Shown here one piece after another: positions 1 to 64,000 of a stretch of 64,000 nt of DNA; position 1 is the stretch's first letter, and each line of letters opens with the position of its first letter. A model generated the notes under the pieces. The model was given only the letters and a program-made list of their open reading frames with translations. It was not told the origin of the DNA and ran no database searches. A program made the translations under genes and the position numbers. This stretch comes from Roseovarius sp. W115 (GTDB taxonomy: Bacteria; Pseudomonadota; Alphaproteobacteria; Rhodobacterales; Rhodobacteraceae): positions 372,001 through 436,000 of the forward strand of contig NZ_CP146606.1 of assembly GCF_032842945.2 (NCBI RefSeq), in the 5' to 3' direction.

Positions 1-298
1 GTTTGACCGCAGCCACAGCCGTAGGTGTGTTGCCATACCCGGTCAAAATGACCGCCCGCGCATCTTGCGAATAGGCTTTGAGCACCTCGATCACTTCCAA
101 TCCAGAGCCATCATCAAGATGTAGATCAATCACGGCAAAGGTGGGCGCACAGGCTTTGATGGCCTCTGTCGCCTCACGCAAACCCGATGCCGTGATCGTG
201 TCGAAACCACGGTTGCGCATCACCTTGGATAACTGCTCACGAAACACGTCGTCGTTTTCGACAATGAGAAGTGTTTCACCCTGAAATTTACGTGCCAT
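1..298 (-). CDS. Partial response regulator, ActR/RegA-type receiver domain
   Basis: The first 99 residues of a two-component response regulator, cut by the left edge of the window. The receiver fold is clear: a beta-1 segment LLIVENDD carrying the acidic pocket, the phospho-acceptor region AVIDLHLDDGSG and the beta-4/switch segment ILTGYGNTPTAVAAVK. The GYG..ATAVAAVK-like tail is typical of the ActR/RegA (PrrA) family, which has a C-terminal Fis-type HTH that would lie outside the window. It follows the GTPase operon on the same strand after a 91-bp gap, so it may be its last member or a separate unit. It is probably a paralogue rather than the main RegA, because the acidic pocket reads E-N-D-D instead of D-D-D. 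Confidence 0.8.
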   Translation of the reverse strand, partial: MARKFQGETLLIVENDDVFREQLSKVMRNRGFDTITASGLREATEAIKACAPTFAVIDLHLDDGSGLEVIEVLKAYSQDARAVILTGYGNTPTAVAAVK

Positions 299-304
299 AG
301 CATC

Positions 305-324
305 CTTCGTAAGTACTTACGAAG
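305..324. promoter_or_regulatory. Perfect 20-bp palindrome upstream of the response regulator
   Basis: CTTCGTAAGTACTTACGAAG is a perfect inverted repeat ending 7 bp before the response-regulator start codon and overlapping its GAAGGA ribosome-binding site. It could be an operator for a dimeric regulator, or at the RNA level a hairpin that masks the ribosome-binding site. It sits in the only sizeable gap (299-389) downstream of the GTPase operon. Confidence 0.6.
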
Positions 325-389
325 CGGGCGTTAAATTGGATTTGGGAAAGTCATCGCCTGCGTCAAAACGCGCAGGTTGAAACGGCGAC

Positions 390-1211
390 TTATACCGTCG
401 CGCCGCCGTTGCGCTCGGCGTGCCAGGCCTGTGTCAGGCGCGGGGTTTCCTCGTTAGGTACCAACGCCAAAGCGTGGCCCTCAACGCCGACGGTGAGCAC
501 GATCGTCCGTGCATTCGCCAAGGGCACCATCAGGCATTGCGGCTCATCAAGGTTCAGACGCCGTGCATGTCCCCGCGCGCTTTGGCCGGTCTGGAAATTG
601 CGATGAAACTCTTGCAGAAGCTCGACCTCGCCTTGCGATCCAGTTGTGGCATAGTTTGTCAAATCCGAGTTGGTCTTCACAAAAGCCTTGGCAACACCTT
701 GTATTGCATCAAGAAACCCAACCTCTTCCACAACGGGCAGCAACCTGAAATCTGCGATACCAGCCGCATCTGCAAGACTCTGGCAAGAGCAAGACATGTT
801 AAAGCTTGTCCCAGCTGGAAGGCGCCGTGGGCGCAAAATGCGCGCCTCCTGACTTGTTTCAAAAGCCTGCGTCAGGATCTGAGCAAATTGCTGCGCCATA
901 TCCTGGCTGTCTTCGGCCTGCACCATCGGGGTTTCATCAATATCATGATCAAATCGAATAGCGGCCAAACGGCGGTTGGACACGCTGAGCCGCATGGTCC
1001 CAAAGACCTGGCATTCGATGATAATTTCGCGTGGCAGGATCGTTTCATCAATTTCACGCAGCACTGCACAGAGAAGATCATGTTTGCCTGTGCCAGCGGC
1101 TATTGGCGCGCCATAGATCAACCGCTCTGGCCGCGCCAAGCGCCTGAGGGCCCGGTCTAGTCCGGGCCTTTCCTTGGGTATGATCTCTGCATTTGCCACC
1201 TGGGTCGCCAT
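390..1211 (-). CDS. Uncharacterised 273-residue protein, distal gene of the kinase/GTPase operon
   Basis: I do not recognise the family. The protein is soluble, with no signal peptide or membrane segment. It has a basic N-terminus and two beta-rich stretches (around residues 60-95 and 225-260). The middle contains a CSCQS motif near residues 140-145. The ATG at 1211 overlaps the stop of the upstream gene as TGATG, which indicates translational coupling. The rhythm of the C-terminal strand-helix region loosely recalls small adaptor folds such as roadblock domains, but this is impression only. Its position suggests it works with the GTPases and the kinase/phosphatase pair upstream. Confidence 0.6.
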   Translation of the reverse strand: MATQVANAEIIPKERPGLDRALRRLARPERLIYGAPIAAGTGKHDLLCAVLREIDETILPREIIIECQVFGTMRLSVSNRRLAAIRFDHDIDETPMVQAEDSQDMAQQFAQILTQAFETSQEARILRPRRLPAGTSFNMSCSCQSLADAAGIADFRLLPVVEEVGFLDAIQGVAKAFVKTNSDLTNYATTGSQGEVELLQEFHRNFQTGQSARGHARRLNLDEPQCLMVPLANARTIVLTVGVEGHALALVPNEETPRLTQAWHAERNGGATV

Positions 1212-1597
1212 CACTGTACTGCCGAGATTTTTTGCAAAGCACGATGCGCTGCAGAAAAGAGTTTCGGTGCTGCATCTGGATCATCGGTCACCAAACACAA
1301 AAACTCTGACTGAGAGCTGTCAGAGCGCACAAACACCATGGTCTCACCCTTGGCGAGAATAGCAGCCTCATTGAGCGTTGCGCATTCACCTTTTTCAAGT
1401 CCCGGTACATCCCATGTGGCGTCCAATAACTCAAAGCAGCTGGCAGCGTGGTCGCACAGCGCGTCCAGGTATTCCCGGCGAATCCCCTGACGGTGGCTGG
1501 CGCGCAGGATCAGACGCGCGGAGGTGTCGCCAAAGGCCGCCACGGAACATCCCGCGACCGACTTGCGTCCTGCGTCCAATACCTGCTCAATATTCAT
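1211..1597 (-). CDS. Small conserved protein, possibly roadblock/LC7-like
   Basis: A 128-residue soluble protein. The ATG at 1597 is preferred over the upstream GTG codons because GGAG lies 8 bases before it. The pattern is an N-terminal helix, a CSVAAFGDTSARLIL strand pair, a long helix, a MVFVRSDSSQSEFLCLV strand pair and a final helix. This resembles roadblock/LC7 proteins, which act as GTPase partners (for example MglB with MglA). The resemblance is by eye and not established. It lies directly downstream of a P-loop GTPase gene and is coupled to the next gene by a TGATG overlap. Confidence 0.6.
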   Translation of the reverse strand: MNIEQVLDAGRKSVAGCSVAAFGDTSARLILRASHRQGIRREYLDALCDHAASCFELLDATWDVPGLEKGECATLNEAAILAKGETMVFVRSDSSQSEFLCLVTDDPDAAPKLFSAAHRALQKISAVQ

Positions 1598-1650
1598 TCC
1601 CACCACTCCATCATCAGCAGACCCTCTGCCTTTGGGTATGCCCTACACGT

Positions 1651-2541
1651 TCAGGCACCGGCATTTTTCACTTCAAGATAGTCCAACTCGACCTCGCCCG
1701 CAGGTGGACGCGCCCGAGACGCACCATCCTTGGATTTGGCCCGAGACACGCGCTTGGGGATGATCCGCTCGGCGTCTTCCACCGGCTCGATCTCGGTCAG
1801 CCCGTCCTCATCGGCCTCAGACGCTTCTTGTGTCTCACCGGACATGTCACGCGCCATCAGATCCTCGATCAGATATTCGCAAAACGCTGCGGCCCCGCTT
1901 TGAATCCAGGCATCCTTGTCCTCAGCTTCGGTGGCATCAAGCAACGATAGAGGAAACACAGCGTCAAACTGTCCTTCGGTTTCCTTGCCAACCCGCGACA
2001 AGAGCCGCATCCGATCACGATCCGACGTGATCTTGTCAAACTGGGTGATCGCCAAAAGGTTATGACCTTTGGTACGCTCAGTAAGCTCTTCCCAAGTGGC
2101 CGCCTCCGACTGGCGCCAGGCCTGCGTCGCGTGTGTGCACCAGATAACGGAATCCACTTCATCAAACACAGCCATAAGCACGGAACGATCCATGTTTGGG
2201 TCTGAAATGCCAGGCAAATCAAAGAGATCACAGATCTCAAGAATATCTGACTTAAGCCATAGGCGAATGTATTTGGTGTCTTCCAGGGACGTGTCGGCGA
2301 TATCACCCATTGGCAGGTCTTCTTGCACATCGTCATGCGTCACGCGCGCCGCGGCGGGTTCTCCATAGGCGATCCAAACCGGCGGAACACTGGTCGCCGT
2401 GATGCGCACCGGCAAGGAGGCTTGTGACAACAGCATGTTGAGCAACGTGCTTTTGCCTGCGCTGAACTCCCCCATCAGGGCAATGCGCGGCTTACGCTCT
2501 GTGCTCGCCTCGGTCTCGCTCATGTTGGTCATGGCTGTCAT
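1651..2541 (-). CDS. P-loop GTPase of the dynamin/Era-like superfamily
   Basis: A 296-residue GTPase. All nucleotide-binding motifs are visible: G1 GEFSAGKS at residues 24-31, a conserved Thr/Ser region ITATSVPP after it (G2), G3 DLPG near residue 110 and G4 TQFDK near residue 170. The GEFSAGKS form of the P-loop is typical of bacterial dynamin-like proteins, but the protein is too short for a full stalk and paddle. After the G domain comes an acidic, low-complexity tail. An SD-like GGAAGG lies about 11 bases before the ATG. It is the third GTPase-type gene in a row in this operon, 16 bp after the large dynamin-like gene. Confidence 0.85.
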   Translation of the reverse strand: MTAMTNMSETEASTERKPRIALMGEFSAGKSTLLNMLLSQASLPVRITATSVPPVWIAYGEPAAARVTHDDVQEDLPMGDIADTSLEDTKYIRLWLKSDILEICDLFDLPGISDPNMDRSVLMAVFDEVDSVIWCTHATQAWRQSEAATWEELTERTKGHNLLAITQFDKITSDRDRMRLLSRVGKETEGQFDAVFPLSLLDATEAEDKDAWIQSGAAAFCEYLIEDLMARDMSGETQEASEADEDGLTEIEPVEDAERIIPKRVSRAKSKDGASRARPPAGEVELDYLEVKNAGA

Positions 2542-2557
2542 TTGAGTTTATCCTTCC

Positions 2558-4702
2558 CTAGTCCGCATATCCGCGCAGAACGGACAGAACATCATCCAGG
2601 ATTTCCGTTTGTGTCGCGTGGGTACTGCGGCCAAGCCGACTCTGCACTTTGGCGTCCGAAGTCGTGCCCGTGCCGATGTCCGACAGAATGTCTTTCTGAT
2701 CTTCCAGGAAAAGACGCAGTGTATTGAGGATTTGATCTCGCACCTCTTGCGTTTGTACCGTTTTCAGCTGCGCCATGAAGTCTTGGGTCTCATCGGCAAT
2801 CAACTGGCGGAACTTACGGGCAAAGGTCTCATAGCCGCGAAGACGTTGCCACCAAGACACCCACCAGCCATCGTGAAAATCAAGCGCGATGGTTTGACCC
2901 AAAGAGATCGGTGCCGGAGTGCCCGGCACAGACGGCGCGGCCAGTTGAATACCCGCCACAGCGTCGCCAAAGGCGGAACTGTAGACTTCCGCGATATCCG
3001 CCAGAGCGGCTTCAAAGTGCTGTTCTGCAATGGATTGCGCGCGCTTGCCAAAAACCGAATAGGCCGACCGCATCAAGAGCCGCAGACCCGTAGGATCATA
3101 TTTCCAGCCGTCCTGTGGCCCTTGTTGCTCAAGATGCGCGATCAGCGACTGGGTGGCACGTTCGATGAATTGATCATGCGCCCGGTCAGCGCGCGCATAG
3201 TAATCTTCGGTCGCCTGAATAAGATCTCGTTGCAGCGCTTGAGCGTGCTGGTCTGCAATCCGGTCAAACGCAAACAAAGCCTCTTCGGGCGTCATGGACG
3301 CCCCTTTGGCATCACCTAGCTGCACTTTGGACTTGGCCTGCTGACCAGTCGCCAGGCTCACAGCGGTGCTGGTGATTTTGTTCAGGAACGGATTGGCAAT
3401 GTCCATGACAATACGCTCAGACAGCGCCCGGAAAAGCGATGGCAACCCTGACAGTTCCCAAACAATCTCAAAGGGTTCTGTTTCGCTGCACTTGATCTCG
3501 CGATCTGTCTCCGCCCATTTCAAAAGCGCTTTGATGCGCTCTTGCGGCATTTTCTGTACGTCACCAGACAGCACAGCGTTGGCCCAATAGGCACTGCCAA
3601 AGATGATGTCGATGTTCTCCGGCGCACGTTTCTGGCGCAGGGTCTGACGAATGCTGCGCTCAATTTCCGGCACCTGCTGCGCAGGGGCTTGAAGCTCATC
3701 CACGCGGTTGACGAAAATCACGATATTGCGCGACTTGAGGTTCGAGATGAGCCGGATCAGGCCCATGTCGACCGAACTCAATGCCTGGTTGGCAGACAGG
3801 ACAACCACACAGAGCTTGCTATCGCGAATGGCCTGTACCGTGATCTGCTCACGCATCATGAAAGTGTCATTCACACCGGGCGTATCCCGAAGGCACAGGT
3901 TGCTCGGCACGGTGGTGCTATTGAGATAAAGGTCAGCAGATCGCAGGATCTCGGCAAAGCGGCCCTGCTCTTCCTGATCGGCACTGACCTCTTCATCGCC
4001 GTCAAAATCATCGCCCAGGCAGATGTACTTCTCCAGCAGGTTTTTATCGAAATAGCCGTAGTCATGCTCTTGACCGATCAAGAGTTCAAACTTCTTGCCC
4101 AACCGATGCCGGGCTTTCTGGCGTACGATTTCAATCTGCTCACTGATCTTCTGCAGCTCACTCTCGGCGCCGGCCCGGCTGGCCAACTCGCCCATACGAC
4201 CGCCTTTGTTGAGCAGGCGTTCCCATTCATCGTCGGTCATGAATTTGAAGCATGCCCCGTTTTCAGACCGGGACTCACCTGGCTTGAGGTGCAGCGACGT
4301 CACAACAGACGTCCACGGATTTACATCCGATGGCAAAAGATCGGACCACCCGGCCATGGCATTGACCAACGCGGTCTTGCCTGCCTTGACCTGGCCCAGC
4401 ACGGTGATGGTCGGCTCGAACTCTGCCAACTCCTTGCGCAACCGCGCCACGGCCTTGGCGCTGTTCGTGCCTGTCAGCGCGGCAAGTGTTTGCAGGGCTT
4501 CGTCAACGCGTTTCGTGTCTTCTGCGAAATGCTCCAAAAGCTCGAGCCCCGCACTCAACGTGGCGGGGCGCGGGGCCTTGCGCAGCTCGGTCGTTTCGGT
4601 TTTTCGAACTTCTACATTCATTGTTTTATCCGCGGCAGGGATCGCATCTGTCCCACAAAATTCTGTCAAGCGGGTGGCATTACGGAGGTCATCCTTTGTC
4701 AC
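2558..4702 (-). CDS. Dynamin-family large GTPase
   Basis: A 714-residue protein starting with GTG at 4702; this overlaps the upstream stop as GTGA. The G domain has G1 GQVKAGKT at residues 103-110, G3 DTPGVND near residue 280 and G4 NRVDEL near residue 335. A roughly 90-residue helical segment precedes it, and a long helical region (about residues 440-714) follows, as expected for the stalk of bacterial dynamin-like proteins. A W-rich stretch (DGWWVSWWQRL, near residue 625) could be a membrane-contacting paddle. Known bacterial dynamins act in membrane fusion, stress repair or phage tolerance. The function here is inferred only from the fold and from the kinase/phosphatase neighbours. Confidence 0.85.
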   Translation of the reverse strand: MTKDDLRNATRLTEFCGTDAIPAADKTMNVEVRKTETTELRKAPRPATLSAGLELLEHFAEDTKRVDEALQTLAALTGTNSAKAVARLRKELAEFEPTITVLGQVKAGKTALVNAMAGWSDLLPSDVNPWTSVVTSLHLKPGESRSENGACFKFMTDDEWERLLNKGGRMGELASRAGAESELQKISEQIEIVRQKARHRLGKKFELLIGQEHDYGYFDKNLLEKYICLGDDFDGDEEVSADQEEQGRFAEILRSADLYLNSTTVPSNLCLRDTPGVNDTFMMREQITVQAIRDSKLCVVVLSANQALSSVDMGLIRLISNLKSRNIVIFVNRVDELQAPAQQVPEIERSIRQTLRQKRAPENIDIIFGSAYWANAVLSGDVQKMPQERIKALLKWAETDREIKCSETEPFEIVWELSGLPSLFRALSERIVMDIANPFLNKITSTAVSLATGQQAKSKVQLGDAKGASMTPEEALFAFDRIADQHAQALQRDLIQATEDYYARADRAHDQFIERATQSLIAHLEQQGPQDGWKYDPTGLRLLMRSAYSVFGKRAQSIAEQHFEAALADIAEVYSSAFGDAVAGIQLAAPSVPGTPAPISLGQTIALDFHDGWWVSWWQRLRGYETFARKFRQLIADETQDFMAQLKTVQTQEVRDQILNTLRLFLEDQKDILSDIGTGTTSDAKVQSRLGRSTHATQTEILDDVLSVLRGYAD

Positions 4703-5931
4703 GCTTGCGCGTGTGCCGTTATTTCCTTTTTCAGTTGCAACATAAGCGTCACGGCATCCGCCGCGGCGTCTTCGTCTTTCTCAAGCTGGAAGAGCAGAAG
4801 CATGTTTTCGCCCTCCTGCGCTTCTTCCAGCAGCTCGCTCAGCGATGGGTCGTTTCCCGCCGCCTCTGAGAGCATGTCCGACATGTCACGTACCGTCTCA
4901 AGACAGCTTTCGAGCACCTCGTTGCAGTCACCCTCTTCAAGGCCCGAGACATCCTGCAACATGTCTTCGGCCCCCTTGGTCAACCGGATCAGGGACTTTT
5001 GCAGCGCATCGCGTTTGTTCAATGCCGCATCTGGCGGGGCCTTATCCGTCGGCTTGGGCATGCTTTTCGCAACCGGCGTTCCTGCGAGCGGAACAGCAGC
5101 CTGCTCTGGTTCAACATCCAGTTGCTCCAGGAGCACCTTCACACGGTCCACATCTTCGCCGCGACCCAGCGACACCTGTCGCGTGATCGCGTCATAAAGC
5201 GCCTCGCCGCCGCTGAGTTTCCACATGTCGGACTTTTGCGCATTGGGCTCACTGCGCGCTGAAATCGCCTGTAGCGTTGCAATGGGGTAAAGGCCGAAAA
5301 ACTCTTCTGAAACAAATTCTTCTAGTTCCGCAATGCGGTCTGTCAGGCGACCTTTCATCATCTGGCGATCAGCCATGGTCAGGGCCAAAAATCCGTGATC
5401 CTTGATATGCTCCGGAAGGTCAGACCAGATCGCCTGCTCCGCTTCCTCAAAAAGCTCAGAACACCAGATCAGAATAGTCGAGGACCGCGCAGCATAATCA
5501 AGCAGCGCCTGTTGTTTCGTCTCAGCCTCGGGCAGCCGGATTTCAGCAAAGGATTGCACCAAAAGACGTTCGTCAGGGATCTCAAGCCGGACGCGATAAG
5601 GACCGTCCATGTCCGGTGCCGTTTCAACGACCCCGGCCTCACGATGCACCGTTTCTTCGTCTTGCATGAAACACGTCGCAGACTCAGGGCCATAGACCAG
5701 CTCGACCACCTCAGGTCCGTCGAAAGACGGCACACAGACCCCATTCAGCATCATATTGATCAGCCCGGTCTTGCCACTGCCCGGCAGTCCGACAAAGGAA
5801 ATCTGAATCGGTTTGCGCAGCTGTGACAACAACTGCGCGCCCAGTGTTTTGTACCGGCCTGAGACCTCCTCGTGGTCAAGGACGTCCTCCAGCTGCCGGG
5901 ACAGATGATCTATGGTCTGTGCCGTCGTCAC
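4699..5931 (-). CDS. GTPase-like P-loop protein with degenerate G3/G4 motifs
   Basis: A 410-residue protein read from the GTG at 5931, which overlaps the PP2C stop (ATGTGA). A good P-loop, GLPGSGKT, lies at residues 48-55. However, the expected DxxG is replaced by an IRLPEAE-type sequence, and the expected NKxD by LTMADR. It may bind nucleotide without normal hydrolysis, or act as a pseudo-GTPase scaffold for its neighbours. The C-terminal third is helical and acidic, with a Pro/Ala linker around residues 270-300. It lies between the phosphatase and the large dynamin gene and is coupled to both by 4-base overlaps. Confidence 0.75.
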   Translation of the reverse strand: MTTAQTIDHLSRQLEDVLDHEEVSGRYKTLGAQLLSQLRKPIQISFVGLPGSGKTGLINMMLNGVCVPSFDGPEVVELVYGPESATCFMQDEETVHREAGVVETAPDMDGPYRVRLEIPDERLLVQSFAEIRLPEAETKQQALLDYAARSSTILIWCSELFEEAEQAIWSDLPEHIKDHGFLALTMADRQMMKGRLTDRIAELEEFVSEEFFGLYPIATLQAISARSEPNAQKSDMWKLSGGEALYDAITRQVSLGRGEDVDRVKVLLEQLDVEPEQAAVPLAGTPVAKSMPKPTDKAPPDAALNKRDALQKSLIRLTKGAEDMLQDVSGLEEGDCNEVLESCLETVRDMSDMLSEAAGNDPSLSELLEEAQEGENMLLLFQLEKDEDAAADAVTLMLQLKKEITAHAQA

Positions 5932-6872
5932 ATCTTTACCTTCCTGGAAACACACACAACTTGCGACGCACCGCCCGATTTACGCGACAGGACAGTGACA
6001 GAGGACGGGCGCGACGCCTGGTCGGCCTGAACAATCTTGGTCACGGCGGCAATCGGATCCGGCACAGCGGCGTGATCCTCTTCCGCGCCTTTCACTTTGA
6101 TCAGGCACAGCGAGACATTGTCCTGATCAGGGTCATCCAAGGCTTCGATTTCGCGCAACAGCGCGGCGCTGATCTCGGTGCTGGGACGTGTTTGATAGGC
6201 GGCGAGCACATCTTCGATCCGCTCGGGGCTGAGATACTCCAGGCCATCGCTTGCCGCGATGACGATATCGCCTGACTGAAGCGACACAGGCGCACCCGAG
6301 CAGTCAATCTTGGGGATCTCATTGCCTGCCAGAACGGATGTCAGCGCGCTACGGTCCGGGTGGTTTCTGGCCTCATCCAGATTGATCAGGCCCTTAGTCT
6401 GCATCTCGTCGATTTGAGGCGCCATAGAATGATCTTCGTTCAGCCGCTCAAGCCGCCCTTCGCGATACAAAAAGAGCGGCGAGTCTCCGACCGATACCCA
6501 ATAAAGCCGTTCGCCAAAAATCACCGGGACCAAAGCGGTTGCTCCCATGACGGACACATCAGGCGATGCATTGGCCATGTGCTCGATGCACATGTTGGTG
6601 TCCTGAATGGCCGCGCACAGCTTGTCGCGGATATTCTCCTCCATGGCCTTTGGATCGCTGATCAGCATTTTCAGCTCGCTGAACATCTCTGTCACAACGA
6701 TCTGGCTGGCGACGTCACCGGCGGCGTGCCCGCCCATCCCATCGGCCAACACAGCAAACCCATGCGGTGCGCCCACAGGAAAATCCACCGCGACAGAGTC
6801 TTCCTGGCGGTCACGACGCCCCAGGCTCATGGCCGAGGCGGCGTCATAGTGGATCTTATTGGGCTGAGGCAT
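5928..6872 (-). CDS. PP2C-family Ser/Thr protein phosphatase
   Basis: A 314-residue PPM/PP2C phosphatase. The start at 6872 is chosen because the protein then begins MPQPNK and overlaps the FHA gene by 17 bp; an upstream extension would be implausible. Metal-binding motifs are intact: RRDRQED (residues 19-25), DGMGGH (44-49), ASDGLEYL and a final DNVSLCLI. Such enzymes remove phosphate from Ser/Thr in partners of bacterial Hanks-type kinases. It lies immediately after the FHA gene and near the kinase gene in the same operon, giving a complete write-read-erase phosphorylation module. Confidence 0.93.
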   Translation of the reverse strand: MPQPNKIHYDAASAMSLGRRDRQEDSVAVDFPVGAPHGFAVLADGMGGHAAGDVASQIVVTEMFSELKMLISDPKAMEENIRDKLCAAIQDTNMCIEHMANASPDVSVMGATALVPVIFGERLYWVSVGDSPLFLYREGRLERLNEDHSMAPQIDEMQTKGLINLDEARNHPDRSALTSVLAGNEIPKIDCSGAPVSLQSGDIVIAASDGLEYLSPERIEDVLAAYQTRPSTEISAALLREIEALDDPDQDNVSLCLIKVKGAEEDHAAVPDPIAAVTKIVQADQASRPSSVTVLSRKSGGASQVVCVSRKVKM

Positions 6873-8301
6873 GTTTGACGTCCTCGTCGCGGTCCCAAGA
6901 GAATTTCGCGCCACAGAAGGCCACAAAACGCAGCGTGGTTTCGCCAATCCGCACCGTGTCATCTGACTGAAGCTCTTCTGTGCTCAGCACAGGGCGATTG
7001 TTCACCCGCACCAAATTAGCTTTGCCGCCATGGCCAATGAAAAATGTCTGCTGCTCATTGTCATAGGCAATCGCGGCATGGTTCTCGCGCGAGATTGAGT
7101 TGTCACCGAAATTCAGGCGCACAGTCTGATCTTCGCCGCGTCCGATTTGTGTGACGCCATCAAAGATGGTGAAGGCGGCACCGCGGCCTGGCCCGTCAAC
7201 AACCACTAACCATCCAACCGGGAAGCTTGCAGAGGCGTCTGTCGGTTTTGCCGTGCCACCAGCCTTTTCAAAAGGATCCTCGCTGGCGGCAGCAGGTGCG
7301 GTGAACCCAAGGATACGGGTTTTCACGCGCCCCGACCGTCCACCAGCACCACGGCCAGCCGCGGGAAGCGGCACAGCGAATGGGGCGTCCGAGACCTCTG
7401 CGGCCGCCTCTTGGGCGACAGGCTCCGGGGCGACTTCTGCGTCTTCGACCGATGCGATGTTGGCCGTCTCATCACTGGCCTCTTCGGCCATCAAGGCTTC
7501 TGTCACAGCTTCCACTTCCGGAGCCATTTCGGATGCGTCTTCCAAAGCTATCGCTGCTTCATCCTGACCAACCTCAACGGCGTCCGCCTCGACGTCTTGG
7601 ACCTCAAGAGCCTCACCGGCTTCAGCATCATCCGACATTTCAACTTCTGTAGTGTCAGCCTCCAGATCGTCCTCAATTTCGGTCTCAGCAGCAGCGTCGA
7701 TCTCAGCATCTTCCATGTCCAACATCTCGTCAGACATCTCTACCGCGATCCTGTCGTCTTCGGCCTCGGCTGTGTCTTCAATGACGTCTTCCGCCACCTG
7801 CATCTCAGCCTCTGCCTCAAACTCATCATCCGCACCCGGCTCGGCTTCGATCCGCAAAGTTTCCAGATCGGCAACTGCGGCTTCCAAAGCATCAGGCAGG
7901 CTTGGTTCTTCGGCTTCCGCTTCGTCCGTGACATCCGCATCTTGCTTCACTTCAAACCCTTCCAGGTTCAGTGCAGCCGGCATGTCCACCTCGTCGCTTT
8001 CTGTATCGGCAAACATGTCATGCAGGCCGCCAACATCACCTTTGATCTCTGCCCCTTCCGGTGTCTCTGCCCCGACCCAGCCTTCGTCGTCGTCATAGCT
8101 TTGAATCGGCTCAAGGCTTTTGAGATCAAAATCCATCTCATCCGCCGATCCATTCATCTCAGGGTCAGACATGTCTTCCGCCATTGCCTCGCTGACAGAA
8201 GGAATATCCAGCACAGGCCGTTCAGCCGCCTCAGTGGTCGGCGCATCGTCACCGGCACGGGCCGCACGCTTTTCTTCAATAATATCACGCAAAAATTTCA
8301 T
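6856..8301 (-). CDS. FHA-domain phosphothreonine-binding protein with long acidic N-terminal region
   Basis: A 481-residue protein. Residues about 30-320 are extremely rich in Glu, Asp and Ala with few basic residues, and are likely disordered. The C-terminal 110 residues form a forkhead-associated domain with the canonical residues TQIGRGEDQ, SISRENHAAI and VNNRPV. FHA domains bind phosphothreonine, so this protein should recruit kinase-phosphorylated partners. AAAGGA lies about 8 bases before the ATG. The gene sits 11 bp after the kinase gene and overlaps the phosphatase gene. The acidic region is a natural substrate or spacer, which is inference. Confidence 0.9.
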   Translation of the reverse strand: MKFLRDIIEEKRAARAGDDAPTTEAAERPVLDIPSVSEAMAEDMSDPEMNGSADEMDFDLKSLEPIQSYDDDEGWVGAETPEGAEIKGDVGGLHDMFADTESDEVDMPAALNLEGFEVKQDADVTDEAEAEEPSLPDALEAAVADLETLRIEAEPGADDEFEAEAEMQVAEDVIEDTAEAEDDRIAVEMSDEMLDMEDAEIDAAAETEIEDDLEADTTEVEMSDDAEAGEALEVQDVEADAVEVGQDEAAIALEDASEMAPEVEAVTEALMAEEASDETANIASVEDAEVAPEPVAQEAAAEVSDAPFAVPLPAAGRGAGGRSGRVKTRILGFTAPAAASEDPFEKAGGTAKPTDASASFPVGWLVVVDGPGRGAAFTIFDGVTQIGRGEDQTVRLNFGDNSISRENHAAIAYDNEQQTFFIGHGGKANLVRVNNRPVLSTEELQSDDTVRIGETTLRFVAFCGAKFSWDRDEDVKHASAQ

Positions 8302-8312
8302 TTTTTGTTCCT

Positions 8313-9913
8313 TTAGTTCTGAAGAACAACAGAGTCGCCAGACTCTTTTCCGGGCAGAATTTTGTTAAAGAACCGACCCATCGCGCCCTTGCGCGCAGGC
8401 TTGGGATCGTTCGGGTCTCGGCCTTCTGCATCGGCATGTTGTTCCATGCTCGGGTCTTGGGATGAGGTGCCTGCTTTATCTTTCGACTTACGTTTCTTGC
8501 GGAGCGGGGTTCCATCCTGTTCGGCCAGAAACGCATCAACGTCTTCAATAGGATTGCCAAAAATGTCGACGGGCTGCGACTTTGACTTGGGCTCTTCGAT
8601 CTTGGATGCCGCCTCACGCTCGACATCCTCTTTGGTCTTCAACAGATGCGACACACCTGGGGTGAACTTGCTGTTCGTGTCGGACACAAGCTCGGAAATC
8701 TTGGATATGATCTCGGGCGCATCTAGGGGGATCGCCGTTGGATCTGGCGGAGGGGCCGCCGCCAGTGTTTTCTGTTTCGGGCTGCTCTCCGTCTCGGCTG
8801 GAACCGCAGCTTTCACCCTTGGATCCGGCGCAGATAAAGGCGCATCCTTGACCGGCGCATGCAGCGGTTTGGAGTCTTCCACGACCGGAGCCGACGCTTG
8901 CGGTTGCACATGGATTTCGGGCTGCGTCTGCGCGACCGGGGCGGGTTGTACAGATTGCACAGGCTGTATGGATGGTTGAGCCTGGACCTGTGGCTGAACG
9001 TGAGCCGCAAGAGCCGCATTCAAATGCCCAAGCCACTGCGCCGCACTCGCAATACGATCCTGGGGATACACATTGAGCGCCTGATTGATCAGGTTCAGGA
9101 ACCCTTGATCCAGGTCCCAGTCCACGCCGCGCAACGGCTCAAAGGGATCTGGGTTTCCTGCCTCAATGGACTGACGACGTATTTCCGCATCGGGTGGGGT
9201 ATAGCCGGTGACGAGGTAATGGAAGGTGGCACCTAGCGCATAGATATCGCTGACCACATGGTGCTCGGCGGCCTGATCGTAAAACTCAAATGGTGAGTAC
9301 CCGTCCTTCACCGCCAAGAGCTTGCTGCTCGCTGACTGATCCTGGCTTTCAATTTCCAGAGAAGATCCGAAGTCAATCAGCGTGACCCTGTTGCGGGCAT
9401 CAATGATGAAATTGTCCGGAGCCAGGTCGCGATGCAGGATGCCTTGCTCGTGGGTGTACTGAACCGCGTCGAGTGCTTCGCTCACAACCTGCAAGAGGGT
9501 CGCGCCATCAAGACGTTCAGGCGTTTCTTCAACGATGGTGCACAGATCCTCGCCATTCACGAAATCCATGCCAAGGAAAGCCGTGCCGTTTTCCTCAAAC
9601 ACCTGATGCACACGCACAATGCCAGGGTGTTCGAGAGCCGCCAGCCGGTAGGCCTCATGCTTGAACTGATCGAGGACGGTCTCGAACCGTTTGGCGAATT
9701 GCTCGGTCTTGGGACAAACACGAAGGGCAGCGCGGGTGCACAAATCCTGGGGGAAGCATTCCTTGATGACCACACGGCGCTTCAGGCTGTCACGCGCAAG
9801 ATAGGTAATCCCGAACCCCCCTGCGAAAGCGGACGTTCAATGACGTACTGCCCCCTCAGGAGTTTCGTGCCGCTGGGCAATTCAATACCACTGCGCTGCG
9901 GTTCAAGATTCAT
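8313..9913 (-). pseudogene. Hanks-type Ser/Thr protein kinase, frameshifted in its glycine loop
   Basis: Two reading frames together encode one kinase of about 533 residues. The first part starts at 9913 and runs through ERPLSQGGSG before reaching a stop. The second frame supplies FGITYLARD, the catalytic VVIKE lysine, HRDLAPDN, the DFG of LIDFGSS and the rest. Restoring one G in the run of six (C6 at 9816-9821 on the plus strand) gives a perfect QGGFGITYLA glycine loop. After the kinase domain (to about residue 290) comes a Pro/Gln-rich linker and a basic tail with no membrane helix. It heads the FHA/PP2C/GTPase operon. The break may be a sequencing error, true decay or a phase-variable tract. 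Confidence 0.85.
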
Positions 9914-10098
9914 CGTCTTCCCCGTTACCTTGGCCCAATGGGAAAGGGTGGTCTTCGAATCAACCCAATCCCGCTCTCTATATGGGCGTTGGAAATGTGG
10001 AGAACTCGTGGCCAAACTTGGCTAACCCTGTGGCCCGACGTGGGGTAAAGCCAAGAATTGAATGCAATTGCCACGCATTGCGGCAAGAGAGTCGCCGC

Positions 10099-11103
10099 TT
10101 AGCGCAAAGAGGCGCGCAGAACGATTTCGGTTTCTAACAGGCGTGATCGTCCGGGGCTGGTGCCTTCGACCATCGCCACCAATTCATCCGCTGCGGCCTG
10201 GCCCATCTCACGATGTGGCACGGCAACCGTGGTGAGTGTGGGCTGAACGATACGCGCCAGTTCCATGTCATCGAACCCTGTGAGCGACACGTCACCAGGC
10301 ACATCAATGCCCACGGTCTTGGCCGATTGCAGCGCGCCGACCGCCAAAAGATCGTTGCCGCAGATCACTGCCGTCGCACGTGGCGTTCGGGCCATGAGGC
10401 GGGCAAAAGCAGCTTCCCCTGCTTCAATCGTATAGGCGGTCTCAATCACGGCCAGCGCGTCGGGCGACACGCCTTTTTCGGCCATGGCTGTTTTTACGCC
10501 ATCCAGACGTTTCTGCGCCCTGTCATTGCCCGCACAAACGCCAGAGATCATCGCAATGCGACGATGCCCGCGGTCAATTGCGGCCTGCGTCACGGCCCGC
10601 ATCGCTGCGTGATTGTCGAACCCGATTGACGGAACTGGTCCATCGGCATCAAATGCCCAGGCCACCAGGGCTGGCACGTTCTGCCGCGCCAGGTAATCAT
10701 AGATCTGCCCTTCGCGCTCATAGCCAATCAGCAAGAGACCATCTGCGCCCCGCGCCACCAAGGTGCGGATCTGTTCCTTTTCGATGTCAGGCTTGTAGGC
10801 AGAGCTGGACACCAAGAGCGTATACCCCCGCGCATGAAGCGCTTCCTGAAATGCTTGCAGACCCTTGGCGAAAATGGCGTTGTCCAGCGTCGGCACAATC
10901 GCCCCGATGGTGTAACTGCGCTTGGCCGCCATGACCCGCGCCGCGAAATTCGGTGTGTAACCCAGCGCATCGACGGCCTTCATCACCTTGTCCCGCGTAG
11001 TCTCAATCACCTTGCCCGGCTCATTCAGACAACGCGACACCGTGGCGGTGGAGACACCTGCCATCTTGGCAACATCATCAAGCGTCGGCACAGGCTCATT
11101 CAT
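10099..11103 (-). CDS. LacI-family transcriptional regulator
   Basis: A 334-residue repressor-type regulator. The start at 11103 (MNEPVPTLDD) fits the family; an upstream extension lacks conservation. The N-terminus is a typical LacI HTH and hinge (TLDDVAKMAGVSTATVSRCLN, then YTPNFAARVMA), followed by a periplasmic-binding-protein-like effector domain. It is divergent from hpsN, and two LacI-type palindromes lie in the intergenic region, so it very likely represses the hps/com genes and itself. The effector is probably dihydroxypropanesulfonate or a pathway intermediate, which is inference. Confidence 0.93.
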   Translation of the reverse strand: MNEPVPTLDDVAKMAGVSTATVSRCLNEPGKVIETTRDKVMKAVDALGYTPNFAARVMAAKRSYTIGAIVPTLDNAIFAKGLQAFQEALHARGYTLLVSSSAYKPDIEKEQIRTLVARGADGLLLIGYEREGQIYDYLARQNVPALVAWAFDADGPVPSIGFDNHAAMRAVTQAAIDRGHRRIAMISGVCAGNDRAQKRLDGVKTAMAEKGVSPDALAVIETAYTIEAGEAAFARLMARTPRATAVICGNDLLAVGALQSAKTVGIDVPGDVSLTGFDDMELARIVQPTLTTVAVPHREMGQAAADELVAMVEGTSPGRSRLLETEIVLRASLR

Positions 11104-11176
11104 TGATGTGGCACAGCCTTTCGCACAGCGTTCACAGGGCCTCATAGCATAAAACAGAAGTTTTGAAACCGCTTGA

Positions 11177-11211
11177 TGTAAGCGCTTGCATAAATTATGT
11201 AAGCGCTTACA
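11177..11211. promoter_or_regulatory. Tandem LacI-type operators
   Basis: TGTAAGCGCTTGCA (11177-11190) and the perfect palindrome TGTAAGCGCTTACA (11198-11211) match the LacI-family consensus with its central CG. Their centres are 21 bp apart, two helical turns, so two dimers would bind the same face. They lie between the divergent lacI-type gene and hpsN and should control both. Confidence 0.85.
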
Positions 11212-11294
11212 CGGAGCTTGTGTGATTCTGCTCCAATGTCATTTGGGGCGTGTATGCGACAGGCCTTTTAACGAGAAATAAGGAACGGCCCTCC

Positions 11295-12602
11295 ATGCCT
11301 CGCGAATATCTTAAAAAAGCAACGCTGACGTCCAAGTCTGATGCGTCCGAAGTTCATGCCACCGTGCAGGGCATCCTGTCCGACATCGAAGCGGGCGGGG
11401 ACGCAAAGGCGTTGGAATATGCTGCGAAGTTTGACCAGTACGAAGGCAACACCCTTCTGACGCAGCAAGAGATTGACACGGCTTGTGAGCAGGTACCGGA
11501 CAAGCTTAAGGCGGACATCCAGTTCGCTCATGACAATGTGCGGCGCTTTGCGGAAATGCAGAAGTCGACCGTGGCGGATGTCGAGATGGAAATCCTGCCG
11601 GGTTTTGTTGCGGGGCAAAAGGCCATTCCAGTGGACGCTGCCGGATGCTACGCGCCCGGTGGCCGCTATAGTCACATCGCCAGTGCCATCATGACCGTGA
11701 CCACAGCCAAGGTCGCAGGCTGCCGTCATATCACCGCCTGCTCGCCCCCACGCCCCGGCGTCGGCATTGCCCCGGCGATTGTATACGCCGCCCATATCTG
11801 CGGTGCGGACAAGATCATGGCCATGGGCGGGGTTCAGGGCGTTGCGGCGATGACATATGGCCTCTTTGGCCTGCCCAAGGCCAACATCCTGGTGGGACCG
11901 GGAAACCAATTCGTGGCCGAAGCCAAGCGCATTCTGTTTGGCAAGGTTGGCATCGACATGATTGCCGGGCCTACGGACAGCCTTATCTTGGCTGATCACA
12001 CAGCCGACGCTCATATCGTGGCCACTGATCTGGTGAGCCAGGCCGAACATGGCTACAACTCACCTGTCTGGCTGGTGACAGACCAACGTGACCTGGCCGA
12101 GAAGGTGATGGAGCTTGTGCCTGGCCTAATCAAAGACCTGCCCGAGCTTAACCGCGACAACGCTTTTGCCGCATGGCGCGACTATGCAGAAGTGATCATC
12201 TGTGCCGACCGCGAAGAAATGGCAGCTTGCTCCGATGACTACGCGCCAGAGCACTTGACGGTGCAGGCCGAAGACCTTGATTGGTGGCTCAACCGTCTGA
12301 CCTGCTACGGCTCTCTGTTTCTCGGTGAAGAAACCACCGTATCCTACGGCGACAAAGCCACCGGCACCAACCACGTGCTGCCCACATCAGGGGCTGCGAG
12401 CTATACCGGTGGTCTAAGCGTGCACAAATACATGAAGATCGTCACCTGGCAGCGCGCCACACGCGAAGGATCCAAATCCGTGGCCGAAGCCACCGCGCGC
12501 ATCTCGCGTCTGGAGGGGATGGAAGGACATGCCCGTGCGGCGGATGTGCGTCTGGCCAAATATTTCCCCAAAGAAAACTTCGATCTAAGTGCCGATGGGT
12601 GA
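11295..12602 (+). CDS. hpsN: Sulfopropanediol 3-dehydrogenase (HpsN), histidinol-dehydrogenase family
   Basis: A 435-residue enzyme of the HisD family. The start at 11295 (MPREYLKKA) follows AAGGAAC. It retains the family's catalytic DDYAPEHL region and the metal-site glycine-rich segments (AGPTDSLILAD, LVGPGNQFVAEAKR). HpsN oxidises (R)-2,3-dihydroxypropane-1-sulfonate to (R)-sulfolactate with NAD. True histidinol dehydrogenase is less likely, because the gene opens an operon with two more alcohol dehydrogenases and sulfopyruvate decarboxylase instead of his genes, and is controlled by LacI operators. Confidence 0.85.
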   Translation: MPREYLKKATLTSKSDASEVHATVQGILSDIEAGGDAKALEYAAKFDQYEGNTLLTQQEIDTACEQVPDKLKADIQFAHDNVRRFAEMQKSTVADVEMEILPGFVAGQKAIPVDAAGCYAPGGRYSHIASAIMTVTTAKVAGCRHITACSPPRPGVGIAPAIVYAAHICGADKIMAMGGVQGVAAMTYGLFGLPKANILVGPGNQFVAEAKRILFGKVGIDMIAGPTDSLILADHTADAHIVATDLVSQAEHGYNSPVWLVTDQRDLAEKVMELVPGLIKDLPELNRDNAFAAWRDYAEVIICADREEMAACSDDYAPEHLTVQAEDLDWWLNRLTCYGSLFLGEETTVSYGDKATGTNHVLPTSGAASYTGGLSVHKYMKIVTWQRATREGSKSVAEATARISRLEGMEGHARAADVRLAKYFPKENFDLSADG

Positions 12603-13368
12603 TCCCGAACAAGACCCACGGGATCTGTTTGATCTGACAGGCCATGTGGCTTGCGTGACCGGCGCAAGCTCGGGATTGGGGCGTCGCGCCGCTGTGACCT
12701 TGGCCGCTGCCGGGGCTTACGTGGTTGGCGTGGCACGGCGCAAAGAGGCGCTGGAGGATCTTAAAGCGGAAGTTGGCGTCGGCATTGAAACGGTCGTCGC
12801 AGATGTGTCGAACAGGGATGATCTCGACACCGTCGTGGCGAAGATCGCAGCGCCCTTTGGTGCACCTGACATTCTTATTCATGCAGCCGGAATCAACACC
12901 CGAGAAGCTGCCGATGATGTCACGGCGGAAGGATGGGACCAAACGCTGGCGCTGAACCTCTCGACCCCCTTCTTCTTGAGCCAAGCCTTTGTGCCGAAAA
13001 TGAAATCCAAGGGTTGGGGCCGCATCGTCAACTTCGCCTCGCTGCAGACCACGCGCGCCTTTCCCGGCGGCATCGCCTATGGCGCATCCAAAGGCGGTAT
13101 CGCCCAGCTCACCCGTGCCATGGCCGAGGCGTGGTCATCGCATGGCATCATGGCCAATGCGATTGGCCCCGGATTTTTCCCAACCGAATTGACCCAAGCC
13201 GTATTCGGTGATGCCGACCGGGCCGCGCGCAACGCTGCGCAAACCTGTGTTGCCCGCAACGGAGAGCTGCGCGACATCGACGGGCCGCTACTTTTCTTGT
13301 GCTCAGAGGCCTCTGGCTATGTCACCGGACAGGTTCTCATGGTCGACGGGGGGTTCACCGCGAAATGA
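12595..13368 (+). CDS. Short-chain dehydrogenase/reductase (HpsO-like)
   Basis: A 257-residue classical SDR. TGASSGLG forms the NAD(P)-binding motif near the N-terminus, HAAGIN is the NAG-like strand, and the active-site YGASKGG follows the catalytic Ser in NFASLQ. The ATG at 12595 overlaps the end of hpsN. In known DHPS clusters two extra dehydrogenases (HpsO and HpsP) interconvert the DHPS enantiomers through the 2-keto compound, and this gene occupies the matching place. The enzyme-to-name assignment is uncertain, so no symbol is given. Confidence 0.85.
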   Translation: MGDPEQDPRDLFDLTGHVACVTGASSGLGRRAAVTLAAAGAYVVGVARRKEALEDLKAEVGVGIETVVADVSNRDDLDTVVAKIAAPFGAPDILIHAAGINTREAADDVTAEGWDQTLALNLSTPFFLSQAFVPKMKSKGWGRIVNFASLQTTRAFPGGIAYGASKGGIAQLTRAMAEAWSSHGIMANAIGPGFFPTELTQAVFGDADRAARNAAQTCVARNGELRDIDGPLLFLCSEASGYVTGQVLMVDGGFTAK

Positions 13369-14345
13369 AGGCGCTTGTTTATGACGGTGTGGAGCAGATG
13401 GGCTACCGGGACGTTGCTGATGCCGCGCCACGTGACGGAGAGCATCTCATCCGTGTCGCCGCCGTGGGCATTTGCGGCTCTGACATGCATGCCTATCTGG
13501 GTCACGATGATCGCCGTCCGGCCCCTCTGATACTCGGGCATGAGGCGGCAGGCGTGATCGTTGGAGGCCCGCGTGCAGGAGATCGCGTCACCATCAACCC
13601 ACTGGTCACGTGCGGCACATGCCCGGCCTGCACATCGGGTCGCGAAAACCTGTGTCCAACCCGGCAGATCATCTCCATGCCACCGCGCGAAGGGGCCTTT
13701 GCCGAGCTTGTCGCGATGCCGGAGCAGAACCTTGTCACAGTGCCGGAGGACACAGCGCTTGATAAGGCCGCTTTGGCTGAGCCACTGGCGGTGAGTTGGC
13801 ACGCCGCACGTCTGGCGCTGGAGGCCCTGCATCCGTCTCAGGATCGGCGCGCTTTGGTTATCGGCGGCGGGGCGATTGGTCTCGCCGCAGCGCTGGCGCT
13901 CGAGGCCATGGGTGTTGATGACATCACCCTTTCGGAGCCGAACGATGCGCGGCGCAATTTCTTGCAGGATACGTGCAACCAAAAGGCCATCGCACAAGCC
14001 GAGGGCACGTTTCCCATCATCATCGACGCCGTGGGCTATGCCGCAACCCGTGCGGCCGCGTCTGCGATGGCAGAACCCGGCGGTGTGATCGCGCATGTCG
14101 GTCTGGGCGAGGATGCCGGGGGTCTCGATGTCCGACGCATGACCCTGCAGGAGATCACCTTTATCGGCACCTATACCTACACAGCCCAAGATTTCCGCGA
14201 CACGGCGCAGGCCATTTTTGACAGCCGCCTTGGTCCGCTCGACTGGTTTGACAAACGCACTCTATCCGATGGTTATCAAGCCTTTCAGGATCTGCGCGCA
14301 GGCCACGTCGCACATCCGAAAATCGTACTCTATCCCGATCAATAG
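13365..14345 (+). CDS. Zinc-dependent medium-chain alcohol dehydrogenase (HpsP-like)
   Basis: A 326-residue MDR enzyme starting at the ATGA overlap with the SDR gene. It has the catalytic-zinc motif CGSDMH, the GHEAAGVIV segment, a structural-zinc cysteine cluster (CGTCPACTSGRENLC) and a Rossmann motif VIGGGAIGLAAAL. The family oxidises secondary alcohols of sugars and polyols. Its position third in the hps/com operon suggests oxidation or racemisation of dihydroxypropanesulfonate. A 50-bp gap separates it from comD. Confidence 0.87.
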   Translation: MKALVYDGVEQMGYRDVADAAPRDGEHLIRVAAVGICGSDMHAYLGHDDRRPAPLILGHEAAGVIVGGPRAGDRVTINPLVTCGTCPACTSGRENLCPTRQIISMPPREGAFAELVAMPEQNLVTVPEDTALDKAALAEPLAVSWHAARLALEALHPSQDRRALVIGGGAIGLAAALALEAMGVDDITLSEPNDARRNFLQDTCNQKAIAQAEGTFPIIIDAVGYAATRAAASAMAEPGGVIAHVGLGEDAGGLDVRRMTLQEITFIGTYTYTAQDFRDTAQAIFDSRLGPLDWFDKRTLSDGYQAFQDLRAGHVAHPKIVLYPDQ

Positions 14346-14395
14346 CATGTAACGCCACACAGCGCCGAGGCGCTCCAACCGAAAGGCTAACTCAG

Positions 14396-14902
14396 ATGAA
14401 TATCGACAAGAAGATCGTTGATGATCTTGTCGCCAACGACATCTCCTTTGTCACCACTGTGCCCTGCAAGCAGCTCGCCGGTGTGATCGAAGAGGTCGAG
14501 AACCGCGACGGCATCTATCACATTCCTTCCAACAAGGAAGACGAGGGCATGGGCCTGTGCGCCGGGGCGCATATGGGTGGTAAACGCCCGGCCATCATCA
14601 TGCAGAACACGGCGATTGGTGTGACGATCAACACGCTGGCAACGCTCATTCAGTATTACCACATGCCGCTTCCGATGATCATTTCCTATCGCGGCGAGTT
14701 GCGCGAACCGGTGGCCTGTCAGGTGGAAATGGCGGTGCACACCAAGGCGCTCTTGGCACAGCTCAACATCCCGACCTACCACTTCCACTGGCAGCGGGAC
14801 GTCGAAGAGTTCGACAACATTCTGAAATACACCTTCATGTGCAACAAACCTGTGGCCATCTTGACCGATGCCAACTTCTGGGGAGGCTATGGCGACCAAT
14901 GA
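14396..14902 (+). CDS. comD: Sulfopyruvate decarboxylase, alpha subunit
   Basis: A 168-residue protein matching the PYR (N-terminal) half of thiamine-diphosphate decarboxylases. It contains the segment PCKQLAGVIEEVE and the conserved glutamate region SNKEDEGMGLCAGAHMGGKRPA, then the MQNTAIG loop. ComD and ComE form the heteromeric enzyme that converts sulfopyruvate to sulfoacetaldehyde. The split into two genes is normal for this family. It is coupled to comE by an ATGA overlap. It follows the DHPS dehydrogenases, so the operon carries carbon from DHPS through sulfolactate and sulfopyruvate. Confidence 0.88.
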   Translation: MNIDKKIVDDLVANDISFVTTVPCKQLAGVIEEVENRDGIYHIPSNKEDEGMGLCAGAHMGGKRPAIIMQNTAIGVTINTLATLIQYYHMPLPMIISYRGELREPVACQVEMAVHTKALLAQLNIPTYHFHWQRDVEEFDNILKYTFMCNKPVAILTDANFWGGYGDQ

Positions 14903-15453
14903 TCCGTTCTGAAATTCTCAAAGAAATCGCCCCGATCCTGCGCGACCAGCTTGTCGTCTGTAACATCGGCATTCCCTCCCAAGAGCTTCATGCGATTGAT
15001 GACCAGCCGACGAATTTTTACATGCTGGGCACGATGGGGTTGTCGTCCTCGATCGGTCTTGGCCTTGCTTTGGCGCAGGACAAAACCGTGATCTCAATTG
15101 ACGGGGATGGCTCGGTTCTGACCAACCTGTGCACCCTGCCCACGATCGCGAACAATGTGGCCGACAATTACATCCTGATGATCATCGACAACGGCTCTTA
15201 TGGCTCAACCGGGGATCAGCCGACCTATACCGGCAAGAAAACCTCGCTAGCGGGTATGGCCCGCGCGGCGGGTTGCGAGAATGTGGTCGAGGTGCAGGAC
15301 GTCGACACTGGCAAGGCTCTGCAAGAAGCCATTGATAGCAAGAAAATGACCGTGATGGTTGTCAAATGCGACAGCGGCAATGCCAAGATGCCGGTGATCA
15401 CCATGGATCCCGTTGTGATCAAGCATCGGTTTATGGAAGCCGTGAAGGCCTGA
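14899..15453 (+). CDS. comE: Sulfopyruvate decarboxylase, beta subunit
   Basis: A 184-residue protein forming the thiamine-diphosphate-binding half. The motif GDGSVLTNLCTL matches the GDG-(x)n-N cofactor motif, and GSYGSTGDQPT follows. The ATG at 14899 overlaps the comD stop. With ComD it makes sulfoacetaldehyde, which is normally cleaved by Xsc to acetyl phosphate and sulfite; xsc is not in the window. A strong terminator follows 25 bp downstream, so this is the last gene of the unit. Confidence 0.88.
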   Translation: MIRSEILKEIAPILRDQLVVCNIGIPSQELHAIDDQPTNFYMLGTMGLSSSIGLGLALAQDKTVISIDGDGSVLTNLCTLPTIANNVADNYILMIIDNGSYGSTGDQPTYTGKKTSLAGMARAAGCENVVEVQDVDTGKALQEAIDSKKMTVMVVKCDSGNAKMPVITMDPVVIKHRFMEAVKA

Positions 15454-15478
15454 GGCGGCCCTTGCCGGAACGAAAGAG

Positions 15479-15504
15479 CCCGCAGCGATATGGCTGCGGG
15501 TTTT
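15479..15504 (+). terminator. Rho-independent terminator after comE
   Basis: Stem CCCGCAGC (15479-15486) pairs with GCTGCGGG (15493-15500) around a 6-base loop and is followed by TTTT. Confidence 0.9.
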
Positions 15505-15578
15505 CTTTTGCAGGTGCTTCTCAAGCCCTGCCGGGCTTTCGGCGCGAAGAAGCCCGTGAGGGCTGATAAGCGCGCGGG

Positions 15579-16913
15579 TCAGTGACCTGCGAGATGTGGG
15601 ATGGCGGTCGCAGCGGCCTGAAGCTTGCCGACAAGCTCGCCGATTTGGTCTTCGGTAATGATAAAGGGCGGGGCGAGCAGGACATGATCGCCCAGTTGCC
15701 CATCGCGCGTGCCGCTCATGGGGTAACAGATGAGCCCCGCTTCGAAAGCCGCCTTTTTGAAGGTCGCAGCAGTTTTGAGGATCGGATCAAACGGTGTCTT
15801 GCTGTCACGATCTTCCACAAATTCCAGCCCTAGGAATAACCCCCTGCCCCGGATGTCACCGACATGAGGATGCTGACCAAAGGCCTCGCGCAGTGCTGTC
15901 ATAAGCTGCTCTGATCGGGTGTTTACATTGGCAATAAGGTCGCGGTCGAACATGGCATTCACCACGGCCAAACCTGCCGCGCAGGCCGTGGGGTGGCCAA
16001 GATACGTATGGCCATGCTGGAAAAAACCCGATCCGGCCCCGATAGTGTCGTAAACCTGTTTGGTGCAGAGCATCGCACCAATGGGCTGATATCCAGCCCC
16101 TAACCCCTTGGCGATGCACAGGATATCGGGCGATATACCGTCCGCGTCACAGGCAAATAGGTGCCCTGTGCGACCCATACCGCACATCACCTCATCAAGG
16201 ATCAAAAGCACGCCGTATGTGTCGCAAATCTCGCGGATGCGCTTGTAGTATCCTGTGATTGCAGGAACCGCGCCCATCGTTGCACCCACCACAGGTTCTG
16301 CGACGAACGCCATCACCTGATCAGCGCCCAGGCGCAGGATTTCATCCTCAAGCTCCTGTGCGGCGCGCAGGCCATAGTCCTCGGCGCTCTCTCCCTCGGC
16401 CCGGTCAACATACTCATAACAGGGCGCGATGTGGCTGACATCCACAAGGATCGGCTCGAACTGTGCCCGCCGCCATGCATTTCCGCCCGTGGCCAGTGCG
16501 CCCAAGGTGTTGCCATGGTAACTCTGCCGTCTCGCGATGAGATGCTTGCGTTGTGGCTCACCGTTTTCGATGTGAAACTGCCGGGCCAGTTTAAGCGCGG
16601 CTTCCACAGCTTCCGAGCCTCCAGATACAAAGTAAACCCGGTCGAGATCCCCCGGCGCATATTTGATCAGCAGATCAGCCAGTTCTTCGGCGGGGTCGCT
16701 GGTGAAAAATCCAGTATGCGCAAAAGCGAGCTTTGCAACCTGATCCTGAATGGCCTTGATGATCTCCGGATCACCGTGGCCAAGGCAAGACACAGCCGCC
16801 CCTCCAGAGCCGTCGAGATACTGTTTACCCGCCTCGTCGGTGAAGTAGCAGCCCTTGGCCGACACCGCCTTGACCGGCGGGGCGGTGATTTGACGAGGAA
16901 AGACATGGCTCAT
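15579..16913 (-). CDS. Class III PLP-dependent aminotransferase
   Basis: A 444-residue fold-type I aminotransferase of the omega/class III group. The start at 16913 (MSHVFPRQ) is chosen because the family begins shortly before the GCYF/DGSGG segment. It has VSGGSEAVEAALK for the phosphate-binding region, SYHGNTLGAL, LILDEVMCGMGRTG and the PLP lysine K269 in IAKGLGAGYQP. The amino donor cannot be read from the sequence. It is convergent with comE, beyond the terminator. A taurine- or amine-type substrate is possible given the neighbouring sulfonate genes, but this is speculation. Confidence 0.85.
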   Translation of the reverse strand: MSHVFPRQITAPPVKAVSAKGCYFTDEAGKQYLDGSGGAAVSCLGHGDPEIIKAIQDQVAKLAFAHTGFFTSDPAEELADLLIKYAPGDLDRVYFVSGGSEAVEAALKLARQFHIENGEPQRKHLIARRQSYHGNTLGALATGGNAWRRAQFEPILVDVSHIAPCYEYVDRAEGESAEDYGLRAAQELEDEILRLGADQVMAFVAEPVVGATMGAVPAITGYYKRIREICDTYGVLLILDEVMCGMGRTGHLFACDADGISPDILCIAKGLGAGYQPIGAMLCTKQVYDTIGAGSGFFQHGHTYLGHPTACAAGLAVVNAMFDRDLIANVNTRSEQLMTALREAFGQHPHVGDIRGRGLFLGLEFVEDRDSKTPFDPILKTAATFKKAAFEAGLICYPMSGTRDGQLGDHVLLAPPFIITEDQIGELVGKLQAAATAIPHLAGH

Positions 16914-17253
16914 GAGGGTCATCCATCCGATGCTGTAAGAGATGTGTAATTTGAGCCTAAACCCGGTTGTTCCAGACTGCAAAAAGCAAATGAAACATAG
17001 TGCCACGGCTCACCTGTGGTCGTTCAACCAATGCAAAAAGAGATTGCTGTCAGGAAGCCCATATTCATATGTGACCTGCATCACCCTGCGCTTGCCGTCA
17101 TGAGACGTCACCAACTGTGCTGAAGCCACACGTCACGCCCGATTTCATGCGGTAACGCTTTCGCGTGGTCCAGTCTATGTCACATCCTTAAAGACACATG
17201 GGCCATTGCCACGCAGGGCGCCTTGATGAGCCTAGCTCTCGATAGAAAACCGG
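16914..17253. other. Intergenic region
   Basis: About 340 bp between the aminotransferase start and the end of the YceI gene. It must hold the aminotransferase promoter. I see no convincing gene, RNA or repeat in it. Confidence 0.5.
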
Positions 17254-17835
17254 CTATTCCATCTTCATGGCTTCGGTTTCGATGTTGATATCAACGATAT
17301 CACCAACAAGTCCGTTATCGACAGCGTAGGTCATGCCAAATTCGCTGCGCTTTATCGATGCCGTCATGGACAGGCCCAAAACTTCGCGTTTGTGACCAAA
17401 CGGGTATTCCCCGACTTTATTAAGCTTGACCGTTAAGGTTACAGGTTGGGTCTGTCCCAAAATGGTCAGATCCCCAGTCACGGTTCCCGAGTTCTCTGTC
17501 TCAGGCTCACCGCCCGTTGCGACGAAGGTGATTTGAGGATGTTCGCTGACATGCAAAAAATCTTTGTTGCGCACATGCCCGTCACGCGCCTCGTTAAATG
17601 TATTGACGCTGTCCGCCTGGATGGTGACATTCACATCCTTCAGCTCCTGCGTTTCGTCATCGTAAGAGAAGCTTCCCGTCACGTTTGGAAAAATGCCGAG
17701 CGTTTTTGCGTAGCCAATATGATCAACCTTAAAGTAAATGGCCGTATGGGTCGGATCGAGTTCATATTGGGCCATGTCGGCTTGCGCAGCAGAGGCGAGT
17801 GTGGCGAATACGGCAAAAGCAGCAACACGTTGCAT
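17254..17835 (-). CDS. YceI-family periplasmic lipid-binding protein
   Basis: A 193-residue secreted protein. The start at 17835 (MQRVAAFAVFATLASAAQA) gives a clean signal peptide cleaved near residue 19. The mature part has the YceI pattern: YELDPTHTAIYFKVDHIGYAKTLG, a TFN.RDGHVRNKDFLHV core and LTILGQTQPVTLTV. The fold is a lipocalin-like barrel that binds polyisoprenoid or quinone-like lipids. It is divergent from the glycosyltransferase gene and appears monocistronic. Confidence 0.9.
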   Translation of the reverse strand: MQRVAAFAVFATLASAAQADMAQYELDPTHTAIYFKVDHIGYAKTLGIFPNVTGSFSYDDETQELKDVNVTIQADSVNTFNEARDGHVRNKDFLHVSEHPQITFVATGGEPETENSGTVTGDLTILGQTQPVTLTVKLNKVGEYPFGHKREVLGLSMTASIKRSEFGMTYAVDNGLVGDIVDINIETEAMKME

Positions 17836-17979
17836 GATATCTCCTATGGTCAAATGCAAATCGGTTCAGCGCAGGCTTGCCTTGAACAATTTGCTCCCTA
17901 TGACAAAAGCTAGAACAGTGAGGCCGAGTGTAAACCTTTGCACCAAGCTTGTTTGTCACAATTTAGCGAGTTTTGCAGG

Positions 17980-19077
17980 ATGACTGGCAAAGACTTCCAC
18001 CTTGATCTGCCGACCTGTCGTCGCGGGGCTTTTGCCGTTCCTGGGGACATCAATACGCAAACAGGTGGTTATAGGTATGATCGCAAGCTGGTTGATGGGC
18101 TGCGTGCTTTGGGATGGGACATCACACTTCTGCAACTTGGGACCAGCTTTCCAAACCCCACATCTCAGGACATGCGCGATGCGGAAAAACAATTGGCCGC
18201 CCTGCCCGAAGACTGCCCTGTTATCATAGATGGTCTTGCACTGGGCGCGTTTGATCCCGCTGTGCTGGACGCCGTGAACGCCTCTATTGTCGCTTTAATC
18301 CATCACCCCTTGGCGCGCGAAAACGGGCATTCAGCTGAGCAGCGCGCGCATTTCTTGACATCGGAGCGTCAGAACCTCGCGCGCGCGGTGCATGTTTTAG
18401 TGCCAAGCCCGCACACCGCTAAGGTTTTGCATGCGGACTACGACGTTTCCACATCTCGCATCACCATTGCGCGGCCAGGCACAGATCGCCCTCTATCTAC
18501 CGGCGTGAAAACCGACCCTCCTTTGATCCTGTCCGTGGGCATTCAGGTGTCACGCAAGGGCCATGACGTACTGTTAAAAGCCTTGGCGCGTCTCACTGCA
18601 CATACGTGGACAGCCATCATAGCAGGAGGCGCTTTTGATCCCGATCATGCAGCAGAGCTTGCACGCCTGGTGAACGAGCTTGGCTTGAGCGATCGCGTGA
18701 AGATCGTGGGAGCTGTCTCGGACGAGACCCTGTCGCACCTATATGGGCAAGCCAGCCTCTTTGCCCTTGCAACGCGCTACGAGGGCTATGGCATCGTCTT
18801 TGATGAAGCGATGGTGCACGGCCTGCCGATTGTCACGTGCCGGGTGGGTGCTGTGCCGGATACGGTGGCCCCAGACGCCGGACGGCTTGTGCCACCCGAT
18901 GATCCATTGGCGTTCGCTGCCGCACTCGAAGATCTTCTCGACAACGCGCATGAGCGGCGTGAAATGGCGTCCGCATCTGCGCGTGCCGGTGCGGCATTGC
19001 CGACATGGGACGACACAGTCAAAATCGTGGATGAAACACTCCTGCGTGTCGCATCGACCCAAGTGACAAAGGTCTGA
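17980..19077 (+). CDS. GT4-family glycosyltransferase
   Basis: A 365-residue GT-B glycosyltransferase. The start at 17980 (MTGKDFHLD) is preceded by GCAGG. The N-terminal domain has GDINTQTGGYRYDRK, and the C-terminal domain has SVGIQVSRKGHDVLLKAL, then RYEGYGIVFDEAMVHGLPIV, the EX7E-like donor-binding loop. Donor and acceptor are unknown. It is the first gene of a six-gene cluster, only 4 bp before a phosphatase gene, so it may glycosylate the cluster's product instead of a cell-wall polymer. Confidence 0.87.
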   Translation: MTGKDFHLDLPTCRRGAFAVPGDINTQTGGYRYDRKLVDGLRALGWDITLLQLGTSFPNPTSQDMRDAEKQLAALPEDCPVIIDGLALGAFDPAVLDAVNASIVALIHHPLARENGHSAEQRAHFLTSERQNLARAVHVLVPSPHTAKVLHADYDVSTSRITIARPGTDRPLSTGVKTDPPLILSVGIQVSRKGHDVLLKALARLTAHTWTAIIAGGAFDPDHAAELARLVNELGLSDRVKIVGAVSDETLSHLYGQASLFALATRYEGYGIVFDEAMVHGLPIVTCRVGAVPDTVAPDAGRLVPPDDPLAFAAALEDLLDNAHERREMASASARAGAALPTWDDTVKIVDETLLRVASTQVTKV

Positions 19078-19081
19078 AACC

Positions 19082-19873
19082 ATGTCGGATCATGACCTTT
19101 CGGTGGCAATCAATCTGGCACAGGAGGCTGGCGCGCTTTTGCTTGAATACTGGCATGATCGCGCGGCCCTCTCGGTGTCAACCAAAAGGGCGGGTGATTT
19201 CGTGTCACGTGCGGATCATGCGGCAGAACACCATCTGCGCACGGGTCTTCTGAATGCCTTTCCTGAAGATAGCTGGCTTGGTGAGGAAACCGGGGCACGC
19301 GCGGCCGGCGCGCGTCGATGGGTCGTTGATCCGCTGGATGGCACCACCAACTTTCTGCGTGGCCTTGGGCATTGGGCTGTCTCCGTTGCGCTGGAAGACA
19401 ACGGCGTTCTGACTGTTGGGGTGGTACACGATCCGCTGCGACGGGAAACGTTTTCCGCACGCATCGGCCAAGGCGCATATCTCAACGGAGTGCCAATGGC
19501 CGTGTCTCATACATCTCTTATGTCAAACGCGCTTTTTGGTACGGGCGTTCCGTTTGGAGGTATGGCGCATATTCCCGATCATGCCGCAGATATCGCAAAT
19601 CTCATGCCACATTGTGCCGGTATGCGGCGGATGGGTGCCGCGGCTCTTGATCTGGCCTATGTGGCGGCTGGGCGGCTTGACGGGTTTTGGGAAAGACGAC
19701 TGCAACCATGGGATATCGCAGCGGGATTACTCTTGCTGCGCGAAGCCGGTGCACAAGTCGAGGGCTGGAATGTGGCGGAGCGCCCTGAAGACAGCGGCAC
19801 AGTGATTGCCGCCACGCCACGGCTGTTTCCCGCCTTCGCGACAATTCTGCGCACTGGATCACCAGAGACTTGA
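19082..19873 (+). CDS. Inositol-monophosphatase-family phosphatase
   Basis: A 263-residue Li-sensitive-type phosphatase. The metal-binding motifs are GEETG, the WVVDPLDGTTNF signature and the C-terminal WDIAAGLLLLREAGAQV. The family acts on inositol phosphates, histidinol phosphate, 3'-phosphoadenosine 5'-phosphate or sugar phosphates, and the substrate cannot be chosen from the sequence. It sits between a glycosyltransferase and a dehydrogenase in a close-packed cluster, so a phosphorylated pathway intermediate is the likely target. Confidence 0.87.
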   Translation: MSDHDLSVAINLAQEAGALLLEYWHDRAALSVSTKRAGDFVSRADHAAEHHLRTGLLNAFPEDSWLGEETGARAAGARRWVVDPLDGTTNFLRGLGHWAVSVALEDNGVLTVGVVHDPLRRETFSARIGQGAYLNGVPMAVSHTSLMSNALFGTGVPFGGMAHIPDHAADIANLMPHCAGMRRMGAAALDLAYVAAGRLDGFWERRLQPWDIAAGLLLLREAGAQVEGWNVAERPEDSGTVIAATPRLFPAFATILRTGSPET

Positions 19874-19975
19874 CTCGGGCATTGCTGTGCTAAGTGGTCA
19901 AATCTATGATGAATTCCATGATCTGTCTCTCATTTCCCGCACGATCCCAGATTGTCAGCCGGAGCGTCTTTTAAC

Positions 19976-20929
19976 ATGACGGCAATGGCTCTTTGGTGTG
20001 TTGGTCAGGCACAGGCCGCAATACGCCCTGCAAGGCAAGGAGAGGGTCTTCTCGTTAAGACGCTCTTTTCCGGTATTAGCCGCGGTACGGAGCGGCTTGT
20101 CTTTCAAGAAAAGGTGCCCGAAACAGAATATGCGCGCATGCGCGGCCCGGCGCAGGAGGGAGACTTTCCGCATCCTGTAAAATACGGGTATTGTGCTGTC
20201 GGCCGTGTGATGGAAGGGCGTTTGGAGGGTCAGTTCGTTTTCGCGTTGCATCCGCATCAAACGATGTTTCGCGTGCCGGAAGGGATGCTGAACCACTTGC
20301 CCGAACGCCTGCCGCCAGAACGCGCCATACTTTCGGCCAATATGGAAACGGCGCTTAACATATTATGGGATGCCAAGGCTGGGCCCGGTGACAAAATTGT
20401 GATCGTCGGCACCGGCGTCGTCGGTGCACTAACAGGCTATCTTGCGGCAAAACTGCCTGGTGCGGAGGTGACACTTTTGGATATCAACCCAGATCGCTCG
20501 AAGATTGCGGCCCAGTTGGGCTGTGACTTTGCCACACCCGATGATGCTCCGGGCGACTGTGATGTTGTTGTGCATCTTTCCGCCTCAGCCGCCGGTCTGG
20601 AAACCGCCATCCGCAGTGCCGGTGACGAGGCCACGATTGTCGAAGCAAGCTGGTATGGAACCGGCACCACCCCCGTGCCCCTGGGCGGGGCGTTTCACAG
20701 CCGCCGATTGCGGTTGATCAGCTCTCAGGTTGGCAAGGTGCCGACCGCGCAGCGTACGCGCTGGAGCTACAAAAGGCGTATGGCAAAGGCGCTTGAGCTC
20801 CTGTGTGATCCCGCTCTTGACGTGCTGATCTCAGGCGAAACCGGATTTGATGATCTACCCGCGCAATATGGCGCGATCCTGTCTGACCCGGAGACGCTTT
20901 GCCACCGTGTCCGCTATTCTCCAACTTAA
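19976..20929 (+). CDS. Medium-chain dehydrogenase/reductase-like protein without obvious catalytic zinc site
   Basis: A 317-residue MDR-fold protein. It starts at 19976 with GGAG 11 bases upstream (19985 is an alternative start). The Rossmann motif is IVGTGVVGALTGYLAA. The usual catalytic-zinc CGxD..GHE motifs are absent: the N-terminal segment reads SGISRGTERLVF and VKYGYCAVGRV instead, as in a subfamily related to BchC-like and threonine-dehydrogenase-like reductases. It probably reduces or oxidises a small molecule with NAD(P). It is followed 9 bp later by the pterin-synthase-like gene. Confidence 0.82.
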   Translation: MTAMALWCVGQAQAAIRPARQGEGLLVKTLFSGISRGTERLVFQEKVPETEYARMRGPAQEGDFPHPVKYGYCAVGRVMEGRLEGQFVFALHPHQTMFRVPEGMLNHLPERLPPERAILSANMETALNILWDAKAGPGDKIVIVGTGVVGALTGYLAAKLPGAEVTLLDINPDRSKIAAQLGCDFATPDDAPGDCDVVVHLSASAAGLETAIRSAGDEATIVEASWYGTGTTPVPLGGAFHSRRLRLISSQVGKVPTAQRTRWSYKRRMAKALELLCDPALDVLISGETGFDDLPAQYGAILSDPETLCHRVRYSPT

Positions 20930-20938
20930 GGAAATCAT

Positions 20939-21334
20939 ATGTTCGCTGTTGAAGTTCGTGACCATATCATGATTGCGCATTCGCTTCCTTCCGAGGTCTT
21001 CGGACCAGCGCAGGGCATGCATGGCGCAACGTTTACCGTTGATGCGGCGTTTTTTACGGAAGAAATCGATGACCATGGCCTGGTTGTAGATATCGGCCTT
21101 GCAACCGAGGCACTGGCCGATACGCTTGCGCCTTTGCGCTACAAGAACCTGGATGAAATCCCTGAATTCAAAGGGAAGTTCACCACCACAGAGTTTCTGT
21201 GCCACCATATCTTTAGCCGTCTCGCAGATCAGGTTCGCACCGGCAAGCTCGCCGATCATGGAAGGGTCAAACGCCTGCGCATTTCGCTCCATGAAAGCCA
21301 TGTCGCGCGCGCATGGTTTGAGGGAGATATCTAA
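20939..21334 (+). CDS. 6-pyruvoyl-tetrahydropterin-synthase-like protein with altered zinc site
   Basis: A 131-residue T-fold protein of the PTPS/QueD family. One zinc histidine is visible in AHSLPSEVFG and another in MHGATF. The canonical HGH is HGA here, and the catalytic cysteine of QueD (KCGRLHGH) is replaced by PAQGMHGA. The C-terminal glutamate region LHESHVARAWFEG is conserved. These changes suggest a separate subfamily with a different reaction from queuosine or biopterin synthesis. It lies in one plus-strand run with a methyltransferase 2 bp downstream. Confidence 0.82.
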   Translation: MFAVEVRDHIMIAHSLPSEVFGPAQGMHGATFTVDAAFFTEEIDDHGLVVDIGLATEALADTLAPLRYKNLDEIPEFKGKFTTTEFLCHHIFSRLADQVRTGKLADHGRVKRLRISLHESHVARAWFEGDI

Positions 21335-21336
21335 GT

Positions 21337-22101
21337 ATGGGTTTTTCCGCCGATTGGTTGGCCCTGCGCGAGCCTGCGGACCGGGCTGCGCGCGATGACC
21401 ACCTGTTGCGGCAAGCGGCAAGCCTGGCCGGGGACAATCCGGTGATACTTGATCTGGGGTGCGGCACAGGCGCGACCGCACGCGCGCTCTCGGGGAGTCT
21501 ACCAGACACGGCGCAGTGGCGCCTGCTCGACAACGACCCGATCTTGCTCGACAAGGCCAATGCTGAAGTTGGCACTTCTGCTGAGACATGCCTGATGAAC
21601 CTCGCTGATGTAGAGGCGTTGCCGCTGGACGGGGTGACATTGGTTACCGCCTCGGCACTTTTGGACCTGGTATCAGAGGCATGGTTGAGCGCGTTCGCAA
21701 AGCGTCTCAATGTGCCGTTTTATGCGGCACTCAGCTATGATGGCCTGATGCGCTGGACCCCTGCAAATCAGACCGATGAAGCCATCACCACAGCTTTCAA
21801 TCGCCACCAGCGCACTGACAAGGGGTTTGGCCCTGCCCTTGGTCCGGACGCGGCCCTCCGCGCCGTAGAGATTTTGCGCGATGCAGGTTGTGACGTTCAG
21901 ACCGCCAACAGCCCTTGGAAGCTTGGGCCAGACATGGCAAAGCTGCAGAGTGAGCTTGTCGATGGTATTTCACAAGCTGCCTGTGAAGCTGGTGCGCGAA
22001 ACACCGAGACGTGGAGCCGTTCACGGCGTGAAGGCGCTCAGAAAAGTCGCTGTGTCATCGGCCATGTCGACATCCTCGCCACGCCCGGTATCAAGTTCTA
22101 A
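21337..22101 (+). CDS. Class I SAM-dependent methyltransferase
   Basis: A 254-residue Rossmann-fold methyltransferase. Motif I is ILDLGCGTGATARAL, followed by LLDNDPILLDKA for the ribose-binding acidic loop and VTASALLDLVSEAWL for motif IV/post-IV. There is no nucleic-acid-binding extension, so a small-molecule substrate is likely. It is nearly contiguous with the pterin-synthase-like gene upstream and the RibD-C gene downstream, which supports a shared biosynthetic pathway. Confidence 0.87.
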   Translation: MGFSADWLALREPADRAARDDHLLRQAASLAGDNPVILDLGCGTGATARALSGSLPDTAQWRLLDNDPILLDKANAEVGTSAETCLMNLADVEALPLDGVTLVTASALLDLVSEAWLSAFAKRLNVPFYAALSYDGLMRWTPANQTDEAITTAFNRHQRTDKGFGPALGPDAALRAVEILRDAGCDVQTANSPWKLGPDMAKLQSELVDGISQAACEAGARNTETWSRSRREGAQKSRCVIGHVDILATPGIKF

Positions 22102-22104
22102 GAG

Positions 22105-22880
22105 ATGAGTGACATGCAGATAGAGATGACGCATAAAATCTGGAGCCACCTGCTGCATATCCGGCATGGCACCGTCTGCACATGCGGCGACAGCTGGAGC
22201 TGTGGAGAAAAGGCCGCGCTTGATCTCTATTCACCACTGGCCAGACGCGATCAGGGCCCTTTTGCGGTTGCTCAGATTGGTCAGTCCCTTGATGGCCGCG
22301 TGGCGACTGTGACCGGGGATGCGCGGGATGTGTCGGGACCAGACGGGCTTGCGCATCTGCACCGGATCAGGGCGCTTGTGGATGGGGTTATCATCGGCGT
22401 GCGCACCGCGCTTCACGACTCCCTCGCCTGACCGTTCGGCTTTGCGAAGGTAAGAACCCGGCGCGTGTGGTGATTGATCCGAATGGTCGTTTGCCTGACG
22501 ATGCCGCGCTTTTACAAGATGACGGAACACGGCGCATCATCGTCCAAGCCGTTGACCGGCCAAGATCAGCGGGGGTCACGGTCGTTCGCTTACCCCTTCG
22601 GAATGATGTCATTGACCCGCGCGAAATTGTCTCGGCTTTGCGTGACGAAGGGTTGTCAACGCTTCTGGTCGAGGGCGGCGGTATTACCATTGCCAGGTTC
22701 CTTGAGGCCGGGCTTTTGGACCGTCTGCATGTCGGAATTGCGCCGCTTCTGATCGGAGGTGGCCCTCAGAGCCTCACGCTCTCAAAACCAAGCGAGTTGC
22801 TCGCCCATGCAATCCGGCCCGAAATGCGGGTATTTTCGCTTGGAACAGACGTGATGCTTGATTGCGCGATGCAATCCTGA
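22105..22880 (+). pseudogene. RibD C-terminal/dihydrofolate-reductase-like protein, frameshifted
   Basis: Two frames give one reductase of about 258 residues. The first part runs to VIIGVRTALHDS, then meets TGA. The second frame continues PRLTVRLCEGKNPARVVIDPNGR through LLVEGGG and LIGGGP. One missing C at the CCC run (22421-22423) explains the break. RibD-C domains reduce the ribosyl group of diaminopyrimidine or pterin-like compounds with NADPH. There is no N-terminal deaminase domain, so this is not a full riboflavin RibD. It ends the GT4-to-RibD cluster, and its pterin-type chemistry matches the PTPS-like gene. Confidence 0.82.
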
Positions 22881-22881
22881 C

Positions 22882-22962
22882 GCATTTCGCGATAACCCTG
22901 ACCCAAAGATAAACGCGACACATAGTTGGTGCACGCATTTCGTCATTCGCCTTGTTCAAGTT
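22882..22962. repeat. Probable copy of a dispersed intergenic element
   Basis: GCATTTCGCGATAACCCTGA (22882-22901) matches GCGTTTCGCGATTAACCTGA at 46600-46619 in 17 of 20 bases. Both are followed at similar spacing by GCGACAC and a GTTG..GCACGC segment. The element fills the space between two convergent genes (RibD-C and opgH). Confidence 0.5.
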
Positions 22963-24798
22963 TCAGGCGATGTCGGCTTTGAGCGGACGCTCTCGTTCAG
23001 AGTCGGTCTGCCGGTCTTCTGGAATGTCAAAAAGGCCATTTGAAATCGACCAGCGGCTTAGTTTTGGCAACGTGGTCACGACAGCAATCGGAATGGCAAG
23101 GCTCAGCGCGATCAGCATGGGCGCGCCAAAGATAAGCGCCCAAGGCACCAGAACAGCAAGCCAGACCGTAAGCGCAAGACCGGCCAGTGTCTGTGGCCAC
23201 AGCACACGGGCGGCCTCTGTCCACTCAAGCCTGTCGCGGTGCCGTTGCTGCGCGTCCCAGCCGACGCGGTGGTTGAAAAACAACCCCAGGACAAACACGC
23301 TGAGGCCAAAGGCGACAATGGGTGCCATCAGCATTGAGACAAGGATTTCGACAAGACCGCTAAGGCTTACAAGACGTCGACCTCCGTAAGCATCCGCACG
23401 CGTTTTGTTGACGAGGATCTGAGCCAAACCCATCATTTTCGGCATCAAATTGAGCACCAGCACAATCGCAAAAAGGCTCAAGCCAAACCAAAGCGGCGCG
23501 CCGACGACCTGCGCTGGCATGGCGGCCAGACCCGCACCCAGGAGAACAAAAAGCATCCAGGCGGGCGCTGCGAGATACATTTGGATAGCAAGGTACAACT
23601 GCACACGGCTGGTGAGTGTCAGGCCCGGCAACCCAAGCAGTTTGAAATACTGCATGTTGCCGTTGCACCAGCGAAGCTCCCGGCGAATGAAGTCCGCAAG
23701 GCTTGGTGGATTTTCTTCGTGGCTGTCGCTTTCCTCAGCCAGAACCCGGGTTTCAAACCCAGCGCGTCGCATCAAGGCCGCCTCAAGCTGGTCATGGCTC
23801 AGGACATAGCCCGAAAGCGGGCCCTTGCCGGGCAGTTTCGGAAGCATGCAATGTGCATGAAACGGCGCGGTTCGGATGAGGATATTGTGGCCCCAGTTTG
23901 GCCCACAATCCGCCTGCCACCATGCCGCGCCCAGAGTATAGGACCGCATGCCATGCCGCATACCAAACTGAAATGCGCGCGTGAAAAACGTCTTTGAAGG
24001 CAACCCTGTGACCAAGCTTTGTAGCATCCCGATTTCAGGCGATACCTGCATCACTCTGACAAGGCGCAAGACGGTTTCCGCTCCCATCACACTGTCCGCG
24101 TCAAGTGGCAGGAAAAAGTCATATTCCGCGCCACTGCGGTCCAGAAACTCAGCAATGTTACCGGCCTTGTACCCGGTATTTTCGCTGCGACGATGATAGT
24201 GAACCTTGATCTCGGGACGTGCCCGTCGCCATTGCGCAACGCCCGCCTCTTCACGAAGTGCGATGGCGGGATTGTCGGTGTCGCTCAGGACATAAAAATC
24301 AAAATGCTTCGCCCATGGCGTATGTGCCAACTCGTCTTGCAGCCCGCGCAAGCGGTGCAACGAAGGAGCAGGATCTTCGTTGCGCAACGGCATGACCACA
24401 GCAATCCGTGTCGCGATGGGTTCTTGGCCTGTAATCCTGCCAAGGGCAGGATTAACCACGACCGCTGCTTGATCTGAGTGTTTGAGATCAAGCCACAAAC
24501 CAAGCAGGGCATTCCACATCCCAATCGAAAGCCAGGGCAAGGTCAATGCGTAGGCCACAAGCATCGCCCATTCGATCCAGATCAGACCGCCAAAGGACAA
24601 GAAAGTCGTCATCGCCCCAAAGAGCAGCGCCACAGTGATGACATTGGCCGTCAAAACCGCCAAGCGACGACGGCGGATTGCACGTGCATTTGTGTCGCCC
24701 GTGTCCACCAGCCGCAAATCAGGTGCGTTTTTCACCTGCGCGCCGTCAAGCGGCACAGTCTCTGCCATAGGCTCTGGTACAAACGGGACGTCCTTCAC
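22963..24798 (-). CDS. opgH: Glucan biosynthesis glucosyltransferase H (OpgH/MdoH)
   Basis: A 611-residue membrane glucosyltransferase that elongates osmoregulated periplasmic glucans from UDP-glucose at the inner membrane. It starts with GTG at 24798 after GAGGAG. Two membrane segments lie near residues 45-100. The GT2 domain follows (VVMPLRNEDP, LDADSVMG for the DxD, HDQLEAALMRRAGF, and RWCNGNMQYFKLLG for the QxxRW-like motif). Several further membrane helices end the protein. It is shorter than E. coli MdoH, lacking part of the N-terminus, as is usual in Rhodobacterales. No opgG is adjacent. Confidence 0.9.
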   Translation of the reverse strand: MKDVPFVPEPMAETVPLDGAQVKNAPDLRLVDTGDTNARAIRRRRLAVLTANVITVALLFGAMTTFLSFGGLIWIEWAMLVAYALTLPWLSIGMWNALLGLWLDLKHSDQAAVVVNPALGRITGQEPIATRIAVVMPLRNEDPAPSLHRLRGLQDELAHTPWAKHFDFYVLSDTDNPAIALREEAGVAQWRRARPEIKVHYHRRSENTGYKAGNIAEFLDRSGAEYDFFLPLDADSVMGAETVLRLVRVMQVSPEIGMLQSLVTGLPSKTFFTRAFQFGMRHGMRSYTLGAAWWQADCGPNWGHNILIRTAPFHAHCMLPKLPGKGPLSGYVLSHDQLEAALMRRAGFETRVLAEESDSHEENPPSLADFIRRELRWCNGNMQYFKLLGLPGLTLTSRVQLYLAIQMYLAAPAWMLFVLLGAGLAAMPAQVVGAPLWFGLSLFAIVLVLNLMPKMMGLAQILVNKTRADAYGGRRLVSLSGLVEILVSMLMAPIVAFGLSVFVLGLFFNHRVGWDAQQRHRDRLEWTEAARVLWPQTLAGLALTVWLAVLVPWALIFGAPMLIALSLAIPIAVVTTLPKLSRWSISNGLFDIPEDRQTDSERERPLKADIA

Positions 24799-25017
24799 GG
24801 GTCTTCTCCTCGAAACTCACTCCGCTAAAATGTGTCGCACGCGGGGGACGTCCACAAAGAAATCTGTTTGTTACCAATGATAAAGCACTTGTGTGCGCCA
24901 ATGAGCGGGGTTTTGCGCAAAAGATGTGCAATTTGGCCAGGTAACGCCTATCGCCAACCTCAGGGCCACACCTGAAGGTTGCAGGCGTTCAAATTGAACG
25001 AAACGCCCCTCTTCGGA

Positions 25018-26655
25018 TCAGGACTGCGAACTCGGGCCGAATGTTTCGACGTGGATTAAGCCCTCAGGAATGCCGTGCTTTTCAAGACCGGTGCGCAGTT
25101 CAGTAACAAACGGACCGGGGCCGCAAAGCATGTATTGCGTCCCTGTTTCGGTCCCCAACGAGACCAGATCCTCCGCCGTGATCCGCCCACACTGGTCAAA
25201 GTCTTTTCCGGCCTGTTCGCCCGTACTCGGCTGGCTGAAAAAGATCCGCTTGCGCAGGTTTTTATGCTCCGTGACCAGGGTTTCAACTTCTTGACCAAGT
25301 GCTAAGTTACGTTTGTTGCGTGCGCCATGCACGTACCACACCGGGCGTTCGTTGCCCGCCAGGGCATGCAGGATCGAAACCATGGGGGTAAGCCCAACGC
25401 CTGCGCTCACCAAAACCAATGGCCCTTTGCCTTCTGGAATGACAAAATCTCCTGCGGGCGGCTGAGCGTCGATGATGTCCCCTTCGCGCAGGTGATCATG
25501 CAGAAAACGCGACATAACCCCATAATCTTCGCGTTTTATGGTGAGCCGGTATTTTGCACCATCAAACACACTGCCCGAAAGAGAATAGCTGCGCTCGGTC
25601 AGGCTTTTCTGCCCTGGAATCTGGACTGAAATGGGCAGGTGCTGCCCTGGGACAAATGGTTCAAGGGGGCGATCATCAACCGGCGCCAGATAGAATGACG
25701 TGATGCTTTCTGTCTCTGCCGCCTTGCGTTCCACACGCAGCTTTCGCACCTGGTCATCGAGCGTCTCCCACCGCAAAGAAATGGCCTCGACGCGGGCAAC
25801 TACTTTGTCAATCTCAACGGTGATAACACGCCACGCGTCAGGGTCTTGTGCATCACGTGGCGCCCAATCGATTTCCGCGCGTCCGGTGATGTGAAGCAAA
25901 CCGCCTGTTTCAAAATCAACAAAAAGCAGTCCCACGCGCGGGTCTGATAGAAGGTTGCCAATCGTGTTGAAAAAGTTGTTCCCCGCGTAGTCCGGGATGT
26001 GCAGGCGCGTTGGGCTTTCAACATGCACGAAGCCACGCGGCCCACCGCGGTGAGATGCATCAAATCCGTTTGATGCCGCGCCATCCCGACCATGGTGGCC
26101 AGATCCAATGAACATCGTATCCGCTTGTGCGATTTGATCAATTTGAGCTGTGTTCAGATGATCCGTCGTTGTTGCAACAGGTTCAGACACGCGCGGTACA
26201 CGCGTCCATGTCCGGGCGTGAATGTACTGGGGACAGTTGCCAAAGGTCTGTCGCATATCAATCGCGAGACCGTCCGAACCTGGCATGATCTGACCACTAA
26301 AACGGTTGCGTCGCCGCGTCGCAAGTTCAATGCCCAAGCCCCCGATATCACCGCCCTCCGCAAAACGTCCAGCCAATGGATCGGTTGGGTCGACCGCAGC
26401 GTCCAGAGTTAAACGTTTTGGATCTGGTGACTGGATAAAACCCGCCTCACCATCGACAAGTGTGGTCCAGACCTGACCCTCTGTATCCGCTCCTGACAGC
26501 ACCACAAACGGCAGCGATGTGTGAAATGCTCGATGCTGCTCAGGCAGGTGGTCTCGTATGAAACCACCCGCCCATTGCGAGACATCGCCCACGCCAGCGC
26601 GTTGCTGTGCGGCTTGTTCGCCTGCGTGGAATGGATTTAATGCGGCATGTTTCAT
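25018..26655 (-). CDS. PNPOx-like FMN-binding domain fused to a ferredoxin-NADP reductase domain
   Basis: A 545-residue two-part flavoprotein. The N-terminal half (about residues 40-300) is a pyridoxamine-phosphate-oxidase-like split barrel (GFVHVESPTRLHIPDYAGNNFFNTIGN, then DPRVGLLFVDFETGG). The C-terminal half is an FNR module with RSYSLSG for FAD and GVGLTPMVSIL for NAD(P), plus the terminal CGPGPF. Similar proteins often end with a 2Fe-2S ferredoxin domain; this one stops at HVETFGPSSQS without it. It may act as a diaphorase or nitrosative-stress reductase. The ATG at 26655 is preferred over a GTG three codons earlier. Confidence 0.85.
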   Translation of the reverse strand: MKHAALNPFHAGEQAAQQRAGVGDVSQWAGGFIRDHLPEQHRAFHTSLPFVVLSGADTEGQVWTTLVDGEAGFIQSPDPKRLTLDAAVDPTDPLAGRFAEGGDIGGLGIELATRRRNRFSGQIMPGSDGLAIDMRQTFGNCPQYIHARTWTRVPRVSEPVATTTDHLNTAQIDQIAQADTMFIGSGHHGRDGAASNGFDASHRGGPRGFVHVESPTRLHIPDYAGNNFFNTIGNLLSDPRVGLLFVDFETGGLLHITGRAEIDWAPRDAQDPDAWRVITVEIDKVVARVEAISLRWETLDDQVRKLRVERKAAETESITSFYLAPVDDRPLEPFVPGQHLPISVQIPGQKSLTERSYSLSGSVFDGAKYRLTIKREDYGVMSRFLHDHLREGDIIDAQPPAGDFVIPEGKGPLVLVSAGVGLTPMVSILHALAGNERPVWYVHGARNKRNLALGQEVETLVTEHKNLRKRIFFSQPSTGEQAGKDFDQCGRITAEDLVSLGTETGTQYMLCGPGPFVTELRTGLEKHGIPEGLIHVETFGPSSQS

Positions 26656-26713
26656 GGAAGGCACTTTTTTCTGAGCGCGTCAGAGTCATAGGGGCTCGAC
26701 CGCAGGAGTATCC

Positions 26714-27339
26714 TCAAACCAAATCCGGAATTGGAGAACTGGCCATAGGCACAAAGCCAGGTTGGTCTTCAATACGGTTCAGCCATGCGCGAATATTGTC
26801 ATATGGGGCAAGGTCCACACCCCCTCTGGCGCATGCGCGATGTAGCTATAGCCTGCCACATCCGCGATGGTGATCTGATCCGTGGCAAGCCATGTGCGGC
26901 CTTCAAGATGGGCGTTCATGATCTTGAACAGCTCATGCGCCTTCTGCACCGATGCAGTATGGTCAAGCGGTACTCCGAAGAGTTTCACCAGCCGCGCGGC
27001 ACAGGGTCCGGAGTAGATGTTATCAGCGGCAATCGTCAGCCATCTTTGCACTTCTGCGGCATTCTTTGGATCAGTTGGCAGCCAGTGCGTGTCTTTCGCA
27101 TAGGTCTGCACCAGATAGATAAGGATCGCGTTGCTGTCGGCCAGGGTATAACCGTTGTCGTCGATGGCAGGCACCAAGCCAAAGGGACTGATTCTGAGAT
27201 AGTCAGGGGCCTTGTGCGCACCATTTGCCATATCAAGGTCAATGGTCTCATATGCCAGACCAAGCAAAGCCAGCATGAGTTCGACCCGGTGGCAATGGCC
27301 GGATTTGGGATTGCGGTACAGCTTGATTGGGGTCGTCAT
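26714..27339 (-). pseudogene. Glutathione S-transferase, frameshifted near the C-terminus
   Basis: A GST of about 208 residues with an N-terminal thioredoxin fold (LYRNPKSGHCHRVELML, then FGLVPAIDD and LADSNAILIYL) and a helical C-terminal domain. The readable frame ends early at EGVWTLPHMT. Adding one G in the five-G run (26820-26824) restores EGGVDLAPYDNIRAWLNRIE and a normal end at 26714. It is upstream of a DUF1348 gene on the same strand, and both are divergent from a LysR regulator, suggesting a small detoxification unit. Confidence 0.85.
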
Positions 27340-27368
27340 AGAACGTTCCTGTTTGACAAAGAGAAAGG

Positions 27369-27845
27369 CTAAAGGTCCAGATCCGAGAGACCTGGGTGAT
27401 CATCCGGGCGACGCCCTAGAGGCCAGCGAAACTTGCGGTCTTCTTCGCGGATGGGCAGTTCGTTGATGCTTGCATAGCGATGAGCCATGTAGCCATTTCC
27501 ATCGAATTCCCAATTCTCATTGCCATAAGCACGGAACCAGTTGCCGCTGTCGTCATGATATTCGTAGGCGTAGCGCACAGCGATGCGATTGCCTTTGAAG
27601 GCCCATAACTCCTTGACCAGACGATAGTCCAACTCCTTGTTCCACTTGCGTGTCAGGAACTCGGCGATCTCTTTGCGGCCTTGCGGAAATTCAGCGCGAT
27701 TGCGCCACTTGCTGTTGGGCGTGTAGGCCAGCGCCACCTTATCGGGGTCACGACCGTTCCAGCCATCTTCGGCCAGTCTTACTTTTTCGCGTGCGGTCTC
27801 TTCCGTAAATGGGGGAAGCGGGGGGCGCGGGGCATCATTTTGCAT
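27369..27845 (-). CDS. DUF1348 (SnoaL-like/NTF2-like) protein
   Basis: A 158-residue alpha+beta barrel protein of the nuclear-transport-factor-2-like superfamily, DUF1348 group. It shows the typical sequence [23 protein letters not shown], then a Trp/Tyr-rich middle ([12 protein letters not shown]). The biochemical role of the family is unknown. It precedes the glutathione transferase gene by 29 bp and is divergent from a LysR gene, so it is probably regulated by it. Confidence 0.87.
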
Positions 27846-27934
27846 TGCTGTAGTCCTTCCGACAAACGAACCATCTAGGTTGGTGTGTTTCCCGAAACCT
27901 TAATTTGCTTTAAAATTCGAATTAATATACTGAA

Positions 27935-27962
27935 ATCAAAATATACTATTTTGTATTTTGAT
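27935..27962. promoter_or_regulatory. Inverted repeat between the DUF1348/GST unit and the LysR gene
   Basis: ATCAAAATA (27935-27943) and TATTTTGAT (27954-27962) are perfect 9-bp arms with a 10-bp spacer in an AT-rich divergent promoter region. It is a good candidate for the LysR binding site. It lies 17 bp before the LysR start, so autoregulation is likely. Confidence 0.65.
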
Positions 27963-27979
27963 AATAATAGGGTCCCCTT

Positions 27980-28876
27980 GTGGATAGACTGCAAAGTCTT
28001 GAGGTATTCATTGCTGTTGCCGAAGCAGAGAGCTTTGCCGAGGGCGCGCGCCGCATGGGTCTTAGCGCCCCGTCGGCCACGCGTGGCGTGAACGCGCTTG
28101 AAGACCGTCTCGGCGCCAGGTTATTCACCCGGACAACGCGTCGCGTGCGGCTCACAGATGTGGGCCAGACATATCTTGAAGATGCACGTCACATCGTGGC
28201 GCAGATTCAGGCCGCCGATGACGCTGCTAAAGGGGCCGCCGTCAACCCGGTTGGTCAATTGCGGATCACCTGCTCCAACGAATTTGGGCGCATCTACGTC
28301 ACGCCGATCCTGACCGAATATCTGGACACATACCCGGACGTTTCTGTGGACGTCGTCATGGTCGACCGTGTGGTGAACATGGTCGAGGAAGGGTTCGACA
28401 TAGCTGTGCGGATCGGGTCCCTGCCGTCATCCGGCCTGACGGCTGTCCGGGTCGGCACTGTGCGGCGAATTGTATGTGGAGCGCCGGCCTATTTTGAACG
28501 CTACGGCCGGCCAGAATTACCTGCGGACCTGGCGGATCATAGAATCGTTGCCGCCACTCCTGTAAGTCCGGCATTGGAATGGCGCTTTGGGCACGATCTC
28601 TCTGACGTCGTCCGCCTCAAACCCCGGATGCGACTCAGTAGCATCGCTGCCGTAAGGAGCGTTGCAAAGGACGGTTGGGGCTTAGCGCGGGTGCTGTCAT
28701 ACCAAGTTGGGCCCGAGCTACAGGAGGGAAGTTTGCAATGTGTTCTGGAAGCCTTTGAACCAGCGCCATTGCCGATACATTTGGTTCATATCGAAGGTCG
28801 CCGCGCACCGGCCAAGATCCGTTCCTTCATTAACTTTGCAAGCAGCCGCTTACGCGCACAGCGTGTTTTAATGTAG
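27980..28876 (+). CDS. LysR-family transcriptional regulator
   Basis: A 298-residue LTTR starting at GTG. It has an N-terminal winged HTH (LEVFIAVAEAESFAEGARRMGLSAPSATRGVNALEDRLGARLFTRTTRRV) and a two-lobe effector domain with GQLRITCSNEFGR and VRIGSLPSSGL. It belongs to the group of LysR proteins that often control neighbouring detoxification or oxidoreductase genes. It is divergent from the DUF1348 and GST genes, with an inverted repeat between them. Confidence 0.92.
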   Translation: MDRLQSLEVFIAVAEAESFAEGARRMGLSAPSATRGVNALEDRLGARLFTRTTRRVRLTDVGQTYLEDARHIVAQIQAADDAAKGAAVNPVGQLRITCSNEFGRIYVTPILTEYLDTYPDVSVDVVMVDRVVNMVEEGFDIAVRIGSLPSSGLTAVRVGTVRRIVCGAPAYFERYGRPELPADLADHRIVAATPVSPALEWRFGHDLSDVVRLKPRMRLSSIAAVRSVAKDGWGLARVLSYQVGPELQEGSLQCVLEAFEPAPLPIHLVHIEGRRAPAKIRSFINFASSRLRAQRVLM

Positions 28877-28945
28877 CGGAACGGTTCGGACAAAGTTCGA
28901 ACCCAGAGCGCGCTCAAGTAGCCGGAAGATGTCGCGCACTTGAAG

Positions 28946-29035
28946 TGGCGGAGACGAAGGGATTCGAACCCTCGAGACGGTTTCCCGCCTACTCCCTTAG
29001 CAGGGGAGCGCCTTCGACCACTCGGCCACGTCTCC
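28946..29035 (-). tRNA. tRNA-Ser (anticodon GCT)
   Basis: A 90-nt class II tRNA with CCA encoded at 28946-28948. The acceptor stem GGAGACG pairs with CGTCTCC, the T-loop is TTCGAAT, and a long variable arm fits serine. The anticodon GCT lies at 28999-29001 and decodes AGC/AGU. Confidence 0.95.
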
Positions 29036-29140
29036 GTTGGCGTGTCTATGGTCCAGATCGCTAGAAAACAAGTGGAAATTTCAGGGCACCACCCTGTGGC
29101 GCCAGGACGCCGTCAGGTCCGGAGAGGTTTCGGTTGATTA

Positions 29141-29186
29141 ACTGCAGAATTTCCGGTTAAATCCAACATGATGAAAATTTTGCAGT
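29141..29186. promoter_or_regulatory. Inverted repeat upstream of tupB
   Basis: ACTGCAGAATTTCC (29141-29154) and GAAAATTTTGCAGT (29173-29186) form a 12-of-14 inverted repeat just before the tupB start. It may be the binding site of the HTH/binding-protein regulator encoded at the end of the tup cluster. Confidence 0.55.
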
Positions 29187-29197
29187 AATTGGAGTCA

Positions 29198-29905
29198 ATG
29201 CAGGATTTCGGAGCAGCTTTTAGCCTGGCCTTTGAGCTTGTAATGCGTGCGGACCGCGATCTGGTTGAGATCGTCTTGCTGTCTTTGCGTGTCAGTCTCA
29301 GCGCGGCTTTGCTGGCTTGTCTGATCGGATTGCCGTTGGGGGCGTTCCTTGCCGCGGCGCGGTTTCGCGGACGTGGGGCCGTGATTGTGACGCTCAACGC
29401 CTTGATGGGCTTGCCGCCGGTTGTGGTTGGTTTGCTGGTGTATCTTCACCTGTCACGCGCCGGACCTCTGGGCTTTCTTGGATTGCTCTACACGCCCACG
29501 GCCATGATCATTGCGCAGACCATCCTGATCACGCCCATCGTTGCCGCATTGTCGCGGCAGGTTCTGGAAGATCTGAACGCCGAATATGCCGAACAGTTTC
29601 GGGCCTTTGGCCTGAGCCGTTGGCAGTCGATGCAGGCACTGTTGTGGGATGCGCGCTATGCGCTTGTGACTGTGTCGCTGGCGGGTTTTGGACGGGCCAT
29701 CGCCGAGGTGGGCGCGGTTATGATTGTAGGTGGCAATATCGATCACGTGACGCGTGTAATGACCACGGCTATCGCGCTTGAGACGTCACGGGGAGAGTTG
29801 GCGCTGGCTTTGGCGCTTGGCCTTGTTCTCATGGTGCTGGCGCTTAGCATCAATGCGGCGGTTCAGGGCGTGCGCATGAGCGCGGAGAGACGAGCCTATG
29901 CGTGA
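29198..29905 (+). CDS. tupB: Tungstate ABC transporter permease
   Basis: A 235-residue permease with five to six predicted membrane segments. The cytoplasmic EAA-type loop is FRAFGLSRWQSMQALLWDARYAL. The ATG at 29198 follows GGAG closely, and a TTG nine bases earlier is less likely. TupB-type permeases work with TupA and TupC for high-affinity tungstate uptake into molybdo/tungsto-enzymes. It overlaps tupC by 8 bp. Confidence 0.88.
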   Translation: MQDFGAAFSLAFELVMRADRDLVEIVLLSLRVSLSAALLACLIGLPLGAFLAAARFRGRGAVIVTLNALMGLPPVVVGLLVYLHLSRAGPLGFLGLLYTPTAMIIAQTILITPIVAALSRQVLEDLNAEYAEQFRAFGLSRWQSMQALLWDARYALVTVSLAGFGRAIAEVGAVMIVGGNIDHVTRVMTTAIALETSRGELALALALGLVLMVLALSINAAVQGVRMSAERRAYA

Positions 29906-30626
29906 CACTGTCGTACAAAGCTCGGTGCCTGCGCTTCACACCGAAGGCCTTCGCCTTGAGGACGGCAATCATTGCCTTCTCGATGACATAACCCTGCGTT
30001 TGTGCGAAGACGGTATCACCGTCATCATGGGCCATAACGGAGCAGGCAAAAGCGTCTTGCTACGTGTTCTTCACGGGTTGATCCCGCCCAGCGCAGGACG
30101 CATCACCTGGCGAGGAGATGCTCTGACGCCAGAGATCACGCGGCGGCAGTCGCTTGTGTTCCAAAAGCCGGTTTTGCTTCGGCGGTCTGTTGCGGCCAAT
30201 ATCGACTTTATCTTGCGGGCGCGCGGTCTGCGTGATGAGGCTCTGCGCTGGGATGCGTTGCGGCGTGTGGGTCTTCTGGACATGCGTGATCACCCGGCGC
30301 GCCGTCTTTCCGGCGGCGAACAACAACGGCTCGCCCTTGCCCGCGCGCTGGTCACATCCCCAGAGCTTTTGATGCTGGACGAACCGACGGCCAATCTCGA
30401 CCCCGGCGCGACACAGATGATTGAGCGTATTGTTGCGGAGACGGCCGTCCAGAACACCAAGGTGATCTTTGTCACCCACGACATCGGTCAGGCACGCAGA
30501 TTGGCAGATGACGTGGTCTTTCTGAACAAAGGTCGGTTGGCCGAACACAGTCCGGCTGCGGCTTTCTTTGATGCTCCAAGGAGCGCGGCAGCGCAGGCCT
30601 ATCTGTCGGGCGACATTCTCACATGA
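29898..30626 (+). CDS. tupC: Tungstate ABC transporter ATP-binding protein
   Basis: A 242-residue ABC ATPase. It has Walker A GHNGAGKS, the Q-loop near VFQKPVLLRR, signature LSGGEQQ, Walker B LLMLDEPTANLD and the H-loop VTHD. It lacks the C-terminal molybdate-binding domain of ModC, consistent with TupC. It overlaps tupB and lies 22 bp before tupA. Confidence 0.9.
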   Translation: MRDTVVQSSVPALHTEGLRLEDGNHCLLDDITLRLCEDGITVIMGHNGAGKSVLLRVLHGLIPPSAGRITWRGDALTPEITRRQSLVFQKPVLLRRSVAANIDFILRARGLRDEALRWDALRRVGLLDMRDHPARRLSGGEQQRLALARALVTSPELLMLDEPTANLDPGATQMIERIVAETAVQNTKVIFVTHDIGQARRLADDVVFLNKGRLAEHSPAAAFFDAPRSAAAQAYLSGDILT

Positions 30627-30648
30627 CATCCCGAAAGGAGACTTCTTC

Positions 30649-31461
30649 ATGACCTTACTGCGCCTGACGGCCACAGCGTTTGCATTGTGTCTGGCCAATA
30701 GTGCAGCCGCGCAAGACACGATCATTGTTCAGTCGACCACATCGACCGCCAATTCCGGGCTCTATGACCACCTTCTGCCGATTTTCGAAGGTGAAACCAG
30801 CATTTCCGTAAATGTGGTCGCTGTGGGCACCGGGCAGGCCATCAAAAATGCCGCAAACTGTGATGGCGATGTCCTTTTGGTGCATGCCAAAGCTGCAGAA
30901 GAGGCGTTTGTGGCCGCAGGGCATGGGCTGGCGCGGTTTGATCTGATGTATAATGATTTCGTTCTGGTCGGGCCTGCGACAGACCCCGCTGCGGTGCGTG
31001 GTATGGCGGACGTGCAAGAGGCGCTGAAGACAATTGCCAAGACCGATGCGCCTTTTGCGTCGCGCGGGGATGACAGCGGAACCCATAAAAAGGAAATGCA
31101 GCTTTGGGCAGAGAGCGGCGTGGATCCCCGTGCGTCATCGGGCACGTGGTATCGTGAAACGGGGTCCGGTATGGGCGCCACGCTTAACGTTGGCGTGGGC
31201 ATGGCGGCCTATGTGATGACGGACCGCGCCACCTGGCTCAGCTTTGGCAACAAGGGCGATTTTGAGGTTCTTGTTGAGGGCGATCCGGATTTGTTCAACC
31301 AATATGGTGTGATTGTCGTGAACCCGGAACACTGCCCGAATGTCCAATTGGAGTCTGCGCAGACCTTCGTCGACTGGCTTTTGTCCGATGAGGGGCAAGA
31401 TGCGATTGGGGCGTATGAACAGAACGGTGCGCAGCTTTTCTTTCCGAATGCAAGCGAATGA
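30649..31461 (+). CDS. tupA: Periplasmic tungstate-binding protein
   Basis: A 270-residue solute-binding protein. The start at 30649 has AAAGGAG 8 bases upstream. The first 22 residues are a signal peptide ending SAAAQ. The mature N-terminus QSTTSTANSG is the oxyanion-binding loop characteristic of TupA, and later come SRGDDSGTHKKE and SGMGATLN. TupA binds tungstate very tightly and delivers it to TupB/TupC. Here tupA comes after the permease and ATPase genes. Confidence 0.9.
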   Translation: MTLLRLTATAFALCLANSAAAQDTIIVQSTTSTANSGLYDHLLPIFEGETSISVNVVAVGTGQAIKNAANCDGDVLLVHAKAAEEAFVAAGHGLARFDLMYNDFVLVGPATDPAAVRGMADVQEALKTIAKTDAPFASRGDDSGTHKKEMQLWAESGVDPRASSGTWYRETGSGMGATLNVGVGMAAYVMTDRATWLSFGNKGDFEVLVEGDPDLFNQYGVIVVNPEHCPNVQLESAQTFVDWLLSDEGQDAIGAYEQNGAQLFFPNASE

Positions 31462-31464
31462 ACC

Positions 31465-32358
31465 ATGGCTGAAACGGCACAGACAGGCGATCCCGAGTAC
31501 CTGACCGTCAAGGAGTTGGCCGAGCTTTTGCGCCTCAAGGAGCGCAAGGTCTATGATCTGGCCGCGTCTGGCGAGGTGCCGTGTTCACGTGTCACCGGCA
31601 AGTTGTTGTTTCCTCGCAAGGATATTCATGCGTGGATTGATGGTGGGCAGTCGGGCGGCACGCCGCCTCTTGGACGTCGACCAAATGTCTTTCTGGGAAG
31701 CCATGATCCGCTTTTGGAATGGGCGTTGCAGCATTCACGATGTGGATTGGCGACGTTTTTCGACGGGAGCCTCGATGGGGTAGCACGTCTGCGCGCCGGA
31801 GAGGGTGTGGCGGCCGGGTTGCATGTTTATGACAGCGTGGTGGACGAGTGGAACATTCCCGCCGTCGAGGCCGCGTTTTCTGGGCAAAACATGGTGCTTC
31901 TGAGCTTTGCCGCCCGTCGTCGCGGGTTGGTCATGCAGCATGATCTTATGCGGCGCGTGCAGGGTGTGGCTGACCTTAGCGGGCGCCGCATCGTTGAAAG
32001 ACAACCGGAGTCAGGCACTGCAAGGTTGTTTCAGGATTTACTGTCTCAAGCCGGGGTGAGCACAACGGAGTTCCAAACCGTCGATGTGGCGCGCAACGAG
32101 CTGGAGGCAGTCCTGACGGTGTCGCAGGGCGGTGCGGATGTTGCCTTTGGCCTTCAACCTCTGGCGCGTCAGTTCGGATTGGGCTTTGTTCCGGTCATTG
32201 AGGAACGGTTTGACCTTTTGGTGGATCGCAAGGCGTGGTTCGACCCCGCCATGCAGAGTTTTGCAGAGTTCTGTGCGAGCAAAGACTTTCAAAGCCGCGC
32301 CAAAGATATGGCAGGCTATGACGTGAGCGCATTTGGTAAGGTCCGGTGGAATGGTTAG
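31465..32358 (+). CDS. Excisionase-type HTH fused to a periplasmic-binding-protein-like domain, probable tup regulator
   Basis: A 297-residue cytoplasmic protein starting 3 bp after tupA. Residues 10-60 form an excisionase/MerR-like winged helix (YLTVKELAELLRLKERKVYDLAA..GKLLFPRKDI). The rest is a binding-protein-like domain with SGTARLFQDLL, related to MolR/ModE-like substrate sensing. There is no signal peptide. Such fusions are thought to sense molybdate or tungstate and control the adjacent transporter. The direct tup regulation here is inferred from position. Confidence 0.85.
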   Translation: MAETAQTGDPEYLTVKELAELLRLKERKVYDLAASGEVPCSRVTGKLLFPRKDIHAWIDGGQSGGTPPLGRRPNVFLGSHDPLLEWALQHSRCGLATFFDGSLDGVARLRAGEGVAAGLHVYDSVVDEWNIPAVEAAFSGQNMVLLSFAARRRGLVMQHDLMRRVQGVADLSGRRIVERQPESGTARLFQDLLSQAGVSTTEFQTVDVARNELEAVLTVSQGGADVAFGLQPLARQFGLGFVPVIEERFDLLVDRKAWFDPAMQSFAEFCASKDFQSRAKDMAGYDVSAFGKVRWNG

Positions 32359-33872
32359 GTCCGTTTGCTCTCTGAAACAGGCAGGTATTTGAACGCCCAG
32401 TCGTTGTAGCTGCCTTCGCCGCGATACCAGGTCACGTCTGATCCGGGCGCTTCCCCATGGTTCCAGCGCGGGCGCGTGGTTTGCAGATCGCCTTTCAGCA
32501 CAAGCCGCCGTCTTTGCTGACTGCGCATGATGTCCTGACGCAGCGCCTCACTATCCCAGCGTTGCAGGACATAGGCCTGCAACTGCGCCCCTGTCTCGGC
32601 GTGGGCGGCCTCCCCGGCCAGATTGGTGCGCTCGTGTGGATCGGCCTCGATGTCAAACAGCAAGGGCGGATCGTCAGCTGAATAAACGTATTTATACGCG
32701 CCGCGCCGCACCATGAAGATCGGCGCAGTCGTGGCCTCGGCCAGGTATTCGGCCAGGATGGGGCGATCCGGGTTTGGGTTCTGCAGAAGTGTCGACAGAT
32801 CCTGACCGTCCAATGGCTCAATGGGGCTGGTCCACCCCTGCCCTTCGGCGATCCCCATGAAGGTGGGCAGCAGGTCCACAAGAGAGGCCGGTGTCGCAAC
32901 GCGGGATGGTCCGAACGCACCGCCGCTGATGATCAGAGGGATGCGCAAGGCGTGTTCAAAGAAGTGTTTCTTGAACCACATGCCGCGCTCTCCCAGCATC
33001 TCGCCGTGGTCAGAGGTAAAGAGGATCACGGTATTCTCGCGCTGACCCGTGGCGTCGAGCGTGGCCAGAACACGGCCAATCATCTCATCGAGGTAACTGA
33101 TCGAGCCGTAATAGGCGCGGCGGGCGCGGCGGATGTCTTCATCAGAAAAGCGCAGATCGAGCATGCCAAAATCATTCAGAAGCCGCGCGGAATGTGCATC
33201 ATGATCGTCGGCTTGCATGGCGGGAACCGCAGGAAGAGCGATATCGGCGTCTTCATAGAGGTCCCAGTGTTTCTTTTGGCAAAGATACGGCTCATGCGGA
33301 TGGGTGTAGGAGACCTGAAGGAAAAACGGACGTGTGTCGTCAGAGCGTGCGAGATCATAAAGGTGCTGGATGGCGTGGAAGGTCACCAGATCATCGAAGT
33401 CCATCTGCACAGAACGCTCACAGATGCCCGCGACAGTCACCGCGCGCGCATCGTTTGTGTCGCGGTCGCCTTCATCCCCCCAGTTAGGCACCCATGAGAA
33501 ATCTGCTGGATAGAGATCCGGGGTCAGGCGGGTCTCAAAGCCGTGGTGCTGATCGGGCCCGATAAAGTGCATCTTGCCCGACAGCGCCGTGTGATAGCCG
33601 CTGGCGCGCAGGTAGTGCGCGTAGGTGGGCATGGAGGCGGGCAGCTCTGCGGCATTGTCATAAGCCCCGATTTCGGAACAGAGCCTGCCGGTCGCCATCG
33701 ACGCACGCGACGGCGCGCAAAGCGGGAAGTTGCAATAGGTGGTCTCAAAAACCGTGCCCTCGCTCGCCAGTTTGTCGAGATTGGGCGCGTGACAAACCGG
33801 GTCGCCATAGCTGCGCAGAAACTGCGCGGCCAGTTGATCCACCTGGATGAAAAGGATGTTTGGTCGTGACAT
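32355..33872 (-). CDS. Sulfatase of the choline-sulfatase type
   Basis: A 505-residue type I sulfatase. The start at 33872 (MSRPNILFIQVDQ) fits the family. The formylglycine signature begins at C52 in CAPSRASMATGR. Metal and active-site residues occur in SGKMHFIGPDQHHGFE, YTHPHEPY and FTSDHGEMLGERGMW. This group includes BetC, which cleaves choline-O-sulfate to choline and sulfate, but related enzymes act on other sulfate esters and no bet genes are adjacent. It has no signal peptide and is convergent with the tup regulator, overlapping it by 4 bp. Confidence 0.83.
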   Translation of the reverse strand: MSRPNILFIQVDQLAAQFLRSYGDPVCHAPNLDKLASEGTVFETTYCNFPLCAPSRASMATGRLCSEIGAYDNAAELPASMPTYAHYLRASGYHTALSGKMHFIGPDQHHGFETRLTPDLYPADFSWVPNWGDEGDRDTNDARAVTVAGICERSVQMDFDDLVTFHAIQHLYDLARSDDTRPFFLQVSYTHPHEPYLCQKKHWDLYEDADIALPAVPAMQADDHDAHSARLLNDFGMLDLRFSDEDIRRARRAYYGSISYLDEMIGRVLATLDATGQRENTVILFTSDHGEMLGERGMWFKKHFFEHALRIPLIISGGAFGPSRVATPASLVDLLPTFMGIAEGQGWTSPIEPLDGQDLSTLLQNPNPDRPILAEYLAEATTAPIFMVRRGAYKYVYSADDPPLLFDIEADPHERTNLAGEAAHAETGAQLQAYVLQRWDSEALRQDIMRSQQRRRLVLKGDLQTTRPRWNHGEAPGSDVTWYRGEGSYNDWAFKYLPVSESKRT

Positions 33873-33953
33873 TTTTCGCCCCCGTCGCATGACAGGGAAA
33901 CCGTATGGGACAATGTCCGAAGGGTCCAGTTTGCCAACCGGGCTAAGGTTGCT

Positions 33954-35150
33954 TTAGTGCCCACCGCCTCCGGCAAGCCCGATGCCTGAGAGGATCGCGC
34001 CCCAGACCTTGAGCCGCAGTCCCACGGCTTTGACCACGCCAGTGGCCGCAATGATATGCCCGGTCACGCCCCTCAGGTTGTTGGTGTAGGTCTGAACGAT
34101 GCATCCGCTGCCATCGAGCATCATCGCCTCGTGCTCAGAATGAAGGAGCTCAAAATAAACCAGCATGGAGCCGCGCGCATTCAGATTTCCGGGTTCCAGA
34201 AGGCGCCCGCCGGGCACGACCTGGCCAGTGGCCACGGCAGGTTGGATCGCGACGATCTGGGCGGGCATCACGGCGTTCCGGAAGGACAGGCTTGCGTTGC
34301 TGTCACAGGCCACTTCCGCCGGCATGCCCTCATAGAGCGTGGCGCGCGCCACCTGCGAAAAGCCCGCCGTGATGCGCAATGGTGCGTCGGCGTCCCGGTC
34401 CGGGATGATGACCATTGCAGGGCTGATAATCAGCGTGGAGGCAGGGCTTCCGACGCTCAGCGCAAGTTGCGTGACCACCCCATCATTGAATGCATGCACT
34501 TCGGTTTGGTCCACCGACACCTGTGCCCGCTCTACGGCGGTTTCCGCCGCCGCGCGTTGGGCCGGAATGGCTTGGGAAATGTCGTTTTGCGCCAAATCCA
34601 CCTGCGCGTCTGCCGCGGCCAGTTCCGCCTCGGCAACAGCGACAGACGCCTCAAGTTCGCGCACGGCGTCGCCACTGCCGACATTGCGTTCGAAAAGCGA
34701 TTGTGCGTTTGAAAGATCGACCTTGAGCTTGTCCAGATTGGCCTGTGCCTGTGCCACACCAGCTTGCGCGACGATCAGGGAATCCTGCGCTTTGACCTCT
34801 GCGGCGGCCAGAGTGTCCAGCTCTGCCTTGGCCTGAGACAAAGCCGCCTTTTGCGCACTGTCTTCAATACGGAAAAGCACATCGCCCGCCGCGACCCTCT
34901 GACCGTTGTGCACGGCGACTTCTGTTACCGGGCCGCTGGTCTGCGCGACCACCGACACCGTGCGGAAGGGCAACAGGCCGGTGTAGGATTTCGGGTGGAA
35001 GTAGAAGATCACCATGAAGAGGAAAAACGCCATTATAGCCCAAAGGAACACGGCGGTGCGCATGTTCCAGACGGTGATGGCCTCTCCTCGGCGCTTGAGC
35101 TGAAAATACCTGATGATGGCCGGGAAGGATGTCAGAAGAAGTTCAAACAC
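33954..35150 (-). CDS. HlyD-family membrane-fusion protein
   Basis: A 398-residue inner-membrane adaptor. The start is GTG at 35150, overlapping the stop of the upstream gene. One N-terminal membrane helix (AVFLWAIMAFFLFMVIFYF) anchors it. A split lipoyl domain (VTEVAVHNGQRVAAGDVLFRIEDS) flanks a long alpha-hairpin coiled coil (about residues 110-230). A hydrophobic C-terminal stretch ends GGGGH. It is similar to YibH/AaeA-type efflux adaptors. No transporter gene is next to it, but the small membrane-protein gene upstream is translationally coupled and likely its partner. Confidence 0.86.
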   Translation of the reverse strand: MFELLLTSFPAIIRYFQLKRRGEAITVWNMRTAVFLWAIMAFFLFMVIFYFHPKSYTGLLPFRTVSVVAQTSGPVTEVAVHNGQRVAAGDVLFRIEDSAQKAALSQAKAELDTLAAAEVKAQDSLIVAQAGVAQAQANLDKLKVDLSNAQSLFERNVGSGDAVRELEASVAVAEAELAAADAQVDLAQNDISQAIPAQRAAAETAVERAQVSVDQTEVHAFNDGVVTQLALSVGSPASTLIISPAMVIIPDRDADAPLRITAGFSQVARATLYEGMPAEVACDSNASLSFRNAVMPAQIVAIQPAVATGQVVPGGRLLEPGNLNARGSMLVYFELLHSEHEAMMLDGSGCIVQTYTNNLRGVTGHIIAATGVVKAVGLRLKVWGAILSGIGLAGGGGH

Positions 35151-35532
35151 GTTCGGCCTCTTCTGCTTGGGGTTCCGGCACCGGCTCAGGTTCGACCATC
35201 GGCTCCGGCACATCGCGCCGGCCCAGGTTGAATCGTGACCAGTCCGCCATGAGGGCAATCAGAATTGCGCTCAACGGCAGCAGGATGTTAAAATGAGACA
35301 GCGGGAAAAGCTCGTAGAGCAACGCGATCGTCAGCATCGTCGGAATGGTCTTGGCCAGTGGCGTGCCTTTGGACTGATGCTCAGCCCAGCGATCAAAGGC
35401 CGCATAGAGCGTCACGATCCCGTAGATTGCCAGCAAGATGAGCGCGATGGAAAACCACGCAAATGTATCGGATTCTCCGGGGGCTACAAACCATGATGGA
35501 TGTGCATGCCCGTGACTTGACTCAGCTGCCAT
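35143..35532 (-). CDS. Small inner-membrane protein coupled to the HlyD-type gene
   Basis: A 129-residue protein with three predicted membrane segments (about residues 24-44, 64-82 and 84-98). A His-rich N-terminus (SSHGHAHPSW) and an acidic, proline-rich C-terminal tail (EPEPVPEP) flank them. I do not recognise the family. The 8-bp overlap with the HlyD-type gene resembles the small-protein plus HlyD pairs found in YibH/YibI-like loci. The histidines could bind metal, but this is speculation. Confidence 0.75.
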   Translation of the reverse strand: MAAESSHGHAHPSWFVAPGESDTFAWFSIALILLAIYGIVTLYAAFDRWAEHQSKGTPLAKTIPTMLTIALLYELFPLSHFNILLPLSAILIALMADWSRFNLGRRDVPEPMVEPEPVPEPQAEEAERV

Positions 35533-35643
35533 ATGTCCCTCTTTCGGCGCGACTCTTTGGCTGAGCTTGACCCAGATAGCGCCACAAGGAAAGGACGTAA
35601 ATCGGAACCGCTCTTCTTCCAGAGCTAGAAAGCAGACAAGGCG

Positions 35644-36459
35644 TCACTGCCACGTCGCCGGGTCGAGTTGCAAAAGCTCTGACAGCTGCGCATAGACCTC
35701 AGGCTCTTCGCTTTGCAATTGGGTCGCCTTTTCAAAAAAGACTTCCACGGCAACGGCAAAGAACTCTTCATGGTTGGTGGCGGCATATGGGCTTAGGACC
35801 GTGTTTCGGCCTGCCTCTGTCTTTTTGACATGACGCGCATAGGCTGTGGTGAAAACCTGTTCCCAGTCAGCAAAGCTTTGACCATTGGCCAAGAGCGGCG
35901 CGCCATCGGTATGACCGGACAGGCCGTCAAGCTGATGGGCAAATTCATGCAGCACAACATTGTGGCCATCCTCGGTATTGAGCGCGCCTTGTTTGGAGTG
36001 GGCCCAGGACAGGATCACCGGCCCATATTGCCAGCTTTCCCCGGACCGCACGACCTCAGATTCGCGCACGACATAACCGTCATGTTCTTTGGTTTTGGAT
36101 TTGAACGCGCCGGGATAAATCAGAATGGTGCGCAGATGGTCGTACCAGGCGTCTGTGTTGAGCACCAAGAGACAGGCTTGCGCGGCAATGGACAATTCCA
36201 TCTCTTCGGTGACATCAAGCCCGTTGCAGCCGATGAACTCAACCTGATCCAGGAACAGGTTCATCTTGCCTTCCAGGCGGGTTTGCATGTCAGGCGGCAG
36301 GTTGCGCAGCAGCGGCACGCTATCCGCCACAATCTCGCGTTCTGTATCTGACAGCCCAGCCTGCAAAAGCTGTTCACGATACTCGGCCCTTTTGCGCCTG
36401 CGATAGAGCAACACGCCCAGAGCGATGCAGATCAGACCGAAGATAAAAAGGAGGGACAT
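35644..36459 (-). CDS. mtfA: MtfA-type zinc peptidase
   Basis: A 271-residue M90-family protein. The zinc motif HEFAHQLD lies near residue 167 with a downstream glutamate in NHEEFFAVAVEVFFE. One N-terminal membrane segment (residues 3-18) is followed by basic residues. In E. coli MtfA binds the Mlc repressor and has aminopeptidase activity; in other phyla the regulatory partner differs. It lies downstream of ychF on the same strand, separated by about 80 bp with an inverted repeat. Confidence 0.9.
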   Translation of the reverse strand: MSLLFIFGLICIALGVLLYRRRKRAEYREQLLQAGLSDTEREIVADSVPLLRNLPPDMQTRLEGKMNLFLDQVEFIGCNGLDVTEEMELSIAAQACLLVLNTDAWYDHLRTILIYPGAFKSKTKEHDGYVVRESEVVRSGESWQYGPVILSWAHSKQGALNTEDGHNVVLHEFAHQLDGLSGHTDGAPLLANGQSFADWEQVFTTAYARHVKKTEAGRNTVLSPYAATNHEEFFAVAVEVFFEKATQLQSEEPEVYAQLSELLQLDPATWQ

Positions 36460-36486
36460 AAAAGACCTGTACCTGTGTGCCGAAAT

Positions 36487-36519
36487 CTTGAAAAGAAACC
36501 GGTTCGGAAACTTTTCAAG
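36487..36519. terminator. Inverted repeat between ychF and mtfA
   Basis: CTTGAAAAG (36487-36495) pairs perfectly with CTTTTCAAG (36511-36519) over a 15-base spacer. It lies 20 bp after the ychF stop and could be a weak terminator or a regulatory site for mtfA. The lack of a GC-rich stem and T-run makes termination uncertain. Confidence 0.4.
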
Positions 36520-36539
36520 TTTTCGGTACGCGGGATCGC

Positions 36540-37637
36540 TCAGGTATTAAACAGGAAATGCAGCACGTCGCCGTCCTTGACGATATACCCCTTACCTTCG
36601 GCGCGCATTTTGCCAGCTTCCTTGGCCGGTTGTTCACCGCCCAGTTCGACATAGTCGTCATAGGCAATGGTTTCGGCCCGGATGAAGCCCTTTTCGAAAT
36701 CACCGTGAATGACACCTGCAGCCTGCGGGGCTGCTGTGCCGCGCCGGATCGTCCAGGCGCGGGCCTCTTTGGGGCCGGCGGTAAAGTAGGTCTCTAGCTG
36801 CAAGAGGTCGTAACCTGCGCGAATGAGCCGGTCGAGACCGGCCTCCGTCAGCCCCATTTCCTCCAGGAACATGACAGCTTCGTCTTCGTCCAGCTGACTG
36901 ATCTCTTCTTCGATCTGAGCCGAGATCACCACATGCGCCGCCCCCTGATCCTCGGCCATCTTGGCCACAGCGGCCGAGTGGTCATTGCCCGAGGCGGCAC
37001 TCCCCTCATCCACATTGCAGACGTAGAGAATAGGTTTAGTTGTCAAAAGCTGCAGGTTTTTCCACGCCTTGGCATCTTCGGCATCCACCTCCACCCTGCG
37101 GGCCGGTTTGCCGTCTTCGATCATCGCCTGCGCGGCGGCCAAAAGCCGGTCCTGCTGCACCGCTTCCTTATCATTGCCTTTGAGCTTGCGCACCAGACCC
37201 GCGCGACGTTTCTCAATGCTTTCCAGATCGGCGAGCATCAGTTCGGTCTCGATGACGTCTGCGTCCTCAACCGGGTTCACACGCCCCTCAACATGGGTCA
37301 CGTCGCCATCCTCAAAACAGCGCAGCACATGAGCGATGGCATCGACTTCGCGGATATTGGCCAGGAACTGATTGCCCAAACCTTCACCTTTGCTCGCCCC
37401 TTTCACAAGACCGGCGATGTCCACAAAGGTCATACGCGTCGGGATCACTTGTTTAGACTGGGCAATCTCGGCCAGCTTATCGAGCCGCGCATCGGGTACA
37501 GCGACCTCACCCACATTGGGCTCGATCGTGCAAAACGGAAAATTCGCCGCCTGCGCCGCAGCCGTTTTGGTCAGCGCGTTAAAAAGCGTCGACTTGCCCA
37601 CATTGGGCAGCCCCACGATTCCCATTTTGAAGCCCAT
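36540..37637 (-). CDS. ychF: Redox-regulated ATPase YchF (Obg family)
   Basis: A 365-residue P-loop NTPase. The start at 37637 ([17 protein letters not shown]) is chosen because the G1 motif GLPNVGKS follows directly. G3 is [19 protein letters not shown], and the G4 position reads NVDEG, the altered motif that gives YchF its ATP preference. A coiled coil and the C-terminal TGS domain follow, with [29 protein letters not shown]. YchF associates with ribosomes and stress responses and is nearly universal. Confidence 0.95.
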
Positions 37638-37809
37638 GATCCGATCCTTGATGCCTGCCAAAACTTGCCGCCTTCTAGGGTGTCCGACGGGGTGTCGCAA
37701 GCCCGCTGTCAAAGCGGCATGCTTGACCTGCACGCAAAAGATGTCATGTGTTTGTCTGCCGCCCTTTTCTATCTATCAGTAGATACATTCAAAGAGGATC
37801 CCCACCGCT

Positions 37810-38882
37810 ATGTCTCACTTTGACGCCATTGTCATAGGAGGGGGTCTGTCAGGGCTCGCGGCCTGCGTCTTGCTAGAGGAGCGTAATCTCTCGGCCTGTC
37901 TCATCGAAGCCCGGGGTGATCTGGGTGGGCGCGTCCGGTCTTTTACCGACCCAGACGGCGGCTTTGCCGGAGATGCCGGACCAAGCTGGGTCTGGCCAGG
38001 GTATCAACCCACCGTGGCACGCTGGCTCAAGCGGCTCGATTTGCCCATTTTTGAGCAATACGCCCAAGGGGCGGGCCTTCTGGATTACGGACCCCAACGC
38101 GAAGTCGAGGCCCGGATGCTGCCACATCAGGCAGGGTCCTATCGGCTGGAGGGCGGCACGGCGCGGCTGGTCTCGGCAATGGCCGACCAACTGTCGCGCA
38201 CGCAGCTGAACTTGAACACGCCCGTGACGTCGATCGCAGTGGACGGCAACGGCGTCACCGTCACCACATCCGACGGCACGCATGACGCACCCCGGGTGCT
38301 GTTGGCCCTGCCGCCCAGGCTTGCCGCCAGGCTTCGCTGGACCCCCGCACTGCCTGCCGCGCTCAAGCAGGATCTGACATCTGTACCGACCTGGATGGCC
38401 TCGCAGGCCAAGGTCGTCCTGCGCTATGACAGACCGTTCTGGCGCGACAAGGGCCTCTCGGGGCGCGTGCTTAGTCAGGCTGGCCCCTGTGGCGAAATCC
38501 ATGACCTGTGTGATCCCGGAAGCACGCAGGGGATTTTGTTTGGGTTCTTGAACTGGCCAGTGGAGATGCGACAGCTCAGGGCAGACGCGCTCAAACATGC
38601 CGTTCTGGATCAGCTTACGCGATGTTTTGGACCCGAGGCGGAGGCAGTTCGCGGGCTTGAGATCTTTGACTGGGCGCAAGAGCCCTTTACCACAGATGCA
38701 CTCGACCTTGAGGGCCCGTTTCGGCACCCTGATCCCCCCCGCGCCGGCTTCAGAATGTGCAATGCGACGGGCGCGTGATGTTTGCTTGCGCTGAATGCTC
38801 AAGTCAGTCACCGGGATTGATCGATGGGGCACTGGATGCGGCCGAGCAGGCCGTGACGCATCTTATGGCACGCCAACTCTGA
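37810..38882 (+). pseudogene. FAD-dependent amine oxidase/protoporphyrinogen-oxidase-like, frameshifted near the C-terminus
   Basis: About 357 residues in two frames. The N-terminal dinucleotide motif is VIGGGLSGLAACVLLEER, followed by EARGDLGGRVRSF. The first frame ends after DPPRAGFRMCNATGA. One extra C in the seven-C run (38734-38740) restores QNVQCDGRVMFACAE..SPGLIDGALDAAEQAV, the usual FAD-binding C-terminus, with a stop at 38882. The substrate is unknown. It is divergent from ychF and 90 bp upstream of trpA on the same strand. Confidence 0.83.
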
Positions 38883-38972
38883 GCCGATAGGTCCCAAGCC
38901 CGTCTGCATTATGGGCATTGATTTTATGGCCTCTATTTGGCAAGGGCGGTGGGATTAGCAAGGAAACGCCAT

Positions 38973-39764
38973 ATGACCCGCATCGACGCCAAATTCGCAG
39001 AGCTCACCGCCGCCGGAAAGAAAGCCTTTGTGGCCTATGTCATGGCGGGTGATCCGGATTATGAGACATCGCTGGAGGTGGTCAAAGGTCTGCCGGAGGC
39101 TGGCGTAGACATTATTGAGCTGGGCCTGCCCTTTACCGACCCGATGGCCGATGGGCCCACCATCCAACTTGCCGGGCAGCGCGCGCTTGAGGCGGGCATG
39201 ACGCTGGAGCGGACGCTGCAGATGGCGCGTGAGTTTCGCAAAACGGATGACAGCACGCCAATTGTAATGATGGGGTATTACAACCCGATCTTTAACCGGG
39301 GCGTTGAGCAGTTCCTGAGTGATGCCAAAGCGGCAGGCATTGACGGGCTGATTGTGGTGGATTTGCCGCCTGAGGAAGACGACGAGCTGTGTATTCCCGC
39401 GCAGAAGGCGGGGCTGAATTTCATTCGCCTGGCCACACCCACAACAGATGACAAGCGCCTGCCGAAGGTGCTTCAGAACACGTCCGGCTTTGTCTATTAC
39501 GTGTCGATCACCGGCATCACAGGCGCTGCGGCAGCGGAGGCTGCGGATGTGGCCCCAGAGGTGGCGCGCATCAAGGCGGCGACAGACCTGCCTATCGTTG
39601 TGGGCTTTGGGATCCGCACGCCAGAGACCAGCCGAGAGATCGCAAGCGTGGCGGATGGGTGCGTTGTGGGATCGGCCATTGTGGCCAAGCTGGGCGATGG
39701 AAATAGCCCCGCAGATGTCCTGAACTTTGTGCGTGGCCTCGCGGATGGCGCGCATACTGCTTGA
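38973..39764 (+). CDS. trpA: Tryptophan synthase alpha subunit
   Basis: A 263-residue TIM barrel. It starts at 38973 after AAGGAAA. Catalytic E49 (IIELGLPF) and D60 (DPMADGP) are in the standard positions. The phosphate-binding loops GFGIRTPE and GSAIVAKLG are intact. TrpA splits indole-3-glycerol phosphate and passes indole to TrpB. It is unlinked from trpB, which lies about 12 kb away with trpF, as is usual in Rhodobacterales. Confidence 0.96.
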
Positions 39765-39767
39765 TTG

Positions 39768-40511
39768 ATGCGTGCGGAACCAACACCCATTTGGGCCGGT
39801 GCCTGGGAGCTGTTTCGTAGAAATATCTCGCTTTTGCTTGCAATTTCCGTAATCGAGCTTTTGATCGAGATCGCCTTTGGATGGTCCTATGACGGCTTTC
39901 TGACTCTCATCAGTATCGTTGCCTTCGTTACTACGACGATGATCTCCGCCTACGTTGTTCATATCTCGGCGCTGACAGGCCAAAGGTTTTCAGCGCGTGA
40001 CCTGATGCGCGGCACTGTGGTTCCAAACACAGCTTTCACAGTCGTTTTTGTTGCCGTGGGCGTGGCTCTTGCTCTGTCTTTGATTGGGGTTGAGCGTTTG
40101 TTCTCTCAACACGGCGACCTGATTGCGCCCCTCATCGCCCTGGTCGCGGTTTTCGCAATTTATTTTGCTTTTCTCTGTCGCTTTGGCACGATTTTCCCAG
40201 CGGCTGCATATGACGGAGACTGGAGCTTTACTCAGGCTTTCGCGCGGGGGCGCGGCACCGCCTGGACACTATGCAAGGCTTTGTTAGCAGGCGCTGTTGT
40301 TGGCAATCTGGCCATGGTCTTCCTCGCCGCCAAGCTGGAGTCTTTTGACGTTTCTATCTATGTTTGGCTCGAAAACGACACCTTTAGCCTTGTAGGCATG
40401 TTCACCGCATTTCTGATCTATCTCGGCTATAAATTTGTGACCGTTCTCGGGGTGATCGCCTTTTGCAATGCCTATCGAAGCTCAGGGATGAATTCGACTG
40501 AAGCCCGATAA
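39768..40511 (+). CDS. Uncharacterised multi-pass membrane protein
   Basis: A 247-residue protein with about six predicted membrane helices (for example LLLAISVIELLIEIAF, AFTVVFVAVGVALALSLIGV and IALVAVFAIYFAFLC). The start is ATG at 39768, 3 bp after the trpA stop. It resembles membrane proteins with glycerophosphoryl-transferase-like helix bundles, but there is no motif to name a function. The tight spacing suggests co-transcription with trpA. Confidence 0.7.
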   Translation: MRAEPTPIWAGAWELFRRNISLLLAISVIELLIEIAFGWSYDGFLTLISIVAFVTTTMISAYVVHISALTGQRFSARDLMRGTVVPNTAFTVVFVAVGVALALSLIGVERLFSQHGDLIAPLIALVAVFAIYFAFLCRFGTIFPAAAYDGDWSFTQAFARGRGTAWTLCKALLAGAVVGNLAMVFLAAKLESFDVSIYVWLENDTFSLVGMFTAFLIYLGYKFVTVLGVIAFCNAYRSSGMNSTEAR

Positions 40512-40582
40512 AGCTGCTACGTTCATGCCCGCCCACAAGCCCGAGGCAGGACGCCGCATAGACAAAAAACATTTATTTCGAT

Positions 40583-40605
40583 ATTGGTAAAAAAACTTTA
40601 CCAAT
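40583..40605. promoter_or_regulatory. GntR/FadR-type operator upstream of lldD
   Basis: ATTGGTAAA (40583-40591) and TTTACCAAT (40597-40605) are perfect 9-bp arms with a 5-bp spacer. The TTGGT..ACCAA pattern matches operators of LldR/PdhR-like GntR regulators. It ends 8 bp before the lldD start, so binding would block translation-start-proximal transcription. No gntR-type gene is in the window. Confidence 0.75.
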
Positions 40606-40613
40606 ACTGGAAC

Positions 40614-41786
40614 ATGGCCATGCCCGTCATCACCTCAATCGCCGACCTCAAACGCATCTATGAACGCCGGGTCCCACGGATGTTCTACGACTATGCCGAA
40701 AGCGGCAGCTGGACCGAGCAGACATTCCGCGAGAACACATCGGATTTTCAGGACATCTACCTGCGGCAGCGGATTGCGGTCGACATGTCTAACCGTTCAA
40801 CCGCCACGCAGATGATTGGACAGGATGTGTCCATGCCCGTGGCGCTGGCACCTGTCGGGCTGACAGGGATGCAAAATGCGGATGGCGAAATCAAAGCGGC
40901 ACGGGCGGCTGAAAACTTTGGTGTGCCGTTTACACTGTCCACCATGTCGATCTGTTCGATCGAGGATGTGGCCGAGAACACCACAAAGCCGTTCTGGATG
41001 CAGGTCTACACGCTCAAGGATGATGATTTCATGCAGCGGCTGTTTGACCGCGCCAAGGATGCTCAATGTTCCGCAGCTGTCATCACAGTCGACCTTCAGG
41101 TGCTGGGCCAGCGCCACAAGGACCTCAAGAACGGGCTGAGCGCGCCGCCCAAGCTTACGATGAAGTCCATCGCCAACATGATGACAAAGGTGCAATGGGG
41201 CCTGGGCATGCTAGGCACGAAACGGCGGTTCTTTGGCAATATCGTGGGGCATGCCAGCGGTGTGACCGACCCGTCCTCGCTCAGTTCGTGGACAGCGGAA
41301 GCATTTGACGAAGCACTCAATTGGGACCGCATCCGACAGTTTCGCAAGATGTGGGACGGACCGCTCATTATCAAAGGCATTATTGATGCGCGCGATGCCA
41401 AAGAGGCGCTCAATGTCGGGGCCGATGCGATCATCGTTTCCAACCATGGCGGACGGCAGTTGGACGGCGCGCTTTCGGCCATTCGCGCCCTGCCCGAGAT
41501 CATGGATGCGGTGGGCGACAAGATCGAAGTGCATCTCGACAGTGGGATCCGCACTGGCCAGGACGTATTGAAGGCCATCGCCCTGGGCGCCAAGGGCACC
41601 TATATCGGGCGCGCCTATGTTTACGGTCTGGGGGCTATGGGTGAGGCGGGCGTGACCAAGGCGCTTGAGGTCATTCACAAAGAGCTTGATATCTCCATGG
41701 CGTTTTGTGGGCATACCGACATCACCAAGGTTGATCGGGATATCTTGATGATTCCAAAGGGTTTCACAGGTGACTGGATGGCGTGA
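40614..41786 (+). CDS. lldD: FMN-dependent L-lactate dehydrogenase
   Basis: A 390-residue alpha-hydroxy-acid dehydrogenase that oxidises L-lactate to pyruvate and feeds electrons to the quinone pool. The start at 40614 (MAMPVITSIADLKRIYERRVPRMFYDYAESGSW) is chosen; 40620 is possible. FMN-binding and catalytic elements are VALAPVGLTGMQNADGE, WMQVYT, IIKGI and SNHGGRQLDGA with the catalytic histidine. A GntR-type operator precedes it, consistent with lactate induction. Confidence 0.92.
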   Translation: MAMPVITSIADLKRIYERRVPRMFYDYAESGSWTEQTFRENTSDFQDIYLRQRIAVDMSNRSTATQMIGQDVSMPVALAPVGLTGMQNADGEIKAARAAENFGVPFTLSTMSICSIEDVAENTTKPFWMQVYTLKDDDFMQRLFDRAKDAQCSAAVITVDLQVLGQRHKDLKNGLSAPPKLTMKSIANMMTKVQWGLGMLGTKRRFFGNIVGHASGVTDPSSLSSWTAEAFDEALNWDRIRQFRKMWDGPLIIKGIIDARDAKEALNVGADAIIVSNHGGRQLDGALSAIRALPEIMDAVGDKIEVHLDSGIRTGQDVLKAIALGAKGTYIGRAYVYGLGAMGEAGVTKALEVIHKELDISMAFCGHTDITKVDRDILMIPKGFTGDWMA

Positions 41787-41789
41787 TTT

Positions 41790-41849
41790 GAGTATTTTTG
41801 GAACAGTGAAGGCCAAAGCATCTGCAGCTTCATCATTCCTCAAATACTC
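41790..41849. repeat. Inverted repeat after lldD
   Basis: GAGTATTT (41790-41797) and AAATACTC (41842-41849) bracket a 44-bp spacer just after the lldD stop. A similar TTTGAGTATTT-type sequence is common downstream of genes in this bacterial group. It may help end transcription. The surrounding 41787-41987 region also holds the rplY promoter and leader. Confidence 0.4.
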
Positions 41850-41987
41850 GTAGTCCAGCGCTGAACAGGGGCGCTGTGCCATATTGTGTAGATTCCGCTT
41901 CCCAACCTGCCCAATCCGGTCTATATGCGCGACTTCACGCGGGGCTACAGCCTTGGAGGAGCCCCGCCCTAGATATGGAGAATACAT

Positions 41988-42650
41988 ATGGCTGGAGAAA
42001 TTCCTGATCTTCACGCCCAGGAACGCACGGGGACGGGCAAGGGCGCCGCTCGTGCAGCACGCCGCGAGGGCATGGTTCCGGGGATCGTTTTTGGGGGCGA
42101 CACTGACCCGCTTCCGATCAACATTCCGTTCAATGAGCTTCTGAAAAAGCTCAAGGCCGGACGGTTTAAGTCGACATTGTTCAACCTCAAAGTGGATGGC
42201 CATGACGATGTGCGCGTGATCTGCCGCGATGTGCAGCGCGATGTGGTCAAGGACCTGCCGACGCATCTTGATCTGATGCGGTTGCGCCGGACCACCAAGA
42301 TCAACCTCTTCATCACAGTTGATTTTGTCGGCGAAGACGATTGTCCCGGCATCCGCAAAGGCGGTGTTCTGACCGTTGTTCGTAACGAGATCGAGCTGAT
42401 GGTGACGGCCGGTGATATCCCGGAAAGCGTGACCGTGAGCCTTGAAGGTCTGAATGTTGGTGACAACGTGACCATCAGCCAGATTGAGTTGCCAGAAGGC
42501 GCCAAGCCGACGATTGATCGGGACTTCGTGATCTGCAACATCTCTGCCCCATCGGCGCTGAAATCTGATGAAAACGCAGAGGATGAAGACGGCGAAGCGA
42601 CTGAGGCCACCGAAGCGCCGGCCGAAGAAGAGGCCGCCGCGGAAGAGTAA
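41988..42650 (+). CDS. rplY: 50S ribosomal protein L25/Ctc
   Basis: A 220-residue long-form L25 (Ctc). The N-terminal half binds 5S rRNA ([26 protein letters not shown]), then a TL5-type beta domain ([28 protein letters not shown]). The C-terminus is acidic and Ala/Glu-rich. ATG follows a GAGAATACAT leader. It ends at a strong terminator. pth follows downstream in the same orientation, with a minus-strand methyltransferase gene between them. Confidence 0.94.
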
Positions 42651-42682
42651 ACGTCTGTTCGTATCCTTGTATGTTTTTCAGA

Positions 42683-42714
42683 AACGCGGAGCGCTTAGGC
42701 CTCCGCGTTTTTTT
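42683..42714 (+). terminator. Rho-independent terminator after rplY
   Basis: AACGCGGAG (42683-42691) pairs with CTCCGCGTT (42701-42709), followed by a run of T to 42714. Confidence 0.9.
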
Positions 42715-43393
42715 ATGTGCCGCGCACTCGGCGGAAGCAGAGGATACGCCCGCGCGACGGGCCGGTGTCATACGTGAGGCCAGAGGCTGACATGCAATCC
42801 ACGATCTGTTTGATCACTGCGTCAGGATATTGCTTGGGGTGCAGCTCCATGATCACGGTGAGCACGTGATCAGGCCAGGGATCATCAAACAGAAACCTTT
42901 CGGCCCCTTCGACATCCATGATGATAACCTGCGATTTGAACTCCGCCAAAAGCGCTGGCAACGGCAGAGCAGGCACTGAAACCACGTCGGCAGCATCACT
43001 TGTTTCATCAGCAATGCGTCCGGCCCAGAAAGCTTTCTTGGGATCAAAGCCCAGATCGCCCGTCTCATCAGTTCCCCCAATGATGGCTCCGTGCATGAGT
43101 CGCAGCTTGTGAAACCCGTTGGTTTTCAGATTGCGCTTGATCACTGGCAAAAGCGCCGGGTTGGCTTCGACTGAAACAACCTGTTCCGGTCCCGCCGCAC
43201 GTGCCGCGACAGAGCTGACATAGCCAAGGCCAGCCCCCAGTTCGAGCACGCGCTGCCCTGGTTTCACACGCATTTGCACAGCGCGGGCCTCATGTGCCTC
43301 ATACCCGCCTGAGGCAAGTTTGCCTGCAATGCGGTCGTTGAGAATCTGACCCGGCACATGCAGGGTTATCCCGTCAATTTCATATTCCGCCAT
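42713..43393 (-). CDS. FkbM-type SAM-dependent methyltransferase
   Basis: A 226-residue methyltransferase. The start at 43393 (MAEYEIDGITLHVP) is preferred because an earlier start would run into the pth promoter. Motif I is VLELGAGLGYVSSVAA, then VVSVEANPALLPVIKRNL and IIMDVEGAERFLF, typical of FkbM-family enzymes, which methylate sugar or small-molecule hydroxyls. The target is unknown. It is divergent from pth and convergent with rplY. Confidence 0.83.
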   Translation of the reverse strand: MAEYEIDGITLHVPGQILNDRIAGKLASGGYEAHEARAVQMRVKPGQRVLELGAGLGYVSSVAARAAGPEQVVSVEANPALLPVIKRNLKTNGFHKLRLMHGAIIGGTDETGDLGFDPKKAFWAGRIADETSDAADVVSVPALPLPALLAEFKSQVIIMDVEGAERFLFDDPWPDHVLTVIMELHPKQYPDAVIKQIVDCMSASGLTYDTGPSRGRILCFRRVRGT

Positions 43394-43490
43394 GTGCTGC
43401 CCCTGCCCTGTTTTGGCCGCGCCGACCTGGTTTGTTGATTCACACGCGCTCGCGGCGTAGACCATCCATACCAAATTCAGGACAACGGCA

Positions 43491-44183
43491 ATGCTGCTTT
43501 TTGTAGGTCTGGGCAATCCGGGCGACAAGTATTCCAAGAACAGGCACAATATCGGGTACATGGCCGTGGACCGGATTGCCGAGGATCATGGGTTTGGTCC
43601 ATGGAAATCCAAGTTTCAGGGCATGCTGTCGGAAGGGCGTCTTGGCTCTGAAAAGGTTCTGCTTTTAAAGCCGGAAACATTCATGAACCTGTCTGGCCAA
43701 TCCGTGGGTGAAGCCATGCGGTTCTACAAACTGGATGCAGAGGACGTGACCGTTTTTCATGACGAACTGGACCTGGCGCCCGGAAAGTGCCGGGTCAAAC
43801 GGGCCGGCGGGCACGCAGGGCATAACGGATTGCGGTCGATCCATCAGCATATCGGGGAACACTATCAGCGCGTGCGGCTGGGCATCGGGCATCCGGGGCA
43901 AAAGGATCTCGTGGCCCGTTATGTTCTGCAGGATTTTGCCAAGGCCGATCAGGAATGGCTAGATCCGCTTTTGTCCGGCCTTTCAAACGGGGCGGCCGAG
44001 TTGGCCAAAGGACATAATGACAGGTTCCTGAATGCGGTTGCGCAACAGGTTGCACCGCCTCGGTCTTCGACGTCCAAAGCACCGCGCTCTGCCAAACCGC
44101 GACACGAAGAACACACACCCATATCAAATCCTGGAGAGGACACACGTTCGTCCTTGCAGAAATTACTAGACAAGTTCAGATAG
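43491..44183 (+). CDS. pth: Peptidyl-tRNA hydrolase
   Basis: A 230-residue enzyme that frees tRNA from stalled peptidyl-tRNA. Catalytic H19 lies in SKNRHNIGYMAVD, with KPETFMNLSGQSV, FHDELDLAPGK and GGHAGHNGLRSI all conserved. A 40-residue basic, Ser/Pro-rich C-terminal tail beyond the usual end is normal for alphaproteobacteria. It lies downstream of rplY in the common rplY-pth order. Confidence 0.95.
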   Translation: MLLFVGLGNPGDKYSKNRHNIGYMAVDRIAEDHGFGPWKSKFQGMLSEGRLGSEKVLLLKPETFMNLSGQSVGEAMRFYKLDAEDVTVFHDELDLAPGKCRVKRAGGHAGHNGLRSIHQHIGEHYQRVRLGIGHPGQKDLVARYVLQDFAKADQEWLDPLLSGLSNGAAELAKGHNDRFLNAVAQQVAPPRSSTSKAPRSAKPRHEEHTPISNPGEDTRSSLQKLLDKFR

Positions 44184-44244
44184 ATACGCGTGTATCAGAT
44201 GCTCGTTTTGGGCGAGTAAGTTTGTTTGGTAAGGGAGCCCAGTT

Positions 44245-45408
44245 GTGCGAAACACTGTGAAATGGGCAAGAAGAACAATGGTCTTCGCCGTGCTGGCAGC
44301 CTTGTTCGTCGGCGTGCTCATGCGAGAAGAGATCTACCGCCTTGTCGCCGTGAACACGCTCTTCGAAAAAGACAAAATCGTTGAAAACTTTTCCTCTCTG
44401 GACAAGGCGTTTCGCTCACAGCCGATCTCACGCGGCGATTTGCCAGTTTCCGAGCTGCCACAGGGCACCAAAATTGCACTGACCGACGACATCATTGCGT
44501 GGATCAATGAGCGCACTGTCACATCGTTTCTTGTTCTACACAAAGGTCAGATTGTTCATGAAAGCTATCATCTGGATACGAAAGCCGACGACCTTCGGAT
44601 CGGGTGGGCGCTGTCCAAACCTTATATATCGGCCCTTATTGGCATCCTTCTGAGTGAAGGCACGATCAAGGCGCTGGAAGATGAGGTTGTTGAGTATGTC
44701 CCGACGCTCAAGGGCACGGCCTATGACGGCGCTAGGGTTGTCGACCTTTTGCAGATGACAAGCGGCGTTGCGTTCAACGAAGATTATCTTGATTACGACG
44801 CTGACATCAATCGCATGGGACGTGAGCTTGCTCTAGGCGGCACGATGGATGAGTTCGCGACCAGCCTTTTGGAGAAACGCGGAGAGCCGGGTGAAGACTG
44901 GCTTTACGTGTCCATAGATGCGCATGTTCTCGCCATGGTGCTGCGCTCCGCGACAGGCAAACCCATGACCGAACTGCTGGCAGAAAAGCTCATAAAACCC
45001 ATGGGGTTGGAGGTTGGACCCTATATTCTGGCCGATAGCAATGAGGTCGCCTTTGCCCCCGGTGGGATCAACAAGACAACCCGCGACTTCGCCCGCTTTG
45101 GACTGATGTATGAACAGAATGGCAAGCTTTCAGGTAGACAGATCGTACCCAAGAATTGGGTCGAGGTGTCGACCATGCCTACGGCGCCAACCGCACCGGG
45201 CGAGTTGGGATACGGGTATCATTGGTGGGTGCCCGCGGATGCCGAACCGGGGCAGTTCATGGCGCATGGGATCTACGGGCAATACATCTATGTTGATCAG
45301 ACACGTGATCTGGTGATCGTAACCACTGCGGCAGACCACAGGTTCAACGAGCCGGGAACTCACGAAAGCAATCTCAAGCTGTTTCGACAGATCGCAGACA
45401 CGCTTTAA
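44245..45408 (+). CDS. Serine-hydrolase/beta-lactamase-family protein with Ser-to-Ala at the nucleophile position
   Basis: A 387-residue protein of the COG1680/6-aminohexanoate-dimer-hydrolase type. It starts with GTG after AAGGGA and has an N-terminal membrane anchor (residues 10-25). The fold markers are clear: the segment WALSKPYISALIG where SxxK belongs, DLLQMTSGV, YVSIDAHVLAMVL, and a GIYGQYIYVDQT C-terminal motif. At the SxxK position the sequence reads A-L-S-K, so the usual nucleophile is Ala (codon GCG). It may be inactive or use another residue. Its substrate is unknown. Confidence 0.83.
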   Translation: MRNTVKWARRTMVFAVLAALFVGVLMREEIYRLVAVNTLFEKDKIVENFSSLDKAFRSQPISRGDLPVSELPQGTKIALTDDIIAWINERTVTSFLVLHKGQIVHESYHLDTKADDLRIGWALSKPYISALIGILLSEGTIKALEDEVVEYVPTLKGTAYDGARVVDLLQMTSGVAFNEDYLDYDADINRMGRELALGGTMDEFATSLLEKRGEPGEDWLYVSIDAHVLAMVLRSATGKPMTELLAEKLIKPMGLEVGPYILADSNEVAFAPGGINKTTRDFARFGLMYEQNGKLSGRQIVPKNWVEVSTMPTAPTAPGELGYGYHWWVPADAEPGQFMAHGIYGQYIYVDQTRDLVIVTTAADHRFNEPGTHESNLKLFRQIADTL

Positions 45409-45480
45409 CGCCTCACGACTTGCCGCGCTGTCGCGCATTGTGCAGGATGCCTGTACAGATGCATGATGCGGGATTTTGAC

Positions 45481-45801
45481 ATGAGCTACATCGCAATGAA
45501 CCGGTTTCAGGTGAAAACCGGCGCTGAGGCGCAATTCGAAGAGATGTGGCGCTCGCGCGAAAGCCGGCTCAAAGAAACGCCGGGATTTCAAGAGTTTCGT
45601 CTTCTCAAAGGGCCTGAGGGAGATGGCTTTTGCCTGTATTCCAGCCACGTGGTGTGGGCCAGCCGCGCTGATTTCGAGGCCTGGACCAAGTCGCAGAATT
45701 TCCGCGATGCGCATAAAGATGCGGGGCGGTCCAAAACGCAGGATGCATTGATGGGACCGCCGCAATTTGAGGGCTTTGAAACAGTGCTGCACGAGGTCTG
45801 A
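45481..45801 (+). CDS. Antibiotic-biosynthesis-monooxygenase (ABM)/HmoB-like protein
   Basis: A 106-residue ferredoxin-like-fold protein. It starts at 45481 (MSYIAMNRFQVKTGAEAQFEEMW). The pattern includes SRLKETPGFQEFRLLKG and ASRADFEAWTKSQNFRDAH, matching small ABM proteins related to heme-degrading IsdG/HmoB. The substrate here is unknown. It is followed 4 bp later by DUF2237, forming an apparent small operon with the AhpD-like gene. Confidence 0.85.
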   Translation: MSYIAMNRFQVKTGAEAQFEEMWRSRESRLKETPGFQEFRLLKGPEGDGFCLYSSHVVWASRADFEAWTKSQNFRDAHKDAGRSKTQDALMGPPQFEGFETVLHEV

Positions 45802-45805
45802 AACC

Positions 45806-46191
45806 ATGGCGATGAAAATGGACACATCCGTCAACGTGCTGGGGGGCGGCTGGAGTTGTGCAGCAATGACCCAAAGACCGGCTTTTTCCGCGACGGGCAT
45901 TGCAACACCTGTGCGGAGGATCACGGCAGTCACACGGTCTGCGCCTTGATGACGGCCGAGTTCCTGGCGTTCTCCAAATATGTCGGCAACGACCTCAGCA
46001 CGCCACGGCCAGAGTTTGGATTTGCCGGTTTGAACCCCGGAGATCAGTGGTGCCTGTGTGCCTCACGCTTTCTGCAAGCCCACGACGAAGGATGCGCCCC
46101 GAAGGTACGGCTTGAAGCGACGCATGCGCGGGCGTTGGACATTATTCCCTTAGAAGTTCTCAAACAACATGCGGCGGAGGCTCAGGGATAA
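45806..46191 (+). pseudogene. DUF2237 protein, frameshifted near the N-terminus
   Basis: A DUF2237 protein of about 128 residues. The first frame gives MAMKMDTSVNVLGGGWSCA; the second gives CSNDPKTGFFRDGHCNTCAEDHGSHTVCA to the end. Adding one base in the G6/CGGC stretch (45841-45850) gives the usual VLGG-LELCSNDPKTGF junction. The family has many conserved cysteines and no assigned function. The four cysteines in the N-terminal part suggest a metal or redox site. Confidence 0.85.
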
Positions 46192-46193
46192 GA

Positions 46194-46589
46194 ATGGCCA
46201 CGGTCACACTGATTTCCGATGAAGAGGCCACTCCAGAAGTGCGCGCTGTATATGACGATATTCGCACCACACGCGGCGGTGATTTCATCAACAATTTCTG
46301 GCGCGCTTTGGCGCATGATCCGGCTTTGCTCAAGGCGACGTGGGAGAGGCTCAAGGCCGTGATGGGGCCGGGCGAGATTGATCCGCTGACCAAGGAGATG
46401 ATCTATATCGCGGTGTCTGTTGCGAACTCATGTGAATATTGCGCGCATTCCCATACCGCTGCGGCCAAGGCCAAAGGCATGACAGAGGCGCAGCATGGCG
46501 AGCTGCTTTCTGTGATCGGGATGGCCAGTCAGACAAACGCGTTGGCCACCGCACTTCAAGTGCCGGTGGATGACGCCTTCAAGGTCTGA
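46194..46589 (+). CDS. AhpD/carboxymuconolactone-decarboxylase-family protein
   Basis: A 131-residue all-helical protein. The redox motif is CEYCAHSH with C80, C83 and H87, as in AhpD-like peroxidases. ATG follows the DUF2237 stop by 2 bp. It likely reduces peroxides through its disulfide, but the electron donor is unknown. It is last in the ABM-DUF2237-AhpD unit. Confidence 0.88.
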   Translation: MATVTLISDEEATPEVRAVYDDIRTTRGGDFINNFWRALAHDPALLKATWERLKAVMGPGEIDPLTKEMIYIAVSVANSCEYCAHSHTAAAKAKGMTEAQHGELLSVIGMASQTNALATALQVPVDDAFKV

Positions 46590-46595
46590 CGTCAT

Positions 46596-46711
46596 TAAAG
46601 CGTTTCGCGATTAACCTGACCAACAGATGGTCGCGAAACGCAGCGCGACACTCAATCGTTGCACGCGCCTCACCTTTTGCTGACGTCTCAGGTTAAAGAC
46701 GAAACGCTTTA
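46596..46711. repeat. Intergenic inverted-repeat element
   Basis: The left arm (46596-46619) and right arm (46688-46711) match in 21 of 24 positions as inverted repeats. They span the gap between two convergent genes and overlap the TetR stop codon. The arm is related to the element at 22882-22962. It may serve as a two-way terminator and appears to be a dispersed intergenic family. Confidence 0.6.
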
Positions 46712-47329
46712 GTCCAACTGCGCCTGCAAACCATTCAGTAAAACGTTTAGTCCGAATATGAAATCCGCGTCTGTGTCGGGCGCGGTTATCTCATCGACCA
46801 GGCTGTTGACCATGTCGTAATCACCGCCTTCCAGGCTTTTGATCAACGCATTGCGATCTTCCGGCTCCAGCCAGCCGCTGATCTCGTCCACGGCAAAGGC
46901 CTCGGTATACATCAAAAGCAGGTTGGCAGATTGTACGGTGGCTTTGCGCCCGAACCCCGCCTCTGACAAAGTTCTGTAGAACGCCTCGTGCAGGTTATGT
47001 TCGGCGGGCACCCATTTTTCGTAGGTTTCGTAAATCCGAAAGGCCCCGGGATGCCTGTTGGCCAAGGCCCGCAAGCTTGAACACAGGTTACGCAGATCCT
47101 GTTGCCAGTTCCCTGTCGCCTGAGGGATGTCGCACTCTTCCATGAGCGCCTGCATCACCGCGTGGATCAAGGCGTCTTTATTGGCATGGTGGTGGTAAAT
47201 GGCCATCGGGTCCACGCCCAGTTCAGCGGCCAACTTGCGCATGCTGAATCCTTTTTCACCATGTTTATCAATCATCTGCATGGCTGCAGCGGCGATACTG
47301 GGACCAGACAGTTTTTCGCGCTTGTTCAT
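46709..47329 (-). CDS. TetR-family transcriptional regulator
   Basis: A 206-residue regulator. The N-terminal HTH is GFSMRKLAAELGVDPMAIYHHHANKDALI, and a TetR C-terminal domain of the TetR_C type follows. It is divergent from a Tat-exported FAD amine oxidase gene, and a perfect inverted repeat lies 28-63 bp upstream of its start. Likely a repressor of that gene and of itself; the ligand is unknown. Confidence 0.92.
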   Translation of the reverse strand: MNKREKLSGPSIAAAAMQMIDKHGEKGFSMRKLAAELGVDPMAIYHHHANKDALIHAVMQALMEECDIPQATGNWQQDLRNLCSSLRALANRHPGAFRIYETYEKWVPAEHNLHEAFYRTLSEAGFGRKATVQSANLLLMYTEAFAVDEISGWLEPEDRNALIKSLEGGDYDMVNSLVDEITAPDTDADFIFGLNVLLNGLQAQLD

Positions 47330-47356
47330 ACCGGACCCTCGGTTCGTTTGACTTAC

Positions 47357-47392
47357 TCTACGGTGTAGAGTAATTTTCCTCTACACCGTAGA
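47357..47392. promoter_or_regulatory. TetR operator between divergent genes
   Basis: TCTACGGTGTAGAG (47357-47370) and CTCTACACCGTAGA (47379-47392) are perfect 14-bp inverted arms with an 8-bp spacer. Each arm is itself nearly palindromic (CTCTACGGTGTAGAG), so two dimers could bind. It lies in the 84-bp divergent region and should control both genes. Confidence 0.8.
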
Positions 47393-47413
47393 AAATGATA
47401 GAGGAAACTTGCC

Positions 47414-48766
47414 ATGCCGTCACGCCATCACTCTACTGCTCGGTCCGATTTCGACCGACGTCGCTTTCTGAAACTCAGCTCGGCAAGCGTGCTTCTTCCC
47501 GGTTTTGCCTATGGCCAGTCCTCTTTTCCCAGCAACCCGGATGTCGTGACCGTCGGCGCAGGGGCGGCAGGCATCGCTGCGGCGCACAAGCTGCGTGAAC
47601 GCGGTGTGAGCTATGTGCATGTCGAAGCCGCCGCTCAAGTGGGCGGGCGCGTGATCACCGAAACGGGTACGTTCGGTATGCCCTATGACGTTGGGGCGCA
47701 TTGGGTGCAGAATGAAACGCGTAACCCGTATTTCGAGCGGGCCAAATCCTCGGGCGGGCGGTTCTATCGCGCCCCGGAAGAATACGGAATTTACAACGAA
47801 AGCGGCCCTGCCTCTGAGGATGAAATCGCAAGCATGTGGGAGGCATGGGAAGCGGTCGAGGGGGCCATTTCCAAAGCCGGGAAATCCCGTCAGGATGTCG
47901 CGCCTGCATCCGTTGCACCAACCGACAACCCCTGGTCTCAAACAGGGTGGTTTGGGATCGGCTCCTGGGAGATGGGCAAGGATATGGACGCGTTTTCCTG
48001 CCTCGATTGGTGGGAATCTGCGGGCAGCAACGACTGGTATTACGCCGATGGGTACGGAACGCTGGTGGCAAATCATGCCAAGGGGCTTGATGTGGCGCTC
48101 AACACCGCCGTGACGAAAATCACCTGGGGCGGCGATGGGGTTGAAGTGGAAACCACAGGCGGCACCATCCGGGCCAAGGCGGTGATCCTGACCGTTTCAA
48201 CGGGGGTTCTGGCGGGAGAAGGCATCGCGTTTGATCCGCCTCTTCCGGTTGAGAAACAAGAGTCGTTCAACGCGATTTCGATGGGGTTCTACAACCACAT
48301 CGCCTTGCATTTCAGCGAGGACATCTTTGGCCTGGGTGAAGATGGCTACGTCCTGCACAAGGTCGATGACAGTTTTGAGGCGTTCGGCGTATTGGTCAAT
48401 GCAAGCGGAACCGGGCTGGCCTATTGCGATGTTGGCGGGGATTTCGCGCGGGAGCTTGAGCTTGCGGGTGCCGATACGGCCATGGACTTTGTGGTTGGAA
48501 AACTACGCAACCTCATTGGCGCTGACGTGGACAAGTACCTCACCAAAGGCACTGTATCCGAGTGGGGCAAAGACCCGTTTGTGCGCGGCTGCTATGCCTC
48601 GGCCGCTCCCGGTGGATTTCCCATGCGCGAGGTTCTGCGCCAACCGGTTGGGGACCGCATTTTCTTTGCAGGAGAAGCCTGTCACGAAGACATCTGGGCC
48701 ACGGTGGGCGGGGCGGATGTCACGGGGACACGAGTGGCAGAAGATTTAGCGGATCTTTTGGTTTAG
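47414..48766 (+). CDS. Tat-exported flavin amine oxidase
   Basis: A 450-residue flavoprotein. The twin-arginine signal DRRRFLKLSSASVLLPGFAYG directs export of the folded enzyme. The FAD motif VGAGAAGIAAAHKLRERG follows, then GGRVITETGTFGMPYDVGAHWVQ and C-terminal FFAGEACHEDIWATVGGADVTGTRVAEDL. It resembles monoamine/polyamine oxidases. Its divergent TetR neighbour and operator suggest induction by a substrate. A strong terminator follows. Confidence 0.9.
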   Translation: MPSRHHSTARSDFDRRRFLKLSSASVLLPGFAYGQSSFPSNPDVVTVGAGAAGIAAAHKLRERGVSYVHVEAAAQVGGRVITETGTFGMPYDVGAHWVQNETRNPYFERAKSSGGRFYRAPEEYGIYNESGPASEDEIASMWEAWEAVEGAISKAGKSRQDVAPASVAPTDNPWSQTGWFGIGSWEMGKDMDAFSCLDWWESAGSNDWYYADGYGTLVANHAKGLDVALNTAVTKITWGGDGVEVETTGGTIRAKAVILTVSTGVLAGEGIAFDPPLPVEKQESFNAISMGFYNHIALHFSEDIFGLGEDGYVLHKVDDSFEAFGVLVNASGTGLAYCDVGGDFARELELAGADTAMDFVVGKLRNLIGADVDKYLTKGTVSEWGKDPFVRGCYASAAPGGFPMREVLRQPVGDRIFFAGEACHEDIWATVGGADVTGTRVAEDLADLLV

Positions 48767-48788
48767 TCAGGAAACCATTGCCAATAAG

Positions 48789-48814
48789 AAAAGCCGCCGG
48801 AAGTGGCGGCTTTT
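48789..48814 (+). terminator. Terminator after the amine oxidase gene
   Basis: GCCGCC (48793-48798) pairs with GGCGGC (48805-48810) around a 6-base loop, flanked by AAAA and TTTT. The symmetric A/T flanks mean it may also stop the minus-strand gene that ends at 48836. Confidence 0.85.
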
Positions 48815-48835
48815 CCTGTCTTATTAATTAGATGT

Positions 48836-49411
48836 TCAGGCGCTCTTTTTGCGAAACACCACAAGACTTCCAAGTGCTGCGAGCAACATCCAAGCTGCTG
48901 CTGGAAGTGGTACGTTCGATGGTGGCGGAGGAGGCGGCGGTGTGCCGTCGCCCTTGTACCAAGCGTTGATGTGCGAGAAGCCATTTACCTGCTGGCCTTG
49001 GCCATTTGAGCCCAAGGTGCCCCACGTTCCAGAGAGATCTTTGGACAGATCAAGCACATAGAACGCAAAGGACCGCGCTTGTTTAAGGGCCAGCGCTAGA
49101 TGTGTGTAACCGCCCGTATTGGTGATCGACCAACTCTGACCACTCAGCATCAAGTCGATATTTCCAGTGCCATCGCCGGTGTCGTCATCTCCGAGCGTCC
49201 AGCCGTTTAATGTTCCATACCCCATTGCGCCTTCGTCATTTCCGACACCGCACCCTTCAGGCGTCAAGAACATGCCATCCTGCGTCGCTGCATAAGTTAC
49301 AGATCCACAGACCGCTGCCGATGCCGATGCCGGTGATGCAAAGAAACCAAACGCAGAAATAATCGCCGTTACAGCGAAAAGCTCTGCGAATCTGCGAAAA
49401 GTCCCTACCAT
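48836..49411 (-). CDS. VPLPA-CTERM surface/secreted protein
   Basis: A 191-residue exported protein. The start at 49411 (MVGTFRRFAELFAVTAII) gives a signal peptide cleaved near residue 30. The mature domain has GWTLGDDDTGDGTGN and a Gly/Asn-rich beta region, then a proline stretch. The C-terminus is VPLPAAAWMLLAALGSLVVFRKKSA, the VPLPA-CTERM sorting signal: motif, membrane helix and basic end, recognised by an exosortase. No exosortase is in the window. It is likely part of the cell surface or exopolysaccharide layer. Confidence 0.87.
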   Translation of the reverse strand: MVGTFRRFAELFAVTAIISAFGFFASPASASAAVCGSVTYAATQDGMFLTPEGCGVGNDEGAMGYGTLNGWTLGDDDTGDGTGNIDLMLSGQSWSITNTGGYTHLALALKQARSFAFYVLDLSKDLSGTWGTLGSNGQGQQVNGFSHINAWYKGDGTPPPPPPPSNVPLPAAAWMLLAALGSLVVFRKKSA

Positions 49412-49610
49412 TACGCCCCCTAGTTTACGAAGTAAATCGTTGAATTTGTTTTGTTTAAGGCGTCGTTCCACGACCTCACGACGACGTTACCACAATTTCG
49501 CCACATTTCACAATGTCGTGACCTTTCCAAACTGGAACAAATTGTTTCATTTGATGAAACAATTCAGAAGTCCGATTACTTTGACCCGAACGCAAAACCA
49601 AAAGAAGCCA

Positions 49611-49632
49611 GGCCCGGGGTTTCCCCCGGGCC
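49611..49632 (-). terminator. Terminator-like hairpin after the slipin gene
   Basis: GGCCCGGGG (49611-49619) and CCCCGGGCC form a very stable hairpin with a 3-4 base loop. It lies 11 bp past the slipin stop, and on the minus strand is followed by a T-rich stretch (CTTCTTTTGGTTTTG). Confidence 0.7.
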
Positions 49633-49642
49633 GGGCCTTGGC

Positions 49643-50791
49643 TTAGTCGCGCAGACGCACGAGATCGGTCATCAGACCTTCGGTTCCGTTGTGGACCGTC
49701 AGCCGTTCAACCTTGCCCGCGATGGTTTCCAGCGCCTCAAGTTCTTTGAGCCGCAGCATCACAGGGTTTTCGGCCATCACTTTGGCGGTGTTCAAAAGCG
49801 AGCGCGTTGCGTTCGTTTCTTCCCGACGCCGGATGACGTTGGCCTCTGCTTCCTTCTCAGCCGCAACCACGGCTGTCAGGATCTCGCGCATCTCACCGGG
49901 CAGGATCACGTCTTTCAGCGCGATCTCACCCACCTCGATCCCGATACGGGCCATTTCGGCACGCACCGTTTTCGCGGCCTCGGCGTCGACCGTCACTTTT
50001 TCGGCCAGAAGCCGGTCAAGTGTCAGCGCACCAAGGGTTTTCCGAAACGCCAGTTGCAGCGCACGGTGCAGGGCTTCCTCAAAATCCTTGACCGCACCAA
50101 CCGCACGTTCAGGGTCCGTCACGCGGTAATCCGCAGTCAGGTTCACCCGGATCGTAACCCGGTCCTTGGTCAGGATCTCCTGACCAGTGACCTCATGGGT
50201 CCGTGTCCGCAGATCGACCTGCTTGACCGCCACGTGCCGGCCCACTTTCCAGAAGGCGTGCGTGCCGGGCGCGAGCCGGCCCATCAGCACACCATCTACG
50301 GTGAGCATGCCCACATGCCCCTCGGCCACCTCGGTGGCGTTGAAGGCCGTGGTCAGACCCGTGCGCGTCAGACGTCGCGCAAGTGCCGTGGGCAGGTCCA
50401 GCGTGTCGGTCAGCGCGTGGCGCTCAACCGTCCAGGGGCCAGCCACCGTCCACAGAACCAGCCGCGTGTCCGGCAGGAGCACCTCGTAAGGCACGCCTTC
50501 GCGCAGGATCACGGCCACTTCGCCTTCACCGGCACGCACCTCAGTCAGATGTGCTTCGGCCAGATCGGCACGTTCCCGAAACAGCACACGCGTGTAGGGC
50601 GAGGTGAAACGGAGACGCTCGATATTGTGGACCTCGCGCACGGTATCGCGCGCCTTCAGGCGATGCTCGCCCGGTCCAAGAATGGCAGTGATCCGGCCTT
50701 TGGTCAGCACGAGCATCCGCTCGGTTTCCATTAGCGTGACACGTTCGTGACCGGTCAGCCGGTCCAGTGTTCGGGTCAGTACATGAGTCAT
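49643..50791 (-). CDS. Slipin/SPFH-domain membrane-associated protein
   Basis: A 382-residue band-7/slipin-type protein. It contains ILGPGEHRLKARDTVREVH, an SPFH domain with QEILTKDRVTIRVNLTADYRVTDPERAV and ALHRALQLAFRKTLGALTLDRLL, and a helical segment AAEKEAEANVIRRREETNATRSLL. Unlike many family members it has no clear N-terminal membrane helix. GGAGACGAAAG precedes the ATG. Slipins form membrane rings and are also found in bacterial RNA-repair gene sets. The tRNA-like elements upstream may be relevant. Confidence 0.88.
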   Translation of the reverse strand: MTHVLTRTLDRLTGHERVTLMETERMLVLTKGRITAILGPGEHRLKARDTVREVHNIERLRFTSPYTRVLFRERADLAEAHLTEVRAGEGEVAVILREGVPYEVLLPDTRLVLWTVAGPWTVERHALTDTLDLPTALARRLTRTGLTTAFNATEVAEGHVGMLTVDGVLMGRLAPGTHAFWKVGRHVAVKQVDLRTRTHEVTGQEILTKDRVTIRVNLTADYRVTDPERAVGAVKDFEEALHRALQLAFRKTLGALTLDRLLAEKVTVDAEAAKTVRAEMARIGIEVGEIALKDVILPGEMREILTAVVAAEKEAEANVIRRREETNATRSLLNTAKVMAENPVMLRLKELEALETIAGKVERLTVHNGTEGLMTDLVRLRD

Positions 50792-51162
50792 CTTTCGTCT
50801 CCTTTTCGTCTCGTCCTATCGTCGTCGCAAAGCGATAACTCCTTTTGATTTTCAATATGTTGGACCGGAATGGTCACAGGTGTTTATGCCTGCATCTCAG
50901 CAAGCGGAATGAGAGGCCCGAGGCCGCCCCGCGCCATGATCCCGCGCGGGAGTTGGGCGAGCGGGCGCATGGTGCGACCAGCGCGTAGGCCGGGGTTAGC
51001 CCCGACTTACGGGAAGGTGCACGATGCCACCATCATCCCCGCTCCGGCACAAAACCAGAGCAGCGGCGATCCTTCAGTATCCCCTCGTCCGAAGACAAAG
51101 AGATCCCTCCGGGCCACCTCTGCTGAGGCAACCCCGGACCAAATTTGGAGCCGTTGTTCTAC

Positions 51163-51200
51163 GGCGTGAGGGGAGTCGAACCCCAAGATCTCTCGATCTT
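51163..51200 (-). ncRNA. tRNA-like hairpin with T-arm
   Basis: On the minus strand, AAGATC-GAGA-GATCTT (51185-51200) forms a perfect hairpin. It is followed directly by a T-arm GGGG-TTCGACT-CCCC (51170-51184) and TCACGCC (51163-51169), which looks like an acceptor 3' strand without a matching 5' strand nearby. It resembles the tRNA-mimic module of Y-like RNAs or a tRNA remnant. Expression is unproven. Confidence 0.35.
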
Positions 51201-51208
51201 TTCCCAGG

Positions 51209-51281
51209 TGCAAATGGCAGGATTCGAACCTGCTACCCATCGATTACAATTCGATTGCTCTACCCAAAGAGCTACATTCGA
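51209..51281 (-). tRNA. Atypical tRNA-Thr (anticodon TGT)
   Basis: A 73-nt cloverleaf on the minus strand. The D-arm GCTC/GAGC, a perfect anticodon stem ATCGA/TCGAT with loop ATTGTAA, and a T-arm GCAGG-TTCGAAT-CCTGC are all present. The acceptor stem is weak: five Watson-Crick or G-T pairs next to a C-G pair, with a T-C mismatch at position 1, and no CCA is encoded. The anticodon TGT would read ACA. It differs from a normal alphaproteobacterial tRNA-Thr and may be acquired, decayed or a tRNA-like RNA. Confidence 0.6.
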
Positions 51282-51661
51282 AATTGGCGTGAAAGGCCAA
51301 CCCCTGATCGTGCGTCGCGGCCCTGGCATACGGGGTTCGGCAAAGCCGCCCGCACCGGGTGAGGATCAAAACCTCAGCCCGCTAGGGTCCGATCCGTGTG
51401 ATCGGGAGGCAGGTGATAGCGCCAACACAGTGAGTCGCCATATGGGTTCATTTACCCGCCCAAAACAGTCGTGATCTTTGCGCAACAATATTGCGAGGTT
51501 GGGTAATATTTGGAAAGACTGAATGAATGAAGCTTGTTTGGGAGCTGCATTCTCCGCGCCTTCACGCAACAAATTTTGGCCGCAGTCCCGGCCTTTGCGC
51601 CGGGACCTCTTGGCGCGTATGAACGAAGAGGTCCCGGATCACGTCCGGGACTGCGCCTCCC

Positions 51662-52891
51662 CTACTCCCGTTCGTCCATCTCAAAGCCCAGATGCCGCGC
51701 GACGGTGAAGATGTCTTTGTCGCCGCGCCCGCACATGTTCATGCAGATGATGTGATCGGCGGGCAGATCGGGCGCGATCTTCATCACATGGGCCAGCGCA
51801 TGGCAGGGTTCCAATGCGGGGATGATGCCTTCGGTCTCGCAGGAGAACTTGAACGCCTCCAGCGCCTCTTTGTCGGTGATCGAGACATATTCGGCACGGC
51901 CAATGTCGTGCAGCCAGCTGTGCTCGGGGCCGATACCGGGGTAATCGAGTCCGGCCGAAATCGAGTAGCCTTCCAAAATCTGGCCATCGTCATCCTGCAA
52001 GAGATAAGTGCGGTTACCATGCAGCACACCGGGGCGACCACCGGTCAGAGAGGCGCAATGTTCCATCTTCTGGTTCACGCCTTTGCCACCAGCCTCGACG
52101 CCGATGATCTGCACGTCTTTGTCGTCGAGAAACGGGTAGAAAAGCCCCATGGCGTTCGACCCACCGCCGATGGCCGCAATGATCGTGTCCGGCAGACGGC
52201 CCTCGGCCTCCTGCATCTGGGCCTTGGCCTCTTTGCCGATGATCTGCTGAAAATCACGCACCATCGCGGGGTATGGGTGCGGCCCTGCGACCGTGCCAAT
52301 GCAGTAAAACGTGTCGCGCACATTGGTGACCCAGTCACGCAGCGCGTCGTTCATGGCGTCCTTCAAAGTGCCACGACCAGAGGTCACAGGGATCACCTCG
52401 GCCCCCAAAAGGCGCATGCGGAAGACGTTGGGCTTTTGGCGCTCCACATCATGCGCGCCCATATAGACGATGCATTTCAGCCCAAACTTGGCGCAGACCG
52501 TAGCGGTGGCCACGCCATGCTGCCCGGCGCCGGTTTCGGCAATGATCCGGGTTTTGCCCATACGGCGCGCCAGCAAAATCTGACCCAGAACATTGTTGAT
52601 CTTATGCGCACCAGTGTGGTTGAGTTCATCGCGCTTGAGATAAATCTTGGCCCCACCCAGCCGCTCGGTCATGCCTTCGGCAAAGTAAAGCGGGCTGGGA
52701 CGGCCCACGTAGTGTTTCCACAGATGATCCATCTCGTCCCAGAAGGACTGATCCGTCTTGGCAAACTCATACTGTTTTTCCAGCTCAAGGATGAGTGGCA
52801 TCAGTGTTTCTGAAACAAACCGCCCGCCAAACTGGCCAAAGCGACCTTTCTCGTCCGGTCCGGTCATGAAAGAATTGAACAGATCATTCAT
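51662..52891 (-). CDS. trpB: Tryptophan synthase beta subunit
   Basis: A 409-residue PLP enzyme that joins indole and serine. The start at 52891 ([23 protein letters not shown]) matches the family. The PLP lysine is K97 in HTGAHKINN, and the phosphate loop GGGSNAMG and the GRGDKD C-terminal segment are present. It is divergent from the DUF4453 gene. It belongs to the block trpF-trpB near ihfB and rpsA. Confidence 0.96.
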
Positions 52892-53016
52892 CGCGCGTGT
52901 CCCTTGTCTCACCCGCAACTGAATATGGGACGGTTTGGGGATTTTCCAGCGAAAAGGCACCCGTGACTTTGCAGTTATCCCTTGGCGCAGGGCCAAGGGC
53001 GCGGCAGAATGAGGTC

Positions 53017-53580
53017 ATGCGCATTGTCCTGCTTCTCCTCGCTTTTGTTGCCAGCAGTGCTTCTGCCAATGAGGCCTGTGAGGATGTCTGGTTTACTCGA
53101 AATCTGATCTTTGACCGGGCAGGGTACTGTTTTGGCTCGACCCTGGGCCAGGCAGTTTTCGACAACAGCAATTGCATCGGAACGTCAGTGAGCATTCCGC
53201 CGGATCAAAAGCGCATCGTTGATGAGATCCGCGCGCTTGAGGCGCAGCATGGCTGCCAGGTCGACACCGGGAGGACAGGCCTTCGCCTGATTGACGCTGC
53301 GATCCGGCGGCAGTTGCGCGATTTGCCTATCCGGGATGAGTTTGAATCAGGGTGTCTTGGCTGGCTGGGACCGGTCGTTCCGTTACATGCGGGTCATGAC
53401 AACAGCTCGGCGGTGATCGGGCGGGTCGAGCCGGGCGATTACATCCTCTATTCGCATCTCGGCCGAGGCGGATGGAGCTATGTCACCACGCACACCGCCA
53501 ATTGGACCTCTCTGAAAAGTGGCGGCTGGATGCGACAGACCGGCGTGTCGGACGCGTCTTGCGCACAGTGGGCAGGTTAG
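53017..53580 (+). CDS. Secreted DUF4453/YARHG-domain protein
   Basis: A 187-residue protein. The start at 53017 (MRIVLLLLAFVASSASA) gives a clear signal peptide. The mature N-terminus ACEDVWFTRNLIFDRAGYCFGSTLGQAVFDNSNC is the Cys-rich YARHG/DUF4453 motif. An SH3-like C-terminal region (VPLHAGHDNSSAVIGRVEPGDYIL) follows. The function is unknown; a periplasmic or envelope role is likely. It is convergent with the GNAT gene. Confidence 0.85.
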   Translation: MRIVLLLLAFVASSASANEACEDVWFTRNLIFDRAGYCFGSTLGQAVFDNSNCIGTSVSIPPDQKRIVDEIRALEAQHGCQVDTGRTGLRLIDAAIRRQLRDLPIRDEFESGCLGWLGPVVPLHAGHDNSSAVIGRVEPGDYILYSHLGRGGWSYVTTHTANWTSLKSGGWMRQTGVSDASCAQWAG

Positions 53581-54026
53581 CCGAGCGCCAGTTTGAAGCC
53601 GGTATGTGACGCAACAAAGCCCATACGTTCATAAAAGCGGTGGGTGTTGGTGCGGGTGGTATTCATCGTCAGTTGTACGAGGCTGCATTCGGCAGCACGC
53701 GCGCGAGCGATCATGTCCCTCACCATCTCTTCGCCAATCCCCTGCCCGCGCAAGTCGCTGGCCACACGGACGCTTTCGATCTGGGCGCGGCGTGCGGCGC
53801 GTAGAGACAAGCCACTGATGAAGGTGATCTGGTAGGTGGCGATGACGCGAGCGTTCGGGCCTTCTCCAACGATGAGGTGGTTGTTGCCTTCGTCCTGCAT
53901 CCTGGCAAATGCCGCCTGGTAGTGATCCAGATCGGCGCCCTCGCGCGCTTGCCCCAGCATGTCGTCCTGCAGCAAGGCCAACACCGCGGGAACGTCAGCC
54001 TCTGTCGCTTTGCGAAAGGTGATCAT
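53577..54026 (-). CDS. GNAT-family N-acetyltransferase
   Basis: A 149-residue acetyltransferase. The acetyl-CoA motif is [23 protein letters not shown], followed by [20 protein letters not shown]. It starts with ATG overlapping the trpF stop (ATGA). The substrate is unknown; this group often acetylates small amines or N-termini. It is coupled to trpF translation. Confidence 0.9.
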
Positions 54027-54667
54027 GCGAGTGCGGCTTTGACGAAGGCGCGCATCTTTGCGTGATCTTTCACACCCGGCGCACTTTCCAAAGCCGAAGA
54101 CAAATCAAGCTGGTTCGCGCCCGTGCGCTGGATGGCCTCGGCGACGTTGTCGACGGTCAACCCACCGGCGAGCATCCACGGCACGCTCCACCGCCGCCCG
54201 GCGATCAAGTTCCAATCAAACGCCACTGCATTGCCACCGGGCCGGGTCGCATCTTTGGGCGGTTTCGTGTCCAGGAGAATCTGATCCGCCACCTCACTAT
54301 AGGTGTCAATCGCAGCCAGGTCGGTTTCATCCGCCACACCCACGGCCTTCATCACAGGCAATCCGTAGCGTTTTTTCACTTCGAGCACGCGGTCGGGGCT
54401 TTCATGGCCGTGAAGCTGCAACATGTCCAGCGGCACCTGATCGGTCAGAGAGTCGAGGGTTGCGTTGTCGGCGTTGACCACAAGGGCGACTTTGGCAAGT
54501 CCAATCGGTGCAGACAGCGCCATATCACGTGCATGGGGCAACGACACATAGCGTGGTGATTTTGGGAAAAACACAAAGCCCACATAGGCCGCACCGGCCT
54601 CAGCGGCCACGGCAACGTCTTCGGGCCGGGTCAACCCGCACAGCTTAACTTTGATGTCCTTTGGCAT
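54023..54667 (-). CDS. trpF: Phosphoribosylanthranilate isomerase
   Basis: A 214-residue TIM barrel. Catalytic Cys lies in [40 protein letters not shown] and [11 protein letters not shown] are conserved. It carries out the third step from anthranilate to tryptophan. It is downstream of lapA and translationally coupled to a GNAT gene. Confidence 0.95.
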
Positions 54668-54676
54668 GGCCGGGGA

Positions 54677-55027
54677 TTAGCTGGCCTGATCGAGCAGCGC
54701 AAGCACCTCGTCTTTGCCCTCGTGTTTTTCGCCTTTGAGACGTGCGACTTCGGCACGCAGGCTTGCCATCTCGCGGGCCTGACGCGCGGCCGCCGCCCGT
54801 TCCCCGGCTTCGCGGATCCATTCCCAGATAAAGCCAACAATAAGCCCCGCCAGAATGCCGCCGAAGATAACGACAAAGAGTGGCACCTGATAGGTCGGGT
54901 TCAACGCGGCCAGCCCGGCCAGTTCATTGGGAAGAACTTGAAGTTCAACCATCTGGCGATTGGCCAAAGCGATCAAAACCAGCGCCAGCCCAAAGGTGGC
55001 GATGGACGCATACCGAATGTAACGCAT
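54677..55027 (-). CDS. lapA: LapA-family inner-membrane protein (DUF1049)
   Basis: A 116-residue protein with two membrane helices (about residues 8-24 and 48-70) and a coiled-coil C-terminus rich in Ala/Arg/Glu. LapA, with LapB, modulates lipopolysaccharide synthesis in E. coli; the role in this group is less clear. The start overlaps the ihfB stop (TAATG). Confidence 0.82.
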   Translation of the reverse strand: MRYIRYASIATFGLALVLIALANRQMVELQVLPNELAGLAALNPTYQVPLFVVIFGGILAGLIVGFIWEWIREAGERAAAARQAREMASLRAEVARLKGEKHEGKDEVLALLDQAS

Positions 55028-55311
55028 TACGCTTTCCCGTTCAGCCGTTCGCGCAGCAGCTTGCCGGCCTTAAAGAAGGGGACGTGTTTTTCCTCGACCG
55101 GGACGGATTCGCCAGTGCGGGGATTGCGGCCTGTGCGGGCATCGCGCTTTTTCACCGAGAAGGCACCGAAACCGCGAAGCTCAACCCGATTGCCATTGGC
55201 CATGGCGCTGGTGATTTCATTGAAGACGGTGTTTACGATCCGCTCGACATCGCGTTGATAAAGATGTGGGTTTTCGTCTGCGATCTTTTGAATAAGTTCG
55301 GATCGGATCAT
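55027..55311 (-). CDS. ihfB: Integration host factor beta subunit
   Basis: A 94-residue DNA-bending protein. The start at 55311 ([26 protein letters not shown]) is chosen. The DNA-binding arm is [27 protein letters not shown], and the HU/IHF fold is complete. It lies downstream of rpsA after a terminator, in the classic rpsA-ihfB order. Confidence 0.95.
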
Positions 55312-55672
55312 CGGGTCCCCCAATTATGTCAGTCACAGCAGCAGCGCAGAACATCGCTGGTGAAAGTATAGATTGAAAATGGCTTCGCTGGAAATGGAAA
55401 GCCGAGTGCTTTGACGCGTTTAAGCGGCAGTTTTTTCGCAATCACGCAAAAAATTGCCCCCATTTGCGCGAAAACTGAGACGTGGCGGGTTGTCGCACCC
55501 CTGTTTTGCAGCGCAGCAAAGCCATTGATTCGGATGAGAAATGCTAAGTTTTGGGGTGCGTGGGTTGATAAATTGCGTTCCGAGCCGCCTGTTTTGTGCA
55601 GCATAAACATTTGTCGAAAACAAAAAGGCCCCACCGAATGGCGGGGCCTTGCTGTGTTTTAAAACTGCCGGT
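55312..55672. other. Intergenic region between rpsA and ihfB
   Basis: About 360 bp. It contains the rpsA terminator (55625-55650) and must hold the ihfB promoter. No gene or repeat was otherwise seen. Confidence 0.6.
55625..55650 (-). terminator. Rho-independent terminator after rpsA
   Basis: On the minus strand AAGGCCCCGCC and GGTGGGGCCTT form a strong stem over a 4-base loop, followed by TTTTTG. It lies 22 bp after the rpsA stop. Confidence 0.9.
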
Positions 55673-57358
55673 TTACTTTTCTTCGTCGCCCTTCAGAGCA
55701 GCGCCGAGAATGTCGCCCAGCGACGCGCCTGAGTCCGAGCTGCCATACTGCTGTACGGCTTCTTTTTCTTCGGCGATTTCGCGCGCTTTGATCGACAGCC
55801 CCAGACGGCGGGTCTTGCTGTCAACATTTGTGACACGCACGTCGACCTTGTCGCCAACCGAGAACCGATCAGGGCGTTGTTCGGCACGGTCACGCGAAAG
55901 GTCGGAGCGGCGGATGAAGGATTTCATGCCCTCATATTCCACTTCAACGCCACCATCTTCGATGGCTGTCACCTCTACGGTCACGATCGAGCCACGTTTT
56001 ACGCCACCCACGGCATCAGCGAATTTGTCACCGCCCAGCGCTTTGATCGAGAGAGAGATGCGTTCTTTCTCGACATCCACTTCCGAGACAACCGCCTGAA
56101 CGATATCGCCCTTCTTGTAGCTCTGGATGGCCTCTTCGCCGCGCTCGTCCCAGCTTAGATCGCTGAGGTGAACCATGCCGTCGATGTCGCCTTCGAGGCC
56201 GATGAACAGACCGAATTCGGTGATGTTCTTGACTTCGCCTTCGACCTCTTTGCCCTCAGGATGTGTTTCTGCAAACACTTCCCATGGGTTGCGCATGGTC
56301 TGTTTGAGGCCCAGAGACACGCGGCGCTTGGTGCCGTCGATTTCCAGAACCATGACTTCGACTTCCTGAGAGGTCGACACGATCTTGCCAGGATGCACGT
56401 TCTTCTTGGTCCATGACATCTCAGAGACGTGCACAAGACCCTCGACGCCCGGCTCCAGCTCAACAAAGGCACCGTAATCGGTGATGTTGGTCACGCGACC
56501 CGTATGGGTGCTTTCCAGCGGATATTTCGCAGCGACAAGATCCCATGGATCATCTTGCAGCTGTTTCATGCCCAAGGAGATGCGGTGCGTTTCCTTGTTG
56601 ATCTTGATGACCTGCACATTGACGGTCTCGCCAATGTTGAGGATCTCGCTCGGATGGTTCACCCGACGCCACGCCATGTCGGTGACGTGCAACAGACCGT
56701 CAACTCCGCCCAGATCCACGAAGGCACCGTATTCGGTGATGTTCTTGACCACACCCTCTACGGCCTGACCCTCGGTCAGGTTGCCAATGACTTCGGCGCG
56801 CTGTTCGGCACGGCTTTCTTCAAGGATTGCGCGGCGTGAGACAACAATGTTGCCACGACGGCGATCCATTTTGAGAACCTGGAATGGCTGCTTGAGGCCC
56901 ATAAGCGGGCCGGCGTCGCGCACGGGGCGCACATCAACCTGAGAGCCCGGCAAGAACGCAACAGCGCCGCCAAGGTCCACGGTAAAGCCACCTTTGACAC
57001 GGCCAAAGATCGCGCCTTCTACACGTTCTTCATCGGCATAGGCTTTTTCAAGACGATCCCAGGCTTCCTCGCGGCGAGCCATCTCACGGCTGATAACCGC
57101 CTCACCACGCGCATTCTCAGCCGCGCGCAGGAACACCTCTACCTCATCGCCAACCGCGATTTCAGGGGCTTCTCCGGGATTTGCGAATTCTTTGAGATCA
57201 ACGCGGCCTTCCATTTTGTAGCCGACGTCGATGATGGCTTGTCCCGCTTCAACTGCGATGACCTTGCCTTTGACAACTGTGCCCTCTTCGGGCGTGTCCA
57301 TTTCGAGACTTTCGTTCAGAAGGGCCTCGAACTCCTCCATAGATGCATTTTGAGCCAT
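55673..57358 (-). CDS. rpsA: 30S ribosomal protein S1
   Basis: A 561-residue protein with six S1 (OB-fold) domains. The repeated motif is ITEYGAFVDLGGVDGLLHVTDMAW and its relatives. The start at 57358 (MAQNASMEEFEALLNE) fits the alphaproteobacterial form. S1 binds mRNA on the 30S subunit for initiation. It follows cmk and a small gene, and a terminator follows it. Confidence 0.97.
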   Translation of the reverse strand: MAQNASMEEFEALLNESLEMDTPEEGTVVKGKVIAVEAGQAIIDVGYKMEGRVDLKEFANPGEAPEIAVGDEVEVFLRAAENARGEAVISREMARREEAWDRLEKAYADEERVEGAIFGRVKGGFTVDLGGAVAFLPGSQVDVRPVRDAGPLMGLKQPFQVLKMDRRRGNIVVSRRAILEESRAEQRAEVIGNLTEGQAVEGVVKNITEYGAFVDLGGVDGLLHVTDMAWRRVNHPSEILNIGETVNVQVIKINKETHRISLGMKQLQDDPWDLVAAKYPLESTHTGRVTNITDYGAFVELEPGVEGLVHVSEMSWTKKNVHPGKIVSTSQEVEVMVLEIDGTKRRVSLGLKQTMRNPWEVFAETHPEGKEVEGEVKNITEFGLFIGLEGDIDGMVHLSDLSWDERGEEAIQSYKKGDIVQAVVSEVDVEKERISLSIKALGGDKFADAVGGVKRGSIVTVEVTAIEDGGVEVEYEGMKSFIRRSDLSRDRAEQRPDRFSVGDKVDVRVTNVDSKTRRLGLSIKAREIAEEKEAVQQYGSSDSGASLGDILGAALKGDEEK

Positions 57359-57657
57359 GTGGCGTTTCAATCCTAACGTTTTCAGTGTTTCTGGCCGTGC
57401 GGTTGTCTCCGCCGGTCTGGGTTGGCTGCCCTGCCCTTTTGATACTTGAGGGCAAAGCGGTTTCATTGGTCAGACGGGCCGCGTTTCGCAAAACAAAGAG
57501 GGCCGGAGAACCCGACCCTGCTCGATCTCATATGCTTCGCGGCGGTTTCCGCCTTGTCGACGGGGGCGCTATAGCCCGGTCGCGCAAGTTAATCAAGGGC
57601 CATCGCGCAGTTTCATCGGCGCCTCATTGCCGGGTGAACCGTGGACTGGCCCGGTGC

Positions 57658-57963
57658 TCAATCGCGCAGTGTGAGCCGTAAGTACTCGTTCGGCGTTTCG
57701 ACAGTCACTCTGGACAGCGACCACGCGCTGTGTGGGTTTTCGACGTCGACATCTATCTGGCCACCTTTACTCAAATCAACAACCAGGACAGGGCTGGAAC
57801 ACCAATCGACCTGTGCCTGCAAAACATGCTCTTGGGCCGTGACATCGATGGTGACAGATTGATTGCGCTTGAGCTTTGCGACGTCAACACCATCCACCAA
57901 AATCCGGTATGCCCGCCAACGGTCGACCCAGCCACTGGCACGGTGGAAGACAATGCTGGCCAC
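57658..57963 (-). CDS. Uncharacterised 101-residue protein between cmk and rpsA
   Basis: A small soluble protein starting with GTG that overlaps the cmk stop (TAGTG). It has repeated short beta strands (WRAYRILVDGVDVAKLKRNQSVTIDV, then QAQVDWCSSPVLVVDL) and resembles small all-beta proteins of unknown function. It has no signal or membrane segment. Its coupling to cmk supports real expression. Confidence 0.7.
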   Translation of the reverse strand: MASIVFHRASGWVDRWRAYRILVDGVDVAKLKRNQSVTIDVTAQEHVLQAQVDWCSSPVLVVDLSKGGQIDVDVENPHSAWSLSRVTVETPNEYLRLTLRD

Positions 57964-58574
57964 TATAATGCTTGTTTGCGGACCACTTCCGCACAGGCAG
58001 CAGCGACAGCCTCTTCAATACTCATACGCGTGGTGTCGAGCATCACCGCATCTTCCGCAGATTTGAGCGGCGCTGTGGCGCGGGCACTGTCGCGGGCGTC
58101 ACGGGTTTGCAGATCGCAAAGCACGGTTTCAAAATCCGTCTCATGGCCCTTGCCCAAGAGTTCATCCAAACGGCGCTTTGCCCGAACCTCGTCACTGGCC
58201 GTGACAAAGAGCTTCACCTCAGCGTCTGGGCAGATGACGGTCCCGATGTCACGCCCATCGAGAACAGCCCCACCGTTGCGGCGGGCAAAGGCGCGTTGAA
58301 AATCGACGAGGGCGGCGCGCACCTCTGGAATGGCTGCCACACGGCTGGCGGCCTGGGCGACGTCTGGCGTGCGCAGGCCATCCGCCTGCAGGTCCTCGGG
58401 TGTCAGCAATCTTGCGGCTTCCATTGGGTCGGTACCGTCCAGTGTACGACGTCCGGTGGCGCGGTAGAGCAGACCAGTGTCGAGGTGAGCAAATCCAAAC
58501 TTGTCTGCCACAGCCCGTGAAATCGTGCCCTTTCCCGCGGCGGCGGGGCCATCAATGGCAACCGTGAAAGCCAT
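57963..58574 (-). CDS. cmk: Cytidylate kinase
   Basis: A 203-residue nucleoside-monophosphate kinase that phosphorylates CMP and dCMP. The P-loop is GPAAAGKGT at residues 9-17. [30 protein letters not shown] and [15 protein letters not shown] are conserved. In relatives aroA lies upstream; here a 2.7-kb non-core segment is found instead. Confidence 0.95.
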
Positions 58575-59479
58575 GCGTTGTGATCCTTTCGTACCGTCTT
58601 ACAACCGGTCGCCATCATGCAATGGCATCGCCTGCAGATGAAACAATTTGTTTCCAACATTCAGACCCGCGATATATGGCGAATTTGCCTTAGTTGTTAA
58701 GCCCCCTATTGGATGCTTTTGCGAAACAGTTGATCCGTAATTCATGGGGTGGAGGTATTTCCAACCATTGATTGTCCCGGCTTGGAAAACGGCGTGGCAA
58801 ATCTCTTCCATATGCTCTTAACAATCTGGTAACTGTTTTGCCCAGATGATGGCGGAGCGTCCGCATTTTGGCCCAAGTCCTGGTCGAAACCATGCTGGAC
58901 CAATCATGTAACCGTACCTGAGTGATCCGTTAAATGAACTGTTCGACCCCGCAATCCAACCTTGATGTTCTTCTAGCCCCAGTGCCGCGCCCATCGCGCT
59001 GTCGCGCAATGACGCACATGTCACGCTGGTGGGACAAAGGCATGCTGTCGTGCTTGCCCTTTATGGAACTGACCATGTCTTTGGGCTTGATGACCGCCCT
59101 ATGTGTGTGGATGGCGTTGAACTGATCCGCTGGCGTTTGGTCTGGCGTGGAGCGGGTAGCGGGATTCTAATGTCTTTATATAACAATTATTTAATTAAGT
59201 TATTAACTTTTGACCAACAAATGACCAACAACACGCAAGTTGTAAGTTAACGAGGTTAGTTACCAACTAAATCCTCGGTAGTTTGAATCTGGCTGACACC
59301 TATCGGCACACGCATTCATCTAACCTGACCGTAGCGGATCGGTATCCACTGTGCGGTTTTGCTGGCAGATTCGTGACGTCGAGCATTTCGAAACCCGACG
59401 TGAGCGAGCTGATATCCTGTTTTTTGTATACTCCTATAACGTGGTTTCCGTCAGATGGCTCTGGGATCGCAAAGGTTAA
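58575..59479. other. Mostly non-coding, degenerate region upstream of cmk
   Basis: About 900 bp with no complete gene. A codon-like stretch from about 58975 to 59190 (plus strand, ending near LVWRGAGSGILMS) follows a stop codon and has no start; it may be a decayed gene end that I cannot name. The 59170-59260 part is AT-rich. The region separates cmk from mobile-element remnants. Confidence 0.5.
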
Positions 59480-59863
59480 CTCCGCAACGTCTTCCCGATC
59501 ATCGGTCGTTTGTCCTTCGACGAATACAATGCCGTCTCGCGCACCCTCGGCTCACTGCTCTTTGACGACGAAACAGAGTCCATGCATGCAGTGGATGACG
59601 TCTCCTATCGCTTCGCCCAGTTGATGTTCCTGCCGACGGCTTCCAAGAACCAAACGCTGGAGCAGTTCCACAACAAGGGCACGATCCTCAACCCGAAGAA
59701 GCTTCTGAAACAGTGGTCCAAGAAGCATGGCCTGGATTGGCGCAACCATGCGCACCTCCCGTTCAACCCTGATCGCGGCAACAAGGCCCCCACCGCGCCG
59801 GGGACAACGGTCGAGGACCCTTTCGAGAAGGAAGGGATTATCGGAGCGTTCTGTCGTGCCTAA
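59480..59863 (+). pseudogene. Fragment of a phage/plasmid primase-like gene
   Basis: After a stop codon at 59477-59479 the frame reads LRNVFPIIGRLSFDEYNAVSRTL, AVDDVSYRFAQLMF and finally GIIGAFCRA before TAA. The GAFCR and SYRFAQL segments occur in the primase-type replication proteins of alphaproteobacterial phages and islands, just before the catalytic part. Both ends are missing, so it is a remnant. GC and codon use differ from the flanking core genes. Confidence 0.65.
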
Positions 59864-59867
59864 CCGG

Positions 59868-60021
59868 GTGGCAGAAGGTGGGGGATCACGCAGTTCGTCG
59901 GGTTGTCGGCGGTCAGGCTATACGATCTCGGTTCTACCAACGAGACCTGAAATGCGACGACGAATGGATTCCGGTGTCCCCTGAGATAGAGGACCCGGAG
60001 ATCGACGAACTTCTAGGATGA
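59868..60021 (+). pseudogene. 3' fragment of an unknown phage-type gene
   Basis: A frame with no start (GWQKVGDHAVRRVVGG..RFYQRDLKCDDEWIPVSPEIEDPEIDELLG) ends at TGA 60019-60021. This overlaps the next start codon as ATGA, so it looks like a true gene end. It may be the shifted continuation of the upstream primase-like frame or a separate gene. Confidence 0.5.
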
Positions 60022-60377
60022 AGGTTCTCGTCACAGGCGGACGAGAGTTCGACCAGTGGGCGCTCGTCTATCCAATCCTCGACCACTTCCTTGAAGTCGC
60101 CGATCTTCTCGGTGAACCGTTGGTGATTGTCGAAGGGGGTGCGACCGGCGCTGACTTCCTGGCTCGCGTTTGGGCGATCTGGCGCGGCGTCGATTTCAAA
60201 GAGATGAAAGCAGACTGGGACGCGCACGGGAATTCCGCCGGGGCGATCCGTAATCGAAAAATGCTCCAGCGACACACGCCCGACCTCGTTGTCGCTTTTA
60301 CCGGCGACCGGGGGACTCGGGATATGGTCGGCGTGGCGAGATATGCCGGATTTCACGTTGTGCGCGTTAAAGCGTGA
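60018..60377 (+). CDS. SLOG-family protein (DUF2493/YspA-like)
   Basis: A 119-residue Rossmann-like protein. The N-terminal signature MKVLVTGGREF, then VEGGATGADFLARVWA and GNSAGAIRNRKML, match the SLOG superfamily. SLOG proteins bind nucleotide-derived ligands and often appear in phages and defence-related systems. It overlaps the end of the upstream gene fragment and is intact, unlike its neighbours. Confidence 0.85.
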   Translation: MKVLVTGGREFDQWALVYPILDHFLEVADLLGEPLVIVEGGATGADFLARVWAIWRGVDFKEMKADWDAHGNSAGAIRNRKMLQRHTPDLVVAFTGDRGTRDMVGVARYAGFHVVRVKA

Positions 60378-60473
60378 TCGGTTTTCACATTCAGTGCGAG
60401 AACCGGTTTTCACATCAGGGTAGAAAACGGCTGTCTAGCAGGGATTCACGGGAAAATTGGGATTTCAGGCTCG

Positions 60474-60765
60474 TGGCACAGTAAATGGCACACCTGATGT
60501 GTGCCGGATTTTATGTAACAGGGTCAATGCCTTACGAGGTTCCGGCACACTTGGCACAGAAGAAGCTCCTATAGAGGGCCTGCTAGAGGAGGTTTGTAAG
60601 ATTCATATCGGGTTTTATCGTCGTCATTCCGGGTAAACCGATTTTATTTTCTTCGGGTTAGTATTTCTAGTGTGCCATGTGTGCCAAATACCTTCAAAAT
60701 ACTGATTAATAAAGATAAATCCTGGCACACTACCCCGCCATTTCTAGTGTGCCAGTAGTGTGCCA
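60474..60765. repeat. Cluster of TAGTGTGCCA/TGGCACACTA repeats
   Basis: The core TGTGCCA (or its complement TGGCACA), in places with one base changed, occurs about ten times, for example at 60474, 60486, 60498, 60543, 60552, 60668, 60678, 60723, 60745 and 60756. The last four include the full 10-mer TAGTGTGCCA three times and its complement once. Copies lie in both orientations in AT-rich DNA, like replication iterons or binding sites for a phage repressor. Confidence 0.7.
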
Positions 60766-61323
60766 TGCGTGTCACCCCTAATTTGAGTTGTCAAATAATA
60801 GGCAACAATAGCTGACCTATACTGGTTTTCCAGAATCGGCGAAGATCGGGCTCCGCGCCCCCGCGACAACCCGGAATCCGCAGGAAGGACCCCAAGCCAG
60901 ATGTGAAAACCCTCTGTTGGAGAATTTAGTTTCTAGTTCAATATGGGCGGATTCCGGACCTTCTCTGCGGTCGCGAACTAATCGGGCTGCTGGAGTGGAA
61001 GCTGACATTAAGTTCGCGTGGATTTCGAGATCAGCTCTGCATCGCCGCATGACGGCTTTGAGCCCAATCTTTCCAGATGTTGCACCAACCTTAAATTGCT
61101 GCGAAGAGTTCAAAGTTGACATTGCTGGCGGACAGGACAGCACTAAAAAGATCTTAAAGAGCCATTCTTCGTTGCGCGGCAGCTTCCGCAAAGCAGGCGC
61201 TTCGGCAATTCCAGGATTGCTGGTTAGTCTGCTGCGTGCCACCCCGTGTTATCCTAAAAGCAATTTGCAAATAGAGCACTCTTGGAAAAGCTGGCCTTTT
61301 CTTCGACCGGTGATCCTGCCACC
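60766..61323. other. Intergenic region
   Basis: About 560 bp with no gene I can support. Open frames on both strands here look like the spurious translations of a dispersed intergenic sequence found in Rhodobacteraceae. The promoter of neither flanking gene is needed here, because the OmpA-type gene ends at 61324. Confidence 0.45.
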
Positions 61324-64000
61324 TTAGAAGTCAAGGTTGTACCCGAACCTGGCTGCAATGCTTCCACTTGTGCCAAGCCCTGCATTTCCACTCAGCACGC
61401 CTCTGCCGACTGCCCGCTCTACGCCCATGGTCAGCGATCCTGTCGCAAAATCATCGCCAATTTCAGCGTCAAGTTCGACTGAATAGCTCAAACGATTGTT
61501 TTCGTTGACGCTTTCGGCTCCGATAGACCCGCCGAAACCGCACGCACCGTCCAGGCCGCCAAGCGACTCGTAACAGGAAATGCGAGGGGTCAGCCAAACG
61601 TTGACAGTGCCATCCTCGATCAAACGTTCTGTTCTAAGTTCAGCAAATGCGCGGCCCCCGGAAATGGCAGCCAGATCCAAGTCACCTGCTTCTGACAAGG
61701 CTCCGGATTGAGCGAGAACATCGACGTCAGAGCTTGGTGCGAAGACATAGTCGAAACCGGCACGTGGCGTGACCGTGGTCCGGCCGAGATCCCATTCGCC
61801 GGACAGGGCCGCACCAGCAAACCCTGCAACATATCTGTAGTCGCCAGATGCGGAAATGACGCCAATCGGGCGCTGGAAATCAAGGTCAAACTCATGACGG
61901 CCGGTTGCCGCACCAAGGTAGTAATCCACAAACAGGTTATTTTGGATCCGGTTGGCTCCGTAAATCCCGGCATTCACACCGAGGCCATCAATGTCGCCTG
62001 TGGCCCGGCTCGAGACATCGGTTTGCGATGCGTAAAGGCCAATAAAATACCCGAACACGCTTTGCGTGCCACGGTATTGCTCACGGCGATAAGAGAGGTT
62101 GACCGAGTACTGGGTCTGCCCTTCGTCCGTGTCGGTATAATTGAGCGACCCCTCAAAGATTTCGCGACGATCCGCAAGACAGTTGTGTTGGTCGTTCACG
62201 AACTGTCCATCTGCTGTAAAGAACCCGTCACTGCCATCCGCGTTAAAGCTGCGAACCAAGTTTGTGTCGTCGTTACAGGGGGCGATGTAGGCCTCTGCGT
62301 CCTCAAGCGCTCTGAACTCAACCCGGCGATTTTGTTCTCTGCCCACAGCCGTTGCGTTGGTCGCAATGGGCTGCGCTTCGCCATAGCCGCGCGCTACAAA
62401 ACCTGCCGTGTCTATGCCGCGCTCTGTCAGGGCACGCAGCACAGCGGTCACGCGACGCTGGCTCAGATCCTGATTATACTCTGCCGAGGCATTGCTGTCG
62501 GTATGCCCTGCCAGTTCAAAGGCGCTTCCCGAACAGCTGCGCAGGATCGTTGCGATCTCATCCAGCAACTGACTGCTTTGTGGTTTGATGATCGCTTTGT
62601 CGGTATCAAATAGGATTTTTTCCTGGGCCAGGCGCGAATTCACACCCGCCAGACAAGCATCCCGCGCGCGGCGCTGCAAGCGGTCCACGGCGTCGCCGGA
62701 AAACCGGCTCATTTGACGGGATTGCGTCGCCAGCGTATTGGCCAGGTCTTCTTCCAGGATATCTTTGAGATCTTCTTCGATTTCGTCGATAAGGCCACCC
62801 GTTCCAACCAGAACAGTTACAACTGCGGTGTCACAGTTGGTCGGGTTGCCGACCTCGCAAATCTCATATGTCAGGGCATAAATCCCGGCTGTCGTTCCAG
62901 CCAGAACCGTCACAACACCCGTGCCGGGATCAAGTGTGATCCCACCGGCAGGTGGCGTGACATTCAGGCCCAGCGCCGTGGTGCCATCCTGCGCTGTGCC
63001 AGTGGTATTGATTGTCACGTCAGTGCCAATGGCAGGGTTCGCAACGCCGCCCAGCGTGTCATTGGTGACAACGTTGGGAATTGTGCCGCCCGTTGTCTCG
63101 TCAATGGTTGGCGGTGTGTCATCGTTGGCGATGATTTCCGTCTGGTCGACCACAATCGTTACTTCTGCGGTGTCACAGTTGATCGGGTTGCCGACCTCAC
63201 AGATCTCGTAGGTATAGACAAATGTCCCGGGTGTCGTGCCGGGAGCTACGGTCACTTCACCATTAGCCGGGTTCAGAGTGATGCCGCCCGTGGCAGGGGT
63301 GACATCCAGACCAAGTGCGGTTGTGCCGTCCTGCGCGGTGCCCGCTTCATTCACGGTCACATCCGTGCCGATTGTCGGGTTGGCCACACCGCCGAGCGTG
63401 TCATTGGCCACGACATTCGGAATGGTGGCCCCAACGCCGCCCTGCGCAGCAGGTGGCGTATCATCATTGGCCACGATGGATGTCGGATCGACCAGAATTG
63501 TCACTTCGGCTGTGTCACAGTTGGTCGGATTGCCAACCTCGCAAATCTCGTAAGTGTAGACATAGTTGCCGGGTGTGGTGCCCGGAGCAACGGTTACAAC
63601 ACCATTGGCCGGGTTCAGAGTGATGCCGCCCGCGGCAGGGGTGACATCCAGACCAAGTGCGGTTGTGCCGTCCTGCGCGGTGCCGGTTTCATTCACGGTC
63701 ACATCCGTGCCGATTGTCGGGTTGGCCACACCGCCGAGCGTGTCATTGGCCACGACATTCGGGATGCTGGCCCCTGTGGTGCCATCGACATCGACAGGAC
63801 CATCGTCATTGGCCACAATCGAGGTTGCATCAACCACAATGGTCACTTCCGCCGTGTCACAGTTAGTTGGGTTGCCAACTTCGCAAATCTCGTAGGTGTA
63901 GACATAGGTGCCGGGCGTCGTGCCGGGGTCTACTGTCACTTCACCATTGGCTGGATTGAGCGTGATGCCCCCCGCAGCAGGGATGACATCAAGACCAAGC
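61324..64000 (-). CDS. Partial outer-membrane protein: tandem repeats, OmpA domain, C-terminal beta-barrel
   Basis: At least 892 residues, open through the right edge. From the N-terminal side there are at least three and a half 114-residue repeats (VANDDTPP..IPNVVANDTLGGVANPTIGTDVTVN..TAQDGTTALGLDVTP, then YTYEICEVGNPTNCDTAEVTI). A helical linker and an OmpA-type peptidoglycan-binding domain (ILFDTDKAIIKPQSSQLLDEI, GHTDSNASAEYNQDLSQRR, GYGEAQPIA) follow. The last about 280 residues are an autotransporter-like barrel ending in RFGYNLDF with the C-terminal Phe. Having the OmpA domain before the barrel is unusual. The role is likely adhesion and envelope anchoring. Confidence 0.85.
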   Translation of the reverse strand, partial: LGLDVIPAAGGITLNPANGEVTVDPGTTPGTYVYTYEICEVGNPTNCDTAEVTIVVDATSIVANDDGPVDVDGTTGASIPNVVANDTLGGVANPTIGTDVTVNETGTAQDGTTALGLDVTPAAGGITLNPANGVVTVAPGTTPGNYVYTYEICEVGNPTNCDTAEVTILVDPTSIVANDDTPPAAQGGVGATIPNVVANDTLGGVANPTIGTDVTVNEAGTAQDGTTALGLDVTPATGGITLNPANGEVTVAPGTTPGTFVYTYEICEVGNPINCDTAEVTIVVDQTEIIANDDTPPTIDETTGGTIPNVVTNDTLGGVANPAIGTDVTINTTGTAQDGTTALGLNVTPPAGGITLDPGTGVVTVLAGTTAGIYALTYEICEVGNPTNCDTAVVTVLVGTGGLIDEIEEDLKDILEEDLANTLATQSRQMSRFSGDAVDRLQRRARDACLAGVNSRLAQEKILFDTDKAIIKPQSSQLLDEIATILRSCSGSAFELAGHTDSNASAEYNQDLSQRRVTAVLRALTERGIDTAGFVARGYGEAQPIATNATAVGREQNRRVEFRALEDAEAYIAPCNDDTNLVRSFNADGSDGFFTADGQFVNDQHNCLADRREIFEGSLNYTDTDEGQTQYSVNLSYRREQYRGTQSVFGYFIGLYASQTDVSSRATGDIDGLGVNAGIYGANRIQNNLFVDYYLGAATGRHEFDLDFQRPIGVISASGDYRYVAGFAGAALSGEWDLGRTTVTPRAGFDYVFAPSSDVDVLAQSGALSEAGDLDLAAISGGRAFAELRTERLIEDGTVNVWLTPRISCYESLGGLDGACGFGGSIGAESVNENNRLSYSVELDAEIGDDFATGSLTMGVERAVGRGVLSGNAGLGTSGSIAARFGYNLDF
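62822..64000 (-). repeat. 342-bp tandem coding repeats
   Basis: The marker TGTCACAGTT recurs at 62829, 63171, 63513 and 63855, an exact period of 342 bp or 114 codons. The copies are highly similar at DNA level, with the two rightmost almost identical in places. They continue past the right edge. Each unit has two cysteines (EICEVGNPTNC). Confidence 0.95.

Follow-up and report, generated by a model that had tools for sequence, protein, structure and literature searches.

A conserved operon joining a dynamin-like pair with a Ser/Thr phosphorylation circuit and a predicted roadblock protein in Roseovarius and its relatives

Introduction

What might a bacterial cell do with an operon in which a protein kinase, an FHA protein, and a PP2C-type phosphatase are encoded together with dynamin-family GTPases? 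This question is raised by a locus of Roseovarius sp. W115 found within the 64,000-nucleotide stretch of DNA analyzed here (hereafter the window), in which eight minus-strand genes were confirmed at positions 390-9913, in the order H-G-F-E-D-C-B-A from upstream to downstream. The genome measures 3.7 Mb, and the operon-bearing window sits on its first contig. Our reading of this locus, to which we give an even chance, is that it would encode a phosphorylation-gated, roadblock-assisted heterotypic dynamin machine acting on membranes, a function that we infer. What the present analysis brings anew is the recognition of D and C as a heterotypic pair, of B (and perhaps A) as a predicted roadblock protein, of the grouping of E with small dynamins paired to a second large one (D2), and of a membrane span in some variant kinases.

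Results

To delineate the operon across genomes, species genomes were scanned with D, which returned 544 pattern-matching stretches, 512 of them encoding a relative; the best 80 of these 512 were taken, so that the resulting set of loci favors the window's own type. Within this set, the complete series H-G-F-E-D-C-B-A is carried by 66 of the 80 closest D loci (64 directly, plus L100, in which E is split in two ORFs, and L093, in which A was found with a better profile). The 14 others comprise 12 loci cut by contig ends and two departures, namely L088, in which no B was detected, and L104, which lacks E, B, and A. Outside of the operon, the top recurring ORF family is found near 18 of the 80 loci at most, on mixed sides and strands. 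The initial annotation had named a neighborhood not conserved in relatives as a possible refutation of its reading, and the co-occurrence and order of the genes turned out to be kept.

As called, the genes overlap by 4, 4, 28, and 107 bases at four junctions and are separated by gaps of 11, 16, and 44 bases at the three others. The mechanical starts of D, F, and B are probably too early, the conserved starts lying at about 4621, 6872, and 1597, respectively, and a D start near 4621 would leave a gap of about 77 bases between E and D. The description of the locus as eight minus-strand genes joined by overlaps or by gaps under 50 bp thus stands for the positions, the strand, and the called junctions, and needs amending for the kinase, whose frame is broken, and for the E-D gap if the likely start of D is considered. 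Seven of the genes, E included, display dN/dS values of 0.00-0.12 in comparison with L025 and L026, those based on L026 being rough (dS exceeds 1 there, near saturation, and is about 3.4 for A); for G, dN/dS is 0.26 versus L025 and not computable versus L026. These values indicate purifying selection on the operon genes. The GC content of the operon (0.56-0.59, vs. 0.54-0.61 across the remaining first 30 kb) gives no sign of foreign DNA. In the public annotation of one window-type copy, the genes appear as protein kinase, FHA, PP2C, hypothetical, dynamin, dynamin, hypothetical, and hypothetical: the record places D and C in the dynamin family, leaves E, B, and A hypothetical, and accordingly has no name for the system. 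Pfam at curated cut-offs likewise returned no family for E, B, and A.

At the heart of the operon, D (2558..4702, minus strand; 714 aa) is a large dynamin-like GTPase and C (1651..2541, minus strand; 296 aa) a small dynamin-family GTPase, both matching Pfam Dynamin_N (6.9e-15 and 2.1e-13, respectively). Their profiles have as best PDB matches 5owv_A for D (1.3e-9) and 5owv_C for C (7.8e-26), chains that we take, from their lengths, to be Cj-DLP1 and Cj-DLP2 of Campylobacter jejuni. Judged by sequence, these two proteins make up a bacterial dynamin-like pair of the heterotypic kind, encoded by adjacent large and small genes related to the subunits of 5owv. The length of D is sufficient for a neck and a trunk, and its motif WWxxWWxRxRG (residues 613-623) is invariant in 10 aligned rows. 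C keeps the G motifs and consists of little beyond the G domain; the two systems share adjacent genes for a large protein and a smaller partner but differ in this respect, C having 296 aa, mostly G domain, versus 614 aa in the Campylobacter pair (the C relative of L117 reaches 587 aa). In the sections of PMC6104087 that bear on these proteins, bacterial dynamins are said to occur mostly as gene pairs and Cj-DLP1/2 is presented as a heterotypic dynamin-like pair with a structure and a proposed tethering role; the pair adjoins an HcpA-like gene there, and those sections mention no kinase, FHA, PP2C, or roadblock genes beside it.

A different function could nevertheless be envisioned, in which the dynamin-type GTPases would form a soluble switch, gated by GTP and phosphorylation, that controls a target enzyme in the way RdcA/RdcB (YjdA/YjcZ) of Escherichia coli control the diguanylate cyclase DgcE. 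In PMC6510439, RdcA is described as a dynamin-like GTPase that is soluble, is co-transcribed with a partner, and acts in signaling. D does resemble RdcA over 333 columns (hhalign 87%, 3.7e-6, with a single RdcA sequence as template), and the gene order is similar, a large dynamin-like GTPase gene closely preceding one of about 290 codons; the two overlap by 4 bases in E. coli, as they do in relatives such as L037, and in the window D and C are 16 bases apart. Yet the resemblance does not extend to the partner, as C and E align to RdcB with hhalign probabilities of 0.3 and 0.1 only (the template being a single RdcB sequence), and it is the Cj-DLP1/2 pair that D and C match instead. Membership in the RdcA/RdcB system was ruled out on this basis. 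If the lack of a clear membrane span in the window proteins and of any conserved neighbor, membrane protein or other, would suit a soluble device, no recurring target enzyme was found in the operon or its flanks, and we regard such a signaling role as rather unlikely.

Coming back to the heterotypic dynamin machine, the operon encodes a third member of the family, E (4699..5955, minus strand), whose profile aligns to that of C over 236 columns (100% probability, 1.5e-41). E keeps the P-loop and has lost switch I and DxxG; among 15 E proteins of window-type operons, GxxxxGK[ST] is present in 13 and DxPG in none. By comparison, both E proteins of L117 and L130, two loci in which D2 directly precedes E, keep DLPG (the D2 label rests on position and on a lower score). 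The loss of DxPG in E counts only as an association with the absence of D2, because the C2 proteins of D-C-D2-C2 loci also lack DxPG (5/5) despite their preceding D2. A tree built from 48 small dynamins, with the long-branch rows L133_E and L126_C left out, places the 14 window-type E proteins and 5 D2 partners on one branch (98/86), and a quick tree including these two rows gave the same grouping (SH-aLRT 84, not starred). A local duplication of C as the origin of E was discarded, an E+C clade being rejected with a p-AU of 0.013 in a test that assumes groups named beforehand. Given this rejection and the branch shared with the D2 partners, E is best read as the remnant of a second dynamin pair, that is, a putatively GTPase-dead or degenerate subunit related to the partners of a D2 that the window operon lacks. 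Its dN/dS values are 0.09 and 0.12. The initial annotation of a dynamin-like GTPase, a second GTPase, and a degenerate GTPase is hence borne out, D and C by Pfam and E by its match to C and its degenerate motifs.

The downstream end of the operon had been described as two small unknown proteins, a label that no longer suits the first of them. B (1211..1606, minus strand; 131 aa) is, according to its predicted model, a roadblock/LC7 protein with an alpha-beta2-alpha-beta3-alpha fold. By sequence, B gives no Pfam roadblock match and precomputed Pfam domains are found in 0 of 45 of its relatives; a UniRef relative from Roseovarius phycicola, 95% identical to B, is named Roadblock/LAMTOR2. As for A (390..1214, minus strand; 274 aa), its C-terminal residues 165-272 perhaps form a second roadblock-like domain, which the model matches weakly. 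PDB sequence searches with A and B returned only matches with E of at least 1. Known roadblock partners are small Ras-like or Rag GTPases, with roles in motility and nutrient sensing. The predicted fold of B, and possibly that of the A C-terminus, next to GTPase genes, is reminiscent of the roadblock/LC7 regulators MglB and Ragulator, with the difference that the GTPases of the operon are of the dynamin family. Streptomyces conservons also associate a roadblock protein with a GTPase, but the operon encodes no histidine-kinase-like ATPase, DUF742, or Ras-like GTPase above the Pfam cut-off.

Upstream of the dynamin genes lie those of a Ser/Thr protein kinase, H (8313..9913, minus strand; Pfam Pkinase 5e-28 on its body), an FHA protein, G (6856..8301, minus strand; Pfam FHA 1.1e-7), and a PP2C-type Ser/Thr phosphatase, F (5928..6962, minus strand; Pfam PP2C_2 2.8e-11), so that the proposed association of a writer, a reader, and an eraser with dynamin-type proteins in one unit is corroborated by Pfam and by the order kept in relatives. 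The motifs HRDxxPDN, DFGAA, and VKDGYSPxEFY of H are conserved in an alignment of 76 rows, as are the metal-site motifs of F in 77 rows; F also matches the NCBIfam Stp1 model (1e-40, below the model cut-off). G combines a MKFIRDII-like N-terminal start, a long acidic linker, a GRVKTRLLGF-type motif (GRVKTRILGF in the window), whose columns are conserved at at least 90% of 77 rows, and a C-terminal FHA domain. The Thr of this motif is a candidate phospho-site, by analogy to FHA proteins of the GarA/OdhI type. In the window, the active-site and binding motifs of the kinase body, G, and F are kept, and the glycine-loop region of the kinase is frame-broken.

This break deserves attention, as the frame that includes the ATG at 9913 ends with a stop at 9782, the body of the kinase being read in a separate frame (8313-9773), the interruption falling in the glycine loop region. 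In the sister locus (L013/L025, near-identical), the kinase is a single intact 567-codon ORF, and the DNA of the window aligns to that of the sister in two blocks with a one-base length difference at about 9821/9822. The intact sister frame and this single-base difference imply that the break in the window is either real or an assembly error. The one-base difference sits in a G-rich stretch and may be such an error. One could therefore wonder whether the locus is a decaying remnant, deprived of its writer in a strain that would be losing the operon or using another kinase, a scenario suggested by the contrast between the interrupted frame of the window and the intact one of the sister; we find it quite improbable, for the remaining seven genes are open, the dN/dS of the kinase body versus the sister is 0.09, which gives no sign of a long decay, and the location of the missing or extra base in a G-rich stretch speaks in the same direction.

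Kinase, FHA, and phosphatase trios are known from other contexts. The threonine-phosphorylation pathway of type VI secretion systems (T6SS), PpkA/Fha/PppA, is likewise made of a kinase, an FHA protein, and a PP2C phosphatase encoded together. Unlike this pathway, the operon is not accompanied by a VipB sheath gene, which is absent from the window genome and from 11/11 D-bearing genomes of the genus, the sole VipB-bearing member of the genus (among 24) being one that lacks D. With VipB as the sole T6SS gene searched, a T6SS module was ruled out, in line with the earlier remark that no T6SS genes are present. A Ter-type module, which had also been put forward as a possible refutation, was rejected too: the TerY-P triad has a kinase and a PP2C in common with the operon, but no operon protein has a TerY-type vWA or TerD match in Pfam.

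Does any protein of the system reach the membrane? In a 19-residue hydropathy scan, no window protein attains 1.6 (maximum 1.44, the kinase being represented by its body only). Among kinases of the named loci, 2 of 75 reach at least 1.6 (L101 and L102), and those of four loci (L101, L117, L129, and L130) display a hydrophobic span and a long tail, with PDZ_6 below cut-off in two of them (L101 and L129), which hints at an envelope signal in these four lineages. As many as 45 of 78 D relatives also exceed 1.6; for the four that were listed, the hydrophobic stretch corresponds to residues 274-344, within the G-domain part, and is accordingly not read as a membrane span.

The distribution of the operon bears on its possible role in defense. 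D is present in 11 of 24 genomes of the genus (E up to 1e-3), and a D relative in 98 of 292 genomes of the order (E up to 1e-40, including variants without phospho genes); wider sampling (E up to 1e-30) yielded D in 2 of 289 genomes at the class level and in 9 of 398 at the phylum level, all but one in the family of the window. D relatives are also carried by 18 PLSDB plasmids (12 from Leisingera, 5 from Ruegeria, and 1 from Rhodobacter), and by 0 of 50,697 phage records at 1e-5. In the window, the operon is flanked by a RegA-type regulator fragment and by a LacI-type regulator with hps-like genes of sulfonate catabolism; among the genus loci compared, only the sister copy shares the LacI, HpsN-like, and RegA flanks (the window's own locus, L023, ends before LacI). 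Among the nearest ORFs of 65 complete loci, 117 of 128 were scanned for defense genes, some of these ORFs possibly not being real genes, and two TIR-type PADLOC models matched one neighbor each at 1e-10, so that defense-like neighbors amount to 2 of 117 at most. In the operon itself, the kinase matches MAD6 and PD-T4-6 over the kinase domain, C and D weakly match LeoA, and C and E very weakly match mad8. With no system-specific PADLOC match and so few defense-like neighbors, a known anti-phage system or defense island was excluded, and the prior suggestion of a defense machine is not sustained. A kinase-controlled anti-phage or stress-abortive defense acting via dynamins, to which the patchy spread, the varied neighbors, the plasmid copies, and the aforementioned PADLOC resemblances could lend some appeal, appears very doubtful in view of these scarce matches, of kinase matches that lie over the kinase domain, of neighbor Pfam families that are chiefly regulators and metabolic or transport proteins (top 25 of 102 families), of the regulator and sulfonate catabolism genes at the window flanks, and of the absence of toxin-like effector domains among the Pfam matches of the operon.

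Discussion

We know of no phospho-switch described for bacterial dynamins. The operon reported here brings together, in a conserved unit, a dynamin pair, a predicted roadblock protein, and a complete circuit of Ser/Thr phosphorylation. We did not find this combination described in the open-licence literature searched, consistent with the initial annotation, which knew of no described system with this set. In the reading that we favor, the phosphorylation-gated dynamin machine would be one self-contained assembly, cytoplasmic in the window genome and built on the large D and the small C. The D-C pair would probably tether, remodel, or repair membrane in a GTP-dependent manner; the membrane-remodeling hypothesis formulated at the outset gains from our analysis through the homology of D and C to the Cj-DLP pair only. 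The H/G/F phospho-switch would set when this pair assembles: H may phosphorylate conserved sites, possibly the Thr of the GRVKTRLLGF-type motif of G and sites within acidic linkers, the FHA domain of G would then read phosphothreonine and recruit the GTPases, and F would reset the switch. B and A (if the fold of A is right) may dimerise and dock on C and E, tuning their cycle or assembly in the manner of MglB/Ragulator-type roadblocks, and E would be a GTPase-dead subunit kept for a regulatory or structural role. The input of the system could be envelope stress.

A more specific version of this machine can be imagined by extending the parallel with Ragulator. C (active) and E (dead) would form a heterodimer seated on a roadblock heterodimer of A and B, and this platform, gated by the FHA-read phospho-code and, in some lineages, by an envelope-sensing membrane-spanning kinase, would license D on the membrane, E being a pseudo-GTPase kept as a regulator after the loss of its own dynamin partner. 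We consider this elaboration tentative and unlikely to hold in all its parts. If the wiring of the operon is real, the on/off control of bacterial dynamins becomes testable. E also offers a traceable example of the passage from GTPase to pseudo-GTPase.

The arrangements found in relatives offer a view of how such a machine may be put together. In L117, the genes follow the series D-C-B-A-D2-E-H-G-F, and the same series is annotated on a Ruegeria plasmid (L137/L138; B and A assigned by position). Other loci have D-C-D2-C2 without the remaining genes (L116, L118, L120, L121, and L124), B-A ahead of one large and one small dynamin (L122 and L131), or a single large-small dynamin pair (L119, L123, L125, L126, and L134). 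These rearranged loci delineate four blocks, namely D-C, D2-E, B-A, and H-G-F, and since D-C or D-C-D2-C2 can be found without phospho or roadblock genes, the dynamin pair looks like the core of the system and the switch like an added controller. On the Ruegeria plasmid, two substrate-binding-protein genes are found closely after F.

In this genome, the glycine-loop region of the operon's kinase gene (window 9773-9822) carries a frame break, and in the near-identical sister locus, which differs there in length by one base, the kinase frame is intact. The break is either a real mutation or an assembly error. Elsewhere, four loci (L101:3528-6239, L117:13693-15885, L129:3608-6502 and L130:4828-7008) encode variant kinases that contain a hydrophobic span and are extended at the C-terminus, and PDZ_6 was matched, at a score below the cut-off, only in those of L101 and L129.

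As regards the large dynamin (window 2558-4702), a WWxxWWxRxRG motif at residues 613-623 is invariant across 10 rows and is a candidate membrane-contact element. Tandem pairs of large and small dynamins (D-C-D2-C2), free of kinase or roadblock genes, occur at five loci (L116, L118, L120, L121 and L124), and DxPG is absent from the second small dynamin in all five. In one further variant locus, a gene with a slightly sub-cut-off AAA_21 match (25 vs 27 bits; L122:8586-9803) separates the large dynamin gene from the roadblock-like genes.

On the Ruegeria sp. B32 plasmid (L138), two genes for substrate-binding-domain proteins (13758-16162) lie downstream of the operon. A gap of 22 bases parts the phosphatase gene from the first of them, and one of 44 bases parts the first from the second; their products may serve the nine-gene variant as sensor components.

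Beside the operon, in a stretch for which the Pfam scan covered the sister's LacI copy only, a LacI-type regulator adjoins histidinol-dehydrogenase-like, SDR-like and alcohol-dehydrogenase-like genes (window 10099-14345), a set resembling hpsN/O/P of sulfonate catabolism.
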